A DNA stretch of 50,575 nucleotides from Bacteroidota bacterium. GTDB lineage: Bacteria; Bacteroidota; Bacteroidia; Bacteroidales; JAADGE01. Below the pieces are notes generated by a model. It saw only the letters and a list, made by a program, of their open reading frames with translations. It searched no databases and was not told where the DNA came from. Location of the stretch: the NCBI GenBank assembly GCA_024277895.1, contig JAJRUH010000031.1, forward strand, positions 1-50,575, in the 5' to 3' direction. Made by a program: the position numbers and the translations under genes. Position 1 is the stretch's first letter. Every line of letters starts with the position of its first letter. Positions 1 to 50,575 of the stretch are shown here, piece after piece.

Positions 1-162
1 ACCGGTTCCAGCGGCATAGGTAATTATCACGGCTACACCGGATTTGAAACATTTTCACATTTTAAAAGCATACTTAAAAAACCGTTTTGGTACGAACCGA
101 ATATGAAATATGCTCCTTATTCCGAAAAAAAACGTAAAATTCTGAAATTTTTAATTGAATAG
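1..162 (+). CDS. Aldehyde dehydrogenase, class 3-like (C-terminal fragment)
   Basis: This is the last 53 codons of a gene that begins outside the window and ends at TAG 160-162. The reading frame contains the segment SSGIGNYHGYTGFETFSH, which matches the C-terminal signature of class 3 (ALDH3, fatty or aromatic) aldehyde dehydrogenases, where a G-(M/I)-G-x-YHG loop and an F-(D/E)-TFSH motif precede the oligomerisation tail. These enzymes oxidise aldehydes to carboxylic acids with NAD(P)+. A basic tail rich in Lys follows. The catalytic Cys and the cofactor domain are not in the window, so activity cannot be judged. The acyltransferase downstream starts 78 nt later on the same strand, so the two could be co-transcribed and share a role in lipid metabolism; that link is inference. 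Confidence 0.85.
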   Translation, partial: TGSSGIGNYHGYTGFETFSHFKSILKKPFWYEPNMKYAPYSEKKRKILKFLIE

Positions 163-240
163 AATATATTCTTCTTAAAAAAAGTTAAAAAACTTCTGTA
201 TTTTTTAAGTTATTGTAAATTCGCAGGTATTTTTTAAAAT

Positions 241-1050
241 ATGTCAATTTTCAAAGAAAATATTTTCGGTCAGAAATTATTCTTCAAGCGGTTTTTAATC
301 AGACTGTTAGGATATATTTCTCATCGCAGATACAATAAATTTAACAGATTGAATATCGAAGGTTCTGAAATTATCAGAAACTTACCCGATTCCGGAGTAT
401 TATTTGTTTCAAATCACCAAACTTATTTTGCTGATGTTGCTGCAATGCTGCATGTTTTTAACGCTTCATTAACCGGGAATATTGACAATTTGAAAAAACC
501 TTTAAAATACCTTCGAAAACCGAAATTGAATATTTATTTTGTGGCTGCATCCGAAACAATGAAAAAAGGTATTTTACCTCGATTGTTTGCTTACGGCGGA
601 GCAATAACCGTTCAAAGAACCTGGCGAGAAAAAGGAAAAGAAATAAAACGTCCGGTTAATACTTCCGATACGGAGCAAATAGGAAAAGCATTAGAAGAAG
701 GTTGGGTTATTTCTTTTCCGCAAGGTACTGTAAAACCTTGGATGCCTATAAGAAAAGGAACTGCACACATTATTAAAAATTATAAACCGGTTGTAATTCC
801 CATTGTAATCGACGGTTTCAGACGTTCTTTTGATAAAAAAGGATTATTTATTAAGAAAAAAGGTATTCTGCAGTCAATGGTAATTAAAAAACCTCTGAAT
901 ATTGATTACGAAAACGAAAGCATTGAAGAAATTGTTGAAAAAATTTTCTTTGCCATTGAACAACATCCGTCATTCTTAGAGTCTATTCCGCCTGAAATTC
1001 TGAAAAGAATGGAAGAATTAAATAAGAAACGTGATTTTTGGGAATATTAA
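241..1050 (+). CDS. PlsC-family 1-acylglycerol-3-phosphate acyltransferase
   Basis: The 269-aa protein has the blocks of the PlsC/LPLAT glycerolipid acyltransferase family: SNHQTYFAD (residues 57-65, catalytic His59 and Asp65), GGAITVQR near 119 (motif II position), FPQGT 159-163 (motif III, usually FPEGT) and VVIPIVI at 184 (motif IV). The family transfers an acyl chain from acyl-ACP or acyl-CoA to lysophosphatidate or a related acceptor at the inner membrane face. The usual catalytic spacing is H-x4-D; here it is H-x5-D, and motif III has Gln for Glu. The same pattern is, as I recall, common in Bacteroidota homologues, so it is probably a lineage feature rather than decay. It converges on typA, 35 nt away. 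Acceptor specificity cannot be read from the sequence. Confidence 0.85.
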   Translation: MSIFKENIFGQKLFFKRFLIRLLGYISHRRYNKFNRLNIEGSEIIRNLPDSGVLFVSNHQTYFADVAAMLHVFNASLTGNIDNLKKPLKYLRKPKLNIYFVAASETMKKGILPRLFAYGGAITVQRTWREKGKEIKRPVNTSDTEQIGKALEEGWVISFPQGTVKPWMPIRKGTAHIIKNYKPVVIPIVIDGFRRSFDKKGLFIKKKGILQSMVIKKPLNIDYENESIEEIVEKIFFAIEQHPSFLESIPPEILKRMEELNKKRDFWEY

Positions 1051-1085
1051 TTTAAAAAACGCTTTATCTCAACTTTTCATTTTTC

Positions 1086-2894
1086 TCAGTCTTTTCTTTC
1101 GGAACGTTTTCGGGCATGTTCATCCAAAATAATTTTCCTCAGTCGTATTGATTTAGGAGTAACTTCAATGTATTCATCTTTTTTAATGTATTCCATACAT
1201 TGTTCCAATGAAAATTTTATTGCCGGTGCAATGGAAGATTTATCATCTGTTCCGGCTGCTCTGACATTACTTTGTTTTTTAGTTTTTGTAATATTAACCA
1301 AAATATCATCATCACGAGTATTTTCGCCTATGACTTGTCCGGCATAAACGTCTTCTCCCGGATCAACAAAAAAACGACCTCTGTCTTGTAATTTATCTAT
1401 TGCATAAGGAATTGAAGTTCCTGTATGCATTGTAATTAACGATCCTTTTTTACGAGTTTCAATATTACCTTTCCACGGTTCGAATCCTTTAAATCGGTGT
1501 GCCGAAATAGCCTCGCCTTCACTTACGGTTAATATTGAGTTGGACATTCCGATTAGTCCCCTTGCCGGAATAGAAAATTCCAGATGCATTCTGTCATTTT
1601 TGTTCTCCATATTAACAATTTCACCTTTCCGTTTTGTAACAATTTCAATCACTTTTCCGGAAAACGTTTCGGGAACCTGAATGGTAAGTAATTCAATCGG
1701 TTCACATTTCACACCGTTAATTTCCTTTGTAATTACCTGCGGTTGACCAAGTTGGAATTCGTAGCCTTCGCGACGCATCGTTTCTATTAAAATTGATAAA
1801 TGCAAAATTCCTCTTCCGTAAACTAAAAATTTATCGGCAGAATCCGTATCTTCAACACGCAGCGCTAAGTTTTTTTCAATTTCCTTATACAAACGATCTC
1901 TTAAATGCCTCGAAGTAACATATTTTCCTTCTTTCCCGAAAAATGGCGAAGTGTTAATTGTGAACAACATACTCATGGTAGGTTCGTCAACTTTACGAAA
2001 TTTTAATCCTTCGGGATTATCAATATCCGTAAAAGTATCTCCTATATCAAAACTGTCGGGTCCCAGTATTGCACAAATTTCACCGGTTTCTAATTTTGAA
2101 TGTTTTATTTTTTCTTTACCCAATCCTTCAAAACAGTATAATTCTTTAACTTCTGATTTTTCAATACTGCCGTCTTTTTTTACAACGGCTATTTTTTGTC
2201 CCGGTTCAATACTTCCTCTTGTAATTCTGCCTACGGCAATTCTTCCGAGATAGGAAGAATAATCTAATGATGTTACCTGCATTTGAAACGGCCCTTCTTT
2301 TTTCTCGGATGCCGGTATATGTTCAATAATAACGTCTAATAAATAACTGACATCCGTTGCCGGTTTACGCCAATCATCAGACATCCATCCTTGTTTTGAC
2401 GAACCGTAAACAACAGGAAAATCCAATTGATCTTCTGTGGCATTTAAACTGAACATTAAATCAAAAACATCCTCATAAACTTCTTCCGGAGTACAATTCG
2501 GTTTATCCACTTTATTAATTACTACAATTGGTTTTAATCCGAGTTCAATTGCTTTCTGCAAAACAAATCGTGTTTGCGGCATCGGACCTTCAAAGGCATC
2601 AACCAATAATATGACACCGTCGGCCATATTCAACACACGTTCAACTTCTCCTCCGAAATCCGAGTGCCCGGGAGTATCAATAATGTTAATTTTAACGTCT
2701 TTATATCTTACCGAAACATTTTTTGATAAAATGGTAATCCCTCTTTCGCGCTCCAAGTCGTTGGAATCAAGTATTAAATCTTTAACTTCCTGATTATCCC
2801 TGAATAGTTTAACCTGATGTAATATTCTGTCAACCAGTGTGGTTTTCCCGTGATCAACGTGAGCAATAATTGCTATATTTCTTATATTTTGCAT
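1086..2894 (-). CDS. typA: Ribosome-associated GTPase TypA/BipA
   Basis: Translational GTPase of the TypA/BipA family, related to EF-G, which binds the 70S ribosome and helps ribosome assembly and stress or low-temperature growth. From the chosen start ([10 protein letters not shown]) the protein is 602 aa, the normal family length. Visible motifs are G1 AHVDHGKT (11-18), a switch I segment RERGITI, G3 DTPGH, G4 NKVD and a C-terminal TypA domain ending in a Lys/Arg-rich tail. The frame stays open for 29 codons further upstream, but that extension is hydrophobic and unlike the family, and the predicted promoter -7 box (2917-2924) lies inside it, so ATG at 2892-2894 is the start. The gene follows ilvE on the same strand but has its own promoter and is separated from it by a terminator. 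Confidence 0.97.
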
Positions 2895-2916
2895 TCTTTC
2901 CGAATTAAAAAGTCTG

Positions 2917-2947
2917 CAAATGTAAGACTTGAAACGAAACAAACAAA
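2917..2947 (-). promoter_or_regulatory. Promoter of typA (Bacteroidota type)
   Basis: Read on the minus strand the site is TTTG (2947-2944), 19 nt, TACATTTG (2924-2917), a perfect match to the Bacteroidota TTTG / TAnnTTTG consensus. The -7 box ends 22 nt upstream of the typA ATG. The -33 box overlaps the distal arm of the ilvE terminator. Confidence 0.8.
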
Positions 2948-2973
2948 AAAAGAGACAGCAAAGTCCCTTTTTT
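2946..2973 (-). terminator. Rho-independent terminator of ilvE
   Basis: On the minus strand, GGGAC, a six-base loop TTTGCT and GTCTC form a stem (one G-T pair) flanked by an A-run and followed by a T-run, about 25 nt after the ilvE stop codon. Confidence 0.75.
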
Positions 2974-2996
2974 ATTTTCAAAACTTGATAAAATTA

Positions 2997-4010
2997 CTAT
3001 TCAACAATTTCAACCCAGCCGAAAATATCTTCTTCATCTCCGGTTTGAATTGCTTGTAATTTTTCATATAATCGTGTAGAAATTTTTCCCGGCTTATTAC
3101 CGTAGGTATAAATTTTCCCGTTTTCAGTATCGGTTATTTTGTTAATCGGGCTTATTACTGCTGCTGTTCCGCAGGCACCGACTTCTTCAAATGTTTCTAA
3201 TTCTTTTAATTCTACTTTCCGTCGCTCTGTTTTTAATCCCATATGTTCGGCTAAAGTAATTAAACTTTTATTTGTAATTGACGGTAAAATAGAATCAGAT
3301 CTCGGTGTGATATATGTATTATTTTTTATCCCGAAAAAATTAGCCGGTCCGCATTCATCAATATATTTCTTTTCTCGTGCATCTAAATATAAAACATTTG
3401 CATAGCCGTTATCATGGGCTTTTTTAATAGAAGCTAAACTTGCAGCATAATTTCCGCCGACTTTAAATTTTCCTGTTCCGAGAGGAGCGGCACGATCGTA
3501 TTCTCGGGTAATCAACATTGAAACAGGACTGAATCCGTCTTTAAAATAAGGACCTACCGGAGTAACAAATATAATCAGCAAATATTCATTTGCAGGTTTC
3601 ACTCCTACTTGCGGTCCTGTTCCGAATAATACATGTCTTATATATAACGATGCACCTTTTCCGTACGGCGGTATAAACCGTTGATTTTTTCTGATAACCT
3701 TTTTTACCATTTTTTTAAATAAATCAATCGGTACTTCTGGCATTAAAATTCCTTTTGCAGAACTTTGAAGTCGTTTTGCATTTTCTTCCCATCGAAATAA
3801 TCGCACTTTTCCGTCTTTTCCTTTAAATGCTTTTAAGCCTTCAAATGCTTCTTGTCCGTAATGTAATGCTGTAGCGGCCATATGTATTGAAACATTTTCG
3901 GAAGAACTTACTTCAATTTTTCCCCATTCTCCGTTTCTGTAGTAACATCTGACATTATAGTCGGTTTTAATATACCCGAAACCTATATCATTCCAATTTA
4001 TCGTTTCCAT
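2997..4010 (-). CDS. ilvE: Branched-chain amino acid aminotransferase
   Basis: PLP-dependent fold-type IV aminotransferase of the BCAT family (337 aa), which catalyses the last step of Leu/Ile/Val synthesis or the first step of their breakdown, using 2-oxoglutarate/glutamate. The PLP lysine is Lys183 in KFKVGGNYAA. Other family blocks are HYGQEAFEGLKAF (50-62), SLYIRHVLFG (121-130) and DECGPANFFG. The start METINWNDIGFGYIK is chosen because family members begin close to this sequence; the 34 codons upstream encode an unrelated hydrophobic stretch that contains the predicted -7 box. An independent promoter precedes it and a terminator follows it, so it appears to be a single-gene unit. Confidence 0.95.
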   Translation of the reverse strand: METINWNDIGFGYIKTDYNVRCYYRNGEWGKIEVSSSENVSIHMAATALHYGQEAFEGLKAFKGKDGKVRLFRWEENAKRLQSSAKGILMPEVPIDLFKKMVKKVIRKNQRFIPPYGKGASLYIRHVLFGTGPQVGVKPANEYLLIIFVTPVGPYFKDGFSPVSMLITREYDRAAPLGTGKFKVGGNYAASLASIKKAHDNGYANVLYLDAREKKYIDECGPANFFGIKNNTYITPRSDSILPSITNKSLITLAEHMGLKTERRKVELKELETFEEVGACGTAAVISPINKITDTENGKIYTYGNKPGKISTRLYEKLQAIQTGDEEDIFGWVEIVE

Positions 4011-4053
4011 ATAAGAAAAGTTTAATATGTAATTTAATGAAAATTTTATATTG

Positions 4054-4083
4054 CAAAAATACAAAAAAATAAAGCATATCAAA
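4054..4083 (-). promoter_or_regulatory. Promoter of ilvE
   Basis: Minus-strand TTTG (4083-4080), 18 nt, TATTTTTG (4061-4054). The -7 box ends 43 nt before the ilvE ATG at 4010, which supports the shorter start. Confidence 0.65.
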
Positions 4084-4097
4084 CAATGTTTAAAAAC

Positions 4098-4130
4098 AAA
4101 AAGGTTTTGCAATCAGGCAAAACCTTTTTT
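4098..4130 (-). terminator. Terminator of the cyclase-HD gene
   Basis: A perfect 13-bp stem (4098-4110 with 4117-4129; AAGGTTTTGC and its complement) with a 6-nt loop begins 2 nt past the stop codon of the cyclase gene and ends in a T-run on the minus strand. Confidence 0.88.
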
Positions 4131-4131
4131 G

Positions 4132-5544
4132 TTAATCTTCGGTAATAAGTGATTTAATGCGTTCAATTTGAACCTCTTTATTCACTGTCCGCATTTGTCG
4201 TGCAGTTTTGGTAAAATATTGGTGGACAGATAAAAATTTTACCTGTAATTTATTCCAATCGTTAAAAGATCCGATAAGTCCCTGAACTTTTAGTTCTTGA
4301 TATAAAGCATCAGAAACCGGAATCATATCACGACGTCCCAGATAATCCAAATCTGCATCAGCAATAATTTTTTGTAAAAGGGTTTTCGGTTGAGGCGGTA
4401 ATTTTGTTGCCATAATAATTCCCTGAATGGTTTCAATTTGTTCCTTATCATAACCGAAATCATGTAATATTTTTGCAGCTATTTTACATCCTCTTTCTTC
4501 GTGATCAACAGCACCCGCAATTTGCCCGAAATCATGAAATAATGCAGCTGTTTTTAACAGTAACATTTCTTCTTCGTTAACACCTTCGCCGTAACCGATA
4601 ATTTCAACGCCGATAGTAACATCAATCGTATGTTTGTAATTATGATAGTATAAATGTTTCGGCAACTCACGTTCTAAACGGTCTAAAACATAATCATTTA
4701 AATCTTCAAATTTTATAATTTGAAATTTTGTTCGAAATGCTTTATTCGGAATTTTTCCTCTTCCGTCAACTGACAAATCCGGTCTGTAGCCTTTTACCAT
4801 ATATACAGGCACATCACCTTTGTATTTTACGGGCATTTTTAATCTGAATTCACAAGCAAAAAACTCTTTAATAAATTCATATGTCATACCCGAAACACTT
4901 ATTTCTGAGGGGTTACAAGCAGATTCAATACGACTGGCAATATTTGCAGTATCTCCTTTTATATCATAAGATATTTTTCTTTTTCCGGAGACAACGGCTG
5001 TTACGGGTCCTGTATGAACACCAAATGTTAAATCCCAAATTTTACGATTGTTTTTTTTCGATTCTGCCTGAAGATTTTTTAAATAATCCTGCATTTCCAA
5101 AGCAGCCATAATCACCTCAATCGGATTTGTCCTGTTTTTTTTCGGTATTCCTCCGGCACACATATAAGTATCTCCGATAGATTTTACTTTTTGAAGATTA
5201 TTGCGAGCAACAACTTCATCAAATTGAAAAAAGAAACTGTCTAATTCATCAATCAATGCCTCTGCATTCTGTTCTTTTGACAACTGCGTAAAACCTTTAA
5301 TGTCAGAGAACATAACCGTAACCATCTTATATCTTAAAGATGAAGTTTTTTTCACCTTTTTGTCCATTTGTTTTTTAGCATCTGCAGGCAAAAAAGAAAG
5401 CATTTCCTGCTGACGATCGTTCTCTTCTCTTAATTGTTCATTTTGTTCAACTAATTCAGAATTAAGCTTTTCTAATGCTTCAATTCGTTCTTTAAGAACT
5501 TGTATTTCATTTATTAACTTTTTTAAATCGTCACTACCGCTCAT
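4132..5544 (-). CDS. Class III nucleotidyl cyclase fused to an HD domain
   Basis: The 470-aa soluble protein has three parts: an N-terminal coiled coil (about 5-60, heptad Leu/Glu/Lys), a class III adenylate/guanylate cyclase domain (about 70-250), and an HD-type metal-dependent phosphohydrolase domain (about 285-445). The cyclase keeps both metal aspartates (Asp81 in FSDIKGFT, Asp125 in SIGDTY), the adenine-selecting pair Lys121 and Asp194, and the transition-state pair Asn201 and Arg205 in NIASR, so it should make cAMP rather than cGMP. The HD part shows YHNYKHT (His301/His305), LFHDFG (His337-Asp338) and ADADLDYLG (Asp396/398). An active HD domain could degrade a nucleotide or cyclic nucleotide; its substrate is unknown. 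No transmembrane or signal sequence is seen. The gene is monocistronic. Confidence 0.88.
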   Translation of the reverse strand: MSGSDDLKKLINEIQVLKERIEALEKLNSELVEQNEQLREENDRQQEMLSFLPADAKKQMDKKVKKTSSLRYKMVTVMFSDIKGFTQLSKEQNAEALIDELDSFFFQFDEVVARNNLQKVKSIGDTYMCAGGIPKKNRTNPIEVIMAALEMQDYLKNLQAESKKNNRKIWDLTFGVHTGPVTAVVSGKRKISYDIKGDTANIASRIESACNPSEISVSGMTYEFIKEFFACEFRLKMPVKYKGDVPVYMVKGYRPDLSVDGRGKIPNKAFRTKFQIIKFEDLNDYVLDRLERELPKHLYYHNYKHTIDVTIGVEIIGYGEGVNEEEMLLLKTAALFHDFGQIAGAVDHEERGCKIAAKILHDFGYDKEQIETIQGIIMATKLPPQPKTLLQKIIADADLDYLGRRDMIPVSDALYQELKVQGLIGSFNDWNKLQVKFLSVHQYFTKTARQMRTVNKEVQIERIKSLITED

Positions 5545-5651
5545 TGAATGTAAAATTTACTGTTTAAAGGATTGTAAAAATATATAAAAAAGCGGAATAT
5601 TTCAATTTTATTTGGTTTAATATACTTTATCATTGATAAAATGACAAAATA

Positions 5652-5683
5652 CTTGAATATTCCGATAATTATTATTAAATTTG
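5652..5683 (+). promoter_or_regulatory. Promoter of the universal stress protein gene
   Basis: CTTG (5652-5655; consensus TTTG), 20 nt, TAAATTTG (5676-5683), 29 nt before the ATG at 5713. Confidence 0.55.
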
Positions 5684-5712
5684 AAGTTTGAATATCATAA
5701 CTGTTTAATATT

Positions 5713-6534
5713 ATGAACAATAACAGACCTATTATAATTCCTTGGGATTTCTCAAAATTAGCAGAATTTGCTTTACAATATGCTGAAAAATTCGCAAAAA
5801 AAATTAATTGTGATATTATTTTACTGCACATCGTAAAAAAAACTGCGGATATTGAACAGGCAACAGAAAAAATGAATGCTGCGGTTGAAGAACATCTTGA
5901 GAAATATGGTATCAAACCAAAATTTGTTGTGATAGAAGGAAGTATTTTTACAGATATAAACAAGTTTATTGAAGATGAAAATGCTCTGTTTGCAATAATG
6001 GGTACACACGGAATTAAAGGGATGCAAAAATTTACGGGAAGCTGGGCTTTGAAAGTTATTATAGGTTCCGAAGCACCCTTTATTGTTGTACAAGATTCTC
6101 CCGGTTCTGACACAATGAATAATGTTGTTTTCCCTGTAGATTTTAAATTTTCCGAAAAAGAAAAATTGGTCTGGGCTGAATTTCTCTATAAATATTTTAA
6201 CGCAAAGTTCCGCTTATGTTATATAGAATCTTCTGATCCTATTTTTAAAAAGAAGATTATGTCAAATATTATAACTGCCAAAAAATTCCTTACAAGTAAG
6301 GATGTAAATTATGACGTTATAAAACTTGAAGGTAATAATCTGTATGATGAAACACTTATCTTTTCTAAAAAAATAAATGCCGATTTAATTATGATTACAA
6401 CAACAAAAAATATCAGTTTTCATGACTATATGCTCGGTGCTTCAGAGCAAAAAATGATTGCCAACGAAAATAAAATTCCGGTAATGACAATTAACCCCCG
6501 AAAAGACCTAACCAAATTTAAAGGATTTAATTAA
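5713..6534 (+). CDS. Universal stress protein, tandem UspA domains
   Basis: A 273-aa protein made of two UspA-like domains (about 1-128 and 135-268). The first starts with the family pattern IIIPWDFSKLAEFALQYA and has GTHGIKGMQKFTGS (97-110), close to the ATP-binding loop G-2x-G-9x-G(S/T) but one residue shorter. The second domain has TTTKNISFHDYMLGASEQKM in the equivalent place, where the glycine loop is lost, so it is probably a non-binding partner domain. Such proteins act in the cytoplasm under stress or starvation; a specific partner cannot be deduced. It stands alone between divergent and downstream genes, with its own promoter and a weak hairpin after the stop. Confidence 0.85.
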   Translation: MNNNRPIIIPWDFSKLAEFALQYAEKFAKKINCDIILLHIVKKTADIEQATEKMNAAVEEHLEKYGIKPKFVVIEGSIFTDINKFIEDENALFAIMGTHGIKGMQKFTGSWALKVIIGSEAPFIVVQDSPGSDTMNNVVFPVDFKFSEKEKLVWAEFLYKYFNAKFRLCYIESSDPIFKKKIMSNIITAKKFLTSKDVNYDVIKLEGNNLYDETLIFSKKINADLIMITTTKNISFHDYMLGASEQKMIANENKIPVMTINPRKDLTKFKGFN

Positions 6535-6564
6535 AATTCGAATTCATTTATGGAAAATTAATTC

Positions 6565-6600
6565 AGGGCTTCCTTCTATGTGAAGCCTTCATTTATTATT
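6565..6600 (+). terminator. Possible terminator after the universal stress protein gene
   Basis: GGCTTC (6567-6572) and GAAGCC (6582-6587) form a stem with a 9-nt loop, 30 nt after the stop, followed by a T-rich but interrupted tract. Confidence 0.5.
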
Positions 6601-6629
6601 AAAATTATTTCTATAATAAATTACGCCCT

Positions 6630-6661
6630 TCTGATAAAATATCATTAAATTTTTAAATTTG
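6630..6661 (+). promoter_or_regulatory. Promoter of glyS operon
   Basis: TCTG (6630-6633), 20 nt, TAAATTTG (6654-6661). The -7 box is a perfect TAnnTTTG and lies 16 nt before the ATG; the -33 box has one mismatch. The leader would be very short. Confidence 0.5.
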
Positions 6662-6677
6662 CAGCAAAATTAAAACA

Positions 6678-8234
6678 ATGGCAGATACAGATAAATTTAA
6701 AAAAGTTATTGCACACGCAAAAGAATATGGTTTTGTTTTTCAATCAAGCGAAATATATGACGGATTAAGTGCAGTTTATGATTACGGTCAAAACGGTTCG
6801 GAACTGAAAGACAACATCAAACGCGATTGGAAAGATTCAATGGTAAGATTGCATGAAAATATCGTAGGCATAGATTCTGCAATTTTTATGCACCCTACAG
6901 TTTGGAAGGCATCAGGACACGTAGGTGCTTTTAACGACCCCCTTATTGACAATAAAGATTCTAAAAAAAGATACAGAGCCGATGTATTAATAGAAGATTT
7001 TATAGAAAAAATTAATATTAAAATCAATAAAGAAATAGATAAAGCAAAAAAACGCTTCGGCGACAGTTTTGATGAAAAACAATTCCGAGCAACGAACAAT
7101 CGAGTTCTGGAACGTCAAAAAAAGATTGATGAAAATTTAAGTCGTTTTAAAAAAGCTGTTTCTGAAAATAATTTAGCAGAAATTAAGCAAATTATCATTG
7201 ATAATGAGATAACTTGCCCGGTATCCGGCAGTAAAAACTGGACTGATGTTCGTCAGTTCAATTTGATGTTCGACACAAAACTAGGTTCTGTAAGCGAAGA
7301 TGCCGATAAAATTTATTTGCGTCCTGAAACAGCACAAGGAATTTTCGTAAATTACCTTAACGTGCAAAAAACCGGACGAATGAAACTTCCGTTCGGAATT
7401 GCTCAAATCGGAAAAGCATTCAGAAATGAGATTGTTGCCCGACAGTTTATTTTCAGAATGCGCGAATTTGAACAAATGGAAATGCAGTTCTTTATTCGAC
7501 CCGGAGAAGAAGATAAATGGTTCGATTATTGGAAAAACTTAAGAATGCAATGGCATTATATTCTCGGATTAGGCAAAGATAATTATCGTTTTCACGATCA
7601 CGAAAATTTAGCACACTATGCCAAAGCCGCTACTGATATCGAATTTAACTTTCCCTTTGGTTTTAAAGAATTAGAAGGTATTCATTCCCGTACTGATTTT
7701 GATTTATCGCAACATCAAAAATTTTCAGGAAAAAAATTGCAATATTTTGATTCCGAAACTAATTCATCTTATGTTCCTTATGTTATTGAAACATCAATCG
7801 GTGTTGACAGAATGTTTCTTGCCGTACTTTCAACCGCTTTCACGGAAGAAATGATTGAAAAAGAAGACGGAAAAACTGAAATACGTACTGTTTTAAGAAT
7901 TCCTCCCGCTTTGTCACCCGTTAAAGCCGCAATTTTACCTTTGGTAAAAAAAGACGGTTTGCCCGAAAAAGCAGGAGAAGTTCTTAATTTACTGAAATAT
8001 GATTTCAATTGCCAATACGAAGAAAAAGACTCAATAGGAAAAAGATACAGACGGCAAGATGCAATCGGAACACCATTCTGTATAACAATTGATCATAAAA
8101 CATTGAAAGATAATACCGTTACATTAAGATACAGAGACTCAATGAAGCAGGATCGAATAAAAATTGATGATTTGCCTTTACAAATCGATTCGGAAGTTAA
8201 CTTTAAAAATCTGTTTAAACAACTGTCTGTCTGA
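6678..8234 (+). CDS. glyS: Glycyl-tRNA synthetase (alpha2 type, class II)
   Basis: A 518-aa single-chain GlyRS of the homodimeric type, charging tRNA-Gly in the cytoplasm. Class II signatures are motif 2 FRNEIVARQFIFRMREFEQ (starting near residue 248) and motif 3 ETSIGVDRMF (371 onward), with a C-terminal anticodon-binding domain (about 415-515, PVKAAILPLVKKDGLP). The YGF..QSSEIYDGLSAVYDYGQNG opening is characteristic of bacterial/eukaryotic alpha2 GlyRS and differs from the alpha2beta2 GlyQ/GlyS pair, so the symbol glyS (also glyQS) is used in the single-chain sense. An insertion of about 100 residues (Lys/Asp-rich, around 95-180) lies between motif 1 and motif 2, as in other alpha2 enzymes. 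The next gene begins 2 nt after the stop. Confidence 0.96.
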   Translation: MADTDKFKKVIAHAKEYGFVFQSSEIYDGLSAVYDYGQNGSELKDNIKRDWKDSMVRLHENIVGIDSAIFMHPTVWKASGHVGAFNDPLIDNKDSKKRYRADVLIEDFIEKINIKINKEIDKAKKRFGDSFDEKQFRATNNRVLERQKKIDENLSRFKKAVSENNLAEIKQIIIDNEITCPVSGSKNWTDVRQFNLMFDTKLGSVSEDADKIYLRPETAQGIFVNYLNVQKTGRMKLPFGIAQIGKAFRNEIVARQFIFRMREFEQMEMQFFIRPGEEDKWFDYWKNLRMQWHYILGLGKDNYRFHDHENLAHYAKAATDIEFNFPFGFKELEGIHSRTDFDLSQHQKFSGKKLQYFDSETNSSYVPYVIETSIGVDRMFLAVLSTAFTEEMIEKEDGKTEIRTVLRIPPALSPVKAAILPLVKKDGLPEKAGEVLNLLKYDFNCQYEEKDSIGKRYRRQDAIGTPFCITIDHKTLKDNTVTLRYRDSMKQDRIKIDDLPLQIDSEVNFKNLFKQLSV

Positions 8235-8236
8235 TT

Positions 8237-9226
8237 TTGCAAATAGGAAAAATTAATATACAGGAATATCCGCTTCTGTTGGCACCTATGGAAGATATCA
8301 CTGACAGAAGTTTCAGACTGCTGTGCAAATCTTTCGGTGCAGAATTGCTCTATACGGAATTTGTTGCTTCCGAAGCCCTTATCAGAAACATTGATAAATC
8401 ACTGAAAAAGCTGCAAATTGATGAGGCAGAACGCCCTACGGGTATTCAAATCTACGGACACCGGATTGATGCTATGGTTGAAGCCGCAAAAATTGCAGAA
8501 GAAGCAAAACCCGATTTAATCGACATAAATTACGGTTGTCCCGTAAAAAAAATTGCAAATCGCGGTGCCGGTGCCGGAATCTTACGCGATATTCCTAAAA
8601 TGATTGAAATGACCAAAGCAATTGTTAATGCCGTAAAATTACCGGTAACAGTAAAAACGCGTTTGGGTTGGGATTCTGACAATTTAATAATTGATAAAAT
8701 TGCTGAACAACTGCAAGATGCGGGAATAAAGGCTCTTACAATTCACGGCAGAACACGCACACAACTTTATAAAGGAACTTCCGATTGGACATTAATCAAA
8801 AAAGTAAAGCAAAATCCTAACATTCATATTCCGATTATTGGCAACGGTGATATTTTCGACGGAATTTCTGCAAAAAATGCGTTTGATAGATTTGACGTGG
8901 ACGGAATTATGATAGGAAGAGCCGCAATAGGCAAACCCTGGATTTTCAGAGAAATAAAACATTACTTGAAAACAGGTGAAATATTGCCCGAACTGTCAAT
9001 TAGCGAAAAAGTTGAAATTGCTAAACTGCATTTTAAAAAATCAATTGCATTAAAAGAAGGGAAAAAGGGTATTTTTGAAATGAGAAGACATTTTGCACTT
9101 TATTTTAAAGGTTTGAAAAATTTTAAAGAACTCAGATTAAAATTACTAACTTCGACAGATGAAAATCAAATTTCAGATTTACTGGATGAAATAAAACAAA
9201 AATACGGAGAACTTAACAACACTTAA
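8237..9226 (+). CDS. dusB: tRNA-dihydrouridine synthase, DusB type
   Basis: FMN- and NADPH-dependent enzyme (329 aa) that reduces uridines in the tRNA D-loop. It shows APMEDITDRSFR (16-27), the catalytic loop DINYGCPVKKIANRGAGAG with active-site Cys101, KTRLGWD, IHGRTRTQLYKG and IGNGDIFDG, all standard for TIM-barrel Dus proteins. The start is TTG at 8237-8239: the frame contains no ATG upstream of the conserved APM block, and TTG-initiated LQIGKINIQEYPLLLAPM aligns with the usual MKIGNxxLxNPxxLAPM N-terminus. It begins 2 nt after glyS stops and ends 1 nt before the next ATG, so the three genes form one transcript. Very close to the DusB subfamily, though DusA/C substrate preference is not excluded. 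Confidence 0.93.
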   Translation: MQIGKINIQEYPLLLAPMEDITDRSFRLLCKSFGAELLYTEFVASEALIRNIDKSLKKLQIDEAERPTGIQIYGHRIDAMVEAAKIAEEAKPDLIDINYGCPVKKIANRGAGAGILRDIPKMIEMTKAIVNAVKLPVTVKTRLGWDSDNLIIDKIAEQLQDAGIKALTIHGRTRTQLYKGTSDWTLIKKVKQNPNIHIPIIGNGDIFDGISAKNAFDRFDVDGIMIGRAAIGKPWIFREIKHYLKTGEILPELSISEKVEIAKLHFKKSIALKEGKKGIFEMRRHFALYFKGLKNFKELRLKLLTSTDENQISDLLDEIKQKYGELNNT

Positions 9227-9227
9227 A

Positions 9228-11978
9228 ATGCTGAACAATAAATTTTTAATTTTTATTTCGGTTCTTGCAGTTGCAGCGGTCATAGTTGTTTCTTTACAAT
9301 TAGAAAAAAAAGGTCGAAAACTTCCGCCTGTAATAAATGCTCTTCCTTCCGACGTTTCATATTTTTTAGAAACCGATGATTTTAATTATTTTTTAAATAA
9401 AATTTCAAAAAATGAAGATCTGAAAGAAATTTTAGGAACAAATGAAATTACTGAAAAAACCTTTCAAGACATTACTTTTTTAGATTCCATACTTCATCAA
9501 AACAGGAAAATAAAACATTTTTTCAACCAAAAAAGTGTTATTATTTCAGCACACCCGACAGGAATGGGGAAAAATGAATTTTTATTTATTGCGGGGGCAA
9601 ATTCAGATGATAAAAACATTATAAAACAAACTATAAAAAATATTGAATCTTCTGCAAATTTCAGCTCTTCAAATTTTGCCGGAGCCGTAATTATTAAACA
9701 AAATTTCAAAAATTACAAAGCAATTTATTATACTTTTTACCGGGATTATTTTCTGATGAGTTTTTCGGAAATTATGATTCAAAAATCTATAAAAAATATA
9801 AACAGCGGAGCCGGGCTGGCTGATAATAAAGCATTTAAAAAATTATATCAAAAGACTGAGAACCAAGATGATGCTCAATTTTTTATTAATTACGAAACAC
9901 TTTTTTCAAATACAGGAAACATTTTTAAAAATTCTTTTAAAAACGAATTGAAACTTTTACAAAATACGGCTTATTGGTCTGCTTTTAATATTTCTTTAAA
10001 ACGAAAACATCTTAAATTAACCGGACACACAATTTTAAAACCCGAAATGCAGTTTCTTTCAATTTTTAAAAACACAAAACCTCAAAAAAATAAAGTTTTA
10101 AACCTGTTACCGGAAAAAACATCCTTTTTTCTGACATTAAATATTAAAAGCGGTAATTATTTTAAATATAAATATGAAGATTTTTTAGCAAAAACGAAAC
10201 AGTTAAATGACTTTCAGATTCAATTGGCAGAATTTTATAAAACATACAAAATAAAAGAAGATGAAACTGATTTATATTCCGTTACCGATAATGAAATTGC
10301 ACTAATAAGAGAAGATATAAATAAAAACGGGAAAAATCCGAGAAGTTTTATTTTTATAAATTTTAACGATAAATCTAAAACCGAAAAATTTTTTAATCAG
10401 GTAATTTCTTCATATTGTAAAAAGAATAATATTGAAACTCCTTCATTCTATGAAACATATAAGACCGAAGAAGACAATTATACAATAGCAAAACTTCCGA
10501 TTGATAATATACCCGAAATATTCTACGGAATAATTTTCCAAAATGTAAATGCAAAATATTACACTTTAATTGATGATTTTATAATTTTCGGAAAATCTGC
10601 TTCCGATTTAAAGGAAATAATTAATTCATTTGAAAAAGATAAAACTTTTAAACGAAAATCCCCCAATTACGAATTTATAAAATCTCTTCCGGATGAATCC
10701 AATATCAGTTTTTATATAGACATAAGTCATTCTGCAAAAAATATTGAGAATTCTTTACAAAAAAAGTTATCTGAAAAATTTGATAAAAATCTTTCTTCAT
10801 TAAAACGCGTTCAGGGTCCGGCTGTTCAAATTATTTTTGATTCTTACCCGGCATATACAACGGTTGACATAGGATTAAATTCATTAACACAAGAAATTTC
10901 GGAAACCGTTTGGGAAGTGCGATTAGATACATTGATTACAACAAAGCCTTTTATTGTAATAAATCATAATACCGATGAAAAAGAAATTGTTATTCAAGAC
11001 GCCGCAAATAAAATTTATCTTATTGATAAAAACGGTAAAATTTTGTGGACAAGACAATTAGACGGAAAAATAATCAGTAATATTTATCAAATTGATTATT
11101 ATGAAAATAAAAAACTGCAACTTCTTTTTAATACTCAAAGTAAAATATATTGTATCGACAGAAAAGGAAATTGGCTGGAGGGTTATCCCGTAAAATTAAA
11201 ATCAAAAGCAACTTGCGGTATTTCTTTATTTGACTATGATCAAAACAGAAACTACAGAATTTTTGTGGCTTGTGCCAACAAATCGGTTTATTTATTTGAT
11301 AAAAACGGTGAAATAATTTCGGGATGGAATTTCGATAAAACAAAAAGTTATGTTACGCAACCAATAAAACATTTTAAAAACGATGATAAAGATTATATTG
11401 CTTTCAGAGATCGAAACAACTTATATTTACTTAACAGAAAAGGAGAAATACGCGTAAAACCCGAAGTAAACATATCAATTTCAAAAAATACGGAAATTTG
11501 GTTTACGGAAGATAACATTAACGATAAAGCACATTTTTCAATAAGCAATCCCGCCGGCATTGTTTATTCTGTTTACGAAAACGGTAAAATAAAAAAAACT
11601 ACCTTTAAAACATACACAAGAGACCATTATTACGTTTATAAAGATATAACGGGAGATCAAGTTCCGGAATATATTTTTACGGATATAAATCAAACAGACG
11701 TTTATGACGGAATAAGCAAAAAACGTTTATTTTCATATACTTACGATGAAGATTTAAAAACAAATGTTACAATATATGAATTTAATGAAAATGACATCCG
11801 TCTCGGAACGAGTTCCGAAAATAAATTATATTTAATAAACAATAAAGGAAACTTATGCAAAGGATTTCCTCTAACAGGAACAGGATTATTCAGTATTACA
11901 GTATTTGATAACAACCCTGAATTTTCTCTGATTACCGGAAATAAAGATAATTACTTGTATAAATATTACATTAAATAA
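9228..11978 (+). CDS. Membrane-anchored protein with C-terminal propeller-like repeats
   Basis: A 916-aa protein of unknown function. An N-terminal membrane anchor (about 4-23) is followed by LPPVINALPSDVSYFLETDD, the kind of opening seen in DUF3352-type proteins; about 25-555 is a large periplasmic region without recognised catalytic residues. From about 560 to the end there are repeated beta-propeller-like units, each with a Y-(L/C)-(I/F)-D/N-(K/R)-x-G-(K/N/E) hairpin (YLIDKNGKILW, YCIDRKGNWLEGY, YLFDKNGEIISGW, YLLNRKGEI, YLINNKGNLCKGF), as in PQQ/BamB or FG-GAP-like proteins. Low cysteine and high Asn/Lys/Ile content match its neighbours. The ATG lies 1 nt after dusB, so it is co-transcribed with glyS-dusB, an odd partner for an envelope protein. 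The propeller suggests a scaffold or binding role. Confidence 0.6.
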   Translation: MLNNKFLIFISVLAVAAVIVVSLQLEKKGRKLPPVINALPSDVSYFLETDDFNYFLNKISKNEDLKEILGTNEITEKTFQDITFLDSILHQNRKIKHFFNQKSVIISAHPTGMGKNEFLFIAGANSDDKNIIKQTIKNIESSANFSSSNFAGAVIIKQNFKNYKAIYYTFYRDYFLMSFSEIMIQKSIKNINSGAGLADNKAFKKLYQKTENQDDAQFFINYETLFSNTGNIFKNSFKNELKLLQNTAYWSAFNISLKRKHLKLTGHTILKPEMQFLSIFKNTKPQKNKVLNLLPEKTSFFLTLNIKSGNYFKYKYEDFLAKTKQLNDFQIQLAEFYKTYKIKEDETDLYSVTDNEIALIREDINKNGKNPRSFIFINFNDKSKTEKFFNQVISSYCKKNNIETPSFYETYKTEEDNYTIAKLPIDNIPEIFYGIIFQNVNAKYYTLIDDFIIFGKSASDLKEIINSFEKDKTFKRKSPNYEFIKSLPDESNISFYIDISHSAKNIENSLQKKLSEKFDKNLSSLKRVQGPAVQIIFDSYPAYTTVDIGLNSLTQEISETVWEVRLDTLITTKPFIVINHNTDEKEIVIQDAANKIYLIDKNGKILWTRQLDGKIISNIYQIDYYENKKLQLLFNTQSKIYCIDRKGNWLEGYPVKLKSKATCGISLFDYDQNRNYRIFVACANKSVYLFDKNGEIISGWNFDKTKSYVTQPIKHFKNDDKDYIAFRDRNNLYLLNRKGEIRVKPEVNISISKNTEIWFTEDNINDKAHFSISNPAGIVYSVYENGKIKKTTFKTYTRDHYYVYKDITGDQVPEYIFTDINQTDVYDGISKKRLFSYTYDEDLKTNVTIYEFNENDIRLGTSSENKLYLINNKGNLCKGFPLTGTGLFSITVFDNNPEFSLITGNKDNYLYKYYIK

Positions 11979-11986
11979 AATTTTTG

Positions 11987-11994
11987 TAACTTTG
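11987..11994 (+). promoter_or_regulatory. -7 box upstream of the 12027 lipoprotein gene
   Basis: TAACTTTG matches TAnnTTTG 33 nt before the ATG and just after the preceding stop codon; no TTTG lies at the expected -33 distance. Confidence 0.35.
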
Positions 11995-12026
11995 CGATTG
12001 ACCTTTTAACCAAATCTTAAATAACA

Positions 12027-13250
12027 ATGAAAAATCAGATAAAATCTTTTATCTCGGTTGTATTAATATTTATTGTAATTATTTCTTTCGATTCATGCAG
12101 AAAAAATTTTTCGCTTAACGAATTTGATAATTTAACAACCGATTCCCTTCATTTCGAAGGCAGTTTTGCCGCTCCGATTGTAAATACCGAACTAACGCTG
12201 ATAAATTTCTTGCCGAAAACAGATTCCTCACTTTGGGCAGAAGTGGACGCTGACAATCTGATACATCTGAGAATGTACTATAAAAATTTATTATCACCGA
12301 CTTTTAATGAAATATTTCATATAGCTCCGGCACCGGCAGGAACTCCGGTTCCGGCAGATACCTTTGCCATACAGACAGATACCTCACGAATGAAAGTTTA
12401 TAATAAGTTATTGTCCGGCAAACTCTTTTTCCAAAATCCGTCAATAACCTTTCACATAGACAATTATATTCCGATTGTAACATTTTTCAAGATAGATACC
12501 TTAACGTTTCATCAATCTGACGGCACCGCATTAACCCATACAAGTGCAAATGAATTTTCAATTGCAGCTCCGACTGTTGCGGGAACAAGCGAGCATACGG
12601 ATATTGTTCTTGATACGACGGAAGTTCCTCTTCTTTCGCAGGTATTTTCTCCTGTTCCGCAATTTATATCATTTTATCTGTCTTCCGGAAGTCATACACC
12701 GCAAACATTGCCGTATGCTGTTACCGGAGACGAAAAAATGAACATTGATGTTGATATTGACCTTCCTTTAGATGCCAAATTAGATACAATTGTAATGGCT
12801 GATACAATGAACTTTACATTATTTAATGACGAAAGAATAAAATCAGCAACCTTAAAAATAAAATTTGATAACGGTTTCCCGATTGACGGGTTTACACAAA
12901 TATATTTTACCGACTCAACAGCAACAGGAGGAACAGGAAATATTATTGACTCTGTTTTTACGGATACGAATCTAATTAATATTTCTGAAGAAGGATGGCA
13001 TCTTGAATCTGCAGAGACTGACGCTCAGGGTATTGTAACTGTTCCGCACGAAAGTGATATATTTATTTTCTTAAATCAAAACAGAATTAAAAATTTAATT
13101 CAACGACATGCTTCTAAAATGATTATTAGGGGAAATTTAAATTCCTATATGCAAGACACCGGATTATTTATAAAAATTCTCGGAGACTATACAATGGGAG
13201 TTCAAATTGCCGTAAAACTTGATTTTGAAGCATCAACAAATAACATATAA
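12027..13250 (+). CDS. Hypothetical lipoprotein
   Basis: A 407-aa protein with a lipoprotein signal peptide: hydrophobic residues 8-20, then ISFDSC with Cys24 as the lipidation site. The mature part is rich in Thr/Asp/Pro and beta-strand-like, with no recognised enzyme motif. It includes repeated (S/T)-D-T-x-x-(I/L) segments and an apparent Ala/Pro-rich loop APAPAGTPVPADT near 109. It probably sits in the outer membrane or faces the periplasm. The DUF5723-like gene that follows starts 16 nt after its stop, so the two are likely an operon and may act together at the outer membrane. I do not recognise the family. Confidence 0.75.
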   Translation: MKNQIKSFISVVLIFIVIISFDSCRKNFSLNEFDNLTTDSLHFEGSFAAPIVNTELTLINFLPKTDSSLWAEVDADNLIHLRMYYKNLLSPTFNEIFHIAPAPAGTPVPADTFAIQTDTSRMKVYNKLLSGKLFFQNPSITFHIDNYIPIVTFFKIDTLTFHQSDGTALTHTSANEFSIAAPTVAGTSEHTDIVLDTTEVPLLSQVFSPVPQFISFYLSSGSHTPQTLPYAVTGDEKMNIDVDIDLPLDAKLDTIVMADTMNFTLFNDERIKSATLKIKFDNGFPIDGFTQIYFTDSTATGGTGNIIDSVFTDTNLINISEEGWHLESAETDAQGIVTVPHESDIFIFLNQNRIKNLIQRHASKMIIRGNLNSYMQDTGLFIKILGDYTMGVQIAVKLDFEASTNNI

Positions 13251-13266
13251 CCTTTTTCCGAAAATA

Positions 13267-14745
13267 ATGAAACAGTTTAAACATATATTCACAATTATTC
13301 TGATAAGTACCCTTTTTTTCTCTTCCGCATTTTCGCAAAGATTAACTTCTTATTGGATGCAACATCTGCCGCAAGGCACATACCTGAACCCGGCAAAGCA
13401 AACCGGTTGTAAAGTTTTTATCGATATTCCCGTACTTCCGAACTTTGACATAAATGTTACGCATTCCGGATTCACAATTAACGATGCAATTAAACCGAGA
13501 CCGTATACGCAGAATTCATTTATGATTGATTTAGACGGTATTGAAAAGGCATTAAAAACAGGCAATAACATTAATTTTGAAACAGAATTTTCTTTGCTGA
13601 ATATCGGCATTACTTTAAGAAATGATATGTACGTCAGTTTCGGTATGAACTATAAATTCTCTGAATATTTTGAATATCCGAAAGCTTTAATAGAACTGAG
13701 AAGAGGAAATTATCGATTAAACGAAACTCCTTTAGCTTTCGACTTTAAACAAAATTTAGATTTACACAGAGAAATTTATATAGGTGTGTCAAAAAACTTT
13801 AATAATACACTTTATTTAGGCGCAAAATTAAAATATCTCTCCGGTTATGCCAATATAAAAACAAGTACAATGAATTTGGAATGGTACACCGATATAAAAA
13901 CCGAAGCTATGTATGATTGGACATTTAATTCCGATTTCGATATAAAAGCTGCAAGTATTATTCCTTGGAATTTTACGGATTCTTTAGGGCAAATTAACGG
14001 AATTAACATTGATACCACATTACTTAACAACCCTGCTTCCGATTTATCAAGTTTTATTTTCCCGAAGAATACAGGTCTCGGTGTTGATTTAGGAATTGAA
14101 TATAATCTGAATAATCAATTAACTTTATCGGCATCTTTAATTGATTTCGGCTTTATCAAATGGAAAACAAGCCCTAAAATAATGACTCAAAAAGCGACAT
14201 TTAAGTTTTCAGGATTAGATATAGCAAAATATATCGGTAATTTAAATGATACAACCGGAGCCAATACAACACTCGGTGAAAAAATTAAAAATGATATGAT
14301 TGACACCCTCTTGAATGTTTTTAATCCGAATATTGAAGAAACATCATACACAACGGCCTTAAACTCAAAACTTTATCTCGGTGCAAACTTAAAAATTACC
14401 GATTGGCTCAGTGCAGGCTTATTATACAGAGGTCTGTTTTTTAATAAAAGCTTGATTTCTTCTTATACATTTTCTGCCAATACCAATTTTTTTAAAGCTT
14501 GGTCATATTCCGTTTCTTATTCAATTATGAATGCTTCGGCAAATAATATCGGAATGGGCTTGTCATACAAAGTCGGGCCGTTTCAAATGTACCTGATAAC
14601 CGATAATATTGCCGCTCCTTTTTGGGCTGTTAACGAAAGCACTTTTTCCGATAATATGCTGAAAAATACCAAAACAGTAAATTTCAGTTTCGGTTTAAAC
14701 TTTTTAATTTGCGGGCATAAATACGATATCGGTTTAATGGAATAA
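13267..14745 (+). CDS. DUF5723-like outer-membrane protein
   Basis: A 492-aa exported protein. A signal peptide (MKQFKHIFTIILISTLFFSSAFSQ) is followed by RLTSYWMQHLPQGTYLNPAKQ, which resembles the conserved N-terminus of DUF5723 proteins of Bacteroidota. The rest is made of alternating strands typical of a PorV/FadL-like outer-membrane barrel (YVSFGMNYKFSEYF, LYLGAKLKYLSGYANI, LTLSASLIDFGFIKW, WLSAGLLYRGLFF, NIGMGLSYKVG). The ATG at 13267 is chosen because the signal peptide starts there; 16 upstream in-frame codons overlap the previous gene and add a non-signal leader. Function unknown; partnership with the upstream lipoprotein is inferred from spacing. Confidence 0.65.
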   Translation: MKQFKHIFTIILISTLFFSSAFSQRLTSYWMQHLPQGTYLNPAKQTGCKVFIDIPVLPNFDINVTHSGFTINDAIKPRPYTQNSFMIDLDGIEKALKTGNNINFETEFSLLNIGITLRNDMYVSFGMNYKFSEYFEYPKALIELRRGNYRLNETPLAFDFKQNLDLHREIYIGVSKNFNNTLYLGAKLKYLSGYANIKTSTMNLEWYTDIKTEAMYDWTFNSDFDIKAASIIPWNFTDSLGQINGINIDTTLLNNPASDLSSFIFPKNTGLGVDLGIEYNLNNQLTLSASLIDFGFIKWKTSPKIMTQKATFKFSGLDIAKYIGNLNDTTGANTTLGEKIKNDMIDTLLNVFNPNIEETSYTTALNSKLYLGANLKITDWLSAGLLYRGLFFNKSLISSYTFSANTNFFKAWSYSVSYSIMNASANNIGMGLSYKVGPFQMYLITDNIAAPFWAVNESTFSDNMLKNTKTVNFSFGLNFLICGHKYDIGLME

Positions 14746-14777
14746 TAACTTTAATTTATTTTCGTTATTTTAAAATT

Positions 14778-15101
14778 ATGAGGCTAAGACAAATAATCAA
14801 ACTTCCGGAATATAAAAAATACAAATACAAACCTTTGTATTACGATAAACGAAAAGAAATATTAGATGCAAAAATACAAAAAGCAAAGGACAGAAAAGAA
14901 TCCATAGAAAAAGGAGACTACAGACCCGATTTTAAAGGTAAATTTCGCAGCTCTTACAGAAGAGAAATTACCTTAAAGCAAAAAAAAGCTGCAAAAATCC
15001 GTTTTTTCCTTTTAATTATCTTTTTTGTGATTATTGCTTACGTTCTTATCCAAAAATCAGATGCTGTGGGAACAATGTTTGACTTATTTTTTTCAAAATG
15101 A
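14778..15101 (+). CDS. Small basic single-pass membrane protein
   Basis: A 107-aa protein with a very basic N-terminal two-thirds (Lys/Arg/Tyr-rich; KYKYKPLYYDKRKEILDAK) and one transmembrane helix near the C-terminus (about 73-93, RFFLLIIFFVIIAYVLIQ). The basic region predicts a cytoplasmic N-terminus. No family is recognised. It starts 32 nt after the DUF5723-like gene and has no terminator before it, so it may be co-transcribed with it. Confidence 0.6.
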   Translation: MRLRQIIKLPEYKKYKYKPLYYDKRKEILDAKIQKAKDRKESIEKGDYRPDFKGKFRSSYRREITLKQKKAAKIRFFLLIIFFVIIAYVLIQKSDAVGTMFDLFFSK

Positions 15102-15151
15102 TTTATTTATAAATTTTAAAACCCATACTTATTAACTTTAATTTTATTATT

Positions 15152-15931
15152 ATGAAAAACAATTTTATGAAAATTTCGACACTCCTTTTATTAGGATTTT
15201 TATTTACTTTCAGTGCTTGTAAGAAAGACAATGCAGACACACAATCTGCCGAAGATGCCGCAAGAGGAAGTTACATTATGGCAGATGCTTTTGCAATATC
15301 AAACAGCGGAAGCGACGGAGGAAAAGCATTATCAAAACGATTTGCTGATTGTAATTTTACTTATGCTAAGCTCAATAACGGCTTTGAATTAACATTTGCA
15401 AATTGTACCGATGATGCCGGAATTACAAGAAACGGAACAATTCGGGTTACAGCTGAAGCTAATGCTTTTGATACAGAAGGAGCCGGTTCAATTACCATTA
15501 CTTTTATTAATTATACAGTAGATAATGAAGGTATTTCCGGCACTATCACTGCAACTTTTAAATCGGGTGCATTAGGATTTTATTTCAATATTACTGCAAA
15601 AGATTTACGATTAGATTATGCAGATAACACACATGTTCTGTATAATACGGCAAGCCTAACCTATGTTTTCAGTCTTGCAAATAAATTCAGTTTAGAAATA
15701 ACAGGAAATTCTGACGGAATTAACAGAAACGGTGATCACTTCACAACAGAAACAGAAAAAATGAAAGTTGAATTCTTTGCAAGCACAGGTTGCCCCTTCC
15801 CCACAGAAGGAACAATGACCATAAATGTTGACGGAGAAAACCCGATTACTCTCAATTTCGATTCAGGAACGTGCGGAGAAATAACTGTCAGTCAAAAAGG
15901 TCATAAAGACGGAACAATTACAATTTTTTAA
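15152..15931 (+). CDS. Hypothetical lipoprotein
   Basis: A 259-aa protein with a lipoprotein signal (hydrophobic 10-20, FSAC with Cys23; Met6 is an alternative start). The mature part begins KKDNADTQ and contains regular beta-strand segments with two Cys pairs (CNFTY..FANC and TGCPF..GTCGE), suggesting disulfides and a beta-sandwich or barrel-like fold outside the cytoplasm. Segments such as GTIRVTAEANAFDTEGAGSI and GTMTINVDGENPITLNF look like related repeats. No known function. A strong terminator follows 21 nt after the stop, making this the end of its transcript. Confidence 0.7.
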   Translation: MKNNFMKISTLLLLGFLFTFSACKKDNADTQSAEDAARGSYIMADAFAISNSGSDGGKALSKRFADCNFTYAKLNNGFELTFANCTDDAGITRNGTIRVTAEANAFDTEGAGSITITFINYTVDNEGISGTITATFKSGALGFYFNITAKDLRLDYADNTHVLYNTASLTYVFSLANKFSLEITGNSDGINRNGDHFTTETEKMKVEFFASTGCPFPTEGTMTINVDGENPITLNFDSGTCGEITVSQKGHKDGTITIF

Positions 15932-15951
15932 AATTAAAATATACTGAAGAG

Positions 15952-15981
15952 AAAGGGCTGTAATTTACAGCCCTTTTTCTT
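15952..15981 (+). terminator. Rho-independent terminator
   Basis: A 12-bp perfect palindromic stem (15952-15963 with 15965-15976, core AAAGGGCTGTAA; the middle bases would form the loop) followed by T5, 21 nt after the lipoprotein stop. Confidence 0.85.
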
Positions 15982-16081
15982 TACAAAAACTTAACAAAAG
16001 AAATAATAATACAACTAAAAAAAATTAAAAATTTTGTTTAATATTGCAGTATCAATTAAATAAATTTCTATAAAATAAAAT

Positions 16082-17773
16082 ATGAAATTCGGAATTGTTG
16101 AAGTCCTGACCCTGCTTGGCTCGTTAGGAATATTTTTATACGGGATGAAACTTATGAGTGAATCCCTGCAAAAGGTTGCCGGAGATAAAATGCGAAATAT
16201 TTTAGCGGCAATGACTTCTAATCGAGTAAAAGGAATCTTTACCGGATTTCTGATTACTGCAATCATTCAATCTTCCTCGGCAACCACAGTTATGGTTGTC
16301 AGTTTTGTAAATGCCGGTTTGTTATCATTGGTTCAGTCTATCGGTGTTATTATGGGAGCAAATATCGGGACAACGGTAACTGCCTGGCTCATTTCAATAC
16401 TCGGGTTTAAAGTTCATATGACAACTATTGCCCTGCCGTTAATCGGTATCGGGTTTCCTTTGTTATTTTCTAAACATACAAAAAGAAAATCTTTGGGAGA
16501 ATTAGTTATCGGTTTTTCTTTATTATTTATCGGCTTGGGATATTTAAAAGATTCTGTTCCCGATATTAAAAATAATCCCGAAATTTTACATTTCCTCGGA
16601 AATTATACAGATTTAGGGTATTTATCACTATTATTATTTTTGGGAGTAGGAACTTTGCTTACCGTTATTATTCAATCATCAAGTGCCACAATGGCATTAA
16701 CCCTGGTCTTGTGCTTCAACGGAATTATTTCTTTTGAAATGGCAGCAGCAATGGTTCTCGGTGAAAACATAGGAACGACCATTACGGCAAATCTGGCAGC
16801 TGTGGTTGCCAATGTTTCGGCAAAAAGAGCCGCTCGAGCACATTTTATTTTTAACGTATTCGGAGTAGTTTGGATTTTGATATTATTTTATCCCGTAATA
16901 AAAATAATAAATTATGTCGTTATAGAAATGGGATTTGCATCACCATTAAGCAATCCGGCCTCAATTCCTGTTGCCTTGTCAATATTTCACAGTGCGTTTA
17001 ATATTACAAATACCTTTATTATGGTTTGGATGGTAAGACTTATTGAAAAAATTGTGATAAAAATGGTTCCGGATAAAGATTCTGATGAAGAATTTCGTTT
17101 ACAATACATCAATATCGGAATGCTTTCTACTTCGGAATTAGGTATACTGCAGGCACGTAAAGAAATTTATGTTTACGGAGAGCGGGTAACAAAAATGTTT
17201 GGTTTTGTCCGAGAACTTTTCATAGTTAAAAAAGATAAAAAACATGAAAGTTTGGTTCAAAAAGTCGAAAAATATGAAGAAATTATCGACAGGATGGAAG
17301 TTGAAATTGCCGATTATCTTGCAAAAGTATCCGAAGGCGAATTAAGCGAATCTGCTTCTTTAAAAATCAGAGGAATGTTTGAAATAATTGATAACCTTGA
17401 AAGTATCGGTGATTCCTGCCGTAATCTTGAGAAAGCAATGGTTCGCAAAAAAGAAGGGAAAGTTGAATTCCCTAAAGAAATCTCAGATAACATCCTGAAA
17501 ATGTTTGATTTAATTGATAATTCTTTAGAAGAAATGCTGGTTAACCTGAATAAGGATTACAGTGAAGTTAATATCAGCAAAGCTGAAGAAATTGAGTCTC
17601 AAATTAATAAATACAGAAATGAATTAAGAAAAGACCACATTAAAAATGTCAAGGCAAAAAAATACAAATATAAAGCCGGGATTTTGTATAATGAATTATT
17701 CTCAACTTGTGAAAAATTGGGTGATTATGTTATCAACGTATCTGAATCAATACGAGATTCTCAAATGTTATAA
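16082..17773 (+). CDS. Na+/phosphate cotransporter with PhoU-like tail
   Basis: A 563-aa inner-membrane protein of the NptA/PNaS (Na/Pi) family, importing or exporting phosphate with Na+. It has the two inverted-repeat signatures QSSSAT (63-68 and 198-203), each followed by an Asn-Ile-Gly-Thr-Thr element (GANIGTT 92-98, GENIGTT 227-233). About eight hydrophobic helices fill residues 1-320. Residues about 345-560 form a soluble helical domain resembling PhoU, as in other bacterial members where it probably senses phosphate state. It converges on recO with a 1-nt gap between the stop codons, so no terminator space exists between them. No pst or pho genes are nearby. Confidence 0.9.
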   Translation: MKFGIVEVLTLLGSLGIFLYGMKLMSESLQKVAGDKMRNILAAMTSNRVKGIFTGFLITAIIQSSSATTVMVVSFVNAGLLSLVQSIGVIMGANIGTTVTAWLISILGFKVHMTTIALPLIGIGFPLLFSKHTKRKSLGELVIGFSLLFIGLGYLKDSVPDIKNNPEILHFLGNYTDLGYLSLLLFLGVGTLLTVIIQSSSATMALTLVLCFNGIISFEMAAAMVLGENIGTTITANLAAVVANVSAKRAARAHFIFNVFGVVWILILFYPVIKIINYVVIEMGFASPLSNPASIPVALSIFHSAFNITNTFIMVWMVRLIEKIVIKMVPDKDSDEEFRLQYINIGMLSTSELGILQARKEIYVYGERVTKMFGFVRELFIVKKDKKHESLVQKVEKYEEIIDRMEVEIADYLAKVSEGELSESASLKIRGMFEIIDNLESIGDSCRNLEKAMVRKKEGKVEFPKEISDNILKMFDLIDNSLEEMLVNLNKDYSEVNISKAEEIESQINKYRNELRKDHIKNVKAKKYKYKAGILYNELFSTCEKLGDYVINVSESIRDSQML

Positions 17774-17774
17774 T

Positions 17775-18500
17775 TTAAGAAAACACCTGAGCTAAAATTT
17801 CTGATGATTTTAATTTTCCCGGACGGTCTAAATGTAAATTATAAAAATCAATCATACTGCGAAGCAAAAATTTTCGTTCGAAATTACTTAATTTAAAACC
17901 TTGCTGATTAAAATTATTTAATTTTATTAATTCATAAAATTTTCGACTTTTACTCTCATCTAAAAAATAAGTATGGTTAGGTTGACCTATAATAAATTTT
18001 GCTTCTTGTAAATCAAAAATCTTTTTGGAATCGGAATAATTATTTTCCGGTTTAACACCTAAAAACTCAGTAAGTCGATATAAAAAAAATATATGAAAAT
18101 TGTTGAAATGTTCCGTTTCATCATCCAAACTAATCACAGAATTATAAATAAAATCAAATAATTCTTTATCGGTTTGATTTTCCCGTAACATTTTCAATAA
18201 AAATTCCGCAAGAAACAAGCTTATTGTTTGTTTATAAATATCGAACGGTAAATTTATTAATACTTTTCCTGCCGAAATGTCTTTTATCTTCTGTAACCCT
18301 GTATTTTCTTTATGATAAACTTGTAAATCCAAAAGATACATCGGTTGCAATAAATTCAATATGCTTTTCTTTTTTGCCGATACAGAAACAAAAAACAGGT
18401 ACGATTGCAATCCGAATTCTCTTGTAAGAATATTAAGTATCAGTTTGGAATCAGAATACTTTAAGCGATGTAACAAAATGCCTTTTGTCGGATGTATCAT
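17775..18500 (-). CDS. recO: DNA repair protein RecO
   Basis: A 241-aa RecO, the partner of RecR in loading RecA onto SSB-coated gaps. The N-terminal OB-fold region is clear (HPTKGILLHRLKYSDSKLILNILTREFG, then SVSAKKKSILNLLQPMYLL), and the C-terminal part (about 80-240) is helical as in the family. There are no zinc-binding cysteines, so it is the zinc-free type. The ATG at 18500 gives the normal family start. The end abuts the convergent Na/Pi gene. Confidence 0.9.
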   Translation of the reverse strand: MIHPTKGILLHRLKYSDSKLILNILTREFGLQSYLFFVSVSAKKKSILNLLQPMYLLDLQVYHKENTGLQKIKDISAGKVLINLPFDIYKQTISLFLAEFLLKMLRENQTDKELFDFIYNSVISLDDETEHFNNFHIFFLYRLTEFLGVKPENNYSDSKKIFDLQEAKFIIGQPNHTYFLDESKSRKFYELIKLNNFNQQGFKLSNFERKFLLRSMIDFYNLHLDRPGKLKSSEILAQVFS

Positions 18501-18523
18501 AGTTTATTTCAGATATTAAAAAA

Positions 18524-18531
18524 CAAAGTTA
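18524..18531 (-). promoter_or_regulatory. -7 box upstream of recO
   Basis: Minus-strand TAACTTTG matches TAnnTTTG 23 nt before the recO ATG; no matching -33 box is seen. Confidence 0.4.
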
Positions 18532-18595
18532 GAAAAATTAACCTGCTTAAAAACCTTTTTTTATCATACCTTTTATGAAATTTCATATTTTTTTG

Positions 18596-18603
18596 TATCT
18601 TTA
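18596..18603 (+). promoter_or_regulatory. -7-like box upstream of the MuiA-like gene
   Basis: TATCTTTA (one mismatch from TAnnTTTG) lies 26 nt before the ATG at 18630, divergent from the recO box. Confidence 0.3.
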
Positions 18604-18629
18604 AGAAATATAAATCTTAAATTTTAGCT

Positions 18630-20291
18630 ATGAAACATCTTTTTTTAATCATTTCTTTATCCGTTTTTTTTATTACTCCGGAATTCGGACAAGGAATAAA
18701 AGAACAAAAAGTAAAAACCGAAATCAATTCTGTTACCGTATATCTTTCGGGAGCCGAAATTCACAGAAACAAAATGCTTAATTTAAAAACCGGAAAAACA
18801 CGTCTTATTTTTGTGAACTTATCACCGAAAATTAATGATAAAAGTGTTCGGATTACAACAAGTAAAAATGTTGATTTGCTGGGAATTACAACTAAAATAA
18901 ACTACCTTGCAAATGAAATTAATGCTCCGAGAACAAAACGACTGAAAGATTCATTAAATTTAATTACCGATAAAATCCAAGCTGTTGCGGATCAGTCTGA
19001 TGCCTATAATATTGAAAAGAAAATGTTGTTGGCAAATATTTCCATCGGAGGAAAAGACAAAGGTGTCAGTATAACAGACCTGAAACAGGCATCAGATTTT
19101 TACCGAAACAGAATTACCGAAATTAATACCAAATTAAGTAAACTGAAAGCGAGAAATAAAAAAATGAATACAGAATTTCAGAAAATCAAAAATCAATTAG
19201 CACAATTAAACAGTAATTCAAATTATTCTCGCTCGGAAATAAGTGTTTTAGTTTCCTCCGGTACAACAACTTCGTGTAAAATAGAACTAAAATATTTGCT
19301 GAATGATGCCGGATGGTCTCCGTCCTATGATATCAAAGCAATTGATACAGATAAACCTGTTAAATTGGAATATAAGGCAAAAGTATATAACAATTCCGAT
19401 ATAGATTGGAAAAATATAAAAATAAAACTTTCCACCGCCGACCCAAATTTAAGTATTACAAAACCTGTGTTAAATCCTTGGTACTTAAAATATAAGGTTT
19501 ATTCATATGCAAACAATATAAGGTACAAAAAAGCAGAGGGATACATTCAAAACAAAATTCAATCAAGTAATATACCTTCCGTTATTCAGGAAAATCAATT
19601 ATCAGAAGAAGATGATGTTTTCTCAAATACATATACCGAAGCAGAAGTTCCCGAATTAAGTGCAGAATTTAACATTAAAAAAACTTATGATATTCCTTCT
19701 GACGATAAACCTTATATTGTTGATATAAATGAATATGAATTACCCGCAACCTATAAAGATTATGCCGTTACAAAATTAGATAAAGATGTTTTTTTGCTGG
19801 CTCGCATAACCGGATGGCAAGATTTAAACCTTATTGAAGGCCCTGCAAATGTCTATTATGCAGGAACATACCTCGGTCAATCTTTTATTGATATACGAAA
19901 TGTAAAAGATACTTTAGACCTTTCTCTCGGAAGAGACGGGAAAGTTCTGGTTACCAGAACAAAGGTGAAAGCATACAGCAGTTCTAAAATTATCGGAACC
20001 AAACGAAAAGAAACTATGACATATGAATTAATTGCCCGAAACAACAGAAAAACCGATATTAATTTGCAAATTTCAGATCAAATACCGATTTCTCAAACTG
20101 ATGAAATCGAAGTTAAAGTGTTGAATACTTCAGGTGCAGTTATGAATGAAACAACCGGGAAATTAAAATGGGAATTCAAATTAAAACCCGGCGAAACAAA
20201 AAAAATAACACTGTCATTTGAAATTAAATATCCGAAAAATAAAGAAATTCAAACAGAACAAAGAAAACAAAGACAAATACGGTATTTTTAA
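18630..20291 (+). CDS. MuiA-family protein (DUF4140/DUF4139)
   Basis: A 553-aa exported protein of the 'mucoidy inhibitor MuiA' family, of unknown biochemical function. A signal peptide (about 1-20, ending EFGQG) is followed by a DUF4140-type N-terminal domain (about 24-125; VTVYLSGAEIHR), a coiled-coil linker (about 95-200, Lys/Asn-rich) and a DUF4139-type beta-rich domain (about 205-545; YLLNDAGWSPSYDIKA, AKVYNNSDIDWKNIKIKLSTADP). The family name comes from a Streptomyces locus and does not prove a function here. It is transcribed away from recO with its own putative promoter. Confidence 0.85.
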   Translation: MKHLFLIISLSVFFITPEFGQGIKEQKVKTEINSVTVYLSGAEIHRNKMLNLKTGKTRLIFVNLSPKINDKSVRITTSKNVDLLGITTKINYLANEINAPRTKRLKDSLNLITDKIQAVADQSDAYNIEKKMLLANISIGGKDKGVSITDLKQASDFYRNRITEINTKLSKLKARNKKMNTEFQKIKNQLAQLNSNSNYSRSEISVLVSSGTTTSCKIELKYLLNDAGWSPSYDIKAIDTDKPVKLEYKAKVYNNSDIDWKNIKIKLSTADPNLSITKPVLNPWYLKYKVYSYANNIRYKKAEGYIQNKIQSSNIPSVIQENQLSEEDDVFSNTYTEAEVPELSAEFNIKKTYDIPSDDKPYIVDINEYELPATYKDYAVTKLDKDVFLLARITGWQDLNLIEGPANVYYAGTYLGQSFIDIRNVKDTLDLSLGRDGKVLVTRTKVKAYSSSKIIGTKRKETMTYELIARNNRKTDINLQISDQIPISQTDEIEVKVLNTSGAVMNETTGKLKWEFKLKPGETKKITLSFEIKYPKNKEIQTEQRKQRQIRYF

Positions 20292-20305
20292 GCTGAAAGC
20301 AACAA

Positions 20306-20340
20306 AATTTATTGTTAAATGCAGCAGCCCGCAATAAATT
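20306..20340 (+). repeat. 9-bp perfect inverted repeat before the pepC-like gene
   Basis: AATTTATTG (20306-20314) and CAATAAATT (20332-20340) are exact complements separated by 17 nt, 14 nt after the MuiA-like stop and only 3 nt before the -7 box of the next gene. It could be a terminator stem without a T-run or an operator. Confidence 0.55.
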
Positions 20341-20343
20341 ATT

Positions 20344-20351
20344 TACATTTG
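20344..20351 (+). promoter_or_regulatory. -7 box of the aminopeptidase C-like gene
   Basis: TACATTTG, perfect TAnnTTTG, 26 nt before the ATG; no TTTG at the usual distance, the inverted repeat at 20306-20340 occupies that position. Confidence 0.45.
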
Positions 20352-20377
20352 CTTCATAAACTTAAAATCCCGGTAAA

Positions 20378-21760
20378 ATGAAACAACTTATTATTCTCAC
20401 TGTTTTATTCTCAGTTTTTTTCTCTTCTTTTGCTCAAAAATCTTTAAATGAAAAAGAAATTAAAGAAATTAAAACGGCTTATCAATCAGATAATTCGTAT
20501 TTAAAAGCTGTTACAAATGCAGTTTCAAACAATACAATCCGAAATTTGGCTCTGAACAGACAAAACATCGGAAAATATGACCATGAATTCAAATATAAAG
20601 TTTCTGTAAAAGGTATTACTAATCAAAAATCTTCAGGAAGATGCTGGATGTTCACTTCATTAAACGTGATACGTCCTAAAGCTATGCAAACATTGGATTT
20701 ACCCTTGTTTGAATATTCTGAAAACTATCTGTATTTTTGGGATATTTTTGAAAAATCCAATTTATTTCTCGAAAGTATTATTGAAACAAAAAACTTACAA
20801 ACAGACAATCGGGAAGTTGAATGGCTGTTTAACAATGTTGTCGGTGACGGCGGCGTTTGGAGTTCGTTCACAAATCTTGCCGATAAATACGGATTAGTTC
20901 CTAAAGAAGTAATGCCCGAAACTCATTCAAGTGAAAACACACAATTAATGATTAAGCTAATCAGACGAAAATTAAGAGGTGATGCACTTCATCTCCGTTC
21001 AATGAAAGGGACTGATGATATTTTACGAAAAGCAAAATTAAATTCACTTAAAGATATTTACAAAATGCTTTGTATCAATCTCGGAGAGCCGCCGACAGAA
21101 TTTTTGTGGAGATACACGGATAAAAACGGAAATCTTACGCCCTATAAAAAATATACACCAAAATCATTTATGAAAGCATCTCTCGGAGACATTGATTATT
21201 CTGATTATATTATGTTAATGGACGACCCGACAAAAGAATATTATAAATTATATGAAATCCAGAAAGACAGAAATGTTCTTGAAGGTAAAAATTGGAAATT
21301 TATCAATCTGCCGTCAAAAGAAATAAAAAAATATGCTCTTAAATCCATACAGAACAATGAAGCTATGTATTTTTCATGCGATGTGGGAAAACAATTAAAC
21401 AAAGATGAAGGGCTTTTGGATACACAGAATTATGATTACGAATCACTTTTTGGCGTTAAATTTGATATGAATAAAAAAGAACGCATTTTATCGCACGAAA
21501 GCGGTTCAACTCACGGTATGGCATTAGTAGGTGCCGATGTTGACCAAAGCGGAAAAATAACAAAGTGGTTACTTGAAAACAGTTGGGGAAAATCCTCGGG
21601 ACATAACGGGTATTTAACAATGACCGACAGATGGTTTGATGAATATATGTTCCGTGTCGTTATTTTAAAACAATTTATGAACGAGCAAACCCTAAAAATC
21701 CTGAAACAAAAACCAATTATGTTACCGCCGTGGGATCCGATGTTTTCGGAAGATTTGTAA
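20378..21760 (+). CDS. Secreted aminopeptidase C / bleomycin hydrolase-type peptidase
   Basis: A 460-aa papain-like cysteine peptidase of family C1B (PepC/bleomycin hydrolase). The catalytic triad is visible: Cys89 in SSGRCWMF, His379 in STHGMALVG and Asn401 in LENSWG. A signal peptide (about 1-19, FSSFAQ) directs it to the periplasm or outside; most PepC enzymes are cytoplasmic, so an exported form is the Bacteroidota variant. It would trim N-terminal residues from peptides, helping protein-based nutrition. The next gene starts 13 nt after its stop, suggesting an operon with the PD40 lipoprotein. Confidence 0.93.
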   Translation: MKQLIILTVLFSVFFSSFAQKSLNEKEIKEIKTAYQSDNSYLKAVTNAVSNNTIRNLALNRQNIGKYDHEFKYKVSVKGITNQKSSGRCWMFTSLNVIRPKAMQTLDLPLFEYSENYLYFWDIFEKSNLFLESIIETKNLQTDNREVEWLFNNVVGDGGVWSSFTNLADKYGLVPKEVMPETHSSENTQLMIKLIRRKLRGDALHLRSMKGTDDILRKAKLNSLKDIYKMLCINLGEPPTEFLWRYTDKNGNLTPYKKYTPKSFMKASLGDIDYSDYIMLMDDPTKEYYKLYEIQKDRNVLEGKNWKFINLPSKEIKKYALKSIQNNEAMYFSCDVGKQLNKDEGLLDTQNYDYESLFGVKFDMNKKERILSHESGSTHGMALVGADVDQSGKITKWLLENSWGKSSGHNGYLTMTDRWFDEYMFRVVILKQFMNEQTLKILKQKPIMLPPWDPMFSEDL

Positions 21761-21773
21761 CATAATTTAACGT

Positions 21774-23366
21774 ATGAAAAAAATAATTATTATTTTCGGA
21801 ATTACAATAATTCTTGCTGTGTTTTTGAACAGTTGCAAAATAATGCAATCTTCAAAGTTAAACGAAGTTCAATTAACCGAAGAATTTATTGACGGCAATA
21901 TATTTGCAGAAAGTATTGATTTCTATCAACGATTTTTATACGACAATCCTAATGACGGAGACTTTAATTACAAAATGGGTTTTGCATTATTAAATACAAA
22001 AGGCAGAGAAAAAGAATCCATCGAATACTTTGAAAAAGCTAAAAATATATTTGATAAACCGTCAACTTTAAATCGATATGTTGAAAGTTCTTTTCAGTTA
22101 GCCAGAGCATACCGTTCAGCCTATCTTTTTGTTGCAGCTTTACAAGAATTAGCAAATCTTCGTTCTGTTGTTGAAAAAAGTCCCGCACTTTTAGCAGTAA
22201 TTAATCGCGAAATTTTCAAATGCGAATCCGGTCAACGTTTGTTTGAAAATAAAATAAGTTTTAAAATTACAAATCTCGGAGACAGTATAAATTCTGAATA
22301 CAGCGATCACAGTCCGGTTATTTCCGCTGATGAATCCGTTTTAATTTTTACTTCGAGAAGACCTGACGGCTGGGCTGATGAAATTGATGCAGACGGAAAT
22401 TATAATGAAGATATTTTTATAAGTGAAAAAATTGACGGACATTGGACTAAAGCAAAAGGCATTAAAACTATCAATACAAAAAACCACGAAGCATCTTGTG
22501 GTCTTTCTGTTGACGGACAAACCCTATTTATATATAAAGCAGATGATTACGGAAGTATTTATCAGAGTACATTTGAAAACGGAGAATGGAATACTCCGGT
22601 TAAATTAGGTCCGAATATTAACACTGAAGACAGAGAAACTCACGCTTCAATATCTGCCGACGGCAAAAAATTATATTTTACAAGCGACAGACCGGGCGGT
22701 TTCGGAGGTTTGGATATTTATGTTTCCGAAAAAATGAAAAACGGAATGTGGGGACCGGCACGAAATCTCGGTAAAGGCATTAATACAAAATACAACGAAG
22801 AAGGCCCTTTCATCCATCCCGACGGGAAAACATTATATTTCAGTTCAAAAGGACATGAAAATCTCGGAGGTTACGATATTTTCAAATCAACAAAAACTGA
22901 GTTCGGAACATGGACTCCCGCTGAAAATATCGGTTATCCGATAAATACCGTTGGGGACGATGTTTTTTATACACCCACTGCCGACGGACAACATGCCTAT
23001 TATTCCTCTCAAAGAAGTCCCGATGCAAGTGATAATGACATATTTTTAATTACATTAGATTCTGTTAAACGTTCCGATATTACCGTTATGATCGGGTCTG
23101 TTTTTTCAAAATGCAGTTCCGGAATTCCGAAAAATGTTCAAATTACCGTAAAAGATACCGAAACCGGAGAACAATATCAGATTAAACCAAATCCGAAAAA
23201 TAAACGATTTATTTTCATTGCAAAATGGGGAAAAACATATAAAATTGCCTTATCTGTAGGAAAAGAAATAATTTTTACCGACACACTGACAATTCCGCCT
23301 GATAATGCACCTAAAATGATGAAATACAAATCAATAAGGTTAGATCCCGATATACATTGTAAATGA
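21774..23366 (+). CDS. Lipoprotein with TPR and PD40 (WD40-like) repeats
   Basis: A 530-aa lipoprotein (lipobox FLNSC, Cys21). Residues about 35-145 form TPR-like helices (EESIEYFEKAKNIFDKPS), residues about 175-425 contain five PD40 propeller motifs (SADESVLIFTSRRPDG, SVDGQTLFIY, SADGKKLYFTSDRPGGFGGLDIY, HPDGKTLYFSSKGHENLGGYDIF, ADGQHAYYSSQR), and about 430-530 is a beta-sandwich like a carboxypeptidase-regulatory domain. TPR-PD40-CRD is the layout of the type IX secretion protein PorE, which normally ends in an OmpA-like peptidoglycan-binding domain; that domain is absent here. So this is either a shortened PorE relative or a member of another PD40 lipoprotein family. It follows the peptidase gene closely. 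Confidence 0.75.
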   Translation: MKKIIIIFGITIILAVFLNSCKIMQSSKLNEVQLTEEFIDGNIFAESIDFYQRFLYDNPNDGDFNYKMGFALLNTKGREKESIEYFEKAKNIFDKPSTLNRYVESSFQLARAYRSAYLFVAALQELANLRSVVEKSPALLAVINREIFKCESGQRLFENKISFKITNLGDSINSEYSDHSPVISADESVLIFTSRRPDGWADEIDADGNYNEDIFISEKIDGHWTKAKGIKTINTKNHEASCGLSVDGQTLFIYKADDYGSIYQSTFENGEWNTPVKLGPNINTEDRETHASISADGKKLYFTSDRPGGFGGLDIYVSEKMKNGMWGPARNLGKGINTKYNEEGPFIHPDGKTLYFSSKGHENLGGYDIFKSTKTEFGTWTPAENIGYPINTVGDDVFYTPTADGQHAYYSSQRSPDASDNDIFLITLDSVKRSDITVMIGSVFSKCSSGIPKNVQITVKDTETGEQYQIKPNPKNKRFIFIAKWGKTYKIALSVGKEIIFTDTLTIPPDNAPKMMKYKSIRLDPDIHCK

Positions 23367-23543
23367 AAAAATTTTATCTGCCGTTCAGATTTCAAACCTT
23401 ACGGAGACTGAATATCCCAAAATAAACAGACTGCCAAAAGGAAAACTTAATTTTGATTTTCCTGAAAGTACTTGTTAAATGTTAGTACAGTAATTTTTGC
23501 ATTTGCCGTTTAAATCTATGCCCGTAAAATTGAAGGTAAAACA

Positions 23544-23574
23544 TTTGTAAGTAAAAAATAAAACTTTACCTTTG
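23544..23574 (+). promoter_or_regulatory. Promoter of rpsP-rimM-xth
   Basis: TTTG (23544-23547), 19 nt, TACCTTTG (23567-23574): perfect Bacteroidota consensus, 30 nt before the rpsP ATG. Confidence 0.85.
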
Positions 23575-23604
23575 CAGTCATTTTTTAACTAAATAAATAA
23601 TAAT

Positions 23605-24213
23605 ATGCCTGTAAAGATCAGACTAGCAAGACACGGCCGCAAAAGAAGGGCGTTCTACTACATTGTTGCTGCAGACAGCAGGGCACCGCGTGACGGTAGG
23701 TACATTGAGAGAATCGGTTCGTATAACCCGAATACCGATCCTGCCTCTATTGATCTGAATTTCGACAAAGCTTTAGGCTGGCTTCAAAACGGAGCTGTTC
23801 CTACGGATACTTGTCGAGCAATCCTTTCATACAAAGGGGTTTTGTATAAAAACCATCTTTTAAAAGGAGTTACCAAAGGTGCTTTGACTGAAGAAGAAGC
23901 AGAAAGTAAATTTAGTTCTTGGTTGAAAGACAAAGAACAAAAAATTCAAGCAAAAGCGGATAAACTGAAAGCTGAAACTAAAACCGAAAGAGAAACTCGC
24001 TTAAAAATTGAAGAAGAAATTAATAAAGCGAGAGCCGAAGAAATTGCCGCAAAACGAACTCCGGTTACGGAAGAAGTTGAGCAAACTGAAGAACCGGTTG
24101 ACGAAGAAACTGCTGCTGAGGAAGTTAAAGCCGAAGCTGAAACAAAAACTGAAGAAGTAAAAGCAGAAGTTACCGAAACTAAAGAAGAAACCGAAGAAAA
24201 AAAAGAAGACTAA
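23605..24213 (+). CDS. rpsP: 30S ribosomal protein S16 with long charged tail
   Basis: S16 of the small ribosomal subunit, needed for 30S assembly. Residues 1-80 are the conserved domain ([18 protein letters not shown], then [13 protein letters not shown], then [20 protein letters not shown]). A tail of about 120 residues follows, first Lys/Glu helical, then repeated Glu/Thr/Val/Ala units ([18 protein letters not shown]), giving 202 aa against 80-90 in most bacteria. Such extensions are typical of Bacteroidota S16. The ORF's N-terminal region has noticeably more G+C than its neighbours, as expected for a highly expressed gene. It opens a three-gene operon with rimM 4 nt downstream. Confidence 0.97.
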
Positions 24214-24217
24214 TATT

Positions 24218-24745
24218 ATGATACCGATTTCCGAACTTAATTTAGTTAAAATCGGTGAAATCATAAGAACTCACGGATACAAAGGTGAGGCAGTCGTCAA
24301 ACTTTCGGTTGACTTTGAAAGATTAAACTTAACGGAACTTACTTTCCTGATTATTGACGGAAATAAAGTTCCGTTTTTCTTTTCATATCCGCCGAAACCA
24401 TATAAAAAAAGCGGACTTCTGATAAAACTCGACAACATTAATTCCGACAAGGAAATTGAAAAAATATTACATTCTCCCGTTCTTACGGAAGAAAAAAACA
24501 TTGTTCCGGAAAGTAGTGAGGCAACACAAATCCCGAAAGGATTCAATGTTTTTAACCGAGAACAACTTATCGGAAAATCCGGAGAATACCTTAACATCCC
24601 CTCAAACCCGATAATTACGGTATATTCCGATAACAATCAAGAAATTCTTATTCCTCTTAACGACAAATTTATCAAAGAAATAAATTATGATAAAAAAGTA
24701 ATTATCTTTGACTTGCCCGACGGCTTAATTGACGTAAACGAATAA
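24218..24745 (+). CDS. rimM: Ribosome maturation factor RimM
   Basis: A 175-aa RimM, which binds S19 and assists 30S head maturation. The N-terminal beta-barrel domain begins LVKIGEIIRTHGYKGEAVVK (family: GxIxxxHGxKGEV), and the C-terminal PRC-barrel part ends with KEINYDKKVIIFDLPDGLIDVNE (family: LPEGLLDL near the end). rpsP-rimM is a widely conserved gene pair, here 4 nt apart. Confidence 0.95.
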   Translation: MIPISELNLVKIGEIIRTHGYKGEAVVKLSVDFERLNLTELTFLIIDGNKVPFFFSYPPKPYKKSGLLIKLDNINSDKEIEKILHSPVLTEEKNIVPESSEATQIPKGFNVFNREQLIGKSGEYLNIPSNPIITVYSDNNQEILIPLNDKFIKEINYDKKVIIFDLPDGLIDVNE

Positions 24746-24746
24746 T

Positions 24747-25514
24747 ATGAAAAAAATAATTTCTTACAATGTAAACGGAATAAGAGCTGCTCTTAAAAAA
24801 GGATTTGTAGAATGGCTCAAAGAAGAAAACCCGGATATAGTTTGTATTCAGGAAACAAAAGCTCAACCCGAACAAATTGATTCTGAACTGTTTAAATCTC
24901 TCGGATACGAATCGTATTGGTTTTCGGCACAAAAAAAGGGTTACAGCGGAGTGGGAATTCTTACAAAAATAAAACCCGACAATGTCAAATACGGTATGGA
25001 AATTGAAAAATACGACAATGAAGGTCGTTTTATTCGTGCCGATTACGGCGACGTTTCCGTTATAAGTGTTTACCATCCGTCCGGTTCGAGCGGCGACTTA
25101 AGACAAGCATTTAAAATGCAATGGCTTTCGGATTTTCAAAACTACATTAAAGAATTACGAAAAACTCGACCGAATTTAATTATTTCCGGCGATTTTAATA
25201 TTTGCCGATTATGGATTGATATTCACAATCCCGAAAAGCAACAAAATACATCCGGTTTTTTACCCGAAGAACGAGATTGGTTTCAAAGATTTGTTGATGA
25301 CGGCTTTACGGACAGTTTCAGAAAATTTAACGAAGAGCCGCATAATTACAGTTGGTGGAGTTACAGAGCAAATGCCCGCAACAATAACAAGGGCTGGCGC
25401 ATTGACTACCATATGGTAAGCAAAGAATTTGAATCTAAAATTAAAAACGCCTCAATACTCCCCGACGTAAAACATTCCGACCATTGTCCGGTTGTTATTG
25501 AAGCTGATTTTTAA
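24747..25514 (+). CDS. xth: Exodeoxyribonuclease III / AP endonuclease
   Basis: A 255-aa Mg-dependent exonuclease III-family enzyme acting on abasic sites and 3' ends in base-excision repair. The catalytic residues are in place: Glu36 (IQETK), Tyr109 (VYHPSG), Asp149 and Asn151 (SGDFNI), Asp245 and His246 (HSDHCP). Near residues 154-160 RLWIDIHNP differs slightly from the common APxxxDVxxP form, but the key Asp and Pro are kept. The ATG follows the rimM stop by 1 nt, so it is in the rpsP operon; this linkage of repair with ribosome genes may simply be coexpression. Confidence 0.95.
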   Translation: MKKIISYNVNGIRAALKKGFVEWLKEENPDIVCIQETKAQPEQIDSELFKSLGYESYWFSAQKKGYSGVGILTKIKPDNVKYGMEIEKYDNEGRFIRADYGDVSVISVYHPSGSSGDLRQAFKMQWLSDFQNYIKELRKTRPNLIISGDFNICRLWIDIHNPEKQQNTSGFLPEERDWFQRFVDDGFTDSFRKFNEEPHNYSWWSYRANARNNNKGWRIDYHMVSKEFESKIKNASILPDVKHSDHCPVVIEADF

Positions 25515-25750
25515 CAAAATACCAAAATTACAAGCTGCCGCACCAACATTCTGACAAACAAATAGTTAAATACAAATTAGCTCCGCTTAAATAAAACATT
25601 GATACGATGACTATCAATAACTCGGGCTGTCTAAAAAGTCGTTATTTATAGAATTATGGTCTCTACGTGATTTTTCAACTAACTGACGAAAAGACTTTTA
25701 TGTTTTTTCATTTAAATTAGAGAGTTTCAGTAAATACAGGAGAAATATAA

Positions 25751-25782
25751 AAATCAGTTCAAAAATTTGAGCTGATTTTTTA
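25751..25782 (+). terminator. Hairpin with A/T-run, likely bidirectional terminator
   Basis: Arms 25751-25763 and 25766-25778 pair over 13 bp (one G-T), loop of 2 nt, T-run after and A-run before. It is 237 nt beyond the xth stop, so whether it ends that transcript is uncertain. Confidence 0.6.
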
Positions 25783-25967
25783 ATTTAACAAAGTCAAGAT
25801 TTGCAAGAAGACCAAAAAAAACAAAAGTAAAGTTTACATTATGTTAATACTTGGAACAAGACACAACCCTTCCGTAAATTTTCCTAAATTTAAGAAAATT
25901 TATGCTCTCACAAGGATTTCTTTTGTCTGTTTCATCCGTTTTCCGATTTCAACGATATTTGCAGTTT

Positions 25968-26030
25968 GACCCCCAAAGGGCTCAGCGAAGCTAAATATAG
26001 GCGTTTTATACTGATTCCGGGGTCTTTTTT
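25968..26030 (+). ncRNA. Possible structured transcript end or small RNA
   Basis: GACCCC (25968-25973) pairs with GGGGTC (26019-26024), followed directly by T6. The intervening 45 nt contain a small inner hairpin AGC-GAA-GCT (25984-25992). It looks like a Rho-independent terminator with a large structured loop, or the 3' end of a small RNA. No promoter of the consensus type was found close upstream, and no nearby gene ends here on the plus strand. Confidence 0.35.
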
Positions 26031-26088
26031 ATAAAAAGTTATTAACTATTTATCTTATTTTAAACAGTTGAGGATTTCCTGAATGTTC

Positions 26089-26553
26089 CTACTTAAAATG
26101 ATACAAGAAAATAATGGTTCCTGCATAAGCCGGTTTTTTTCGATTTTTTATTTCTAATGTTGCTCTCATTTCTGCTTTACAGATACCTCGCAAGTCTTGA
26201 ACTTTCATAACTTTGACGGTTAAACGAACTTCATCGTTAACTCTCACGGCTTCACTGAACTTAAAATTGTTAATACCGTAATTTACAAGCATTTTAACAT
26301 TATTTACTTCAATTATTTCATTCCACAAAGGAGGTAATATTGACAGAGTTAAATAGCCATGAGCAATAGTGGAGCCGAATTGAGATTCTTTTTTTGCTCT
26401 TTCTTCGTCAATATGTATCCATTGGTGATCCATTGTTGCATCGGCAAATTTATTAATTTGTGCTTGGGTAATTTTCATATAATCAGAAGAATCCAAAGTA
26501 ATGCCTTCCAATGCTGCGAATTCTTTCAAACTGTTTATTACTGTTTTAGTCAT
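26089..26553 (-). CDS. MaoC-family (R)-enoyl-CoA hydratase-like protein
   Basis: A 154-aa hot-dog fold protein of the MaoC/PhaJ hydratase family, which adds water to trans-2-enoyl-CoA. The hydratase motif DHQWIHIDEERA (Asp42, His47) and the FGSTIAHGYLTLSI block (His65-Gly66) are intact. A C-terminal strand TVKVMKVQDLRGICKAEMRATLEIK follows. The ATG at 26551-26553 (MTKTVINSLKEFAALEG) is the family-like start; 12 more codons upstream in frame are not conserved in character. It stands in the same direction as glnS, 232 nt downstream of it. Substrate (short or long acyl, acyl-CoA or other thioester) is unknown. Confidence 0.88.
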   Translation of the reverse strand: MTKTVINSLKEFAALEGITLDSSDYMKITQAQINKFADATMDHQWIHIDEERAKKESQFGSTIAHGYLTLSILPPLWNEIIEVNNVKMLVNYGINNFKFSEAVRVNDEVRLTVKVMKVQDLRGICKAEMRATLEIKNRKKPAYAGTIIFLYHFK

Positions 26554-26651
26554 TATTATAGGTTTTGAAAATTCGAAAATATAAAACAAAATCTCTTATG
26601 CAAAATTTTTATTGAACCGGACGTTTAGTTGATATTGAATATGGCTGTTAA

Positions 26652-26713
26652 ACTGTTAAAAAACAGTAAATGTATTCATACAGAATTCACAGAATTTCAC
26701 AGATATTTCTGTG
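26652..26713. repeat. Hairpins and CACAGAA-type direct repeats between glnS and maoC
   Basis: ACTGTT/AACAGT (26652-26667) and CACAGA/TCTGTG (26698-26713) each form a small stem. Between them the phrase CAGAATT-CACAGAATTT-CACAGAT repeats three times. No T-run follows on either strand. It may be a weak terminator of glnS (minus) or a small local repeat. Confidence 0.4.
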
Positions 26714-26785
26714 TGAAATTTAATATAGAAACTAATATTAATAAAAATACCAATATCAGTTAAGTGTCTAATTCGAAAACTCTAA

Positions 26786-28480
26786 TTATTTGTTTTTCCA
26801 AGAATCTCTTAATGATAACGTTCTGTTAAAAATTATCTTATTTTCTGATGTGTCTTTATCAACACAGAAATATCCTAATCTTTCAAATTGAAAACGATCT
26901 CCGGCTTTTGTCTCTTTTAAGAATGGTTCTGCTTTGCAATTTTTCAAAACGCTTAACGAATCCGGATTAATAAATTCTTTAAAGTCTTTCTCTTTATGTC
27001 CGTCCGGCGATTCGTCGTAAAACAAACGGTCGTATAAACGAATATCAACATCAATTGCGTGTTTTGCCGAAACCCAATGCAATGTTCCTTTTACTTTTCT
27101 GCCGTCGGGCGATTTTCCGCCTTTCGATAAAGGGTCGTATGTGCAAAGAAGTTCAGTTATTTCTCCGTTTTCGTCTTTTACGACTTCGTTACATTTAATA
27201 AAATAAGCATATCGTAAACGAACTTCTCCTCCGAGTTTCAATCTAAAAAATTTACGATTGGCTTCTTCTTTAAAATCTTCTTGTTCTATGTATAATGTTT
27301 TTGAAAACGGAACTTCTCTTTCGCCCATAGTTTCGTCTTCCGGATTATTAACGGCAGGCAAAAACTCCTCTTCGTTTTCCGGATAATTGGTAATTGTAAC
27401 TTTCAGCGGATTTAAAACCGCCATAACTCTTTGTGCGGTTCTGTTCAAATGTTCCCTTATGCTGTATTCCAACAATCCTACGTCTATTATATTTTCTCGT
27501 TTTGCAACTCCCACCTTATCGGCAAAAATTTTCAGAGCTTCCGGAGTGTATCCCCTTCTGCGTAAGCCGGAAATAGTAGGCATTCGAGGATCATCCCAGC
27601 CCAAAACGTGTTTTTTTTCGACCAATTCGGCAAGTTTTCGCTTACTCATTACGGTATAGCTTAAATTCAAACGGGCAAATTCAATTTGCCGAGGACGTGT
27701 TCTGCCTTCTTCGTAGATGTGATCCAAAAACCAATCATATAAAGGTCTGTGATTTTCAAATTCCAATGTGCAAATTGAATGCGTAATACCTTCAATATAA
27801 TCCGATTGTCCGTGTGTGAAATCATACATCGGGTAAATACACCATTTATTTCCCGTTCGATGATGCTCTGCGTGTTTTATACGATACATAACCGGGTCGC
27901 GCATATGCATATTCGGAGAACTCATATCTATTTTTGCTCTTAAAACTTTTTCTCCGTCTTTAAATTCACCTTTTCGCATACGTTCAAACAAATCCAAATT
28001 TTCTTCAACCGCACGATTTCTGAAAGGGCTTTCCGTCCCCGGTTTTGTAGGCGTTCCTCTCGTTGCCGAAATTTCTTCTCCGCTTTGGTCGTCAACATAA
28101 GCATAACCGTCTTTTATCAGCTTAACAGCCCACTCGTAAAGTTGTTCAAAATAATCGGAAGCATAATGCACCTCTCCGTGCCATTTATATCCCAGCCACT
28201 GCACGTCCTCCAAAATAGAATCAACATATTCGACATCTTCTTTAACGGGGTTTGTATCGTCGAAACGAAGGTTAGTTTTTCCTTTATATTTTTCTCCGAG
28301 TCCGAAATTCAGAATAATTGATTTTGCGTGTCCTATATGCAAATATCCGTTAGGTTCCGGCGGAAAACGCGTAATTATTTCTTTATGTTTACCTGATTTT
28401 AAATCTTCTTCAACAATTTGTTCTATAAAATTGAGAGATTTTTTCTCTTCCGTATTTTCGTTATTTTTTTTATCCGTCAT
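26786..28480 (-). CDS. glnS: Glutaminyl-tRNA synthetase
   Basis: A 564-aa class Ic GlnRS. HIGH-type motif HIGH (48-51, within [14 protein letters not shown]), the RFDDTNP block (72-78), and the KMSKS-type motif VMSKRK (277-282) are present; residues about 350-555 form the two beta-barrel anticodon domains. Its presence means this lineage charges tRNA-Gln directly instead of using the GluRS/GatCAB route only. The start gives [23 protein letters not shown], typical length. A divergent promoter region separates it from folB. Confidence 0.97.
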
Positions 28481-28505
28481 AGGTATATTCTGAAAAATTA
28501 TCCGG

Positions 28506-28513
28506 CAAAGATA
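28506..28513 (-). promoter_or_regulatory. -7 box of glnS
   Basis: Minus-strand TATCTTTG matches TAnnTTTG, 25 nt before the glnS ATG; no clear -33 box. Confidence 0.45.
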
Positions 28514-28534
28514 AAATGAATTATTGTTTTTTAA

Positions 28535-28542
28535 TACATTTG
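28535..28542 (+). promoter_or_regulatory. -7 box of folB-cysS
   Basis: TACATTTG, perfect TAnnTTTG, 29 nt before the ATG at 28572 and divergent from the glnS box. Confidence 0.45.
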
Positions 28543-28571
28543 CAACTTGATTTTAATTTTTGAAAACAATA

Positions 28572-28922
28572 ATGGGATTTATTGAAATTGAAGGTATGGA
28601 ATTTTATGCCTATCACGGGCATTACAAAGAAGAACAAATTGTAGGCAATCGGTTTTTAATTGATTTAAAAATAGAAACCGACTGCCGAAAAGCCGCAGAA
28701 AGCGACAATATCGAAGATGCCGTAAATTACCAAACGGCATATAAAATTATTAAAAAAGAGATGAAAAAAAAATCCAACCTCTTGGAAAATATTGCAGGCA
28801 GAATTATTGATGCTCTATACAAAAATTTAGATAATACGAAATCCGTTACCGTAAAACTTTCAAAAATGAACCCTCCTATGGGCGGAAAAATTAAAAAAGT
28901 AAGTATTACAATGACCAAATAA
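28572..28922 (+). CDS. folB: Dihydroneopterin aldolase
   Basis: A 116-aa FolB, which cleaves 7,8-dihydroneopterin to 6-hydroxymethyl-dihydropterin and glycolaldehyde in folate synthesis. The N-terminus GFIEIEGMEFYAYHGHYKEEQIVGN and the C-terminal KLSKMNPPMGGKIKKVSI (family K-P-x(1-2)-G) match the T-fold enzyme. ATG at 28572 is preferred over an in-frame TTG four codons earlier, because MGFIEIEGMEFYAYHG is the usual start and ATG is stronger. It begins a two-gene unit: cysS starts 10 nt after its stop. Confidence 0.9.
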   Translation: MGFIEIEGMEFYAYHGHYKEEQIVGNRFLIDLKIETDCRKAAESDNIEDAVNYQTAYKIIKKEMKKKSNLLENIAGRIIDALYKNLDNTKSVTVKLSKMNPPMGGKIKKVSITMTK

Positions 28923-28931
28923 AGCAGAACA

Positions 28932-30401
28932 ATGAAAAATAATTTAACTATATACAACACATTAAGCCGAAAAAAAGAAAAATTTGAACCGATTAATCCG
29001 CCTTTTGTAGGAATGTATGTTTGCGGACCTACAGTTTACGGCGATGCACATCTCGGACACGCACGTCCGGCAATTACATTCGATTTGCTTTTCAGATACC
29101 TTAAATATCTCGGATACAAAGTTCGCTACGTCCGCAATATTACAGACGTAGGACATTTGGTAAATGATGCCGACGAAGGTGAAGACAAAATTGCAAAAAA
29201 AGCAAAACTGGAACATATTGAGCCGATGGAAATTGTTCAAAAATACACTAACAGTTACCATCGAAATACGGCACAACTGAACACTTTGCCTCCGAGGATT
29301 GAACCGCACGCATCGGCTCATATTATCGAACAGGCGGCAATGGCAAAAAAGATTTTAGAAAACGGCTTTGCCTATGAAGTTAACGGTTCCGTATATTTTG
29401 ACGTTGAAAAATATTCAGAAAAAAATAATTACGGAAAACTTTCCGGAAGAAAAATTGAAGATTTAATTTCGAATACAAGAGAACTTGCCGGACAAAGCGA
29501 AAAGAAAAATCCGTTTGATTTTGCTCTGTGGAAAAAAGCCGAACCCGAACACATTATGCGTTGGCCCTCCGAATGGAGCGACGGTTTTCCCGGCTGGCAT
29601 CTCGAATGTTCGGTGATGAGCACAAAATATCTCGGAGACAAATTTGATATTCACGGCGGCGGGCTCGATTTGCAATTTCCTCATCACGAATGCGAAATAG
29701 CACAATCGAAAGCCGCAAACGGCGAAGATTCCGTAAAATATTGGATGCACAATAACCTCATTACCATCGAAGGACAAAAAATGAGCAAATCACTCGGAAA
29801 TTTCATTACGCTTGACGAAATGTTTTCCGGAAAAAACGACTTGCTCGAACAGGCATACAGCCCTATGGTCGTTCGCTTTTTTATTTTACAGGCACATTAC
29901 CGCAGCACGCTCGACTTTTCAAACAAAGCATTGCAGGCATCCGAAAAAGGATTGCAACGACTGATGAAAGGTCTTGAAACTCTGGAAAAAATTAAACCTT
30001 CGGCAGAGACTTCGGTTGACCTTAAAAGTCTGAAAGAAAAGACGTTTGATGCCTTAAACGATGATTTAAACACCCCGATTTTAATAGCTCATCTTTTCGA
30101 CGGAATTAAAATGATAAACCAAATTCATTCCGGTGACGAAACAATAAACAATGAAGATTTAGAAGATTTAAAATCTTTTTACAAACTTACGGTATTTGAT
30201 ATTCTCGGTTTAAAACCCGAAAGTCAAAACGCAAATTCCGACAAAAAATTTGAAGACGCAATAAATTTACTTTTAAATATTCGGCTTGAAGCCAAAAAAA
30301 ACAAAGATTTTGCAACTTCCGATAAAATTCGGGATGAATTGAATAAAATAGGAATTATAGTAAAAGACAAAAAAGACGGTTTTGAATGGGAAATAAAGTA
30401 A
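28932..30401 (+). CDS. cysS: Cysteinyl-tRNA synthetase
   Basis: A 489-aa class Ia CysRS. Signature blocks: [19 protein letters not shown] (28-46; Cys31 is the first zinc ligand, HLGH the HIGH motif), WHLECSVM (second zinc Cys), [11 protein letters not shown] (zinc His and Glu) and [10 protein letters not shown] (KMSKS motif). The C-terminal helical anticodon domain (about 395-489) is present, giving normal length. Downstream its stop is directly followed by a toxin-antitoxin relic whose promoter starts 4 nt after cysS. Confidence 0.97.
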
Positions 30402-30404
30402 GAT

Positions 30405-30435
30405 TTTGATTTCACATAAAAAAGAAATATCTTTG
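30405..30435 (+). promoter_or_regulatory. Promoter of the decayed toxin-antitoxin locus
   Basis: TTTG (30405-30408), 19 nt, TATCTTTG (30428-30435): perfect consensus. It sits between the cysS stop and the relic genes and appears still functional by sequence. Confidence 0.7.
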
Positions 30436-30448
30436 AAAAAAGAGAACA

Positions 30449-30686
30449 TTGCAAATAACAACGCTTAAAAAATATTATCATTCATAAAATATCCGAAATT
30501 GACAATCTTTCTTTTCTTGAAGCAGTTAATAAAATTATTGACGTTAAAAAAGAAACAAAAATTCTTGTTTTGGACGATATTATTAAAGAAGAAATATCAA
30601 AATCAAAAGACGAAATTAATAAAGGCTTATTTATTGAAGACGAAAAATTAAATACGAACATAAATAAACGGCTTCAAGAAAAATAA
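30449..30686 (+). pseudogene. Degenerate antitoxin gene of a type II toxin-antitoxin pair
   Basis: The frame at 30459-30683 encodes KISEIDNLSFLEAVNKIID, then KEEISKSKDEINKGLFIEDEKLNTNINKRLQEK and stop at 30684-30686, which has the layout of small Bacteroidota antitoxins that precede ParE/RelE toxins (an N-terminal helical part and a Lys/Glu-rich C-terminal tail). It has no ATG. Another frame from TTG 30449 reads LQITTLKKYYHS before a stop, a natural-looking N-terminus for such proteins, so one frameshift near 30470-30485 probably separates the two parts. Family assignment is inferred from the pattern and the toxin fragment behind it. Confidence 0.55.
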
Positions 30687-30923
30687 TTTTTTATTCCGAC
30701 AGAAATAAAAGTAAAACTTATTCGGCAAAACTTTATAAAAAAATAAATAAAAAAGTAAGTTTGTTAAAAAAGCAACATTTTATAGGTGTCAGGACAGACG
30801 ATAAAAGTATAAGAACTGTAATTATTGAAAAATATTCTTTTTTATGAAGCAAACCCGGAGCATATAATAATTCACGCAATTTGGGATACAAGACAAAATC
30901 CCGATAATTTGAAAATTAAATAA
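30683..30923 (+). pseudogene. Degenerate RelE/ParE-type toxin gene
   Basis: Frame A (30683-30847) encodes IIFYSDRNKSKTYSAKLYKK, then KKQHFIGVRTDDKSIRTVIIEKYSF, ending at TGA 30845-30847. Frame B (from about 30840 to TAA 30921-30923) continues FYEANPEHIIIHAIWDTRQNPDNLKIK. The final DTRQNP segment with preceding hydrophobic strand is the hallmark C-terminus of RelE/ParE toxins. A single-base indel in the six-T run at 30838-30843 separates the two frames; one fewer T would fuse them. No ATG start is present in frame A (ATA or earlier), and the N-terminus appears shortened. The toxin is thus most likely inactive. Confidence 0.65.
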
Positions 30924-30941
30924 TCACAAAATATAGTTTCA

Positions 30942-33035
30942 ATGAAAAATTTAGCATTTCTATTATCATTAATTTTAATTTTTATGTCTTGTTCAGAAAA
31001 AAACAATGAAAGTTCCGGACAAAAATCTGATGAAAAAATTATAGGAAAACCCGAATTAAAACTCGAAAGCGATGTTATGACACCGGAAGTTCTCTGGTCG
31101 TTCGGTCGTTTAAGCGATGTGCAGGTTTCTCCCGACGAAAAAACACTGCTCTTCGGAATTACGTATTACGATATTGCCGAAGACAAAGGAAATAGAGAAC
31201 TTTATACAATGCCTGCGGAAAGCGGAGATATGAAACAAATTACCAAAACCGCAAAAGGCGAATACAATGCCGTGTGGAGCAAAGACGGAAAAAACATTTA
31301 TTTTATAAGCTCAACCGATAACGGAATGCAAATGTTTAAAATGAATGCCGACGGTTCAAACAGAAAACAAATAAGTAACATTGACGGCGGTATAACGGGT
31401 TTTAAACTTTCCCCCGACCAAACAAAAATTCTTTACACCAAAGAAGTTGATTTGGTCGAAAAAGTTGTTGATGTTTATCCTGATTTACCCAAAGCAAATG
31501 CACGCATTATTACGGATATGATGTATCGCCACTGGGATACTTGGACAGATTCTTACAGCCATATTTTTATTGCCGATTTTAAAGGAAATAAACTTACCGA
31601 AGGCATTGACATTATGAAAGACGAAGATTATGATTCCCCGCTTAAACCTTTCGGCGGTTTAGAAGAAATCACTTGGAGTCCCGACGGAAAAACAGTTGCC
31701 TACACTTGTGTGAAGAAAAAAGGGCTTGCATATACTCTTTCAACAAATTCAGATATTTATTTCTATAATCTTGACACAAAACAAACCGTAAACTTTACGA
31801 AAGGCATGAACGGATATGATAAAGCACCTGTTTATTCGCCCGACGGAAGCAAAATTGCCTGGGAAAGTATGGAAAGAGACGGTTACGAATCGGATAAAAA
31901 CAGACTTTTTGTTTTCGATTTCAACACAAAAGAAAAGAAAAATTACACAAAAAACTTTGATCAAAATGCCGGCAATTTAGCTTGGGATGCAAAAGGGGAA
32001 AATATTTATTTTATAAGCGATTATCATGCTCGTTTTCAAATCTATAAATTAAATCTTGCAAGCAATAAAATAAAAGCAGTAACTCAAGGTAACCATAACT
32101 ACCGTACAGTTACTGTTTTATCCGATAAATTAATTACAACAAAACAATCAATGTCAATGCCTACGGAAATTTTTGCCGTAAATAATAACGAAAAAGAAAC
32201 ACAAATAAGTTTTGTAAATAAGAATATTTTGGATCAATTACAATTCGGAAGAGTCGAAGAGCGTTGGGTGAAAACAACCGATAATAAAAAAATGCTGGTA
32301 TGGGTAATTTATCCGCCTCATTTCGATGCAAATAAAAAATACCCTGCATTGCTCTATTGTCAAGGCGGACCGCAATCATCCGTAAGTCAGTTTTGGTCGT
32401 ATCGTTGGAATTTCCAAATGATGGCTGCTGACGGTTACATTATTGTTGCACCGAACAGACGCGGTTTACCGAGTTTCGGACAAGCATGGAACGAACAAAT
32501 CAGCGGCGATTACGGCGGACAAAATATGAAAGATTACCTGTCGGCAATTGATGCTTTAAAAAAAGAACCTTTTATTGATGAAAACAGATTGGGAGCCGTA
32601 GGTGCAAGTTACGGAGGTTTCTCCGTATATTGGCTTGCCGGACATCACGACAAACGATTTAAAGCATTTATAGCACACGACGGTATTTTTAATCTTGAAG
32701 CACAATATACAGAAACCGACGAACTTTGGTTCGCAAATTGGGATTTGGGCGGTGCTCCTTGGGATAAAAACAACAAAATTGCACAAAAATCTTATGCAAA
32801 TTCGCCGCATAAATTTGTTGATAAGTGGGATACTCCCATTTTAGTTATTCACGGCGGAAAAGATTACAGAATTTTAGATTCTCAAGGTTTCAGTGCTTTT
32901 GATGCCGCACAATTAAAGGGCATTCCTTCAAAAATGTTGTATTTCCCGAAAGAAAGCCATTGGGTATTAAAACCGCAGGACGGAATTCTTTGGCAACGTG
33001 AATTCAAAAGTTGGTTGGATAAGTGGCTGAAATAA
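30942..33035 (+). CDS. S9 family prolyl oligopeptidase-type lipoprotein
   Basis: A 697-aa exported serine peptidase. Lipoprotein signal MSC with Cys17 (FMSCSEKN). Residues about 50-430 form a beta-propeller with PD40/WD-type blades (SPDEKTLLFGI, SKDGKNIYFISS, SPDGKTVAYTC, SPDGSKIAWES), and the C-terminal alpha/beta-hydrolase domain has the catalytic triad Ser556 (GASYGGFS), Asp641 (HGGKDYR) and His673 (ESHW). This is the dipeptidyl peptidase IV/acylaminoacyl-peptidase layout, expected to release N-terminal dipeptides or acyl-amino acids from peptides in the periplasm. Together with the C1B peptidase at 20.4 kb it suggests protein feeding. A terminator follows 31 nt after the stop. Confidence 0.93.
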   Translation: MKNLAFLLSLILIFMSCSEKNNESSGQKSDEKIIGKPELKLESDVMTPEVLWSFGRLSDVQVSPDEKTLLFGITYYDIAEDKGNRELYTMPAESGDMKQITKTAKGEYNAVWSKDGKNIYFISSTDNGMQMFKMNADGSNRKQISNIDGGITGFKLSPDQTKILYTKEVDLVEKVVDVYPDLPKANARIITDMMYRHWDTWTDSYSHIFIADFKGNKLTEGIDIMKDEDYDSPLKPFGGLEEITWSPDGKTVAYTCVKKKGLAYTLSTNSDIYFYNLDTKQTVNFTKGMNGYDKAPVYSPDGSKIAWESMERDGYESDKNRLFVFDFNTKEKKNYTKNFDQNAGNLAWDAKGENIYFISDYHARFQIYKLNLASNKIKAVTQGNHNYRTVTVLSDKLITTKQSMSMPTEIFAVNNNEKETQISFVNKNILDQLQFGRVEERWVKTTDNKKMLVWVIYPPHFDANKKYPALLYCQGGPQSSVSQFWSYRWNFQMMAADGYIIVAPNRRGLPSFGQAWNEQISGDYGGQNMKDYLSAIDALKKEPFIDENRLGAVGASYGGFSVYWLAGHHDKRFKAFIAHDGIFNLEAQYTETDELWFANWDLGGAPWDKNNKIAQKSYANSPHKFVDKWDTPILVIHGGKDYRILDSQGFSAFDAAQLKGIPSKMLYFPKESHWVLKPQDGILWQREFKSWLDKWLK

Positions 33036-33066
33036 AAAATAAAGAATAAAGAATAAAAGATAAAAG

Positions 33067-33100
33067 ACTCCTTTTATTTTTCGTAAAAGGGGTTTTTTTT
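33067..33100 (+). terminator. Rho-independent terminator of the S9 peptidase gene
   Basis: 10-bp stem (33067-33076 with 33084-33093, one G-T pair), loop of 7, then T-run. Confidence 0.8.
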
Positions 33101-33137
33101 GTTTATTTGTATAATTTATTAATAAAATTAAAAAGAT

Positions 33138-33662
33138 ATGAAAATCATATTCTCACTATTATTCTTATTTCAAGTTATGACAATAAACGCACAAAGTTTT
33201 TACGATTTAGAAGCAAAAACCATTGACGGAAAGACCTTTAAGTTTGAACAATTAAAAGGCAAAAAAGTAATGATTGTAAATACGGCATCAAAATGCGGAT
33301 ATACTCCTCAATATGCCGACTTAGAAAAACTATACGAAGCATATAAAGACAGTAATTTTGTTATTATCGGTTTTCCGGCTAATGATTTTTTAAGGCAAGA
33401 ACCCGGAACCAACGAAGAAATAAAATCCTTCTGTACTTTAAATTACGGGGTTACTTTCCCTATGATGGCAAAAATACACGTAAAAAGAAAAGAAATACAT
33501 CCTGTTTATCAATGGCTTACAAAAAAAGAAAAAAACGGCGTACTTGATTCCAAAATAAAATGGAATTTTCAAAAATATATTATTAATGAAAACGGTAAGC
33601 TGTTAAATGTCTTTTATTCCAAAACCAAACCTTTCGATGAGGCAATTTTGAAATTATTATAA
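33138..33662 (+). CDS. Glutathione peroxidase-like thiol peroxidase (exported)
   Basis: A 174-aa Cys-type GPx, reducing hydroperoxides, probably with thioredoxin as donor. Signal peptide (about 1-18, TINAQS) puts it in the periplasm. Peroxidatic Cys53 (NTASKCGYTPQY), resolving Cys99 (SFCTLNYGVTFP) and the WNF of the catalytic tetrad (Trp142-Asn143) are present. The usual CNQF element is ANDF (81-84), so the catalytic Gln is replaced by Asp83 and the conserved non-resolving Cys is Ala. Similar ANDF forms exist, as far as I recall, in other Bacteroidota. trxB is 0.6 kb away but separated by the tRNA. Confidence 0.9.
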   Translation: MKIIFSLLFLFQVMTINAQSFYDLEAKTIDGKTFKFEQLKGKKVMIVNTASKCGYTPQYADLEKLYEAYKDSNFVIIGFPANDFLRQEPGTNEEIKSFCTLNYGVTFPMMAKIHVKRKEIHPVYQWLTKKEKNGVLDSKIKWNFQKYIINENGKLLNVFYSKTKPFDEAILKLL

Positions 33663-33976
33663 TTCTTAGATTTTCGAAAAATAACACAAAGATTTCGAAA
33701 TAAATGCGATTTCCTTATCCGCTTCAAAGCATTTCGTGCCAAAGTTTATAATGAAATATGTCTTTAATACCTTGAAAAATCAAGAAGTAATAAATATTGG
33801 ACAAACTTATGTTTCATACAATAAAAAAATGCAGTTCTAAAAGTCTTATTTTATAATGGATTTAGAAGAAAAGAAGACTGATGATTGTAAACCCTGTGTA
33901 AACCGACATAATTTTTGATGATTTATGAAAAAGAAAAAACCTCCCGAATCTCCCGATTCAAAAGGCTTTTATTTTG
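33663..33976. other. Gene-free stretch between glutathione peroxidase and tRNA-Pro
   Basis: 314 bp; no ORF above 30 codons was found. Apart from the minus-strand terminator of the tRNA (33934-33965) I see no repeat, promoter or RNA element. Confidence 0.7.
33934..33965 (-). terminator. Terminator of tRNA-Pro
   Basis: Minus strand: CCT and AGG close a stem around GAATC/GATTC with a tetraloop, then T6, 12 nt after the tRNA 3' end. Confidence 0.75.
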
Positions 33977-34049
33977 TCGGGGTGAGAAGACTTGAACTTC
34001 CGACCCCACGCCCCCCAGACGCGTACTCTGCCAACTGAGCTACACCCCG
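33977..34049 (-). tRNA. tRNA-Pro(GGG)
   Basis: A complete 73-nt cloverleaf can be folded by eye. The acceptor stem CGGGGTG pairs perfectly with CACCCCG (C1-G72) and A73 is the discriminator, the tRNA-Pro identity features. D-arm GCTC/GAGT, anticodon stem CGCGT/GCGTG, loop CTGGGGG giving T33, anticodon GGG (34-36) and G37 (as required for m1G37), T-arm GGAAG/CTTCT with TTCAAGT loop. No CCA is encoded. It reads CCC and CCU codons. The gene is alone, with its own promoter and terminator. Confidence 0.97.
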
Positions 34050-34076
34050 AACTGTTTTTTGCTTAAAAAGCGAATG

Positions 34077-34107
34077 CAAAATTATGAAATAAATCGTTCT
34101 GCACAAA
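34077..34107 (-). promoter_or_regulatory. Promoter of tRNA-Pro
   Basis: Minus strand TTTG (34107-34104), 19 nt, TAATTTTG (34084-34077): perfect consensus, 27 nt before the tRNA 5' end. Confidence 0.85.
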
Positions 34108-34276
34108 AAAATCTTTTTGTAATAATTATCACCTTATAATTAATAAAAACATATTTAATTTACATTCTGAAACTGACAAATTCTCCGATATTTTTTTCGG
34201 TATATATTTTGTCGAAGTAAAAGACAAATTTATCCTTAATTCAAAATAATAATAACAATTATAAAAAAATAATAAA

Positions 34277-35278
34277 ATGAGTTTTTTTAAAACATTAGAC
34301 GTAAATGATAATAATGACAAAAAGGCAGACGAATTAGAAGCTGCCGAAAATGTAAAATGTTTAATTATAGGTTCGGGTCCTGCCGGATATACCGCTGCAA
34401 TTTATGCCGCAAGAGCCAATCTTAATCCGGTCGTAATTCAGGGAATGGAAGCCGGAGGCCAATTAACCACGACTACCGAAGTTGAAAATTTTCCGGGTTA
34501 CCCCGAAGGCGTTACGGGTCCCGTAATGATGGAAGATCTTAAAGCACAAGCAGAACGTTTCGGAACGGATGTGCGATGGGGAGAAGTTACTTCAGTTGAT
34601 TTTTCACAAAGACCCTTCAAAGTAATTGTAGATAATAAAAAACCCTTTATTGCCGAAACCGTAATTATTGCAACCGGAGCAACCGCTAAATATCTCGGTT
34701 TGGAATCCGAAGAAAAATTTAAAGGTGCCGGAGTATCCGCTTGTGCAACTTGCGACGGATTTTTCTACAAAGGTCAAAAAGTTGCCGTTGTAGGCGGCGG
34801 AGACACAGCTGCGGAAGAAGCGACTTATTTAGCCGGTTTGGCGGAAAAAGTTTATCTGATTATAAGAAAACCTTATATGCGAGCTTCCAAAGCAATGATA
34901 AAACGTGTAGAAAACACACCGAATATTGAAATTTTGTACGAACACAACACAAAAGAAATTACGGGAACAAATGTTGTAACGGGTGCAACTTTAATTAAAA
35001 GAAAGGATAAGCCCGATGAGGAAGAAGTAAAAATTGAAATTGACGGATTTTTTGTTGCTATCGGACATAAACCGAATTCCGATTTGTTTAAAGATTATAT
35101 TGAAACAGATGCTGTCGGCTACATAAAAACCGTTCCCGGAACTTCAAAAACAAATGTTCCCGGAGTTTTTGCCGCCGGCGATATCCAGGATTCAATATAC
35201 AGACAAGCAGTAACGGCTGCCGGCTCAGGTTGTATGGCGACACTCGATGTCGAACGTTTTTTGGCAGAACAGGAATAA
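34277..35278 (+). CDS. trxB: Thioredoxin reductase
   Basis: A 333-aa flavoprotein disulfide reductase, passing NADPH electrons to thioredoxin. FAD-binding GSGPAG (32-37), redox CATC (156-159) in ACATCDGF, NADPH-binding GGGDTA (173-178), and the C-terminal FAAGDIQ block are all intact. The first 25 residues are an extra acidic tail absent from E. coli TrxB; the ATG at 34277 is retained since no closer Met precedes the Rossmann motif (the next in-frame Met lies after it). The gene ends at a shared terminator with convergent mnmA. Confidence 0.96.
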   Translation: MSFFKTLDVNDNNDKKADELEAAENVKCLIIGSGPAGYTAAIYAARANLNPVVIQGMEAGGQLTTTTEVENFPGYPEGVTGPVMMEDLKAQAERFGTDVRWGEVTSVDFSQRPFKVIVDNKKPFIAETVIIATGATAKYLGLESEEKFKGAGVSACATCDGFFYKGQKVAVVGGGDTAAEEATYLAGLAEKVYLIIRKPYMRASKAMIKRVENTPNIEILYEHNTKEITGTNVVTGATLIKRKDKPDEEEVKIEIDGFFVAIGHKPNSDLFKDYIETDAVGYIKTVPGTSKTNVPGVFAAGDIQDSIYRQAVTAAGSGCMATLDVERFLAEQE

Positions 35279-35298
35279 AATAATAAGATATATAATTT

Positions 35299-35326
35299 AA
35301 GGTCGTATTTTTACGACCTTTTTTTA
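35299..35326 (+). terminator. Shared terminator of trxB and mnmA
   Basis: AAGGTCGTA (35299-35307) pairs with TACGACCTT (35312-35320), T-run to 35325. The mnmA stop codon overlaps the T-run, so the hairpin also follows mnmA on the minus strand, although there the run after it is mixed A/T. Confidence 0.85.
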
Positions 35327-36514
35327 TGCAATAACACCTGACCCGATTAACTCATCGTCAAGATAAAATGCTGCAAATTGTCCGGAAGTTATTCCTCTTT
35401 GTGCATTTTCAAAAACCAAATAAATACCTTCTGTTTGTCTGTATAAAATTGCTTTTTGTAAAGGTTGTCTATAACGAATTCTGGCTGATATTTTTAAAGA
35501 TTTACCTTCCGGAACTTCTAAATCCGGACGAACCCAATGGACTTCTTCTTCTGAAATAAATAAAGCTTTACGGAATAATCCCGGATGCTGTTTCCCCTCC
35601 CCTATATAAACAATATTTTTCTTCACGTCAATATCCAAAACAAACGGCGGTTCTTTAAGTCCGCCCACACCTATTCCGCGCCTTTGTCCGATTGTAAAAA
35701 AATGTGCTCCTTGATGTTTGCCGATAATTTTTCCGTCTTCGGGTGTATAGAAATAAGGTTCGGATAATAATTTCAGTTGTTCGTCAAATTTTAAATTCTT
35801 ATAATCTTTTGTTTTTTGAAATTCCGGAAGTTCATCGGGTATCAAAATAATATTTCCTTCTTTTGCCTTAAGTTTTTGCTGTAAAAAAGTCGGTAAATCT
35901 ACTTTCCCGACAAAACAAATTCCTTGCGAATCCTTTTTATGTGCACTTGCCAAACCCAGTTTATCGGCAATTTCTCTGACTTCCGATTTTTGTAATTCAC
36001 CTATCGGAAATAAAGATTTTTCAAGTTGCTTTTGCGAAAGTTGGCATAAAAAATAAGATTGGTCTTTACTATTATCTTTCCCTGCAAGAAGTCTGTAATA
36101 TTCCTTTTTGTCTTTTATTATAGTTTCTTTTCTGCAATAATGTCCTGTTGCAACAAATTCGGCTCCGAGTTCAAGAGCTTTGTCCAAAAAAACATCAAAT
36201 TTTATTTCTCTGTTGCAAAGAACATCAGGATTAGGTGTTCTGCCTTTCTCATATTCAGAAAACATATAATCAACCACACGCTTTGCATAAATTTCACTAA
36301 AGTCAACAGTTTCAAACGGTATATCCAATTTTCTCGCAACCAATTGAGCTACCAAAACATCATCATCACTCGGGCAAGTTCCTTCAATAACCCCCTCAGT
36401 ATCATGCCAATTAATCATATAAATCGCATACACATCATAGCCTTGTTTTTTGAGCAAATATGCTGCAACACTTGAATCTACGCCTCCCGATAAACCAACA
36501 ACTACTTTTTTCAA
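35324..36514 (-). CDS. mnmA: tRNA-specific 2-thiouridylase MnmA
   Basis: A 396-aa enzyme that thiolates U34 of tRNA-Lys/Glu/Gln (s2U). PP-loop SGGVDSS (9-15), catalytic nucleophile Cys100 in NPDVLCNREIKFD and second catalytic Cys200 in SQGICFVG are present; residues about 265-390 form the C-terminal beta domains. The start is TTG (36512-36514) directly before KKVVVGLSGGVDSS, since no in-frame ATG lies upstream; family proteins begin a few residues before this loop. A -7 box (36537-36544) lies 23 nt upstream. No other s2U gene is seen in the window. Confidence 0.95.
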   Translation of the reverse strand: MKKVVVGLSGGVDSSVAAYLLKKQGYDVYAIYMINWHDTEGVIEGTCPSDDDVLVAQLVARKLDIPFETVDFSEIYAKRVVDYMFSEYEKGRTPNPDVLCNREIKFDVFLDKALELGAEFVATGHYCRKETIIKDKKEYYRLLAGKDNSKDQSYFLCQLSQKQLEKSLFPIGELQKSEVREIADKLGLASAHKKDSQGICFVGKVDLPTFLQQKLKAKEGNIILIPDELPEFQKTKDYKNLKFDEQLKLLSEPYFYTPEDGKIIGKHQGAHFFTIGQRRGIGVGGLKEPPFVLDIDVKKNIVYIGEGKQHPGLFRKALFISEEEVHWVRPDLEVPEGKSLKISARIRYRQPLQKAILYRQTEGIYLVFENAQRGITSGQFAAFYLDDELIGSGVIA

Positions 36515-36536
36515 AATTTTATAAAATTTAACAGTG

Positions 36537-36544
36537 CAAAAATA
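36537..36544 (-). promoter_or_regulatory. -7 box of mnmA
   Basis: Minus-strand TATTTTTG (TAnnTTTG) 23 nt before the TTG start; no -33 box at 18-21 nt. Confidence 0.4.
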
Positions 36545-36573
36545 GTTAATAATATGTTTTTCGCTTAAAAAGT

Positions 36574-36604
36574 TTTGAACTTTAATGTATGAGAAGTATC
36601 TTTA
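36574..36604 (+). promoter_or_regulatory. Promoter of the GlpD / flavoprotein / FGGY operon
   Basis: TTTG (36574-36577), 19 nt, TATCTTTA (36597-36604; one mismatch in the last base). It overlaps an upstream in-frame ATG (36589) and so decides the downstream start at 36628. Confidence 0.6.
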
Positions 36605-36627
36605 CTGAAATTAGTTTTAAATTCAAA

Positions 36628-38265
36628 ATGAAATTAAAAAGATACATCGAAGAACACAAGAATCAAAAATTTGATTTAATTATCATCGGCGGCGGGATAA
36701 CCGGTGCTGCAGTAGCTTATGCAGCATCAAGCCGCGGTCTTAAAGTCGCTCTTTTTGAAAAAAAAGATTATGGAGGAGCAACTTCTGCAGCAACTTCAAA
36801 ATTAATTCACGGAGGTTTGAGATACCTGGCAAATATGGAATTTAAATTAGTTCGTGAATCTCTTCAAGAAAGACGAATATTAGGAAATATTGCACCTAAT
36901 TTTGTTTATCCCTTACCGTTTATGTTTCCTAATTATGTGAAATGGAAAGGTAATATGTGGAAAATGATGATCGGTATGTTTTTATATGACACACTTTCAT
37001 ATGATAAAAAATATACCTGGGATAAAAGTAAGCGTCTTTCAAACCATAAAACATTATCTTATAATAAAACAATTGAAGCCGAACCGAATATTATTAAAGA
37101 AAATTTAAGAAATTCAACCGTATTTTACGATTACCAAAGTATTTTCCCTGAGAGGCTTACATTGGCATTTATTAAATCAGCCGTTGAATACGGTGCTAAA
37201 GTTTCCAATTATTCAAAGGTTGAAAATTTTAGTTTCAGCAAATCAAATAAAATTAACGGAGTGGTTGTCAAAGATGTTTTTTCCGATGAAACCAAAATAA
37301 TTTATGCTCCTTTAACAATTAATTGCGGAGGAACTTGGGCTGATATTATTTTAAACATAGCATCAAAAACAGAATCCTCTCATAAAGTTTTGCGGTCAGA
37401 AGGAATTCATATAATCACTAAAAAAATTGCCGGAGAACATGTTATCTCGTTACAAAAAAAGAAAGGCGGACATATGATGATTATGCCTTGGCGCGGACAT
37501 TCATTAATCGGAACAACCGATAAAGAATATAACGGTTCGCCCGATAATTATAAAGTTTCTAAACAAAGTTTATATGATGTAATAGATGCCGTAAATAATA
37601 ATTATAATAAAAAAATCTCTTATGATGATATTATACATGCTTACGGCGGCTTACGTCCCTTGGTTGATGATCAAACGGAAGATTCTTATAACACATCCCG
37701 GCGATACGAAGTTTTAGATAACGCAACAGAAGGTATTGATGGGTTAATTACGGTTGAAGGGGGTAAATTTACAACCAGCAGAAATTTAGCTTATCATGTA
37801 ATGAAATTAATTCAAAAAAAAACCAATAAAAAACTCTCGGAATCATTTTCATATAAATTATATCTGTCAGGTTGTGAAATTAAGGATATGAATGAATTTA
37901 TGCGAAAACAACACCTGCAATATGATGATTTTTTCGGTATTGAAACGGTTGAATATATAAGCAGAAATTACGGAACTCAGAGTCATACCGTTTTTCAATT
38001 TGCAATAGAAAATCCTGAATATAATAAAGTTGTAAGCCATGACGGAGAATTATTATCAGAAGTTGTTTACGCAATAAAACATGAAAGTGCAATGACATTA
38101 AAAGATATTTTATTGAGGCGCACCGGAATAGGAACTCTCGGAAAGCCAAATGACGACATTCTGCAAAAAGTTATGAAAGTTGCTTCCGAAATGTTAAATT
38201 GGACAGATGAGCGAAAACAAAACGAATACAATTCAATAATTGAACTTTATACATTGCCGAGTTAA
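36628..38265 (+). CDS. FAD-dependent glycerol-3-phosphate dehydrogenase (GlpD/GlpA-like)
   Basis: A 545-aa flavoprotein of the GlpD family, oxidising sn-glycerol-3-phosphate (or a related polyol phosphate) to dihydroxyacetone phosphate with electrons to quinone. The FAD-binding dinucleotide fold DLIIIGGGITGAAVAYAAS, the ATSAATSKLIHGGLRYL block (Arg of the substrate site), PWRGHSLIGTTDKEY and a C-terminal DUF/GlpA-C helical domain (about 420-540) are visible. The ATG at 36628 is used because an upstream ATG (36589) lies inside the predicted promoter. The flavoprotein gene follows after 11 nt. GlpD relatives include erythritol-4-phosphate dehydrogenase, so the exact substrate is open. Confidence 0.88.
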   Translation: MKLKRYIEEHKNQKFDLIIIGGGITGAAVAYAASSRGLKVALFEKKDYGGATSAATSKLIHGGLRYLANMEFKLVRESLQERRILGNIAPNFVYPLPFMFPNYVKWKGNMWKMMIGMFLYDTLSYDKKYTWDKSKRLSNHKTLSYNKTIEAEPNIIKENLRNSTVFYDYQSIFPERLTLAFIKSAVEYGAKVSNYSKVENFSFSKSNKINGVVVKDVFSDETKIIYAPLTINCGGTWADIILNIASKTESSHKVLRSEGIHIITKKIAGEHVISLQKKKGGHMMIMPWRGHSLIGTTDKEYNGSPDNYKVSKQSLYDVIDAVNNNYNKKISYDDIIHAYGGLRPLVDDQTEDSYNTSRRYEVLDNATEGIDGLITVEGGKFTTSRNLAYHVMKLIQKKTNKKLSESFSYKLYLSGCEIKDMNEFMRKQHLQYDDFFGIETVEYISRNYGTQSHTVFQFAIENPEYNKVVSHDGELLSEVVYAIKHESAMTLKDILLRRTGIGTLGKPNDDILQKVMKVASEMLNWTDERKQNEYNSIIELYTLPS

Positions 38266-38276
38266 ATTCATAAAAT

Positions 38277-39902
38277 ATGAAAAAAACATACAGAGAAATA
38301 TTAAAATGGGGAGATAAAAGAGAACAAAAAATTGATGATATTACTTTGAATATTCTTAAAAAAATATTCTCTTTAAGCAAACAAGATTTAACCGAAAAAC
38401 ATCTTTTAGGTGATAATGAAATTAAATTAGAAAAAAAAACATCTTTATCCGAAGTGCAAATAAATGATTTAAAAAAAATTGCAGGAGATGAAAATATTCA
38501 TACAGATGATTTTTCTCGTGCAAATTTTTCTTACGGGAAATATTACACTGAACTTTTACTGTTAAGAAAAGGCTTAATCGCAAATCCTCCTGACGCTGTT
38601 ATTGCACCTAAATCTCATAATGATGTTGTTATGTTAGTAAATTATTGTAATGAGAATATGATTCCGATTATTCCGGTGGGCGGACAATCAAGTGTTACAA
38701 AGGGTGTAGAGACACCAAAAGGCGGTATTGCTTTGGATCTGACAAAACATTTAAATCAAGTTCTTGAAGTAAATACCATAAATATGACTGTAAAAGTTCA
38801 AGCCGGAATGTTCGGACCCGCATTTGAAAAATATCTCAATAAATTAGGATATTCTTGCGGTCATTTCCCGCAATCTTTTGAATTCTCAACAGTCGGAGGT
38901 TGGGTAGCGGCAAAAGGTGCCGGACAAGCATCAACAGGTTACGGAAGAATTGATGACATGATTGTTGCACTTAAAATTGTTACTCCCGAAGGAATAATTG
39001 AAAACAAAGATTATCCCTCAAAGGCAGAAGCTTGGGACACATACCCCCTATTTATAGGTTCCGAAGGTACATTGGGAGTTATTACCGAAATAACAATGAA
39101 AATTAGAAAATTACGTCCTGAAAATACTCAATATGCTTCTTTTATTTTCAAATCTTTTGAAAATGCAGTTTATGCAATGCGAAAAATTATGCAAGCTGAT
39201 TTCGGCAAACCACATTTATTCCGTATTTCTGATCCCGAAGAAACTGATATTGCGTTTAAAACAAAAGGTTTTGAAGAGAAATTCTCAAATAAAGTTCTGA
39301 AAGCGTTGGGATATTTACCCGGAAAAAGGTGTTTAATGTTCGTATCTGTTGAAGGTGATACCCGTTATACAAAATTTGTAAAAAGACAAATAAAAAAAAC
39401 TGCAAAAAAATGTAAAGGTTTTTATATCGGAAGCGGTCCTACAAAAAACTGGCTGGAACAACGATATTCAAGTGCATATATGAGAGAACCTCTGATGGAT
39501 TTGGGTGTGATGACAGACACAGTAGAAACAGCAGTAACATGGGATAATCTTATTACTCTTTGGAAATCTGTCAGGGCATATGTAAAACAAAGGAATAAAA
39601 CGGTTTTTATGTCGCACATTTCACATGTATATTCAAACGGTGCAAATTTGTATTTTACATTTTTAAGTCCGACGGAAAAAAGGAATGAAGAAAATGATTA
39701 TACACAATTTCATAAAGGATTGATTGATACAATTTATAATAACAAGGGTTCATTATCCCACCATCACGGTATCGGCAGAGTATTAGCTCCATGGATGGAA
39801 GCTGCTGTTTCAAGGGAAGTAATAAGTGCAATGCAAGCAATAAAAAATCATTTTGATCCGAACGGAATTATGAATCCCTCAGGCATGCTGGGTTTAAAAT
39901 AA
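38277..39902 (+). CDS. FAD-linked oxidase, alkyl-DHAP synthase-like
   Basis: A 541-aa VAO/PCMH-fold flavoprotein. The FAD-binding region includes PPDAVIAPKSHNDV (about 101-114), PIIPVGGQSSV (129-139), PKGGIALDLTKH, VQAGMFGPAFE and STVGGWVAAKGAGQAS. The C-terminal part has SHHHGIGR with His495-His496-His497, the His-triplet of alkyldihydroxyacetonephosphate synthase, and ends HFDPNGIMNPSG, as in AGPS and in glycolate/D-lactate oxidases (GlcD). AGPS exchanges the acyl chain of acyl-DHAP for a fatty alcohol, making ether lipid. The N-terminal KWGDKREQK resembles the weakly conserved W-G-W-G patch of AGPS. The substrate is unproven; it sits between a GlpD-type enzyme and an FGGY kinase. Confidence 0.75.
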   Translation: MKKTYREILKWGDKREQKIDDITLNILKKIFSLSKQDLTEKHLLGDNEIKLEKKTSLSEVQINDLKKIAGDENIHTDDFSRANFSYGKYYTELLLLRKGLIANPPDAVIAPKSHNDVVMLVNYCNENMIPIIPVGGQSSVTKGVETPKGGIALDLTKHLNQVLEVNTINMTVKVQAGMFGPAFEKYLNKLGYSCGHFPQSFEFSTVGGWVAAKGAGQASTGYGRIDDMIVALKIVTPEGIIENKDYPSKAEAWDTYPLFIGSEGTLGVITEITMKIRKLRPENTQYASFIFKSFENAVYAMRKIMQADFGKPHLFRISDPEETDIAFKTKGFEEKFSNKVLKALGYLPGKRCLMFVSVEGDTRYTKFVKRQIKKTAKKCKGFYIGSGPTKNWLEQRYSSAYMREPLMDLGVMTDTVETAVTWDNLITLWKSVRAYVKQRNKTVFMSHISHVYSNGANLYFTFLSPTEKRNEENDYTQFHKGLIDTIYNNKGSLSHHHGIGRVLAPWMEAAVSREVISAMQAIKNHFDPNGIMNPSGMLGLK

Positions 39903-39997
39903 ATACCAAAAGTCAATGATTTGTTAATCTTAAATAATTGAAATATTCTCACTTAAAAAAACAGAATTAATAATCGGTTGTCTTAAAAATTTTCAAA

Positions 39998-41563
39998 ATG
40001 ACAAAAACAGAATTAATACTTTCAATTGATGTCGGAACGCAGTCCGTAAGGGCAGTAATTATTGATTTAAAGGGAAATATCACAGATATTGAAAAAACCG
40101 TAATTGAAGCCTATTACTCAAATCAACCCGGTTGGGCGGAGCAATATCCTGATTATTTTTGGAAAAACTTATCAGAAACTTGCCGAAAGCTGTTTTCAAG
40201 AACCGCAATTCCGAAAAATAGTATCAAAGCTGTAACTTTAACAACACAAAGAGGAACAGTTGTAAATTCTGACAAAAACGGAAAACCGTTAAGACCGGCA
40301 ATAAGTTGGCTTGATCAACGACAGGCAAAAGTTCATAAATATCCGAAAGGTCTGGCAAGAACTTCATTGAGAATGATTAACATGAAGGAGGCTGTTACCC
40401 ATGCGGTTAAAAATGCAGAATGTAATTGGATAATTCAAAACCAACCGGAAATTTGGAAGAAAACAGAGAAATTTATTTACTTATCGGGATGGCTAACTTA
40501 TAAACTTACCGGAAATTTTACAGATTCTGTCGGTAATATGGTAGGTTATATGCCTTTCGATTATAAAAAACAGAGATGGTCCTCCGCAAATCACAGAAAT
40601 ACAAAAATGTTTCCGGTAAGTGCCGATAAACTTTGTTCACTGGTAAAACCGGGAGAAATTTTAGGTTACATCACAAAAGAAACAGAAAAACTTACAGGTA
40701 TTCCCGAAGGTTTGCCTCTTTTTGCCGCAGCATCCGACAAGGCATCAGAAGTTCTCGGATCGGGTGTTTATACACCTGAAGTCGCTTGTTTAAGCTACGG
40801 AACAACAGCAACTGTCCAAACAACACATAAAAATTATTATGAAGTCATTCCGTTCTTTCCGGCATACCCCGGTGCAATTCAAGATTATTTTAATACAGAA
40901 ATAATGATTTTCAGAGGTTTTTGGATGATTAATTGGTTTAAAGAAGAATTCGGATATAAAGAAATTGAAATTGCCGAACAAAAAGGTCTTGAAGCCGAAC
41001 AGATTTTTGATGAAATGATTAAAGATATTCCGCCCGGTTCTATGGGCTTAACTCTTCAGCCATACTGGTCGCCGGGAGTTAAAGTTCCCGGAACGGAAGC
41101 AAAAGGTGCAATTATCGGTTTCGGAGACGTACATACAAGAGCACACATATACAGAGCAATTCTTGAAGGTTTAGCCTATGCCTTAAAAGAAGGATTACAA
41201 AGAACTGAAAAAAGAACAAAAATTAAAATTAAAAAAATTATTGTTTCCGGCGGAGGTTCTCAAAGCGAACAAGCTATGCAAATGACCGCCGACATCTTTA
41301 ACCTGCCGGTTGAAAGACCTCACACCTATGAAACTTCCGCTTTAGGGGCAGCGATTAATGCCGCAGTAGGAATGAAATATTTCAATTCTTACGAAGAAGC
41401 CGTAAAAAATATGTGCCGCACAGGAAGCCGCTATACACCCAATGAAAAAAACAGAATAATTTATGAAAAATTATATACTAAAGTCTATTATAAAATGTAC
41501 GGAAGATTAAAAGGTTTATATCATGTTATCAGAGATATTACAGGCTATCCGGAAAAAATATAA
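39998..41563 (+). CDS. FGGY-family carbohydrate kinase
   Basis: A 521-aa ATP-dependent kinase of the FGGY family (glycerol, xylulose and related polyols). N-terminal phosphate-1 motif SIDVGTQSVRAVII (9-22), TLTTQRGTVV (80-89), sugar-site WLDQR (104-108), catalytic Asp247 in ASDKASEVLGSG, and C-terminal SGGGSQSEQAMQMTADI for ATP binding are intact. It matches neither GlpK nor XylB signatures well enough to choose a substrate (Trp-104 rather than the GlpK WQDxR form). It starts 95 nt after the flavoprotein with no terminator between, so it is likely in the same operon. Confidence 0.85.
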   Translation: MTKTELILSIDVGTQSVRAVIIDLKGNITDIEKTVIEAYYSNQPGWAEQYPDYFWKNLSETCRKLFSRTAIPKNSIKAVTLTTQRGTVVNSDKNGKPLRPAISWLDQRQAKVHKYPKGLARTSLRMINMKEAVTHAVKNAECNWIIQNQPEIWKKTEKFIYLSGWLTYKLTGNFTDSVGNMVGYMPFDYKKQRWSSANHRNTKMFPVSADKLCSLVKPGEILGYITKETEKLTGIPEGLPLFAAASDKASEVLGSGVYTPEVACLSYGTTATVQTTHKNYYEVIPFFPAYPGAIQDYFNTEIMIFRGFWMINWFKEEFGYKEIEIAEQKGLEAEQIFDEMIKDIPPGSMGLTLQPYWSPGVKVPGTEAKGAIIGFGDVHTRAHIYRAILEGLAYALKEGLQRTEKRTKIKIKKIIVSGGGSQSEQAMQMTADIFNLPVERPHTYETSALGAAINAAVGMKYFNSYEEAVKNMCRTGSRYTPNEKNRIIYEKLYTKVYYKMYGRLKGLYHVIRDITGYPEKI

Positions 41564-41610
41564 GATTCCCGTTTACAATGAAAAAATTTTCACAGTTACC
41601 CAAACTTAAA

Positions 41611-41618
41611 TAACTTTG
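41611..41618 (+). promoter_or_regulatory. -7 box of the transaldolase gene
   Basis: TAACTTTG, perfect TAnnTTTG, 25 nt before the ATG; the -33 position reads TTTC. Confidence 0.5.
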
Positions 41619-41642
41619 CACTTTATTTAAAAAAGAAAAAAT

Positions 41643-42299
41643 ATGAAATTTTTTATCGATACGGCAAATCTCGAACAAATTAAAGAAGCACAAGAACTCG
41701 GAATACTTGACGGCGTTACCACCAACCCTTCGCTTATGGCAAAAGAAGGAATTAAAGGTGCCGAAAACATTAACAATCACTATAAAACAATTTGCGAAAT
41801 TGTTGACGGCGACGTAAGTGCCGAAGTAATTGCAACCGATTTGGAAGGTATAATTAAAGAAGGCGAAGCACTCGCCGCCCTGCATCCTCAAATTACGATT
41901 AAAGTTCCGATGATTAAAGAAGGAATAAAAGCAATTAAATATTTTTCCGACAAAGGACTTAAAACAAACTGCACATTGGTATTTTCCGTCGGACAAGCCC
42001 TGCTTGCCGCAAAAGCCGGAGCAACTTATGTCTCTCCTTTTATCGGAAGATTAGACGATATTTCAACCGACGGTGTTGAATTAATTAAACATATTGTCGA
42101 AATGTATAATTATTACGGATACAAAACACAAGTCCTTGCAGCATCAATCAGGCATACACAACACATTGTTCAATGCGCGCAAGTCGGTGCCGATGTGGTA
42201 ACCGCACCATTAAATGCCATTCTCGGATTATTAAAACATCCGCTTACCGACAACGGATTAGAAAAATTTCTGGCAGATTATCATAAATTAAACGGATAA
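41643..42299 (+). CDS. Small transaldolase (TalC/FSA family)
   Basis: A 218-aa class I aldolase. Schiff-base Lys87 in [17 protein letters not shown] (6-16), [14 protein letters not shown] (23-36) and [11 protein letters not shown] (129-139) match the TalC / fructose-6-phosphate aldolase subfamily. The residue equivalent to Gln59 of E. coli FSA is Glu61 (SAEVIATD), as in true transaldolases, while Tyr129 keeps the FSA-type Tyr; on balance transaldolase is favoured. It would transfer dihydroxyacetone between sugar phosphates in the pentose phosphate pathway. It follows the FGGY kinase by 79 nt but has its own -7 box. Confidence 0.85.
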
Positions 42300-42325
42300 T
42301 TATTATTTTGTAAAATATTGATACA

Positions 42326-42357
42326 GGGGCACTTAACGGTGCCCTTTTTATTTTTTT
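42326..42357 (+). terminator. Terminator of the transaldolase gene
   Basis: GGGCAC (42327-42332) and GTGCCC (42339-42344) with a 6-nt loop, then a T-rich run. Confidence 0.85.
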
Positions 42358-42377
42358 CAAAAAAAACTTCAAAAAAA

Positions 42378-42410
42378 TTTGCATAATTAAATTTAATTGT
42401 CATACATTTG
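42378..42410 (+). promoter_or_regulatory. Promoter of the ABC-GntR operon
   Basis: TTTG (42378-42381), 21 nt, TACATTTG (42403-42410). The predicted transcription start falls around 42417, inside the inverted repeat 42413-42434. Confidence 0.75.
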
Positions 42411-42412
42411 CA

Positions 42413-42434
42413 GTGTATTAGTTTAGTAACACAC
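42413..42434. promoter_or_regulatory. Putative GntR/YtrA operator at the transcription start
   Basis: GTGTATTA-N6-TAACACAC: the arms match in 7 of 8 positions and lie 3 nt beyond the -7 box, over the expected start site, 14 nt before the ATG at 42448. The third gene of the operon encodes a YtrA-type GntR regulator, whose family recognises inverted repeats in its own promoter; this makes autorepression likely (inference). Confidence 0.65.
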
Positions 42435-42447
42435 AAAAACACAAATT

Positions 42448-43278
42448 ATGGTAAATATTAATCAACTCAATTTCGGATATAAGAAAAAGAAAACTCTTTT
42501 TTCCGAATTGAATTTAGAACTGAAAGAAGGCAGAATATACGGTCTGCTCGGGAAAAACGGTTCGGGAAAAACCACTTTGCTTAAGCAAGTTGCGGGAATA
42601 CTTCATCCGCAATCGGGAACCGTAAAACTTAACGACGAAACTCCGCAAAAAAGGACACCGCAAGTGCTGGCAAGTTATTATATGATACCCGAAGAATTTG
42701 AAACTCCGGGTATTAACGTAAAAACTTATTTAAAAGTTACCGCACCTTTTTATCCGAATTTTAATGAAACCAAATTTTATGAATATCTCAAAGAATTTGA
42801 TATTAATACCGAACAAAAACTCAGTAAAATGAGTTACGGACAAAAAAAGAAGTTTTTAATTTCTTTCGGAATGGCGGCAGACACACCTGTTCTTATAACC
42901 GACGAACCCACAAACGGTTTGGATATTCCGTCAAAAAGTATTTTCAGAAAACTTATGGCTTCGGCATTAAGCGAAGATAAATTATTCGTAATCTCAACAC
43001 ATCAGGTAAAAGACATAGAAGGTATTATCGATACAATTGTGGTATTGGATGACGGAAAAATTATTTTTAATCAAAGTCTTGAAACCGTCTCCGAAAAGTT
43101 GTGTTTCAAAACCGTAAAAAACATTGACGATGAAAATGTACTTTACGCAGAAAAAGGACTTACCGGCTACACTGCCGTTGTGCGCAACACCGGCGAAGAG
43201 CCGTCACATATCAACACGGAATTACTTTTTAATTCAATAATCACAAAAAACAGCAAAGTTGTAAATGAATTCACGTAG
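42448..43278 (+). CDS. ABC transporter ATP-binding protein
   Basis: A 276-aa ABC ATPase. Walker A GKNGSGKT (within YGLLGKNGSGKTTLLK), signature MSYGQKKK (the usual SGG replaced by SYG), Walker B LITDEPTNGLD, and H-loop His in STHQ are seen. The family coupled to short GntR regulators (YtrB-like) exports or resists envelope-active compounds. The C-terminal extension (about 200-276) is unusual in content but not recognised. The permease ORF begins 51 nt after its stop. Confidence 0.92.
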   Translation: MVNINQLNFGYKKKKTLFSELNLELKEGRIYGLLGKNGSGKTTLLKQVAGILHPQSGTVKLNDETPQKRTPQVLASYYMIPEEFETPGINVKTYLKVTAPFYPNFNETKFYEYLKEFDINTEQKLSKMSYGQKKKFLISFGMAADTPVLITDEPTNGLDIPSKSIFRKLMASALSEDKLFVISTHQVKDIEGIIDTIVVLDDGKIIFNQSLETVSEKLCFKTVKNIDDENVLYAEKGLTGYTAVVRNTGEEPSHINTELLFNSIITKNSKVVNEFT

Positions 43279-43329
43279 AGACAGCTGTTTTATAACAAAA
43301 ATATTTTTTAAAATTTTAAATCACAAAAA

Positions 43330-44094
43330 ATGGAACATATAAAATCATTCAGTTTTAAACGCATACTTTTGATGATGCAAAAAACTTTGTATGAAAATGC
43401 AAAATCCGTATTAACCGGTCTTATTACCGTTTTCGGACTATTTTCTTTCATATTGTTTATGAGTGCATTAAAAGACGGAGAAGCTTGGAGCAAATTACAA
43501 ATATTCTATTACATAGGTTTGTTTATTGCCGGCTTTTTTATTTCCGGTTCGGCATTTTCAAATTTCAGAAACAAAGAAAAAACAATGTCCTATTTAACAT
43601 TGCCTGCATCAAGTTCTGAAAAATTTATTTCGGAATGGCTCTTAACATCAATTGTTTACATTATAATTTATTCGATAATATTCTATATATTTAACTTATT
43701 AGTATTCTTAATCGGAGATGTCTTTAATATTCAGGTAAATTTCATAAACTTATTTTCGGAAGAAACTTTAAAAATGTTCTTACATTTCATTATAATTCAA
43801 TCAATATTGCTGGCAGGTTCGGCAACTTTCAAAAAAGTTCCGTTGTTTTTTACAATCTCAAGTTTATTTATAGCAGGAATGATTATTACTTTTTACCTAA
43901 CTATTTTGGCTTTATCTATTAAAGGTCAATTTGAAGGTTTTCATTTCAGCAACAACGGAATTCAAGGCGGAGATTTTAATTACAGTTTGGAAAATCATTG
44001 GCTGCTGAAAGTACCGAAAATTATGTATTACTACGTAACAGCTCCGGTTTTTTGGATATACACATATTTCAAACTTAAAGAAAAGGAGGCATAA
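43330..44094 (+). CDS. ABC transporter permease, six-helix
   Basis: A 254-aa integral membrane protein with six hydrophobic helices at about 28-46, 57-74, 104-130, 148-165, 171-193 and 229-248. No periplasmic binding-protein motif is present, matching ABC-2-like exporters of the YtrC/D or bacitracin type. Encoded between the ATPase and the GntR gene (1 nt before the next ATG). Cargo unknown. Confidence 0.8.
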   Translation: MEHIKSFSFKRILLMMQKTLYENAKSVLTGLITVFGLFSFILFMSALKDGEAWSKLQIFYYIGLFIAGFFISGSAFSNFRNKEKTMSYLTLPASSSEKFISEWLLTSIVYIIIYSIIFYIFNLLVFLIGDVFNIQVNFINLFSEETLKMFLHFIIIQSILLAGSATFKKVPLFFTISSLFIAGMIITFYLTILALSIKGQFEGFHFSNNGIQGGDFNYSLENHWLLKVPKIMYYYVTAPVFWIYTYFKLKEKEA

Positions 44095-44095
44095 A

Positions 44096-44476
44096 ATGAA
44101 TTTCAGAAACGACAAAGCAATATATCTTCAATTGGCGGATTATTTTTATGAAAATATTTTAACACATTCATTTAAGCCCGATGAGCGTATCCCGTCAGTC
44201 AGAGATTTGGCAATAGATACCGAAGTGAACCCCAACACGGTTATGCGAACATACAAACATTTGCAAGACAATAATATTATTTATAACAAAAGAGGCATAG
44301 GATATTTTGTTTCCGATGACGCTTATAAAATTACCCACGAAATGAAAAAAGAAGAATTTATTAATGAACAGTTACCTGAATTTTTTAAAACTTTAAGCTA
44401 TCTGAATATCAAATTCTCAGAAATTGAACAATTATATCAAAACTACTTAAAATCCGAAAAAAATGAAAACAAGTAA
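44096..44476 (+). CDS. GntR-family regulator, YtrA subfamily
   Basis: A 126-aa regulator. The N-terminal winged helix-turn-helix is clear: IYLQLADYFYENILTHSFKP, RIPSVRDLAIDTEVNPNTV, MRTYKHLQDNNIIYNKRGIGYFV (about 8-78). Only about 45 residues follow, the short helical effector region typical of YtrA regulators that control neighbouring ABC transporter genes. The inverted repeat at 42413-42434 is its likely operator. Its last 14 nt overlap the next ORF. Confidence 0.9.
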   Translation: MNFRNDKAIYLQLADYFYENILTHSFKPDERIPSVRDLAIDTEVNPNTVMRTYKHLQDNNIIYNKRGIGYFVSDDAYKITHEMKKEEFINEQLPEFFKTLSYLNIKFSEIEQLYQNYLKSEKNENK

Positions 44477-45095
44477 AATAATTCTGATAAGCATTTTCGC
44501 ATCAATATTAATTTGGATTACGGCAGTTTTCTTAACCGCAACGACAAAAATAAAAAAACTTTTAAAAGAAAACGGCTTTGAACAAAGAGAAAATCCGCAA
44601 AAAGTTGACAGAGGAAAAACTTTAAAATTGGAAAATTTCAGCGTTATTTCCGTTTCCGGAAAAGGTGAACTGACAATTGAGCAAGCCGACGAAAATTCGT
44701 TTCAATATTTTTCCGAAGAACAAATACCTCCTAAAATAAAAAACGATACTTTGTTTTTGTCGGCAAATAAAAACGGTAATTATATTAATACCGCAAATTT
44801 GAAAACAATTATTTTAAAAGATAAAGTTGAAGTATATATTAACGACATTAAAGCAGATACACTAAATATCAGAAGTATCGAAAAAACCGAAACAACAATT
44901 AACAACCTAAGTATAAAGGTTTTAAATATTCTGATGAAAGATAAGTCTTCAATTAAGCTGTTCGATTTAAACGGGAATAATATAGAAACAAATTTGGTGT
45001 TAAAAGATAAGTCGAAAATCTATATCAACAAATCCGATAATCTGAATTTGGGAATTAAAAAAGACAATGAAGCCCGATTAGAAATCAGCAATTAA
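44463..45095 (+). CDS. Membrane-anchored beta-helix-like protein (GIN/DUF2807 relative)
   Basis: A 210-aa protein with an N-terminal membrane anchor (about 5-27, IILISIFASILIWITAVFL) and an outer part of regular short strands (FSVISVSGKGELTIEQA, IIL-KDKVEVYIND, SIKVLNILMKDKSSIKLFDL, LVLKDKSKIYINKS) reminiscent of the GIN/DUF2807 right-handed beta-helix. It overlaps the GntR gene by 14 nt and is therefore part of the same operon. Function unknown; probably a periplasmic accessory of the ABC system. Confidence 0.6.
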   Translation: MKTSKIILISIFASILIWITAVFLTATTKIKKLLKENGFEQRENPQKVDRGKTLKLENFSVISVSGKGELTIEQADENSFQYFSEEQIPPKIKNDTLFLSANKNGNYINTANLKTIILKDKVEVYINDIKADTLNIRSIEKTETTINNLSIKVLNILMKDKSSIKLFDLNGNNIETNLVLKDKSKIYINKSDNLNLGIKKDNEARLEISN

Positions 45096-45171
45096 TATGT
45101 AACATTATTCCGATAAGTACGTCATATTCAATAGGGTCTTCAATTCAAATCAAATAAAAGGAAAAATAAAA

Positions 45172-47541
45172 ATGAAAAATAAAAGTAAAAAATTTCTGAT
45201 ACTGCTGTCATTTATAATATCGACAAATTTTGTTTTTGCCGAAAAAGAAAGCGGTGTAACAGGTCAGGTAAAAGATTCAAAAACAAAAAAAGCAATAGAA
45301 TTTTGCACCGTCAGAATTTATAATGCAAAAGACAGTCTTATTACCGGAATATATACTGATGATAACGGGTGGTTCAACGTTCCGCTTAACCCCGGCAGAT
45401 ATAAAATTATTTCGGAATTTATCGGCTACAAACCGGATACACTTATGGTAAACATAAGAACAGGTAATGAATTTATAGGAACAATTAAACTTAATTCGAC
45501 TGAAAATCAGCTTGATGAAGTTACGGTAACCGGAAATTCCGAAGAAGTGTTAATCGACAAAGACGAATTTATCGTAACAACAAAAATGAAAACCGGAACA
45601 GTAAATACAAAAGATGTTCTTGACAAAGTAAAAGGCGTTACTTACGACCGATACAACAATTCTATAAAAGTTGATAATGAAGATAATATAATGATTTTGG
45701 TTAACGGAATGCAAAAAGACCAAGAATACATCTTAAATATGTCGCCGGAACGCCTGAAAAAAATAGAAATAATAAGAGACCCGAGCGGAAGATATGCACT
45801 GGAAGGTTATTCCGCTGTTATAAATATTATCCTGAAAGACGATTATAAAGGTGTTGAATTTTATACAGAAGATCAAAGTCTTATCGATACGGATAATAAA
45901 AATAAAAATTATTTCCCGATGAATCGAATGTCGGCAAGCATAAATTATACATATAACAAAATAAATATTTATGCTAAAATTGATAATGCGTTTATGGACT
46001 TTTCGCTGCTGTCAACAAATAAAAAAGAATATAAAAACGGTTTGCTGACAGACAAAGAACCCGAAAACAACAAACCTAATTTCAATATTAACAATGTTTT
46101 TGACAGAATAACGGGCGGCATTGATTATTATATTAATCCGAAACAAACAATAAGTTATGAAACCGGATTTCGCGGTTTATTTTTTCCGGATAATAAGCAA
46201 ACCAATACTTTTAATGTAAAATATTTCATTAACGGCAGCGAAACAAATAACTTTTTGTCGAAAAACATAAATAACTCGACCAATAAAAACAATTATAACT
46301 CCCTGTTTTACAAAGCCATACTAAATGACAAAAACACGTTTAATGCCGATTTTACATATTTTTCATCAAATAACTCTTATACCAATAATTATTTTGAAAA
46401 CGATACATTAGTATATAAACAAAGCGGTATAAATGACAATAATAATACAAAATTTAATGCGGAATTAAACCATACCTTCAATAAAAAATCAAGTATTCAG
46501 GCTGGTTACGGAAACACTTGGAAAAAAGTTACCAATACTTTTAATTTCGGAGAAACCGTATTTACGCAAAAAGATTTACGTCATAAATTTTACGCTTATT
46601 ATTCATTGAATTTAAGTAAAAAAATAGGAATTAAAATTGGTGCTGCGGGAGAAACAAGCTCGCCGGAAGTCGAAGGTAAAAAAATTAATTATTTCATATA
46701 TCAACCATATGCCGACATTAAAATAAAACCGATTAAAATGCTTGACATAAGATTAAAATACCGCTCTTCAAGCAATTATCCTTCGGTTAACGAAGCAAAT
46801 CCGGATACTATTTTTATTGATAATGAAACGGTAAGTGTAGGAAATCCATATCTCGAACCTTCCGTTACACATAAATTATCGGTAAGATTTAATATTATGG
46901 GCGGTTTGGCATCCTTTGAACCTTATTATCATTTCTCAAATAATTATATCAGTCAAACCGGAATGCTTAACGACAAAGGAATTTTTGAATACACATACAA
47001 TAATGCCGGACAATATGAGCATTACGGATTTAAAGTCGGATTAACCGTTCCTTTCGGGAAAAGTCTTTTCTGGCAAAATAATGCCGATTTTTTCAGAAGC
47101 AGTATTTTATACGGCGGAGAAAAAAACAGTATTAAAGATTGGACAATGAGCAGCAACCTTATTTATGTCAATAAAAAATACAATTCAACCGCAGGTATAA
47201 TTTATCAAAACAACCTAAAAAAAGTAATAACGGCACAGGGTTATAATATGTGGAATAACGACCTTTGGGGATTGATGCTTCAACAACCTTTTTTCAAAAA
47301 ACGTATGAGCGTAATGATATTTTATATGATGCCGATAAATTTCGGAGCCGACTATGTGCAAGGTTCTTATATTAAAACAGATACATATACCGAAACCAAC
47401 CTGCAGGATATCGAAATTCTGAAAAATATGATTATGTTCAGAATTACCTTAAGATTAAATAAAGGAAAATCAATTCATAAAACAGAAAAAAACATAAAAC
47501 TTGAAGAAGAAAATCAAAATAAAAAAGGAGGAATTTTTTAA
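45172..47541 (+). CDS. Outer-membrane beta-barrel protein with CarboxypepD_reg domain
   Basis: A 789-aa protein. Signal peptide (about 1-24, FVFAEKES), a carboxypeptidase-regulatory-like domain (about 28-108; VTGQVKDSKTKKAIEFCTVRIYN, DDNGWFNVPLNPGRYKI), a TonB-receptor-like plug (about 115-215; ERLKKIEIIRDPSGRYALEGYSAVINI), and a large beta-barrel rich in Asn/Lys/Tyr (about 220-765), like OMP_b-brl_3 proteins. It resembles a TonB-dependent receptor but no clear TonB box was found. It follows the GIN-like gene by 76 nt and precedes a GIN lipoprotein by 21 nt. Ligand unknown. Confidence 0.8.
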   Translation: MKNKSKKFLILLSFIISTNFVFAEKESGVTGQVKDSKTKKAIEFCTVRIYNAKDSLITGIYTDDNGWFNVPLNPGRYKIISEFIGYKPDTLMVNIRTGNEFIGTIKLNSTENQLDEVTVTGNSEEVLIDKDEFIVTTKMKTGTVNTKDVLDKVKGVTYDRYNNSIKVDNEDNIMILVNGMQKDQEYILNMSPERLKKIEIIRDPSGRYALEGYSAVINIILKDDYKGVEFYTEDQSLIDTDNKNKNYFPMNRMSASINYTYNKINIYAKIDNAFMDFSLLSTNKKEYKNGLLTDKEPENNKPNFNINNVFDRITGGIDYYINPKQTISYETGFRGLFFPDNKQTNTFNVKYFINGSETNNFLSKNINNSTNKNNYNSLFYKAILNDKNTFNADFTYFSSNNSYTNNYFENDTLVYKQSGINDNNNTKFNAELNHTFNKKSSIQAGYGNTWKKVTNTFNFGETVFTQKDLRHKFYAYYSLNLSKKIGIKIGAAGETSSPEVEGKKINYFIYQPYADIKIKPIKMLDIRLKYRSSSNYPSVNEANPDTIFIDNETVSVGNPYLEPSVTHKLSVRFNIMGGLASFEPYYHFSNNYISQTGMLNDKGIFEYTYNNAGQYEHYGFKVGLTVPFGKSLFWQNNADFFRSSILYGGEKNSIKDWTMSSNLIYVNKKYNSTAGIIYQNNLKKVITAQGYNMWNNDLWGLMLQQPFFKKRMSVMIFYMMPINFGADYVQGSYIKTDTYTETNLQDIEILKNMIMFRITLRLNKGKSIHKTEKNIKLEEENQNKKGGIF

Positions 47542-47562
47542 TTAATAACTAAAACACAAAAA

Positions 47563-48279
47563 ATGAAATCAAAATTAACATTATTAAGTATTGCAACAGC
47601 AGTAGTTCTGTTTTCTTCATGTACAATTTCCGGTGTTACCGGAAACAAAAATGTCGTTAAAGAAACCAGAAACATAAACGAAAATTTTACTTCCGTTAAA
47701 GTCAGCGAAGGGATAAATTTGTTTTTAAGTCAGTCGGATAAAATTTCCGTAGTTGTCGAAGCCGATGAAAACATTCAAAATTTGCTGATAACAAAGGTTG
47801 AAAACGGTATTTTAAAAATTTACTTTAAAGATATGGTCGGAAAAGCAACAAAAAACGTATATGTTTCCGTACCGGTAATTGAAAAAATCTCGGCATCAAG
47901 TGCTGCGGATGTCAAAACAAAAACACTAATTTCTTCAAAAGAATTAATAATTGAAGCATCAAGCGGAGCAGAAATTGAAGCAGAAATCGAAAGCGAAAAT
48001 TTAACTTGCGAATCGAGCAGCGGTGCCGATATTGATTTAACCGGAACAAGCAGCAAAGCAAATTTCCGTGCAAGCAGCGGTGCCGATATCGATGCAAAAG
48101 AACTCGAAGCTGATACGGTTACGGCAGAATCATCAAGCGGCGGAGATGTTTCAGTTTTTGCAACAAAAAAGCTTTCGGCAGATGCAAGCAGCGGCGGAGA
48201 TATCAATTATTACGGAAATCCCGAAAAAATTGAAGTTAATACCTCATCCGGCGGAGACATTAATAAGAAAACCAAATAA
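47563..48279 (+). CDS. Head-GIN (DUF2807) lipoprotein
   Basis: A 238-aa lipoprotein (Cys20, FSSC). Residues about 30-115 form the head part (KETRNINENFTSVKVSEGINLFLSQ), and about 115-235 carry repeated units SSGAE, SSGAD, SSGAD, SSGGD, SSGGD, SSGGD every 18-22 residues, the stacked turns of a beta-helix. Such GIN proteins are common in Bacteroidota near envelope-stress or ABC genes but have no proven activity. It ends the operon; a terminator follows 27 nt after the stop. Confidence 0.88.
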   Translation: MKSKLTLLSIATAVVLFSSCTISGVTGNKNVVKETRNINENFTSVKVSEGINLFLSQSDKISVVVEADENIQNLLITKVENGILKIYFKDMVGKATKNVYVSVPVIEKISASSAADVKTKTLISSKELIIEASSGAEIEAEIESENLTCESSSGADIDLTGTSSKANFRASSGADIDAKELEADTVTAESSSGGDVSVFATKKLSADASSGGDINYYGNPEKIEVNTSSGGDINKKTK

Positions 48280-48305
48280 TTTTTTTAGTGAAACAATTAT
48301 TATAA

Positions 48306-48335
48306 AGGGTTCTTTTCCGGAACCCTGTTTTTTTA
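48306..48335 (+). terminator. Terminator of the ABC-GntR-GIN operon
   Basis: GGGTTC (48307-48312) and GAACCC (48320-48325) with a 7-nt loop, then a T-run. Confidence 0.8.
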
Positions 48336-48529
48336 TTTTAAAGATTTTCGTTATCAGCTGATATTTAATTGATTATACTTTTTACATATAGGCAGAAATA
48401 TGATTTTTTATTAACAAATAACTGATTATAATAACATTGTAAATTATTTAAATTTGTTTTGAAAGGAAAAATAAAAAAGGAAGCCTTAAAATATTTTTAA
48501 AAATTTTATAGTATAATTATTCAAAAATG

Positions 48530-48537
48530 TATCTTTG
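48530..48537 (+). promoter_or_regulatory. -7 box of the nucleoside phosphorylase gene
   Basis: TATCTTTG, perfect TAnnTTTG, 33 nt before the ATG; -33 position has only TTTA. Confidence 0.45.
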
Positions 48538-48569
48538 CTGTTTATTCAAAAATTTTAATATCACAAATT

Positions 48570-49442
48570 ATGGAAAGAATAGGAGAATCAGAACTTATAT
48601 TAAACGGCGACGGAACCATTTTTCATTTACATTTAAAACCTGAAAATATTGCAGATAATATTATTCTTGTAGGAGATCAGGATCGTGTAAAAATGATATC
48701 TAATTATTTTGATCGTATTGATTTTAAGGCACATAACAGAGAATTCGTTACACATACAGGGAGTTTTAAAGGAAAGCCGATAACCGTTCTTTCAACCGGT
48801 ATAGGAACCGATAATATTGATATTGTAGTTACGGAATTGGATGCCTTGGTTAATGTTGATTTGAATGAACGTATTCCGAAAAAAGAACATCATACTTTAA
48901 ATCTTGTCAGAATAGGTACTTCCGGAGCTTTGCAGGCAGATATACCTGTGGATACTCCCGTTGTTTCGGAAACATCAATCGGTTTTGACGGCTTGTTAAA
49001 TTTTTATGAAGGCAGAAACAAACTCGGAAATAACGATTTGCAAAAAGCCTTTTTAAAACATACAGGTTGGGATACGAAATTAGCAACTCCCTATTTTGTT
49101 GATGCTTCAAAGGAATTAGTTGCAAAAATAGGTTTCGATATGCGAAAAGGAATGACTATTTCGGCACCGGGCTTTTACGGTCCGCAAGGCAGAATAATTC
49201 GATTGAATACGGTTGACCCGAATTTAAATTCAAAAATTTCAGCTTTCAACTATGAAGGCAGAAAAATCAATAATTATGAAATGGAAAGTTCTGCCATTGC
49301 GGGATTATCTAAACTTATGGGACACAATGCCTTAACTGTTTGCAGCATTATTGCAAATCGTATGCGTAAAGAATACAGCACTAACTATAAAATAGGTGTG
49401 GAGAAATTAGTTGTTACAGTTCTCGACCGACTGTTATCTTAA
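48570..49442 (+). CDS. Nucleoside phosphorylase (uridine phosphorylase-like)
   Basis: A 290-aa PNP_UDP_1-family enzyme, splitting nucleosides with phosphate into base and ribose-1-phosphate. NIILVGDQDRVKMIS (phosphate site), STGIGTDNIDIVVTEL, LVRIGTSGALQADIPVDTPV, SIGFDGLLNFYE and YEMESSAIAGLSKLMG are characteristic of the UP/MTAP group. Longer than E. coli Udp (253 aa), as in Bacteroidota homologues. Base specificity (uridine, purines) is not decided by the motifs. The SirB1-like gene begins 9 nt later. Confidence 0.88.
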   Translation: MERIGESELILNGDGTIFHLHLKPENIADNIILVGDQDRVKMISNYFDRIDFKAHNREFVTHTGSFKGKPITVLSTGIGTDNIDIVVTELDALVNVDLNERIPKKEHHTLNLVRIGTSGALQADIPVDTPVVSETSIGFDGLLNFYEGRNKLGNNDLQKAFLKHTGWDTKLATPYFVDASKELVAKIGFDMRKGMTISAPGFYGPQGRIIRLNTVDPNLNSKISAFNYEGRKINNYEMESSAIAGLSKLMGHNALTVCSIIANRMRKEYSTNYKIGVEKLVVTVLDRLLS

Positions 49443-49451
49443 AATCTTTAA

Positions 49452-50285
49452 ATGAAACAAACTGAATTACAAGCATTAATAAGCCTTTTAGATGATAAAG
49501 ATACAGCGGTTTATCATGCCGTTCGTGAAAAATTATTGCTTTGTAACGAATCGGTTATTCCGGATTTGGCGGCAGCTTGTTTGTTTTACAAAAATGATTT
49601 ATTAAAAGAACGAGCAAATGAAATTATCAGTCAGTTGCGATTTAAAAAACTTGACGAAGATTTTGCTCATTGGATTCAAAACGATAAAAATTTATTATAC
49701 GGTACTTTTTTAATTGCAAAATATCAATATCCCGAGCTTAAATATGAAGATGTTGAAAATAAACTGAATAAAATTGTCAGTGATTTACGAGCAGATATCA
49801 ATTTATATTTAACCGGTTTGCAGCAAATACGAAAAATAAATCATGTTCTGTATGATATACATCGTTTTTCTCCGGACTTTTCGAATATTATTAATCCCGA
49901 AAATTATTTTTTAAACAAAGTTCTGGAAAACAAAAAAAGTAATGATATTCTTATAGCCGTTGTTTATATTTATATTTCTCAAAAATTAGGATTGCCTGTT
50001 TACGGGGTCGATTTTCCGGGGAATTTCTTACTGATGTTTAAAGACGAACGCTCCGACGATGCTCTTTTTTATATTAATCCGTTTAATAAAGGAGCAATTG
50101 TTACTAAAAATGACATTCAGGTTTTCTTAAAAAATCATAAATTAAAACAAAAAGACACTTTTTTTACTTCTTGTTCTAATACCCTAATTATTAAAAGATT
50201 ATTAAATTTTTTGATGAATTTTTACATCCGAAACAAAAACAAAAACAAAACTGAAGAAATAAAACGAATTTTAAATTTATTCTGA
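49452..50285 (+). CDS. SirB1/transglutaminase-like core protein
   Basis: A 277-aa protein resembling the transglutaminase-like SirB1 family. The core block is SNDILIAVVYIYISQKLGLPVYGVDFPGNFLLMF (about 165-198), corresponding to the family NP-I-S-L..YL..A..LGLP..GV..PGHFL pattern, followed by FYINPFNKGAIV. The N-terminal 100 residues are helical and repeat-like. The usual His of PGH is Asn (PGN), so if that His is catalytic the protein is not an enzyme. It is co-oriented and adjacent to the phosphorylase, and a 52-aa membrane protein follows 5 nt downstream. Confidence 0.75.
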   Translation: MKQTELQALISLLDDKDTAVYHAVREKLLLCNESVIPDLAAACLFYKNDLLKERANEIISQLRFKKLDEDFAHWIQNDKNLLYGTFLIAKYQYPELKYEDVENKLNKIVSDLRADINLYLTGLQQIRKINHVLYDIHRFSPDFSNIINPENYFLNKVLENKKSNDILIAVVYIYISQKLGLPVYGVDFPGNFLLMFKDERSDDALFYINPFNKGAIVTKNDIQVFLKNHKLKQKDTFFTSCSNTLIIKRLLNFLMNFYIRNKNKNKTEEIKRILNLF

Positions 50286-50290
50286 CAAAA

Positions 50291-50449
50291 ATGCCTTCTG
50301 ACAAAAAAAATAACCTTATCGCAACAGTTGCAGGAATTTTAATGATTATTATCTCCGTTCTTAATTATCTTATGAATGACGATTATGTCAGTCTCGGAAT
50401 ATTTGTTTTTTTGGGATTGGGTTTTATTTTACTCCCTAAATTCAAGTAA
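50291..50449 (+). CDS. Small two-helix membrane protein
   Basis: A 52-aa ORF (ATG 50291, TAA 50447-50449) starting 5 nt after the SirB1-like stop. MPSDKKNN is followed by two hydrophobic segments (about 9-25, LIATVAGILMIIISVLN, and 31-48, YVSLGIFVFLGLGFILLP) with a charged turn MNDD and a C-terminal Lys-Phe-Lys. Its position, hydrophobic pattern and start support it as a real gene; the family is unknown. Confidence 0.65.
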   Translation: MPSDKKNNLIATVAGILMIIISVLNYLMNDDYVSLGIFVFLGLGFILLPKFK

Positions 50450-50507
50450 TAAATGCAACTTTTTATGGCGATAATATTTGAGAAATAATTATATATTTTT
50501 TCAAAAC

Positions 50508-50542
50508 AGGAAAGCAGATAAAACTGCCTTCTCTGCTTTGAC
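50508..50542 (+). repeat. Imperfect inverted repeat near the window end
   Basis: GAAAGCAGA and TCTGCTTT pair across about 13 nt beyond the last gene, with no T-run, so it is not a typical terminator. Confidence 0.35.
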
Positions 50543-50575
50543 GGAAAATATGTAATTTACCCCCTCAAATCGCCA

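What the first reader, a model, noticed from the sequence alone, without database searches (positions are those of the whole stretch)
36574..41563. GlpD-AGPS-like-FGGY kinase module: possible bacterial ether-lipid or polyol-phosphate pathway
Three genes in line encode a GlpD-type dehydrogenase (makes DHAP), a PCMH flavoenzyme with the AGPS His-His-His motif (His495-497), and an FGGY kinase of undetermined substrate. Seen: motifs and 11- and 95-nt gaps. Known: AGPS exchanges an acyl for an alkyl chain on acyl-DHAP, and GlpD produces DHAP. Inferred: the set feeds a glycerol backbone into alkyl-DHAP. Alternatives are glycolate/D-lactate-like oxidation or an erythritol-type pathway, since erythritol kinase is FGGY and erythritol-4-P dehydrogenase is GlpD-like.
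Basis: partly seen in the sequence, partly recalled or inferred. Interest (0 to 1): 0.62.

Follow-up and report, generated by a model that had tools for sequence, protein, structure and literature searches.

The report
Bacterial glycerol-ether breakdown gene trio
Three adjacent bacterial genes, one of them a relative of the enzyme that builds ether lipids in animal cells, look more like a set for taking ether-linked glycerol compounds apart without oxygen than for building them, although their real substrate is not yet known.

Summary
Three co-directional genes encode a GlpD-type dehydrogenase, an AGPS-family flavoprotein and an FGGY kinase, with gaps of 11 and 95 nt. The flavoprotein joins eukaryotic AGPS in the tree, keeps the AGPS residues I checked, and lies away from GlcD and D-lactate dehydrogenase. 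The genome has another GlpD and a separate GlpK-type kinase. In a Bacteroidota order GlpD lies beside the flavoprotein in 20 of 22 readable genomes and the kinase in 16 of 23.

A bacterial AGPS synthesis operon carries a fatty-alcohol maker fused to an acyltransferase; a similar one occurs at L072 of this phylum, but nothing like it is among the neighbours of this clade. Instead, some related loci carry FadR regulators, lipid kinases, glycerophosphodiesterases or GMC oxidoreductases.

Best reading: AGPS chemistry run backwards. Kinase, GlpD and flavoprotein split a 1-O-substituted glycerol, perhaps an alkylglycerol, into DHAP and an alcohol without oxygen. Substrate, order and direction are inferred, not shown.

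The parts
36589..38265 (+). GlpD-type FAD dehydrogenase (558 aa as called; start probably 36628); proposed to oxidise C2 of a 1-O-substituted glycerol 3-phosphate
   Evidence: residues matching E. coli R54, H233, R317, K354 kept; H80N, K230E, S314G, Y358S changed in 22 or 23 of 24 GlpDs of the order set
38277..39902 (+). AGPS-family flavoprotein (541 aa); proposed to split the C1-O bond of the resulting 1-O-substituted DHAP
   Evidence: phmmer 3e-92 to 2uuu and 8e-68 to 4bby; residues H196, T205, R316, R403, Y459, H495-497; tree; the first 37 Foldseek rows are AGPS chains
39998..41563 (+). YgcE-type FGGY kinase (521 aa), without the GlpK pocket; proposed to phosphorylate the substituted glycerol
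   Evidence: pocket positions R85, G86, W104, A136, D247, K248, T272

Best explanation
The trio is a catabolic set that runs AGPS chemistry backwards. Step 1: the FGGY kinase phosphorylates the free end of a 1-O-substituted glycerol, most likely an alkylglycerol from ether lipids. Step 2: the GlpD-type enzyme oxidises C2 to the ketone and hands the electrons to quinone. Step 3: with the ketone now next to the C1-O bond, the AGPS-family flavin forms an N5 adduct with the three-carbon unit and expels the alcohol; water or a carboxylate then releases DHAP or acyl-DHAP. Net result: an ether bond is cleaved without oxygen, giving an alcohol and a glycolytic intermediate. Shown here: enzyme families, retained active-site residues, gene linkage, and lipid-type neighbours in some relatives. 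Inferred: substrate, order of steps and direction.
For: AGPS membership by sequence, residues, tree and fold. The gene unit is kept across the order: GlpD in 20 of 22 readable genomes, kinase in 16 of 23, although the genome has another GlpD and a kinase with the GlpK pocket. FadR_C regulators lie directly upstream of the unit in 6 loci of 4 family codes. FadR_C is rare in the order (13 of 344 genomes), but 8 of the 11 hits with E below 1e-10 are in genomes with this flavoprotein, 5 of them beside it (Fisher p about 2e-8 by genome, 9e-7 by family code; with all 13 hits 2e-7 and 9e-6). Of 7 other class-level genomes, 6 have GlpD beside the flavoprotein, 2 a YegS-type lipid kinase, 3 a GDPD, 4 a GMC oxidoreductase near by, 1 an aldehyde dehydrogenase (Pfam on representatives). 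GlpD and YegS-type kinase flank AGPS in Streptomyces and Tsukamurella. Kinase and GlpD have mostly smaller residues at several sites near conserved ones. No relative of the L072 reductase-acyltransferase near the clade.
Against: No substrate is shown. FGGY kinases are not known to me for long-chain substrates, and the closest kinase family outside the clade (E. coli YgcE) sits in a cassette with transporters, as for a soluble substrate. FadR_C is absent from the window's own genome and from G595. Acyl-CoA dehydrogenase does not track the trio: two genomes of the same genus without it have 6 matches like the window's genome, and carriers G490 and G567 have one, G640 none. The kinase is missing from the visible DNA in 7 of 23 genomes. 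Some AGPS-GlpD genomes do have better reductase-type matches (G868 136 bits, G567 104 bits). No transporter is constant: POT-family genes in L018 and L024, a TonB receptor cluster in L098-L100. The kinase model was poor, mean pLDDT 59.
Confidence: 0.45

Rival explanations
1. Ether-lipid synthesis: GlpK/GlpD-like enzymes supply DHAP, an unlinked enzyme acylates it, and AGPS swaps the acyl for an alkyl chain.
For: The flavoprotein is an AGPS-family member with the residues of the synthetic enzyme. Myxococcus AGPS takes a minor part in making ether lipids (PMC9131029, passages), and a survey paper reads bacterial Agps homologues as a capacity for ether lipids (PMC11868695, passages). An unlinked reductase cannot be excluded.
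Against: The layout AGPS, reductase plus acyltransferase, epimerase-like gene is present in L072 of the same phylum but not near this clade. GPAT_C 0 of 28 genomes, though G356 itself also lacks it. Best reductase-type match in the own genome 76 bits. A quinone-linked GlpD opposes the reductive step, and the genome has another GlpD and a GlpK-type kinase.
Confidence: 0.2
2. Breakdown of a water-soluble glycerol conjugate (for example a glycosylglycerol) by the same kinase-dehydrogenase-AGPS logic, as may happen in the E. coli ygc cassette, on whose function the one paper search I made listed no study.
For: The kinase shares its D-K pocket signature with YgcE-type kinases (25 of 25 window- and YgcE-type rows, 0 of 6 others). 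Those lie near an AGPS-like YgcU, an SDR and transporters in E. coli, Enterococcus, Ilyobacter and Priestia, with a G3P-type antiterminator gene near by in E. coli, Enterococcus and S. clavuligerus.
Against: The window's flavoprotein groups with AGPS, not YgcU (100/98). No transporter is constant beside the trio. FadR and lipid-type neighbours occur in its relatives.
Confidence: 0.22
3. Polyol (erythritol-type) or plain glycerol catabolism with an AGPS-like side enzyme.
For: FGGY kinase plus GlpD-like enzyme is the erythritol layout (recalled). Novosphingobium has GlpD, an AGPS-like gene and an FGGY kinase in a sugar setting.
Against: An EryB-annotated plasmid protein is no closer than ordinary GlpDs (2e-47, 31.7%, against 6e-74 for the best-scoring GlpD; 30 of 437 records were listed). 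The kinase lacks the GlpK pocket. A polyol path needs no AGPS active site.
Confidence: 0.08

Closest known systems
Eukaryotic AGPS (Dictyostelium 2uuu; guinea pig 4bby)
   Same: Same family, fold and active-site residues
   Different: About 28-34% identity; here set beside a kinase and a dehydrogenase rather than working with GNPAT and FAR1
Myxococcus xanthus MXAN_1676-1674 operon (PMC9131029, passages)
   Same: Contains an AGPS
   Different: Its partners are a FAR1-like plus GNPAT-like protein and an NAD-epimerase; that layout resembles L072 here, not the trio
Actinobacterial GlpD-TetR-AGPS-lipid kinase cluster (Streptomyces L028, Tsukamurella L106; Rv2249c-Rv2252 listed in a table of PMC4564863, one passage)
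   Same: GlpD and AGPS with a kinase; L028 and L106 AGPS fall in the joint clade
   Different: YegS-type lipid kinase in place of FGGY; GlpD on the other strand; TetR regulator
E. coli ygc cassette (ygcU, ygcE, ygcW and others)
   Same: Kinase with the same pocket signature near an AGPS-like flavoprotein
   Different: SDR and ETF-type genes instead of GlpD, transporters, flavoprotein outside the AGPS clade
Alkylglycerol monooxygenase (AGMO)
   Same: Proposed end result, cleavage of the alkylglycerol ether bond
   Different: AGMO is a tetrahydrobiopterin-dependent monooxygenase, called the only known enzyme for the job (PMC7911779 abstract and passages; PMC3617469 abstract start)

Membership tests
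AGPS (alkylglycerone-phosphate synthase) | Closest solved relatives are AGPS, over most of the length | tested here: met
   (query 63-536) and 88: AGPS entries rank first; D-lactate dehydrogenase follows at 1e-28 by sequence
AGPS (alkylglycerone-phosphate synthase) | Active-site residues R419, Y578 (mutants named in PDB titles) and H300, T309, R515, H615-617 (recalled) | tested here: met
   all present in the window; in the 28-row clade R419, Y578 and H300 28 of 28, R515 27 of 28, HHH 27 of 27 rows with letters there; T309 is Ser in 6 rows (L096, L098-L101, L103)
AGPS (alkylglycerone-phosphate synthase) | Groups with known AGPS in a tree | tested here: met
   47-row clade at 100/98; inside it the window's 28 rows (100/99) and the 19 rows with both eukaryotic AGPS (99/96)
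AGPS (alkylglycerone-phosphate synthase) | Acyl/alkyl exchange activity on DHAP | not testable with these tools
   Needs enzyme assay
Myxococcus-type AGPS synthesis operon | Linked FAR plus GNPAT-like acyltransferase | tested here: not met
   no ORF of 645 resembles the L072 fusion but itself (L072 used as stand-in; the Myxococcus sequence was not searched)
GlcD / D-lactate dehydrogenase | Groups with GlcD; GlcD score | tested here: not met
   GlcD NCBIfam score 174.5 against a cut-off of 567.9
GlpD | DAO and DAO_C domains, catalytic residues | tested here: met
   but below the NCBIfam equivalog cut-off, 315.4 of 360 bits
Glycerol kinase GlpK | Glycerol pocket R83 E84 W103 Y135 D245 Q246 F270 (roles recalled) | tested here: not met
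   window has R G W A D K T; the own C22 kinase has the full GlpK set
Erythritol pathway (EryA, EryB) | GlpD-like enzyme closest to EryB | tested here: inconclusive
   one EryB-annotated hit in the 30 of 437 records listed, no closer than GlpDs; no tree made
YgcE-type FGGY kinases | Shared pocket signature and common clade | tested here: met
   25-row clade 99/97 (midpoint root, long branches flagged); D-K pair in 25 of 25, none of 6 others

The most novel reading that the evidence does not exclude
An oxygen-independent ether-cleaving pathway in bacteria: kinase, GlpD and AGPS run in reverse turn alkylglycerols (and possibly lyso-ether phospholipids in the GDPD-bearing relatives) into DHAP and a fatty alcohol. 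AGPS chemistry would then be used in nature in both directions, with the kinase slot filled by either an FGGY or a YegS-type enzyme.
Probability: 0.38. Interest if true: 0.85.

Novelty: new variant of a known kind. Interest (0 to 1): 0.6.

Why it matters
Papers name one tetrahydrobiopterin-dependent monooxygenase, AGMO, as the only known cleaver of alkylglycerol ethers. Ether lipids also occur where there is no oxygen, so an anaerobic route would fill a gap in the carbon cycle. It would also caution against reading every bacterial AGPS homologue as a sign of ether-lipid synthesis, as a recent survey does, and would give a testable role to the E. coli ygc genes and to GlpD-AGPS-lipid kinase clusters in actinobacteria.

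Tried and rejected
GlcD or D-lactate-like oxidation was rejected on residues, tree and fold. Ordinary glycerol use was rejected because another GlpD and a kinase with the GlpK pocket exist in the genome and the trio kinase's pocket differs. Inclusion of the downstream transaldolase-type gene was rejected: in the 94%-identical relative L020 the genes after the kinase are different.

Beta-oxidation as a correlate was tried and does not discriminate: Acyl-CoA_dh_1 is found in 366 of 393 genomes, and two genomes of the same genus without the trio have as many matches as the window's genome. The PF07993 search was of limited use: it rings in all 28 genomes and all 14 controls, so only score and length were read, from a capped list. 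GPAT_C was absent from all 28 genomes including G356, so that search weighs little. The kinase fold model was too poor to use and was not searched. The f39 flavoproteins (L067-L071, L073) were set aside: they have EHH instead of HHH and Pro at the R515 site.

Rows dropped: AGPS-cluster ORFs under 380 aa were left out of the alignment and tree. The eukaryotic rows were partial (the part aligned), so the N-terminal WG motif could not be tested in them. Not all neighbour genes were identified: Pfam was run on 28 proteins from the related loci and the rest were only clustered by BLAST. Paper searches that gave nothing on such a trio; the library is open-access only.
Full report
What is there. The window is contig 6 of a 3.19-Mb, 183-contig genome, of Bacteroidota or a near relative judging by the titles of its nearest named relatives (Chlorobiota, Bacteroidales, Lutibacter, Draconibacterium, and one titled Gastranaerophilales). 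One search shows GlpD-like 36589-38265, flavoprotein 38277-39902 and FGGY kinase 39998-41563, all on the + strand. Upstream, an mnmA-like gene (name by reading) at 35324-36514 runs the other way; downstream a TAL_FSA gene starts at 41643. That gene is not part of the unit: in the 94%-identical relative L020 the downstream genes differ.

The flavoprotein is an AGPS-family member. phmmer against solved structures gives Dictyostelium AGPS at 3e-92 and guinea pig AGPS at 8e-68, then D-lactate dehydrogenase at 1e-28. A Foldseek search with a middling model (pLDDT 69) ranks 37 AGPS chains before anything else. Residues matching guinea pig H300, T309, R419, R515, Y578 and H615-617 are all present (window H196, T205, R316, R403, Y459, H495-497). 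R419 and Y578 are named as mutants in PDB titles; the weight given to the others I recall. E. coli GlcD has none of R419, R515, Y578 or H615-616, only H617. In the tree (63 rows) the window's clade of 28 rows joins a 19-row clade holding both eukaryotic AGPS at 100/98. E. coli YgcU and its kin, the Paracoccus type, the f39 type and GlcD with the own genome's C11 protein fall outside (midpoint root). An N-terminal WG motif (window KWGD, residues 10-13) recurs in most rows of the joint clade that reach that far, is KYG in seven rows of the window's own clade (L096-L102), and was not seen in the YgcU or Paracoccus types. Long branches (GlcD, L074, L112, L081, L108) are flagged by the program.

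The dehydrogenase and the kinase are not the only ones of their kind. The genome has a second DAO_C protein (C105) and a second FGGY kinase (C22). The C22 kinase has the full E. coli GlpK pocket, whereas the window's has R-G-W-A-D-K-T in place of R-E-W-Y-D-Q-F (roles in GlpK recalled). All 25 window-type and YgcE-type kinases of that call have the D-K pair, none of the 6 others. Positions that touch glycerol in GlpK (E84, Y135, F270) are replaced, mostly by smaller residues, though S. clavuligerus has Phe at 84; a larger substrate would fit, which is inference. In GlpD the residues R54, H233, R317 and K354 (roles recalled) are kept, while H80N, K230E, S314G and Y358S are near-constant in the order set (22 or 23 of 24 rows), some close in sequence to the kept ones.

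The unit is conserved but patchy. A profile of the clade finds the flavoprotein in 24 of 393 genomes of the order and 8 of 395 of the class, and the single sequence finds 9 of 395 in the phylum at E 1e-40, own genome included each time. Two genomes of the window's own genus lack it (G497, G678). Of the 24 order genomes, GlpD is adjacent in 20, not adjacent in 2 (G740, G429) and not readable in 2 (G455, G779, contig ends). The FGGY kinase is adjacent in 16 (in G740 after a gap of about 0.7 kb), absent from the visible DNA in 7 (G455, G558, G429, G567, G477, G718, G547; in G718 only 1.3 kb is visible), and not readable in 1 (G640). Whether those seven have it elsewhere was not searched. In nine named records GlpD is present in 9, the kinase in 8 with one not readable. 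Two of the nine (L020, L024) appear to be the same contigs as G595 and G555 (equal lengths).

Neighbours point to lipids and to breakdown, in part of the relatives. A FadR-type regulator lies directly upstream and co-directional in L098, L099, L100, L101, L104 (order) and L081 (class); all six match FadR_C above cut-off. In the order FadR_C occurs in only 13 of 344 genomes; of the 11 with E below 1e-10, 8 carry this flavoprotein (G404, G410, G455, G477, G520, G547, G617, G640), 3 do not (G443, G647, G650); in 5 of the 8 it lies beside the unit, in 3 on another contig. Fisher's exact test gives p about 2e-8 by genome and 9e-7 by family code (6 of 7 against 5 of 113); with all 13 hits 2e-7 and 9e-6. 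I assumed that all 24 carriers lie in the 344 and that the sample has 120 families; the E cut was chosen after seeing the list, and genomes are not independent. Against this, the window's own genome and G595 have no FadR_C. A Crp/Fnr-like gene precedes GlpD in six other loci (cluster c4; cNMP_binding in the three tested). A TonB receptor cluster stands next to FadR in the three f66 loci (c37; one tested), and a POT-family transporter gene lies upstream in L018 and L024.

Outside the order, six of the seven other class-level genomes have the flavoprotein beside a GlpD (not G1053; in G840 the GlpD reads as two overlapping frames). Partners are a YegS-type lipid kinase (G822, G924) or a GDPD phosphodiesterase (G868, G1091, G840). 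A GMC oxidoreductase lies next to or near the unit in four (G822, G868, G1091, G840), and an aldehyde dehydrogenase lies some 7 kb away in G840 (Pfam on representatives). Streptomyces and Tsukamurella plasmids carry GlpD, TetR, AGPS and a YegS/DAGK kinase. The tuberculosis bacterium's Rv2249c-Rv2252 are listed as glpD1, regulator, flavoprotein and diacylglycerol kinase in one table (PMC4564863, one passage); I did not look at that sequence. In L095 the GlpD belongs to the lineage of the class-level lipid-type operons although its AGPS and FGGY kinase are of the window type, so the two layouts seem to exchange parts.

The synthetic layout looks different. The review PMC9131029 (passages) describes the Myxococcus operon as AGPS, a FAR1-like plus GNPAT-like protein and an NAD-epimerase-type protein, with only a minor loss of ether lipids when AGPS is disrupted. 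L072 in this phylum has AGPS, a protein with NAD_binding_4 and Acyltransferase domains, and an epimerase-like gene (by reading); its AGPS pairs with the guinea pig enzyme at 100/100. No other ORF among 645 in 57 stretches resembles the L072 fusion. The best PF07993 match in the own genome is 76 bits in a 342-aa frame against 213 bits in G356; G868 reaches 136 and G567 104, so an unlinked reductase is not excluded.

Mechanism. Inference from known chemistry, partly recalled: AGPS attaches DHAP to flavin N5 after loss of the C1 substituent and then adds another. Read backwards, a 1-O-alkyl-DHAP can lose its alcohol. To make alkyl-DHAP from an alkylglycerol one needs a phosphorylation and an oxidation at C2, which is what a glycerol-type kinase and a GlpD do. 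The trio thus contains the steps needed for alkylglycerol + ATP + quinone + water to DHAP + alcohol. GlpD feeding quinone makes the oxidative direction the natural one. The same logic could serve glycosylglycerols or other glycerol conjugates. The E. coli ygc cassette, with the same kinase type, an AGPS-like YgcU, an SDR and transporters, may be such a case; a G3P-type antiterminator gene is near it in E. coli, Enterococcus and S. clavuligerus.

Weak points. No activity is shown. The kinase type is shared with a cassette that looks made for a soluble substrate. The kinase is missing from 7 of 23 readable loci. Acyl-CoA dehydrogenase genes do not track the trio. A usable structural model of the kinase pocket was not obtained. 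Novosphingobium combines GlpD, an AGPS-like gene and an FGGY kinase that groups with GlpK in a sugar-type setting, so the three gene types alone do not prove lipid use.

Literature. Ten paper searches showed no description of a GlpD-AGPS-FGGY unit or of an anaerobic alkylglycerol-cleaving enzyme in the rows listed; subscription papers are largely missing from the library. PMC7911779 (abstract and passages) and PMC3617469 (abstract start) call AGMO the only known ether-cleaving enzyme. PMC11868695 (passages) reads bacterial Agps homologues as a potential to make alkenyl ethers.

Verdict. Observation confirmed; AGPS assignment upheld; synthetic interpretation less likely than a catabolic one. 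Best explanation 0.45, soluble glycerol conjugate 0.22, synthesis 0.20, polyol 0.08.

Noticed in passing
L072 (G356:C54:1-6072): A Myxococcus-like ether-lipid synthesis layout in this phylum: AGPS, a reductase plus acyltransferase fusion and an epimerase-like gene.
   Followed up: partly
L032 (E. coli K-12 ygc region, ygcU 8965-10419, ygcE 12897-14375): The ygc cassette pairs an AGPS-like flavoprotein with a kinase of the window's type, near a G3P-type antiterminator gene; similar layouts occur in Enterococcus, Ilyobacter, Priestia and S. clavuligerus.
   Followed up: partly
L067-L071, L073 (family code f39): A separate AGPS-like type with EHH instead of HHH and Pro at the R515 site, in a constant cluster with four other genes (c5-c8) that were not identified by any search.
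   Followed up: no
L095 (G410:C323), GlpD 6596-8185: A trio whose GlpD comes from the lineage of the class-level lipid-type operons while AGPS and kinase are of the window type.
   Followed up: partly
L112 (Novosphingobium plasmid), 5408-9854: GlpD, AGPS-like gene and FGGY kinase in line in a sugar-type setting; the kinase there groups with GlpK.
   Followed up: partly
L098-L100 (family code f66): A TonB-dependent receptor gene (c37) stands next to the FadR-GlpD-AGPS-kinase unit in three related genomes; one copy was confirmed by Pfam. It could import the substrate.
   Followed up: partly
window 41643-42299: Transaldolase-type gene 79 nt downstream on the same strand, absent at that place in relative L020.
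   Followed up: partly
L029 and L110 (Moraxella and Acinetobacter plasmids): An AGPS-clade gene with a gamma carbonic anhydrase and an acyl-CoA synthetase gene near transposase genes, identical flavoprotein in two genera.
   Followed up: no
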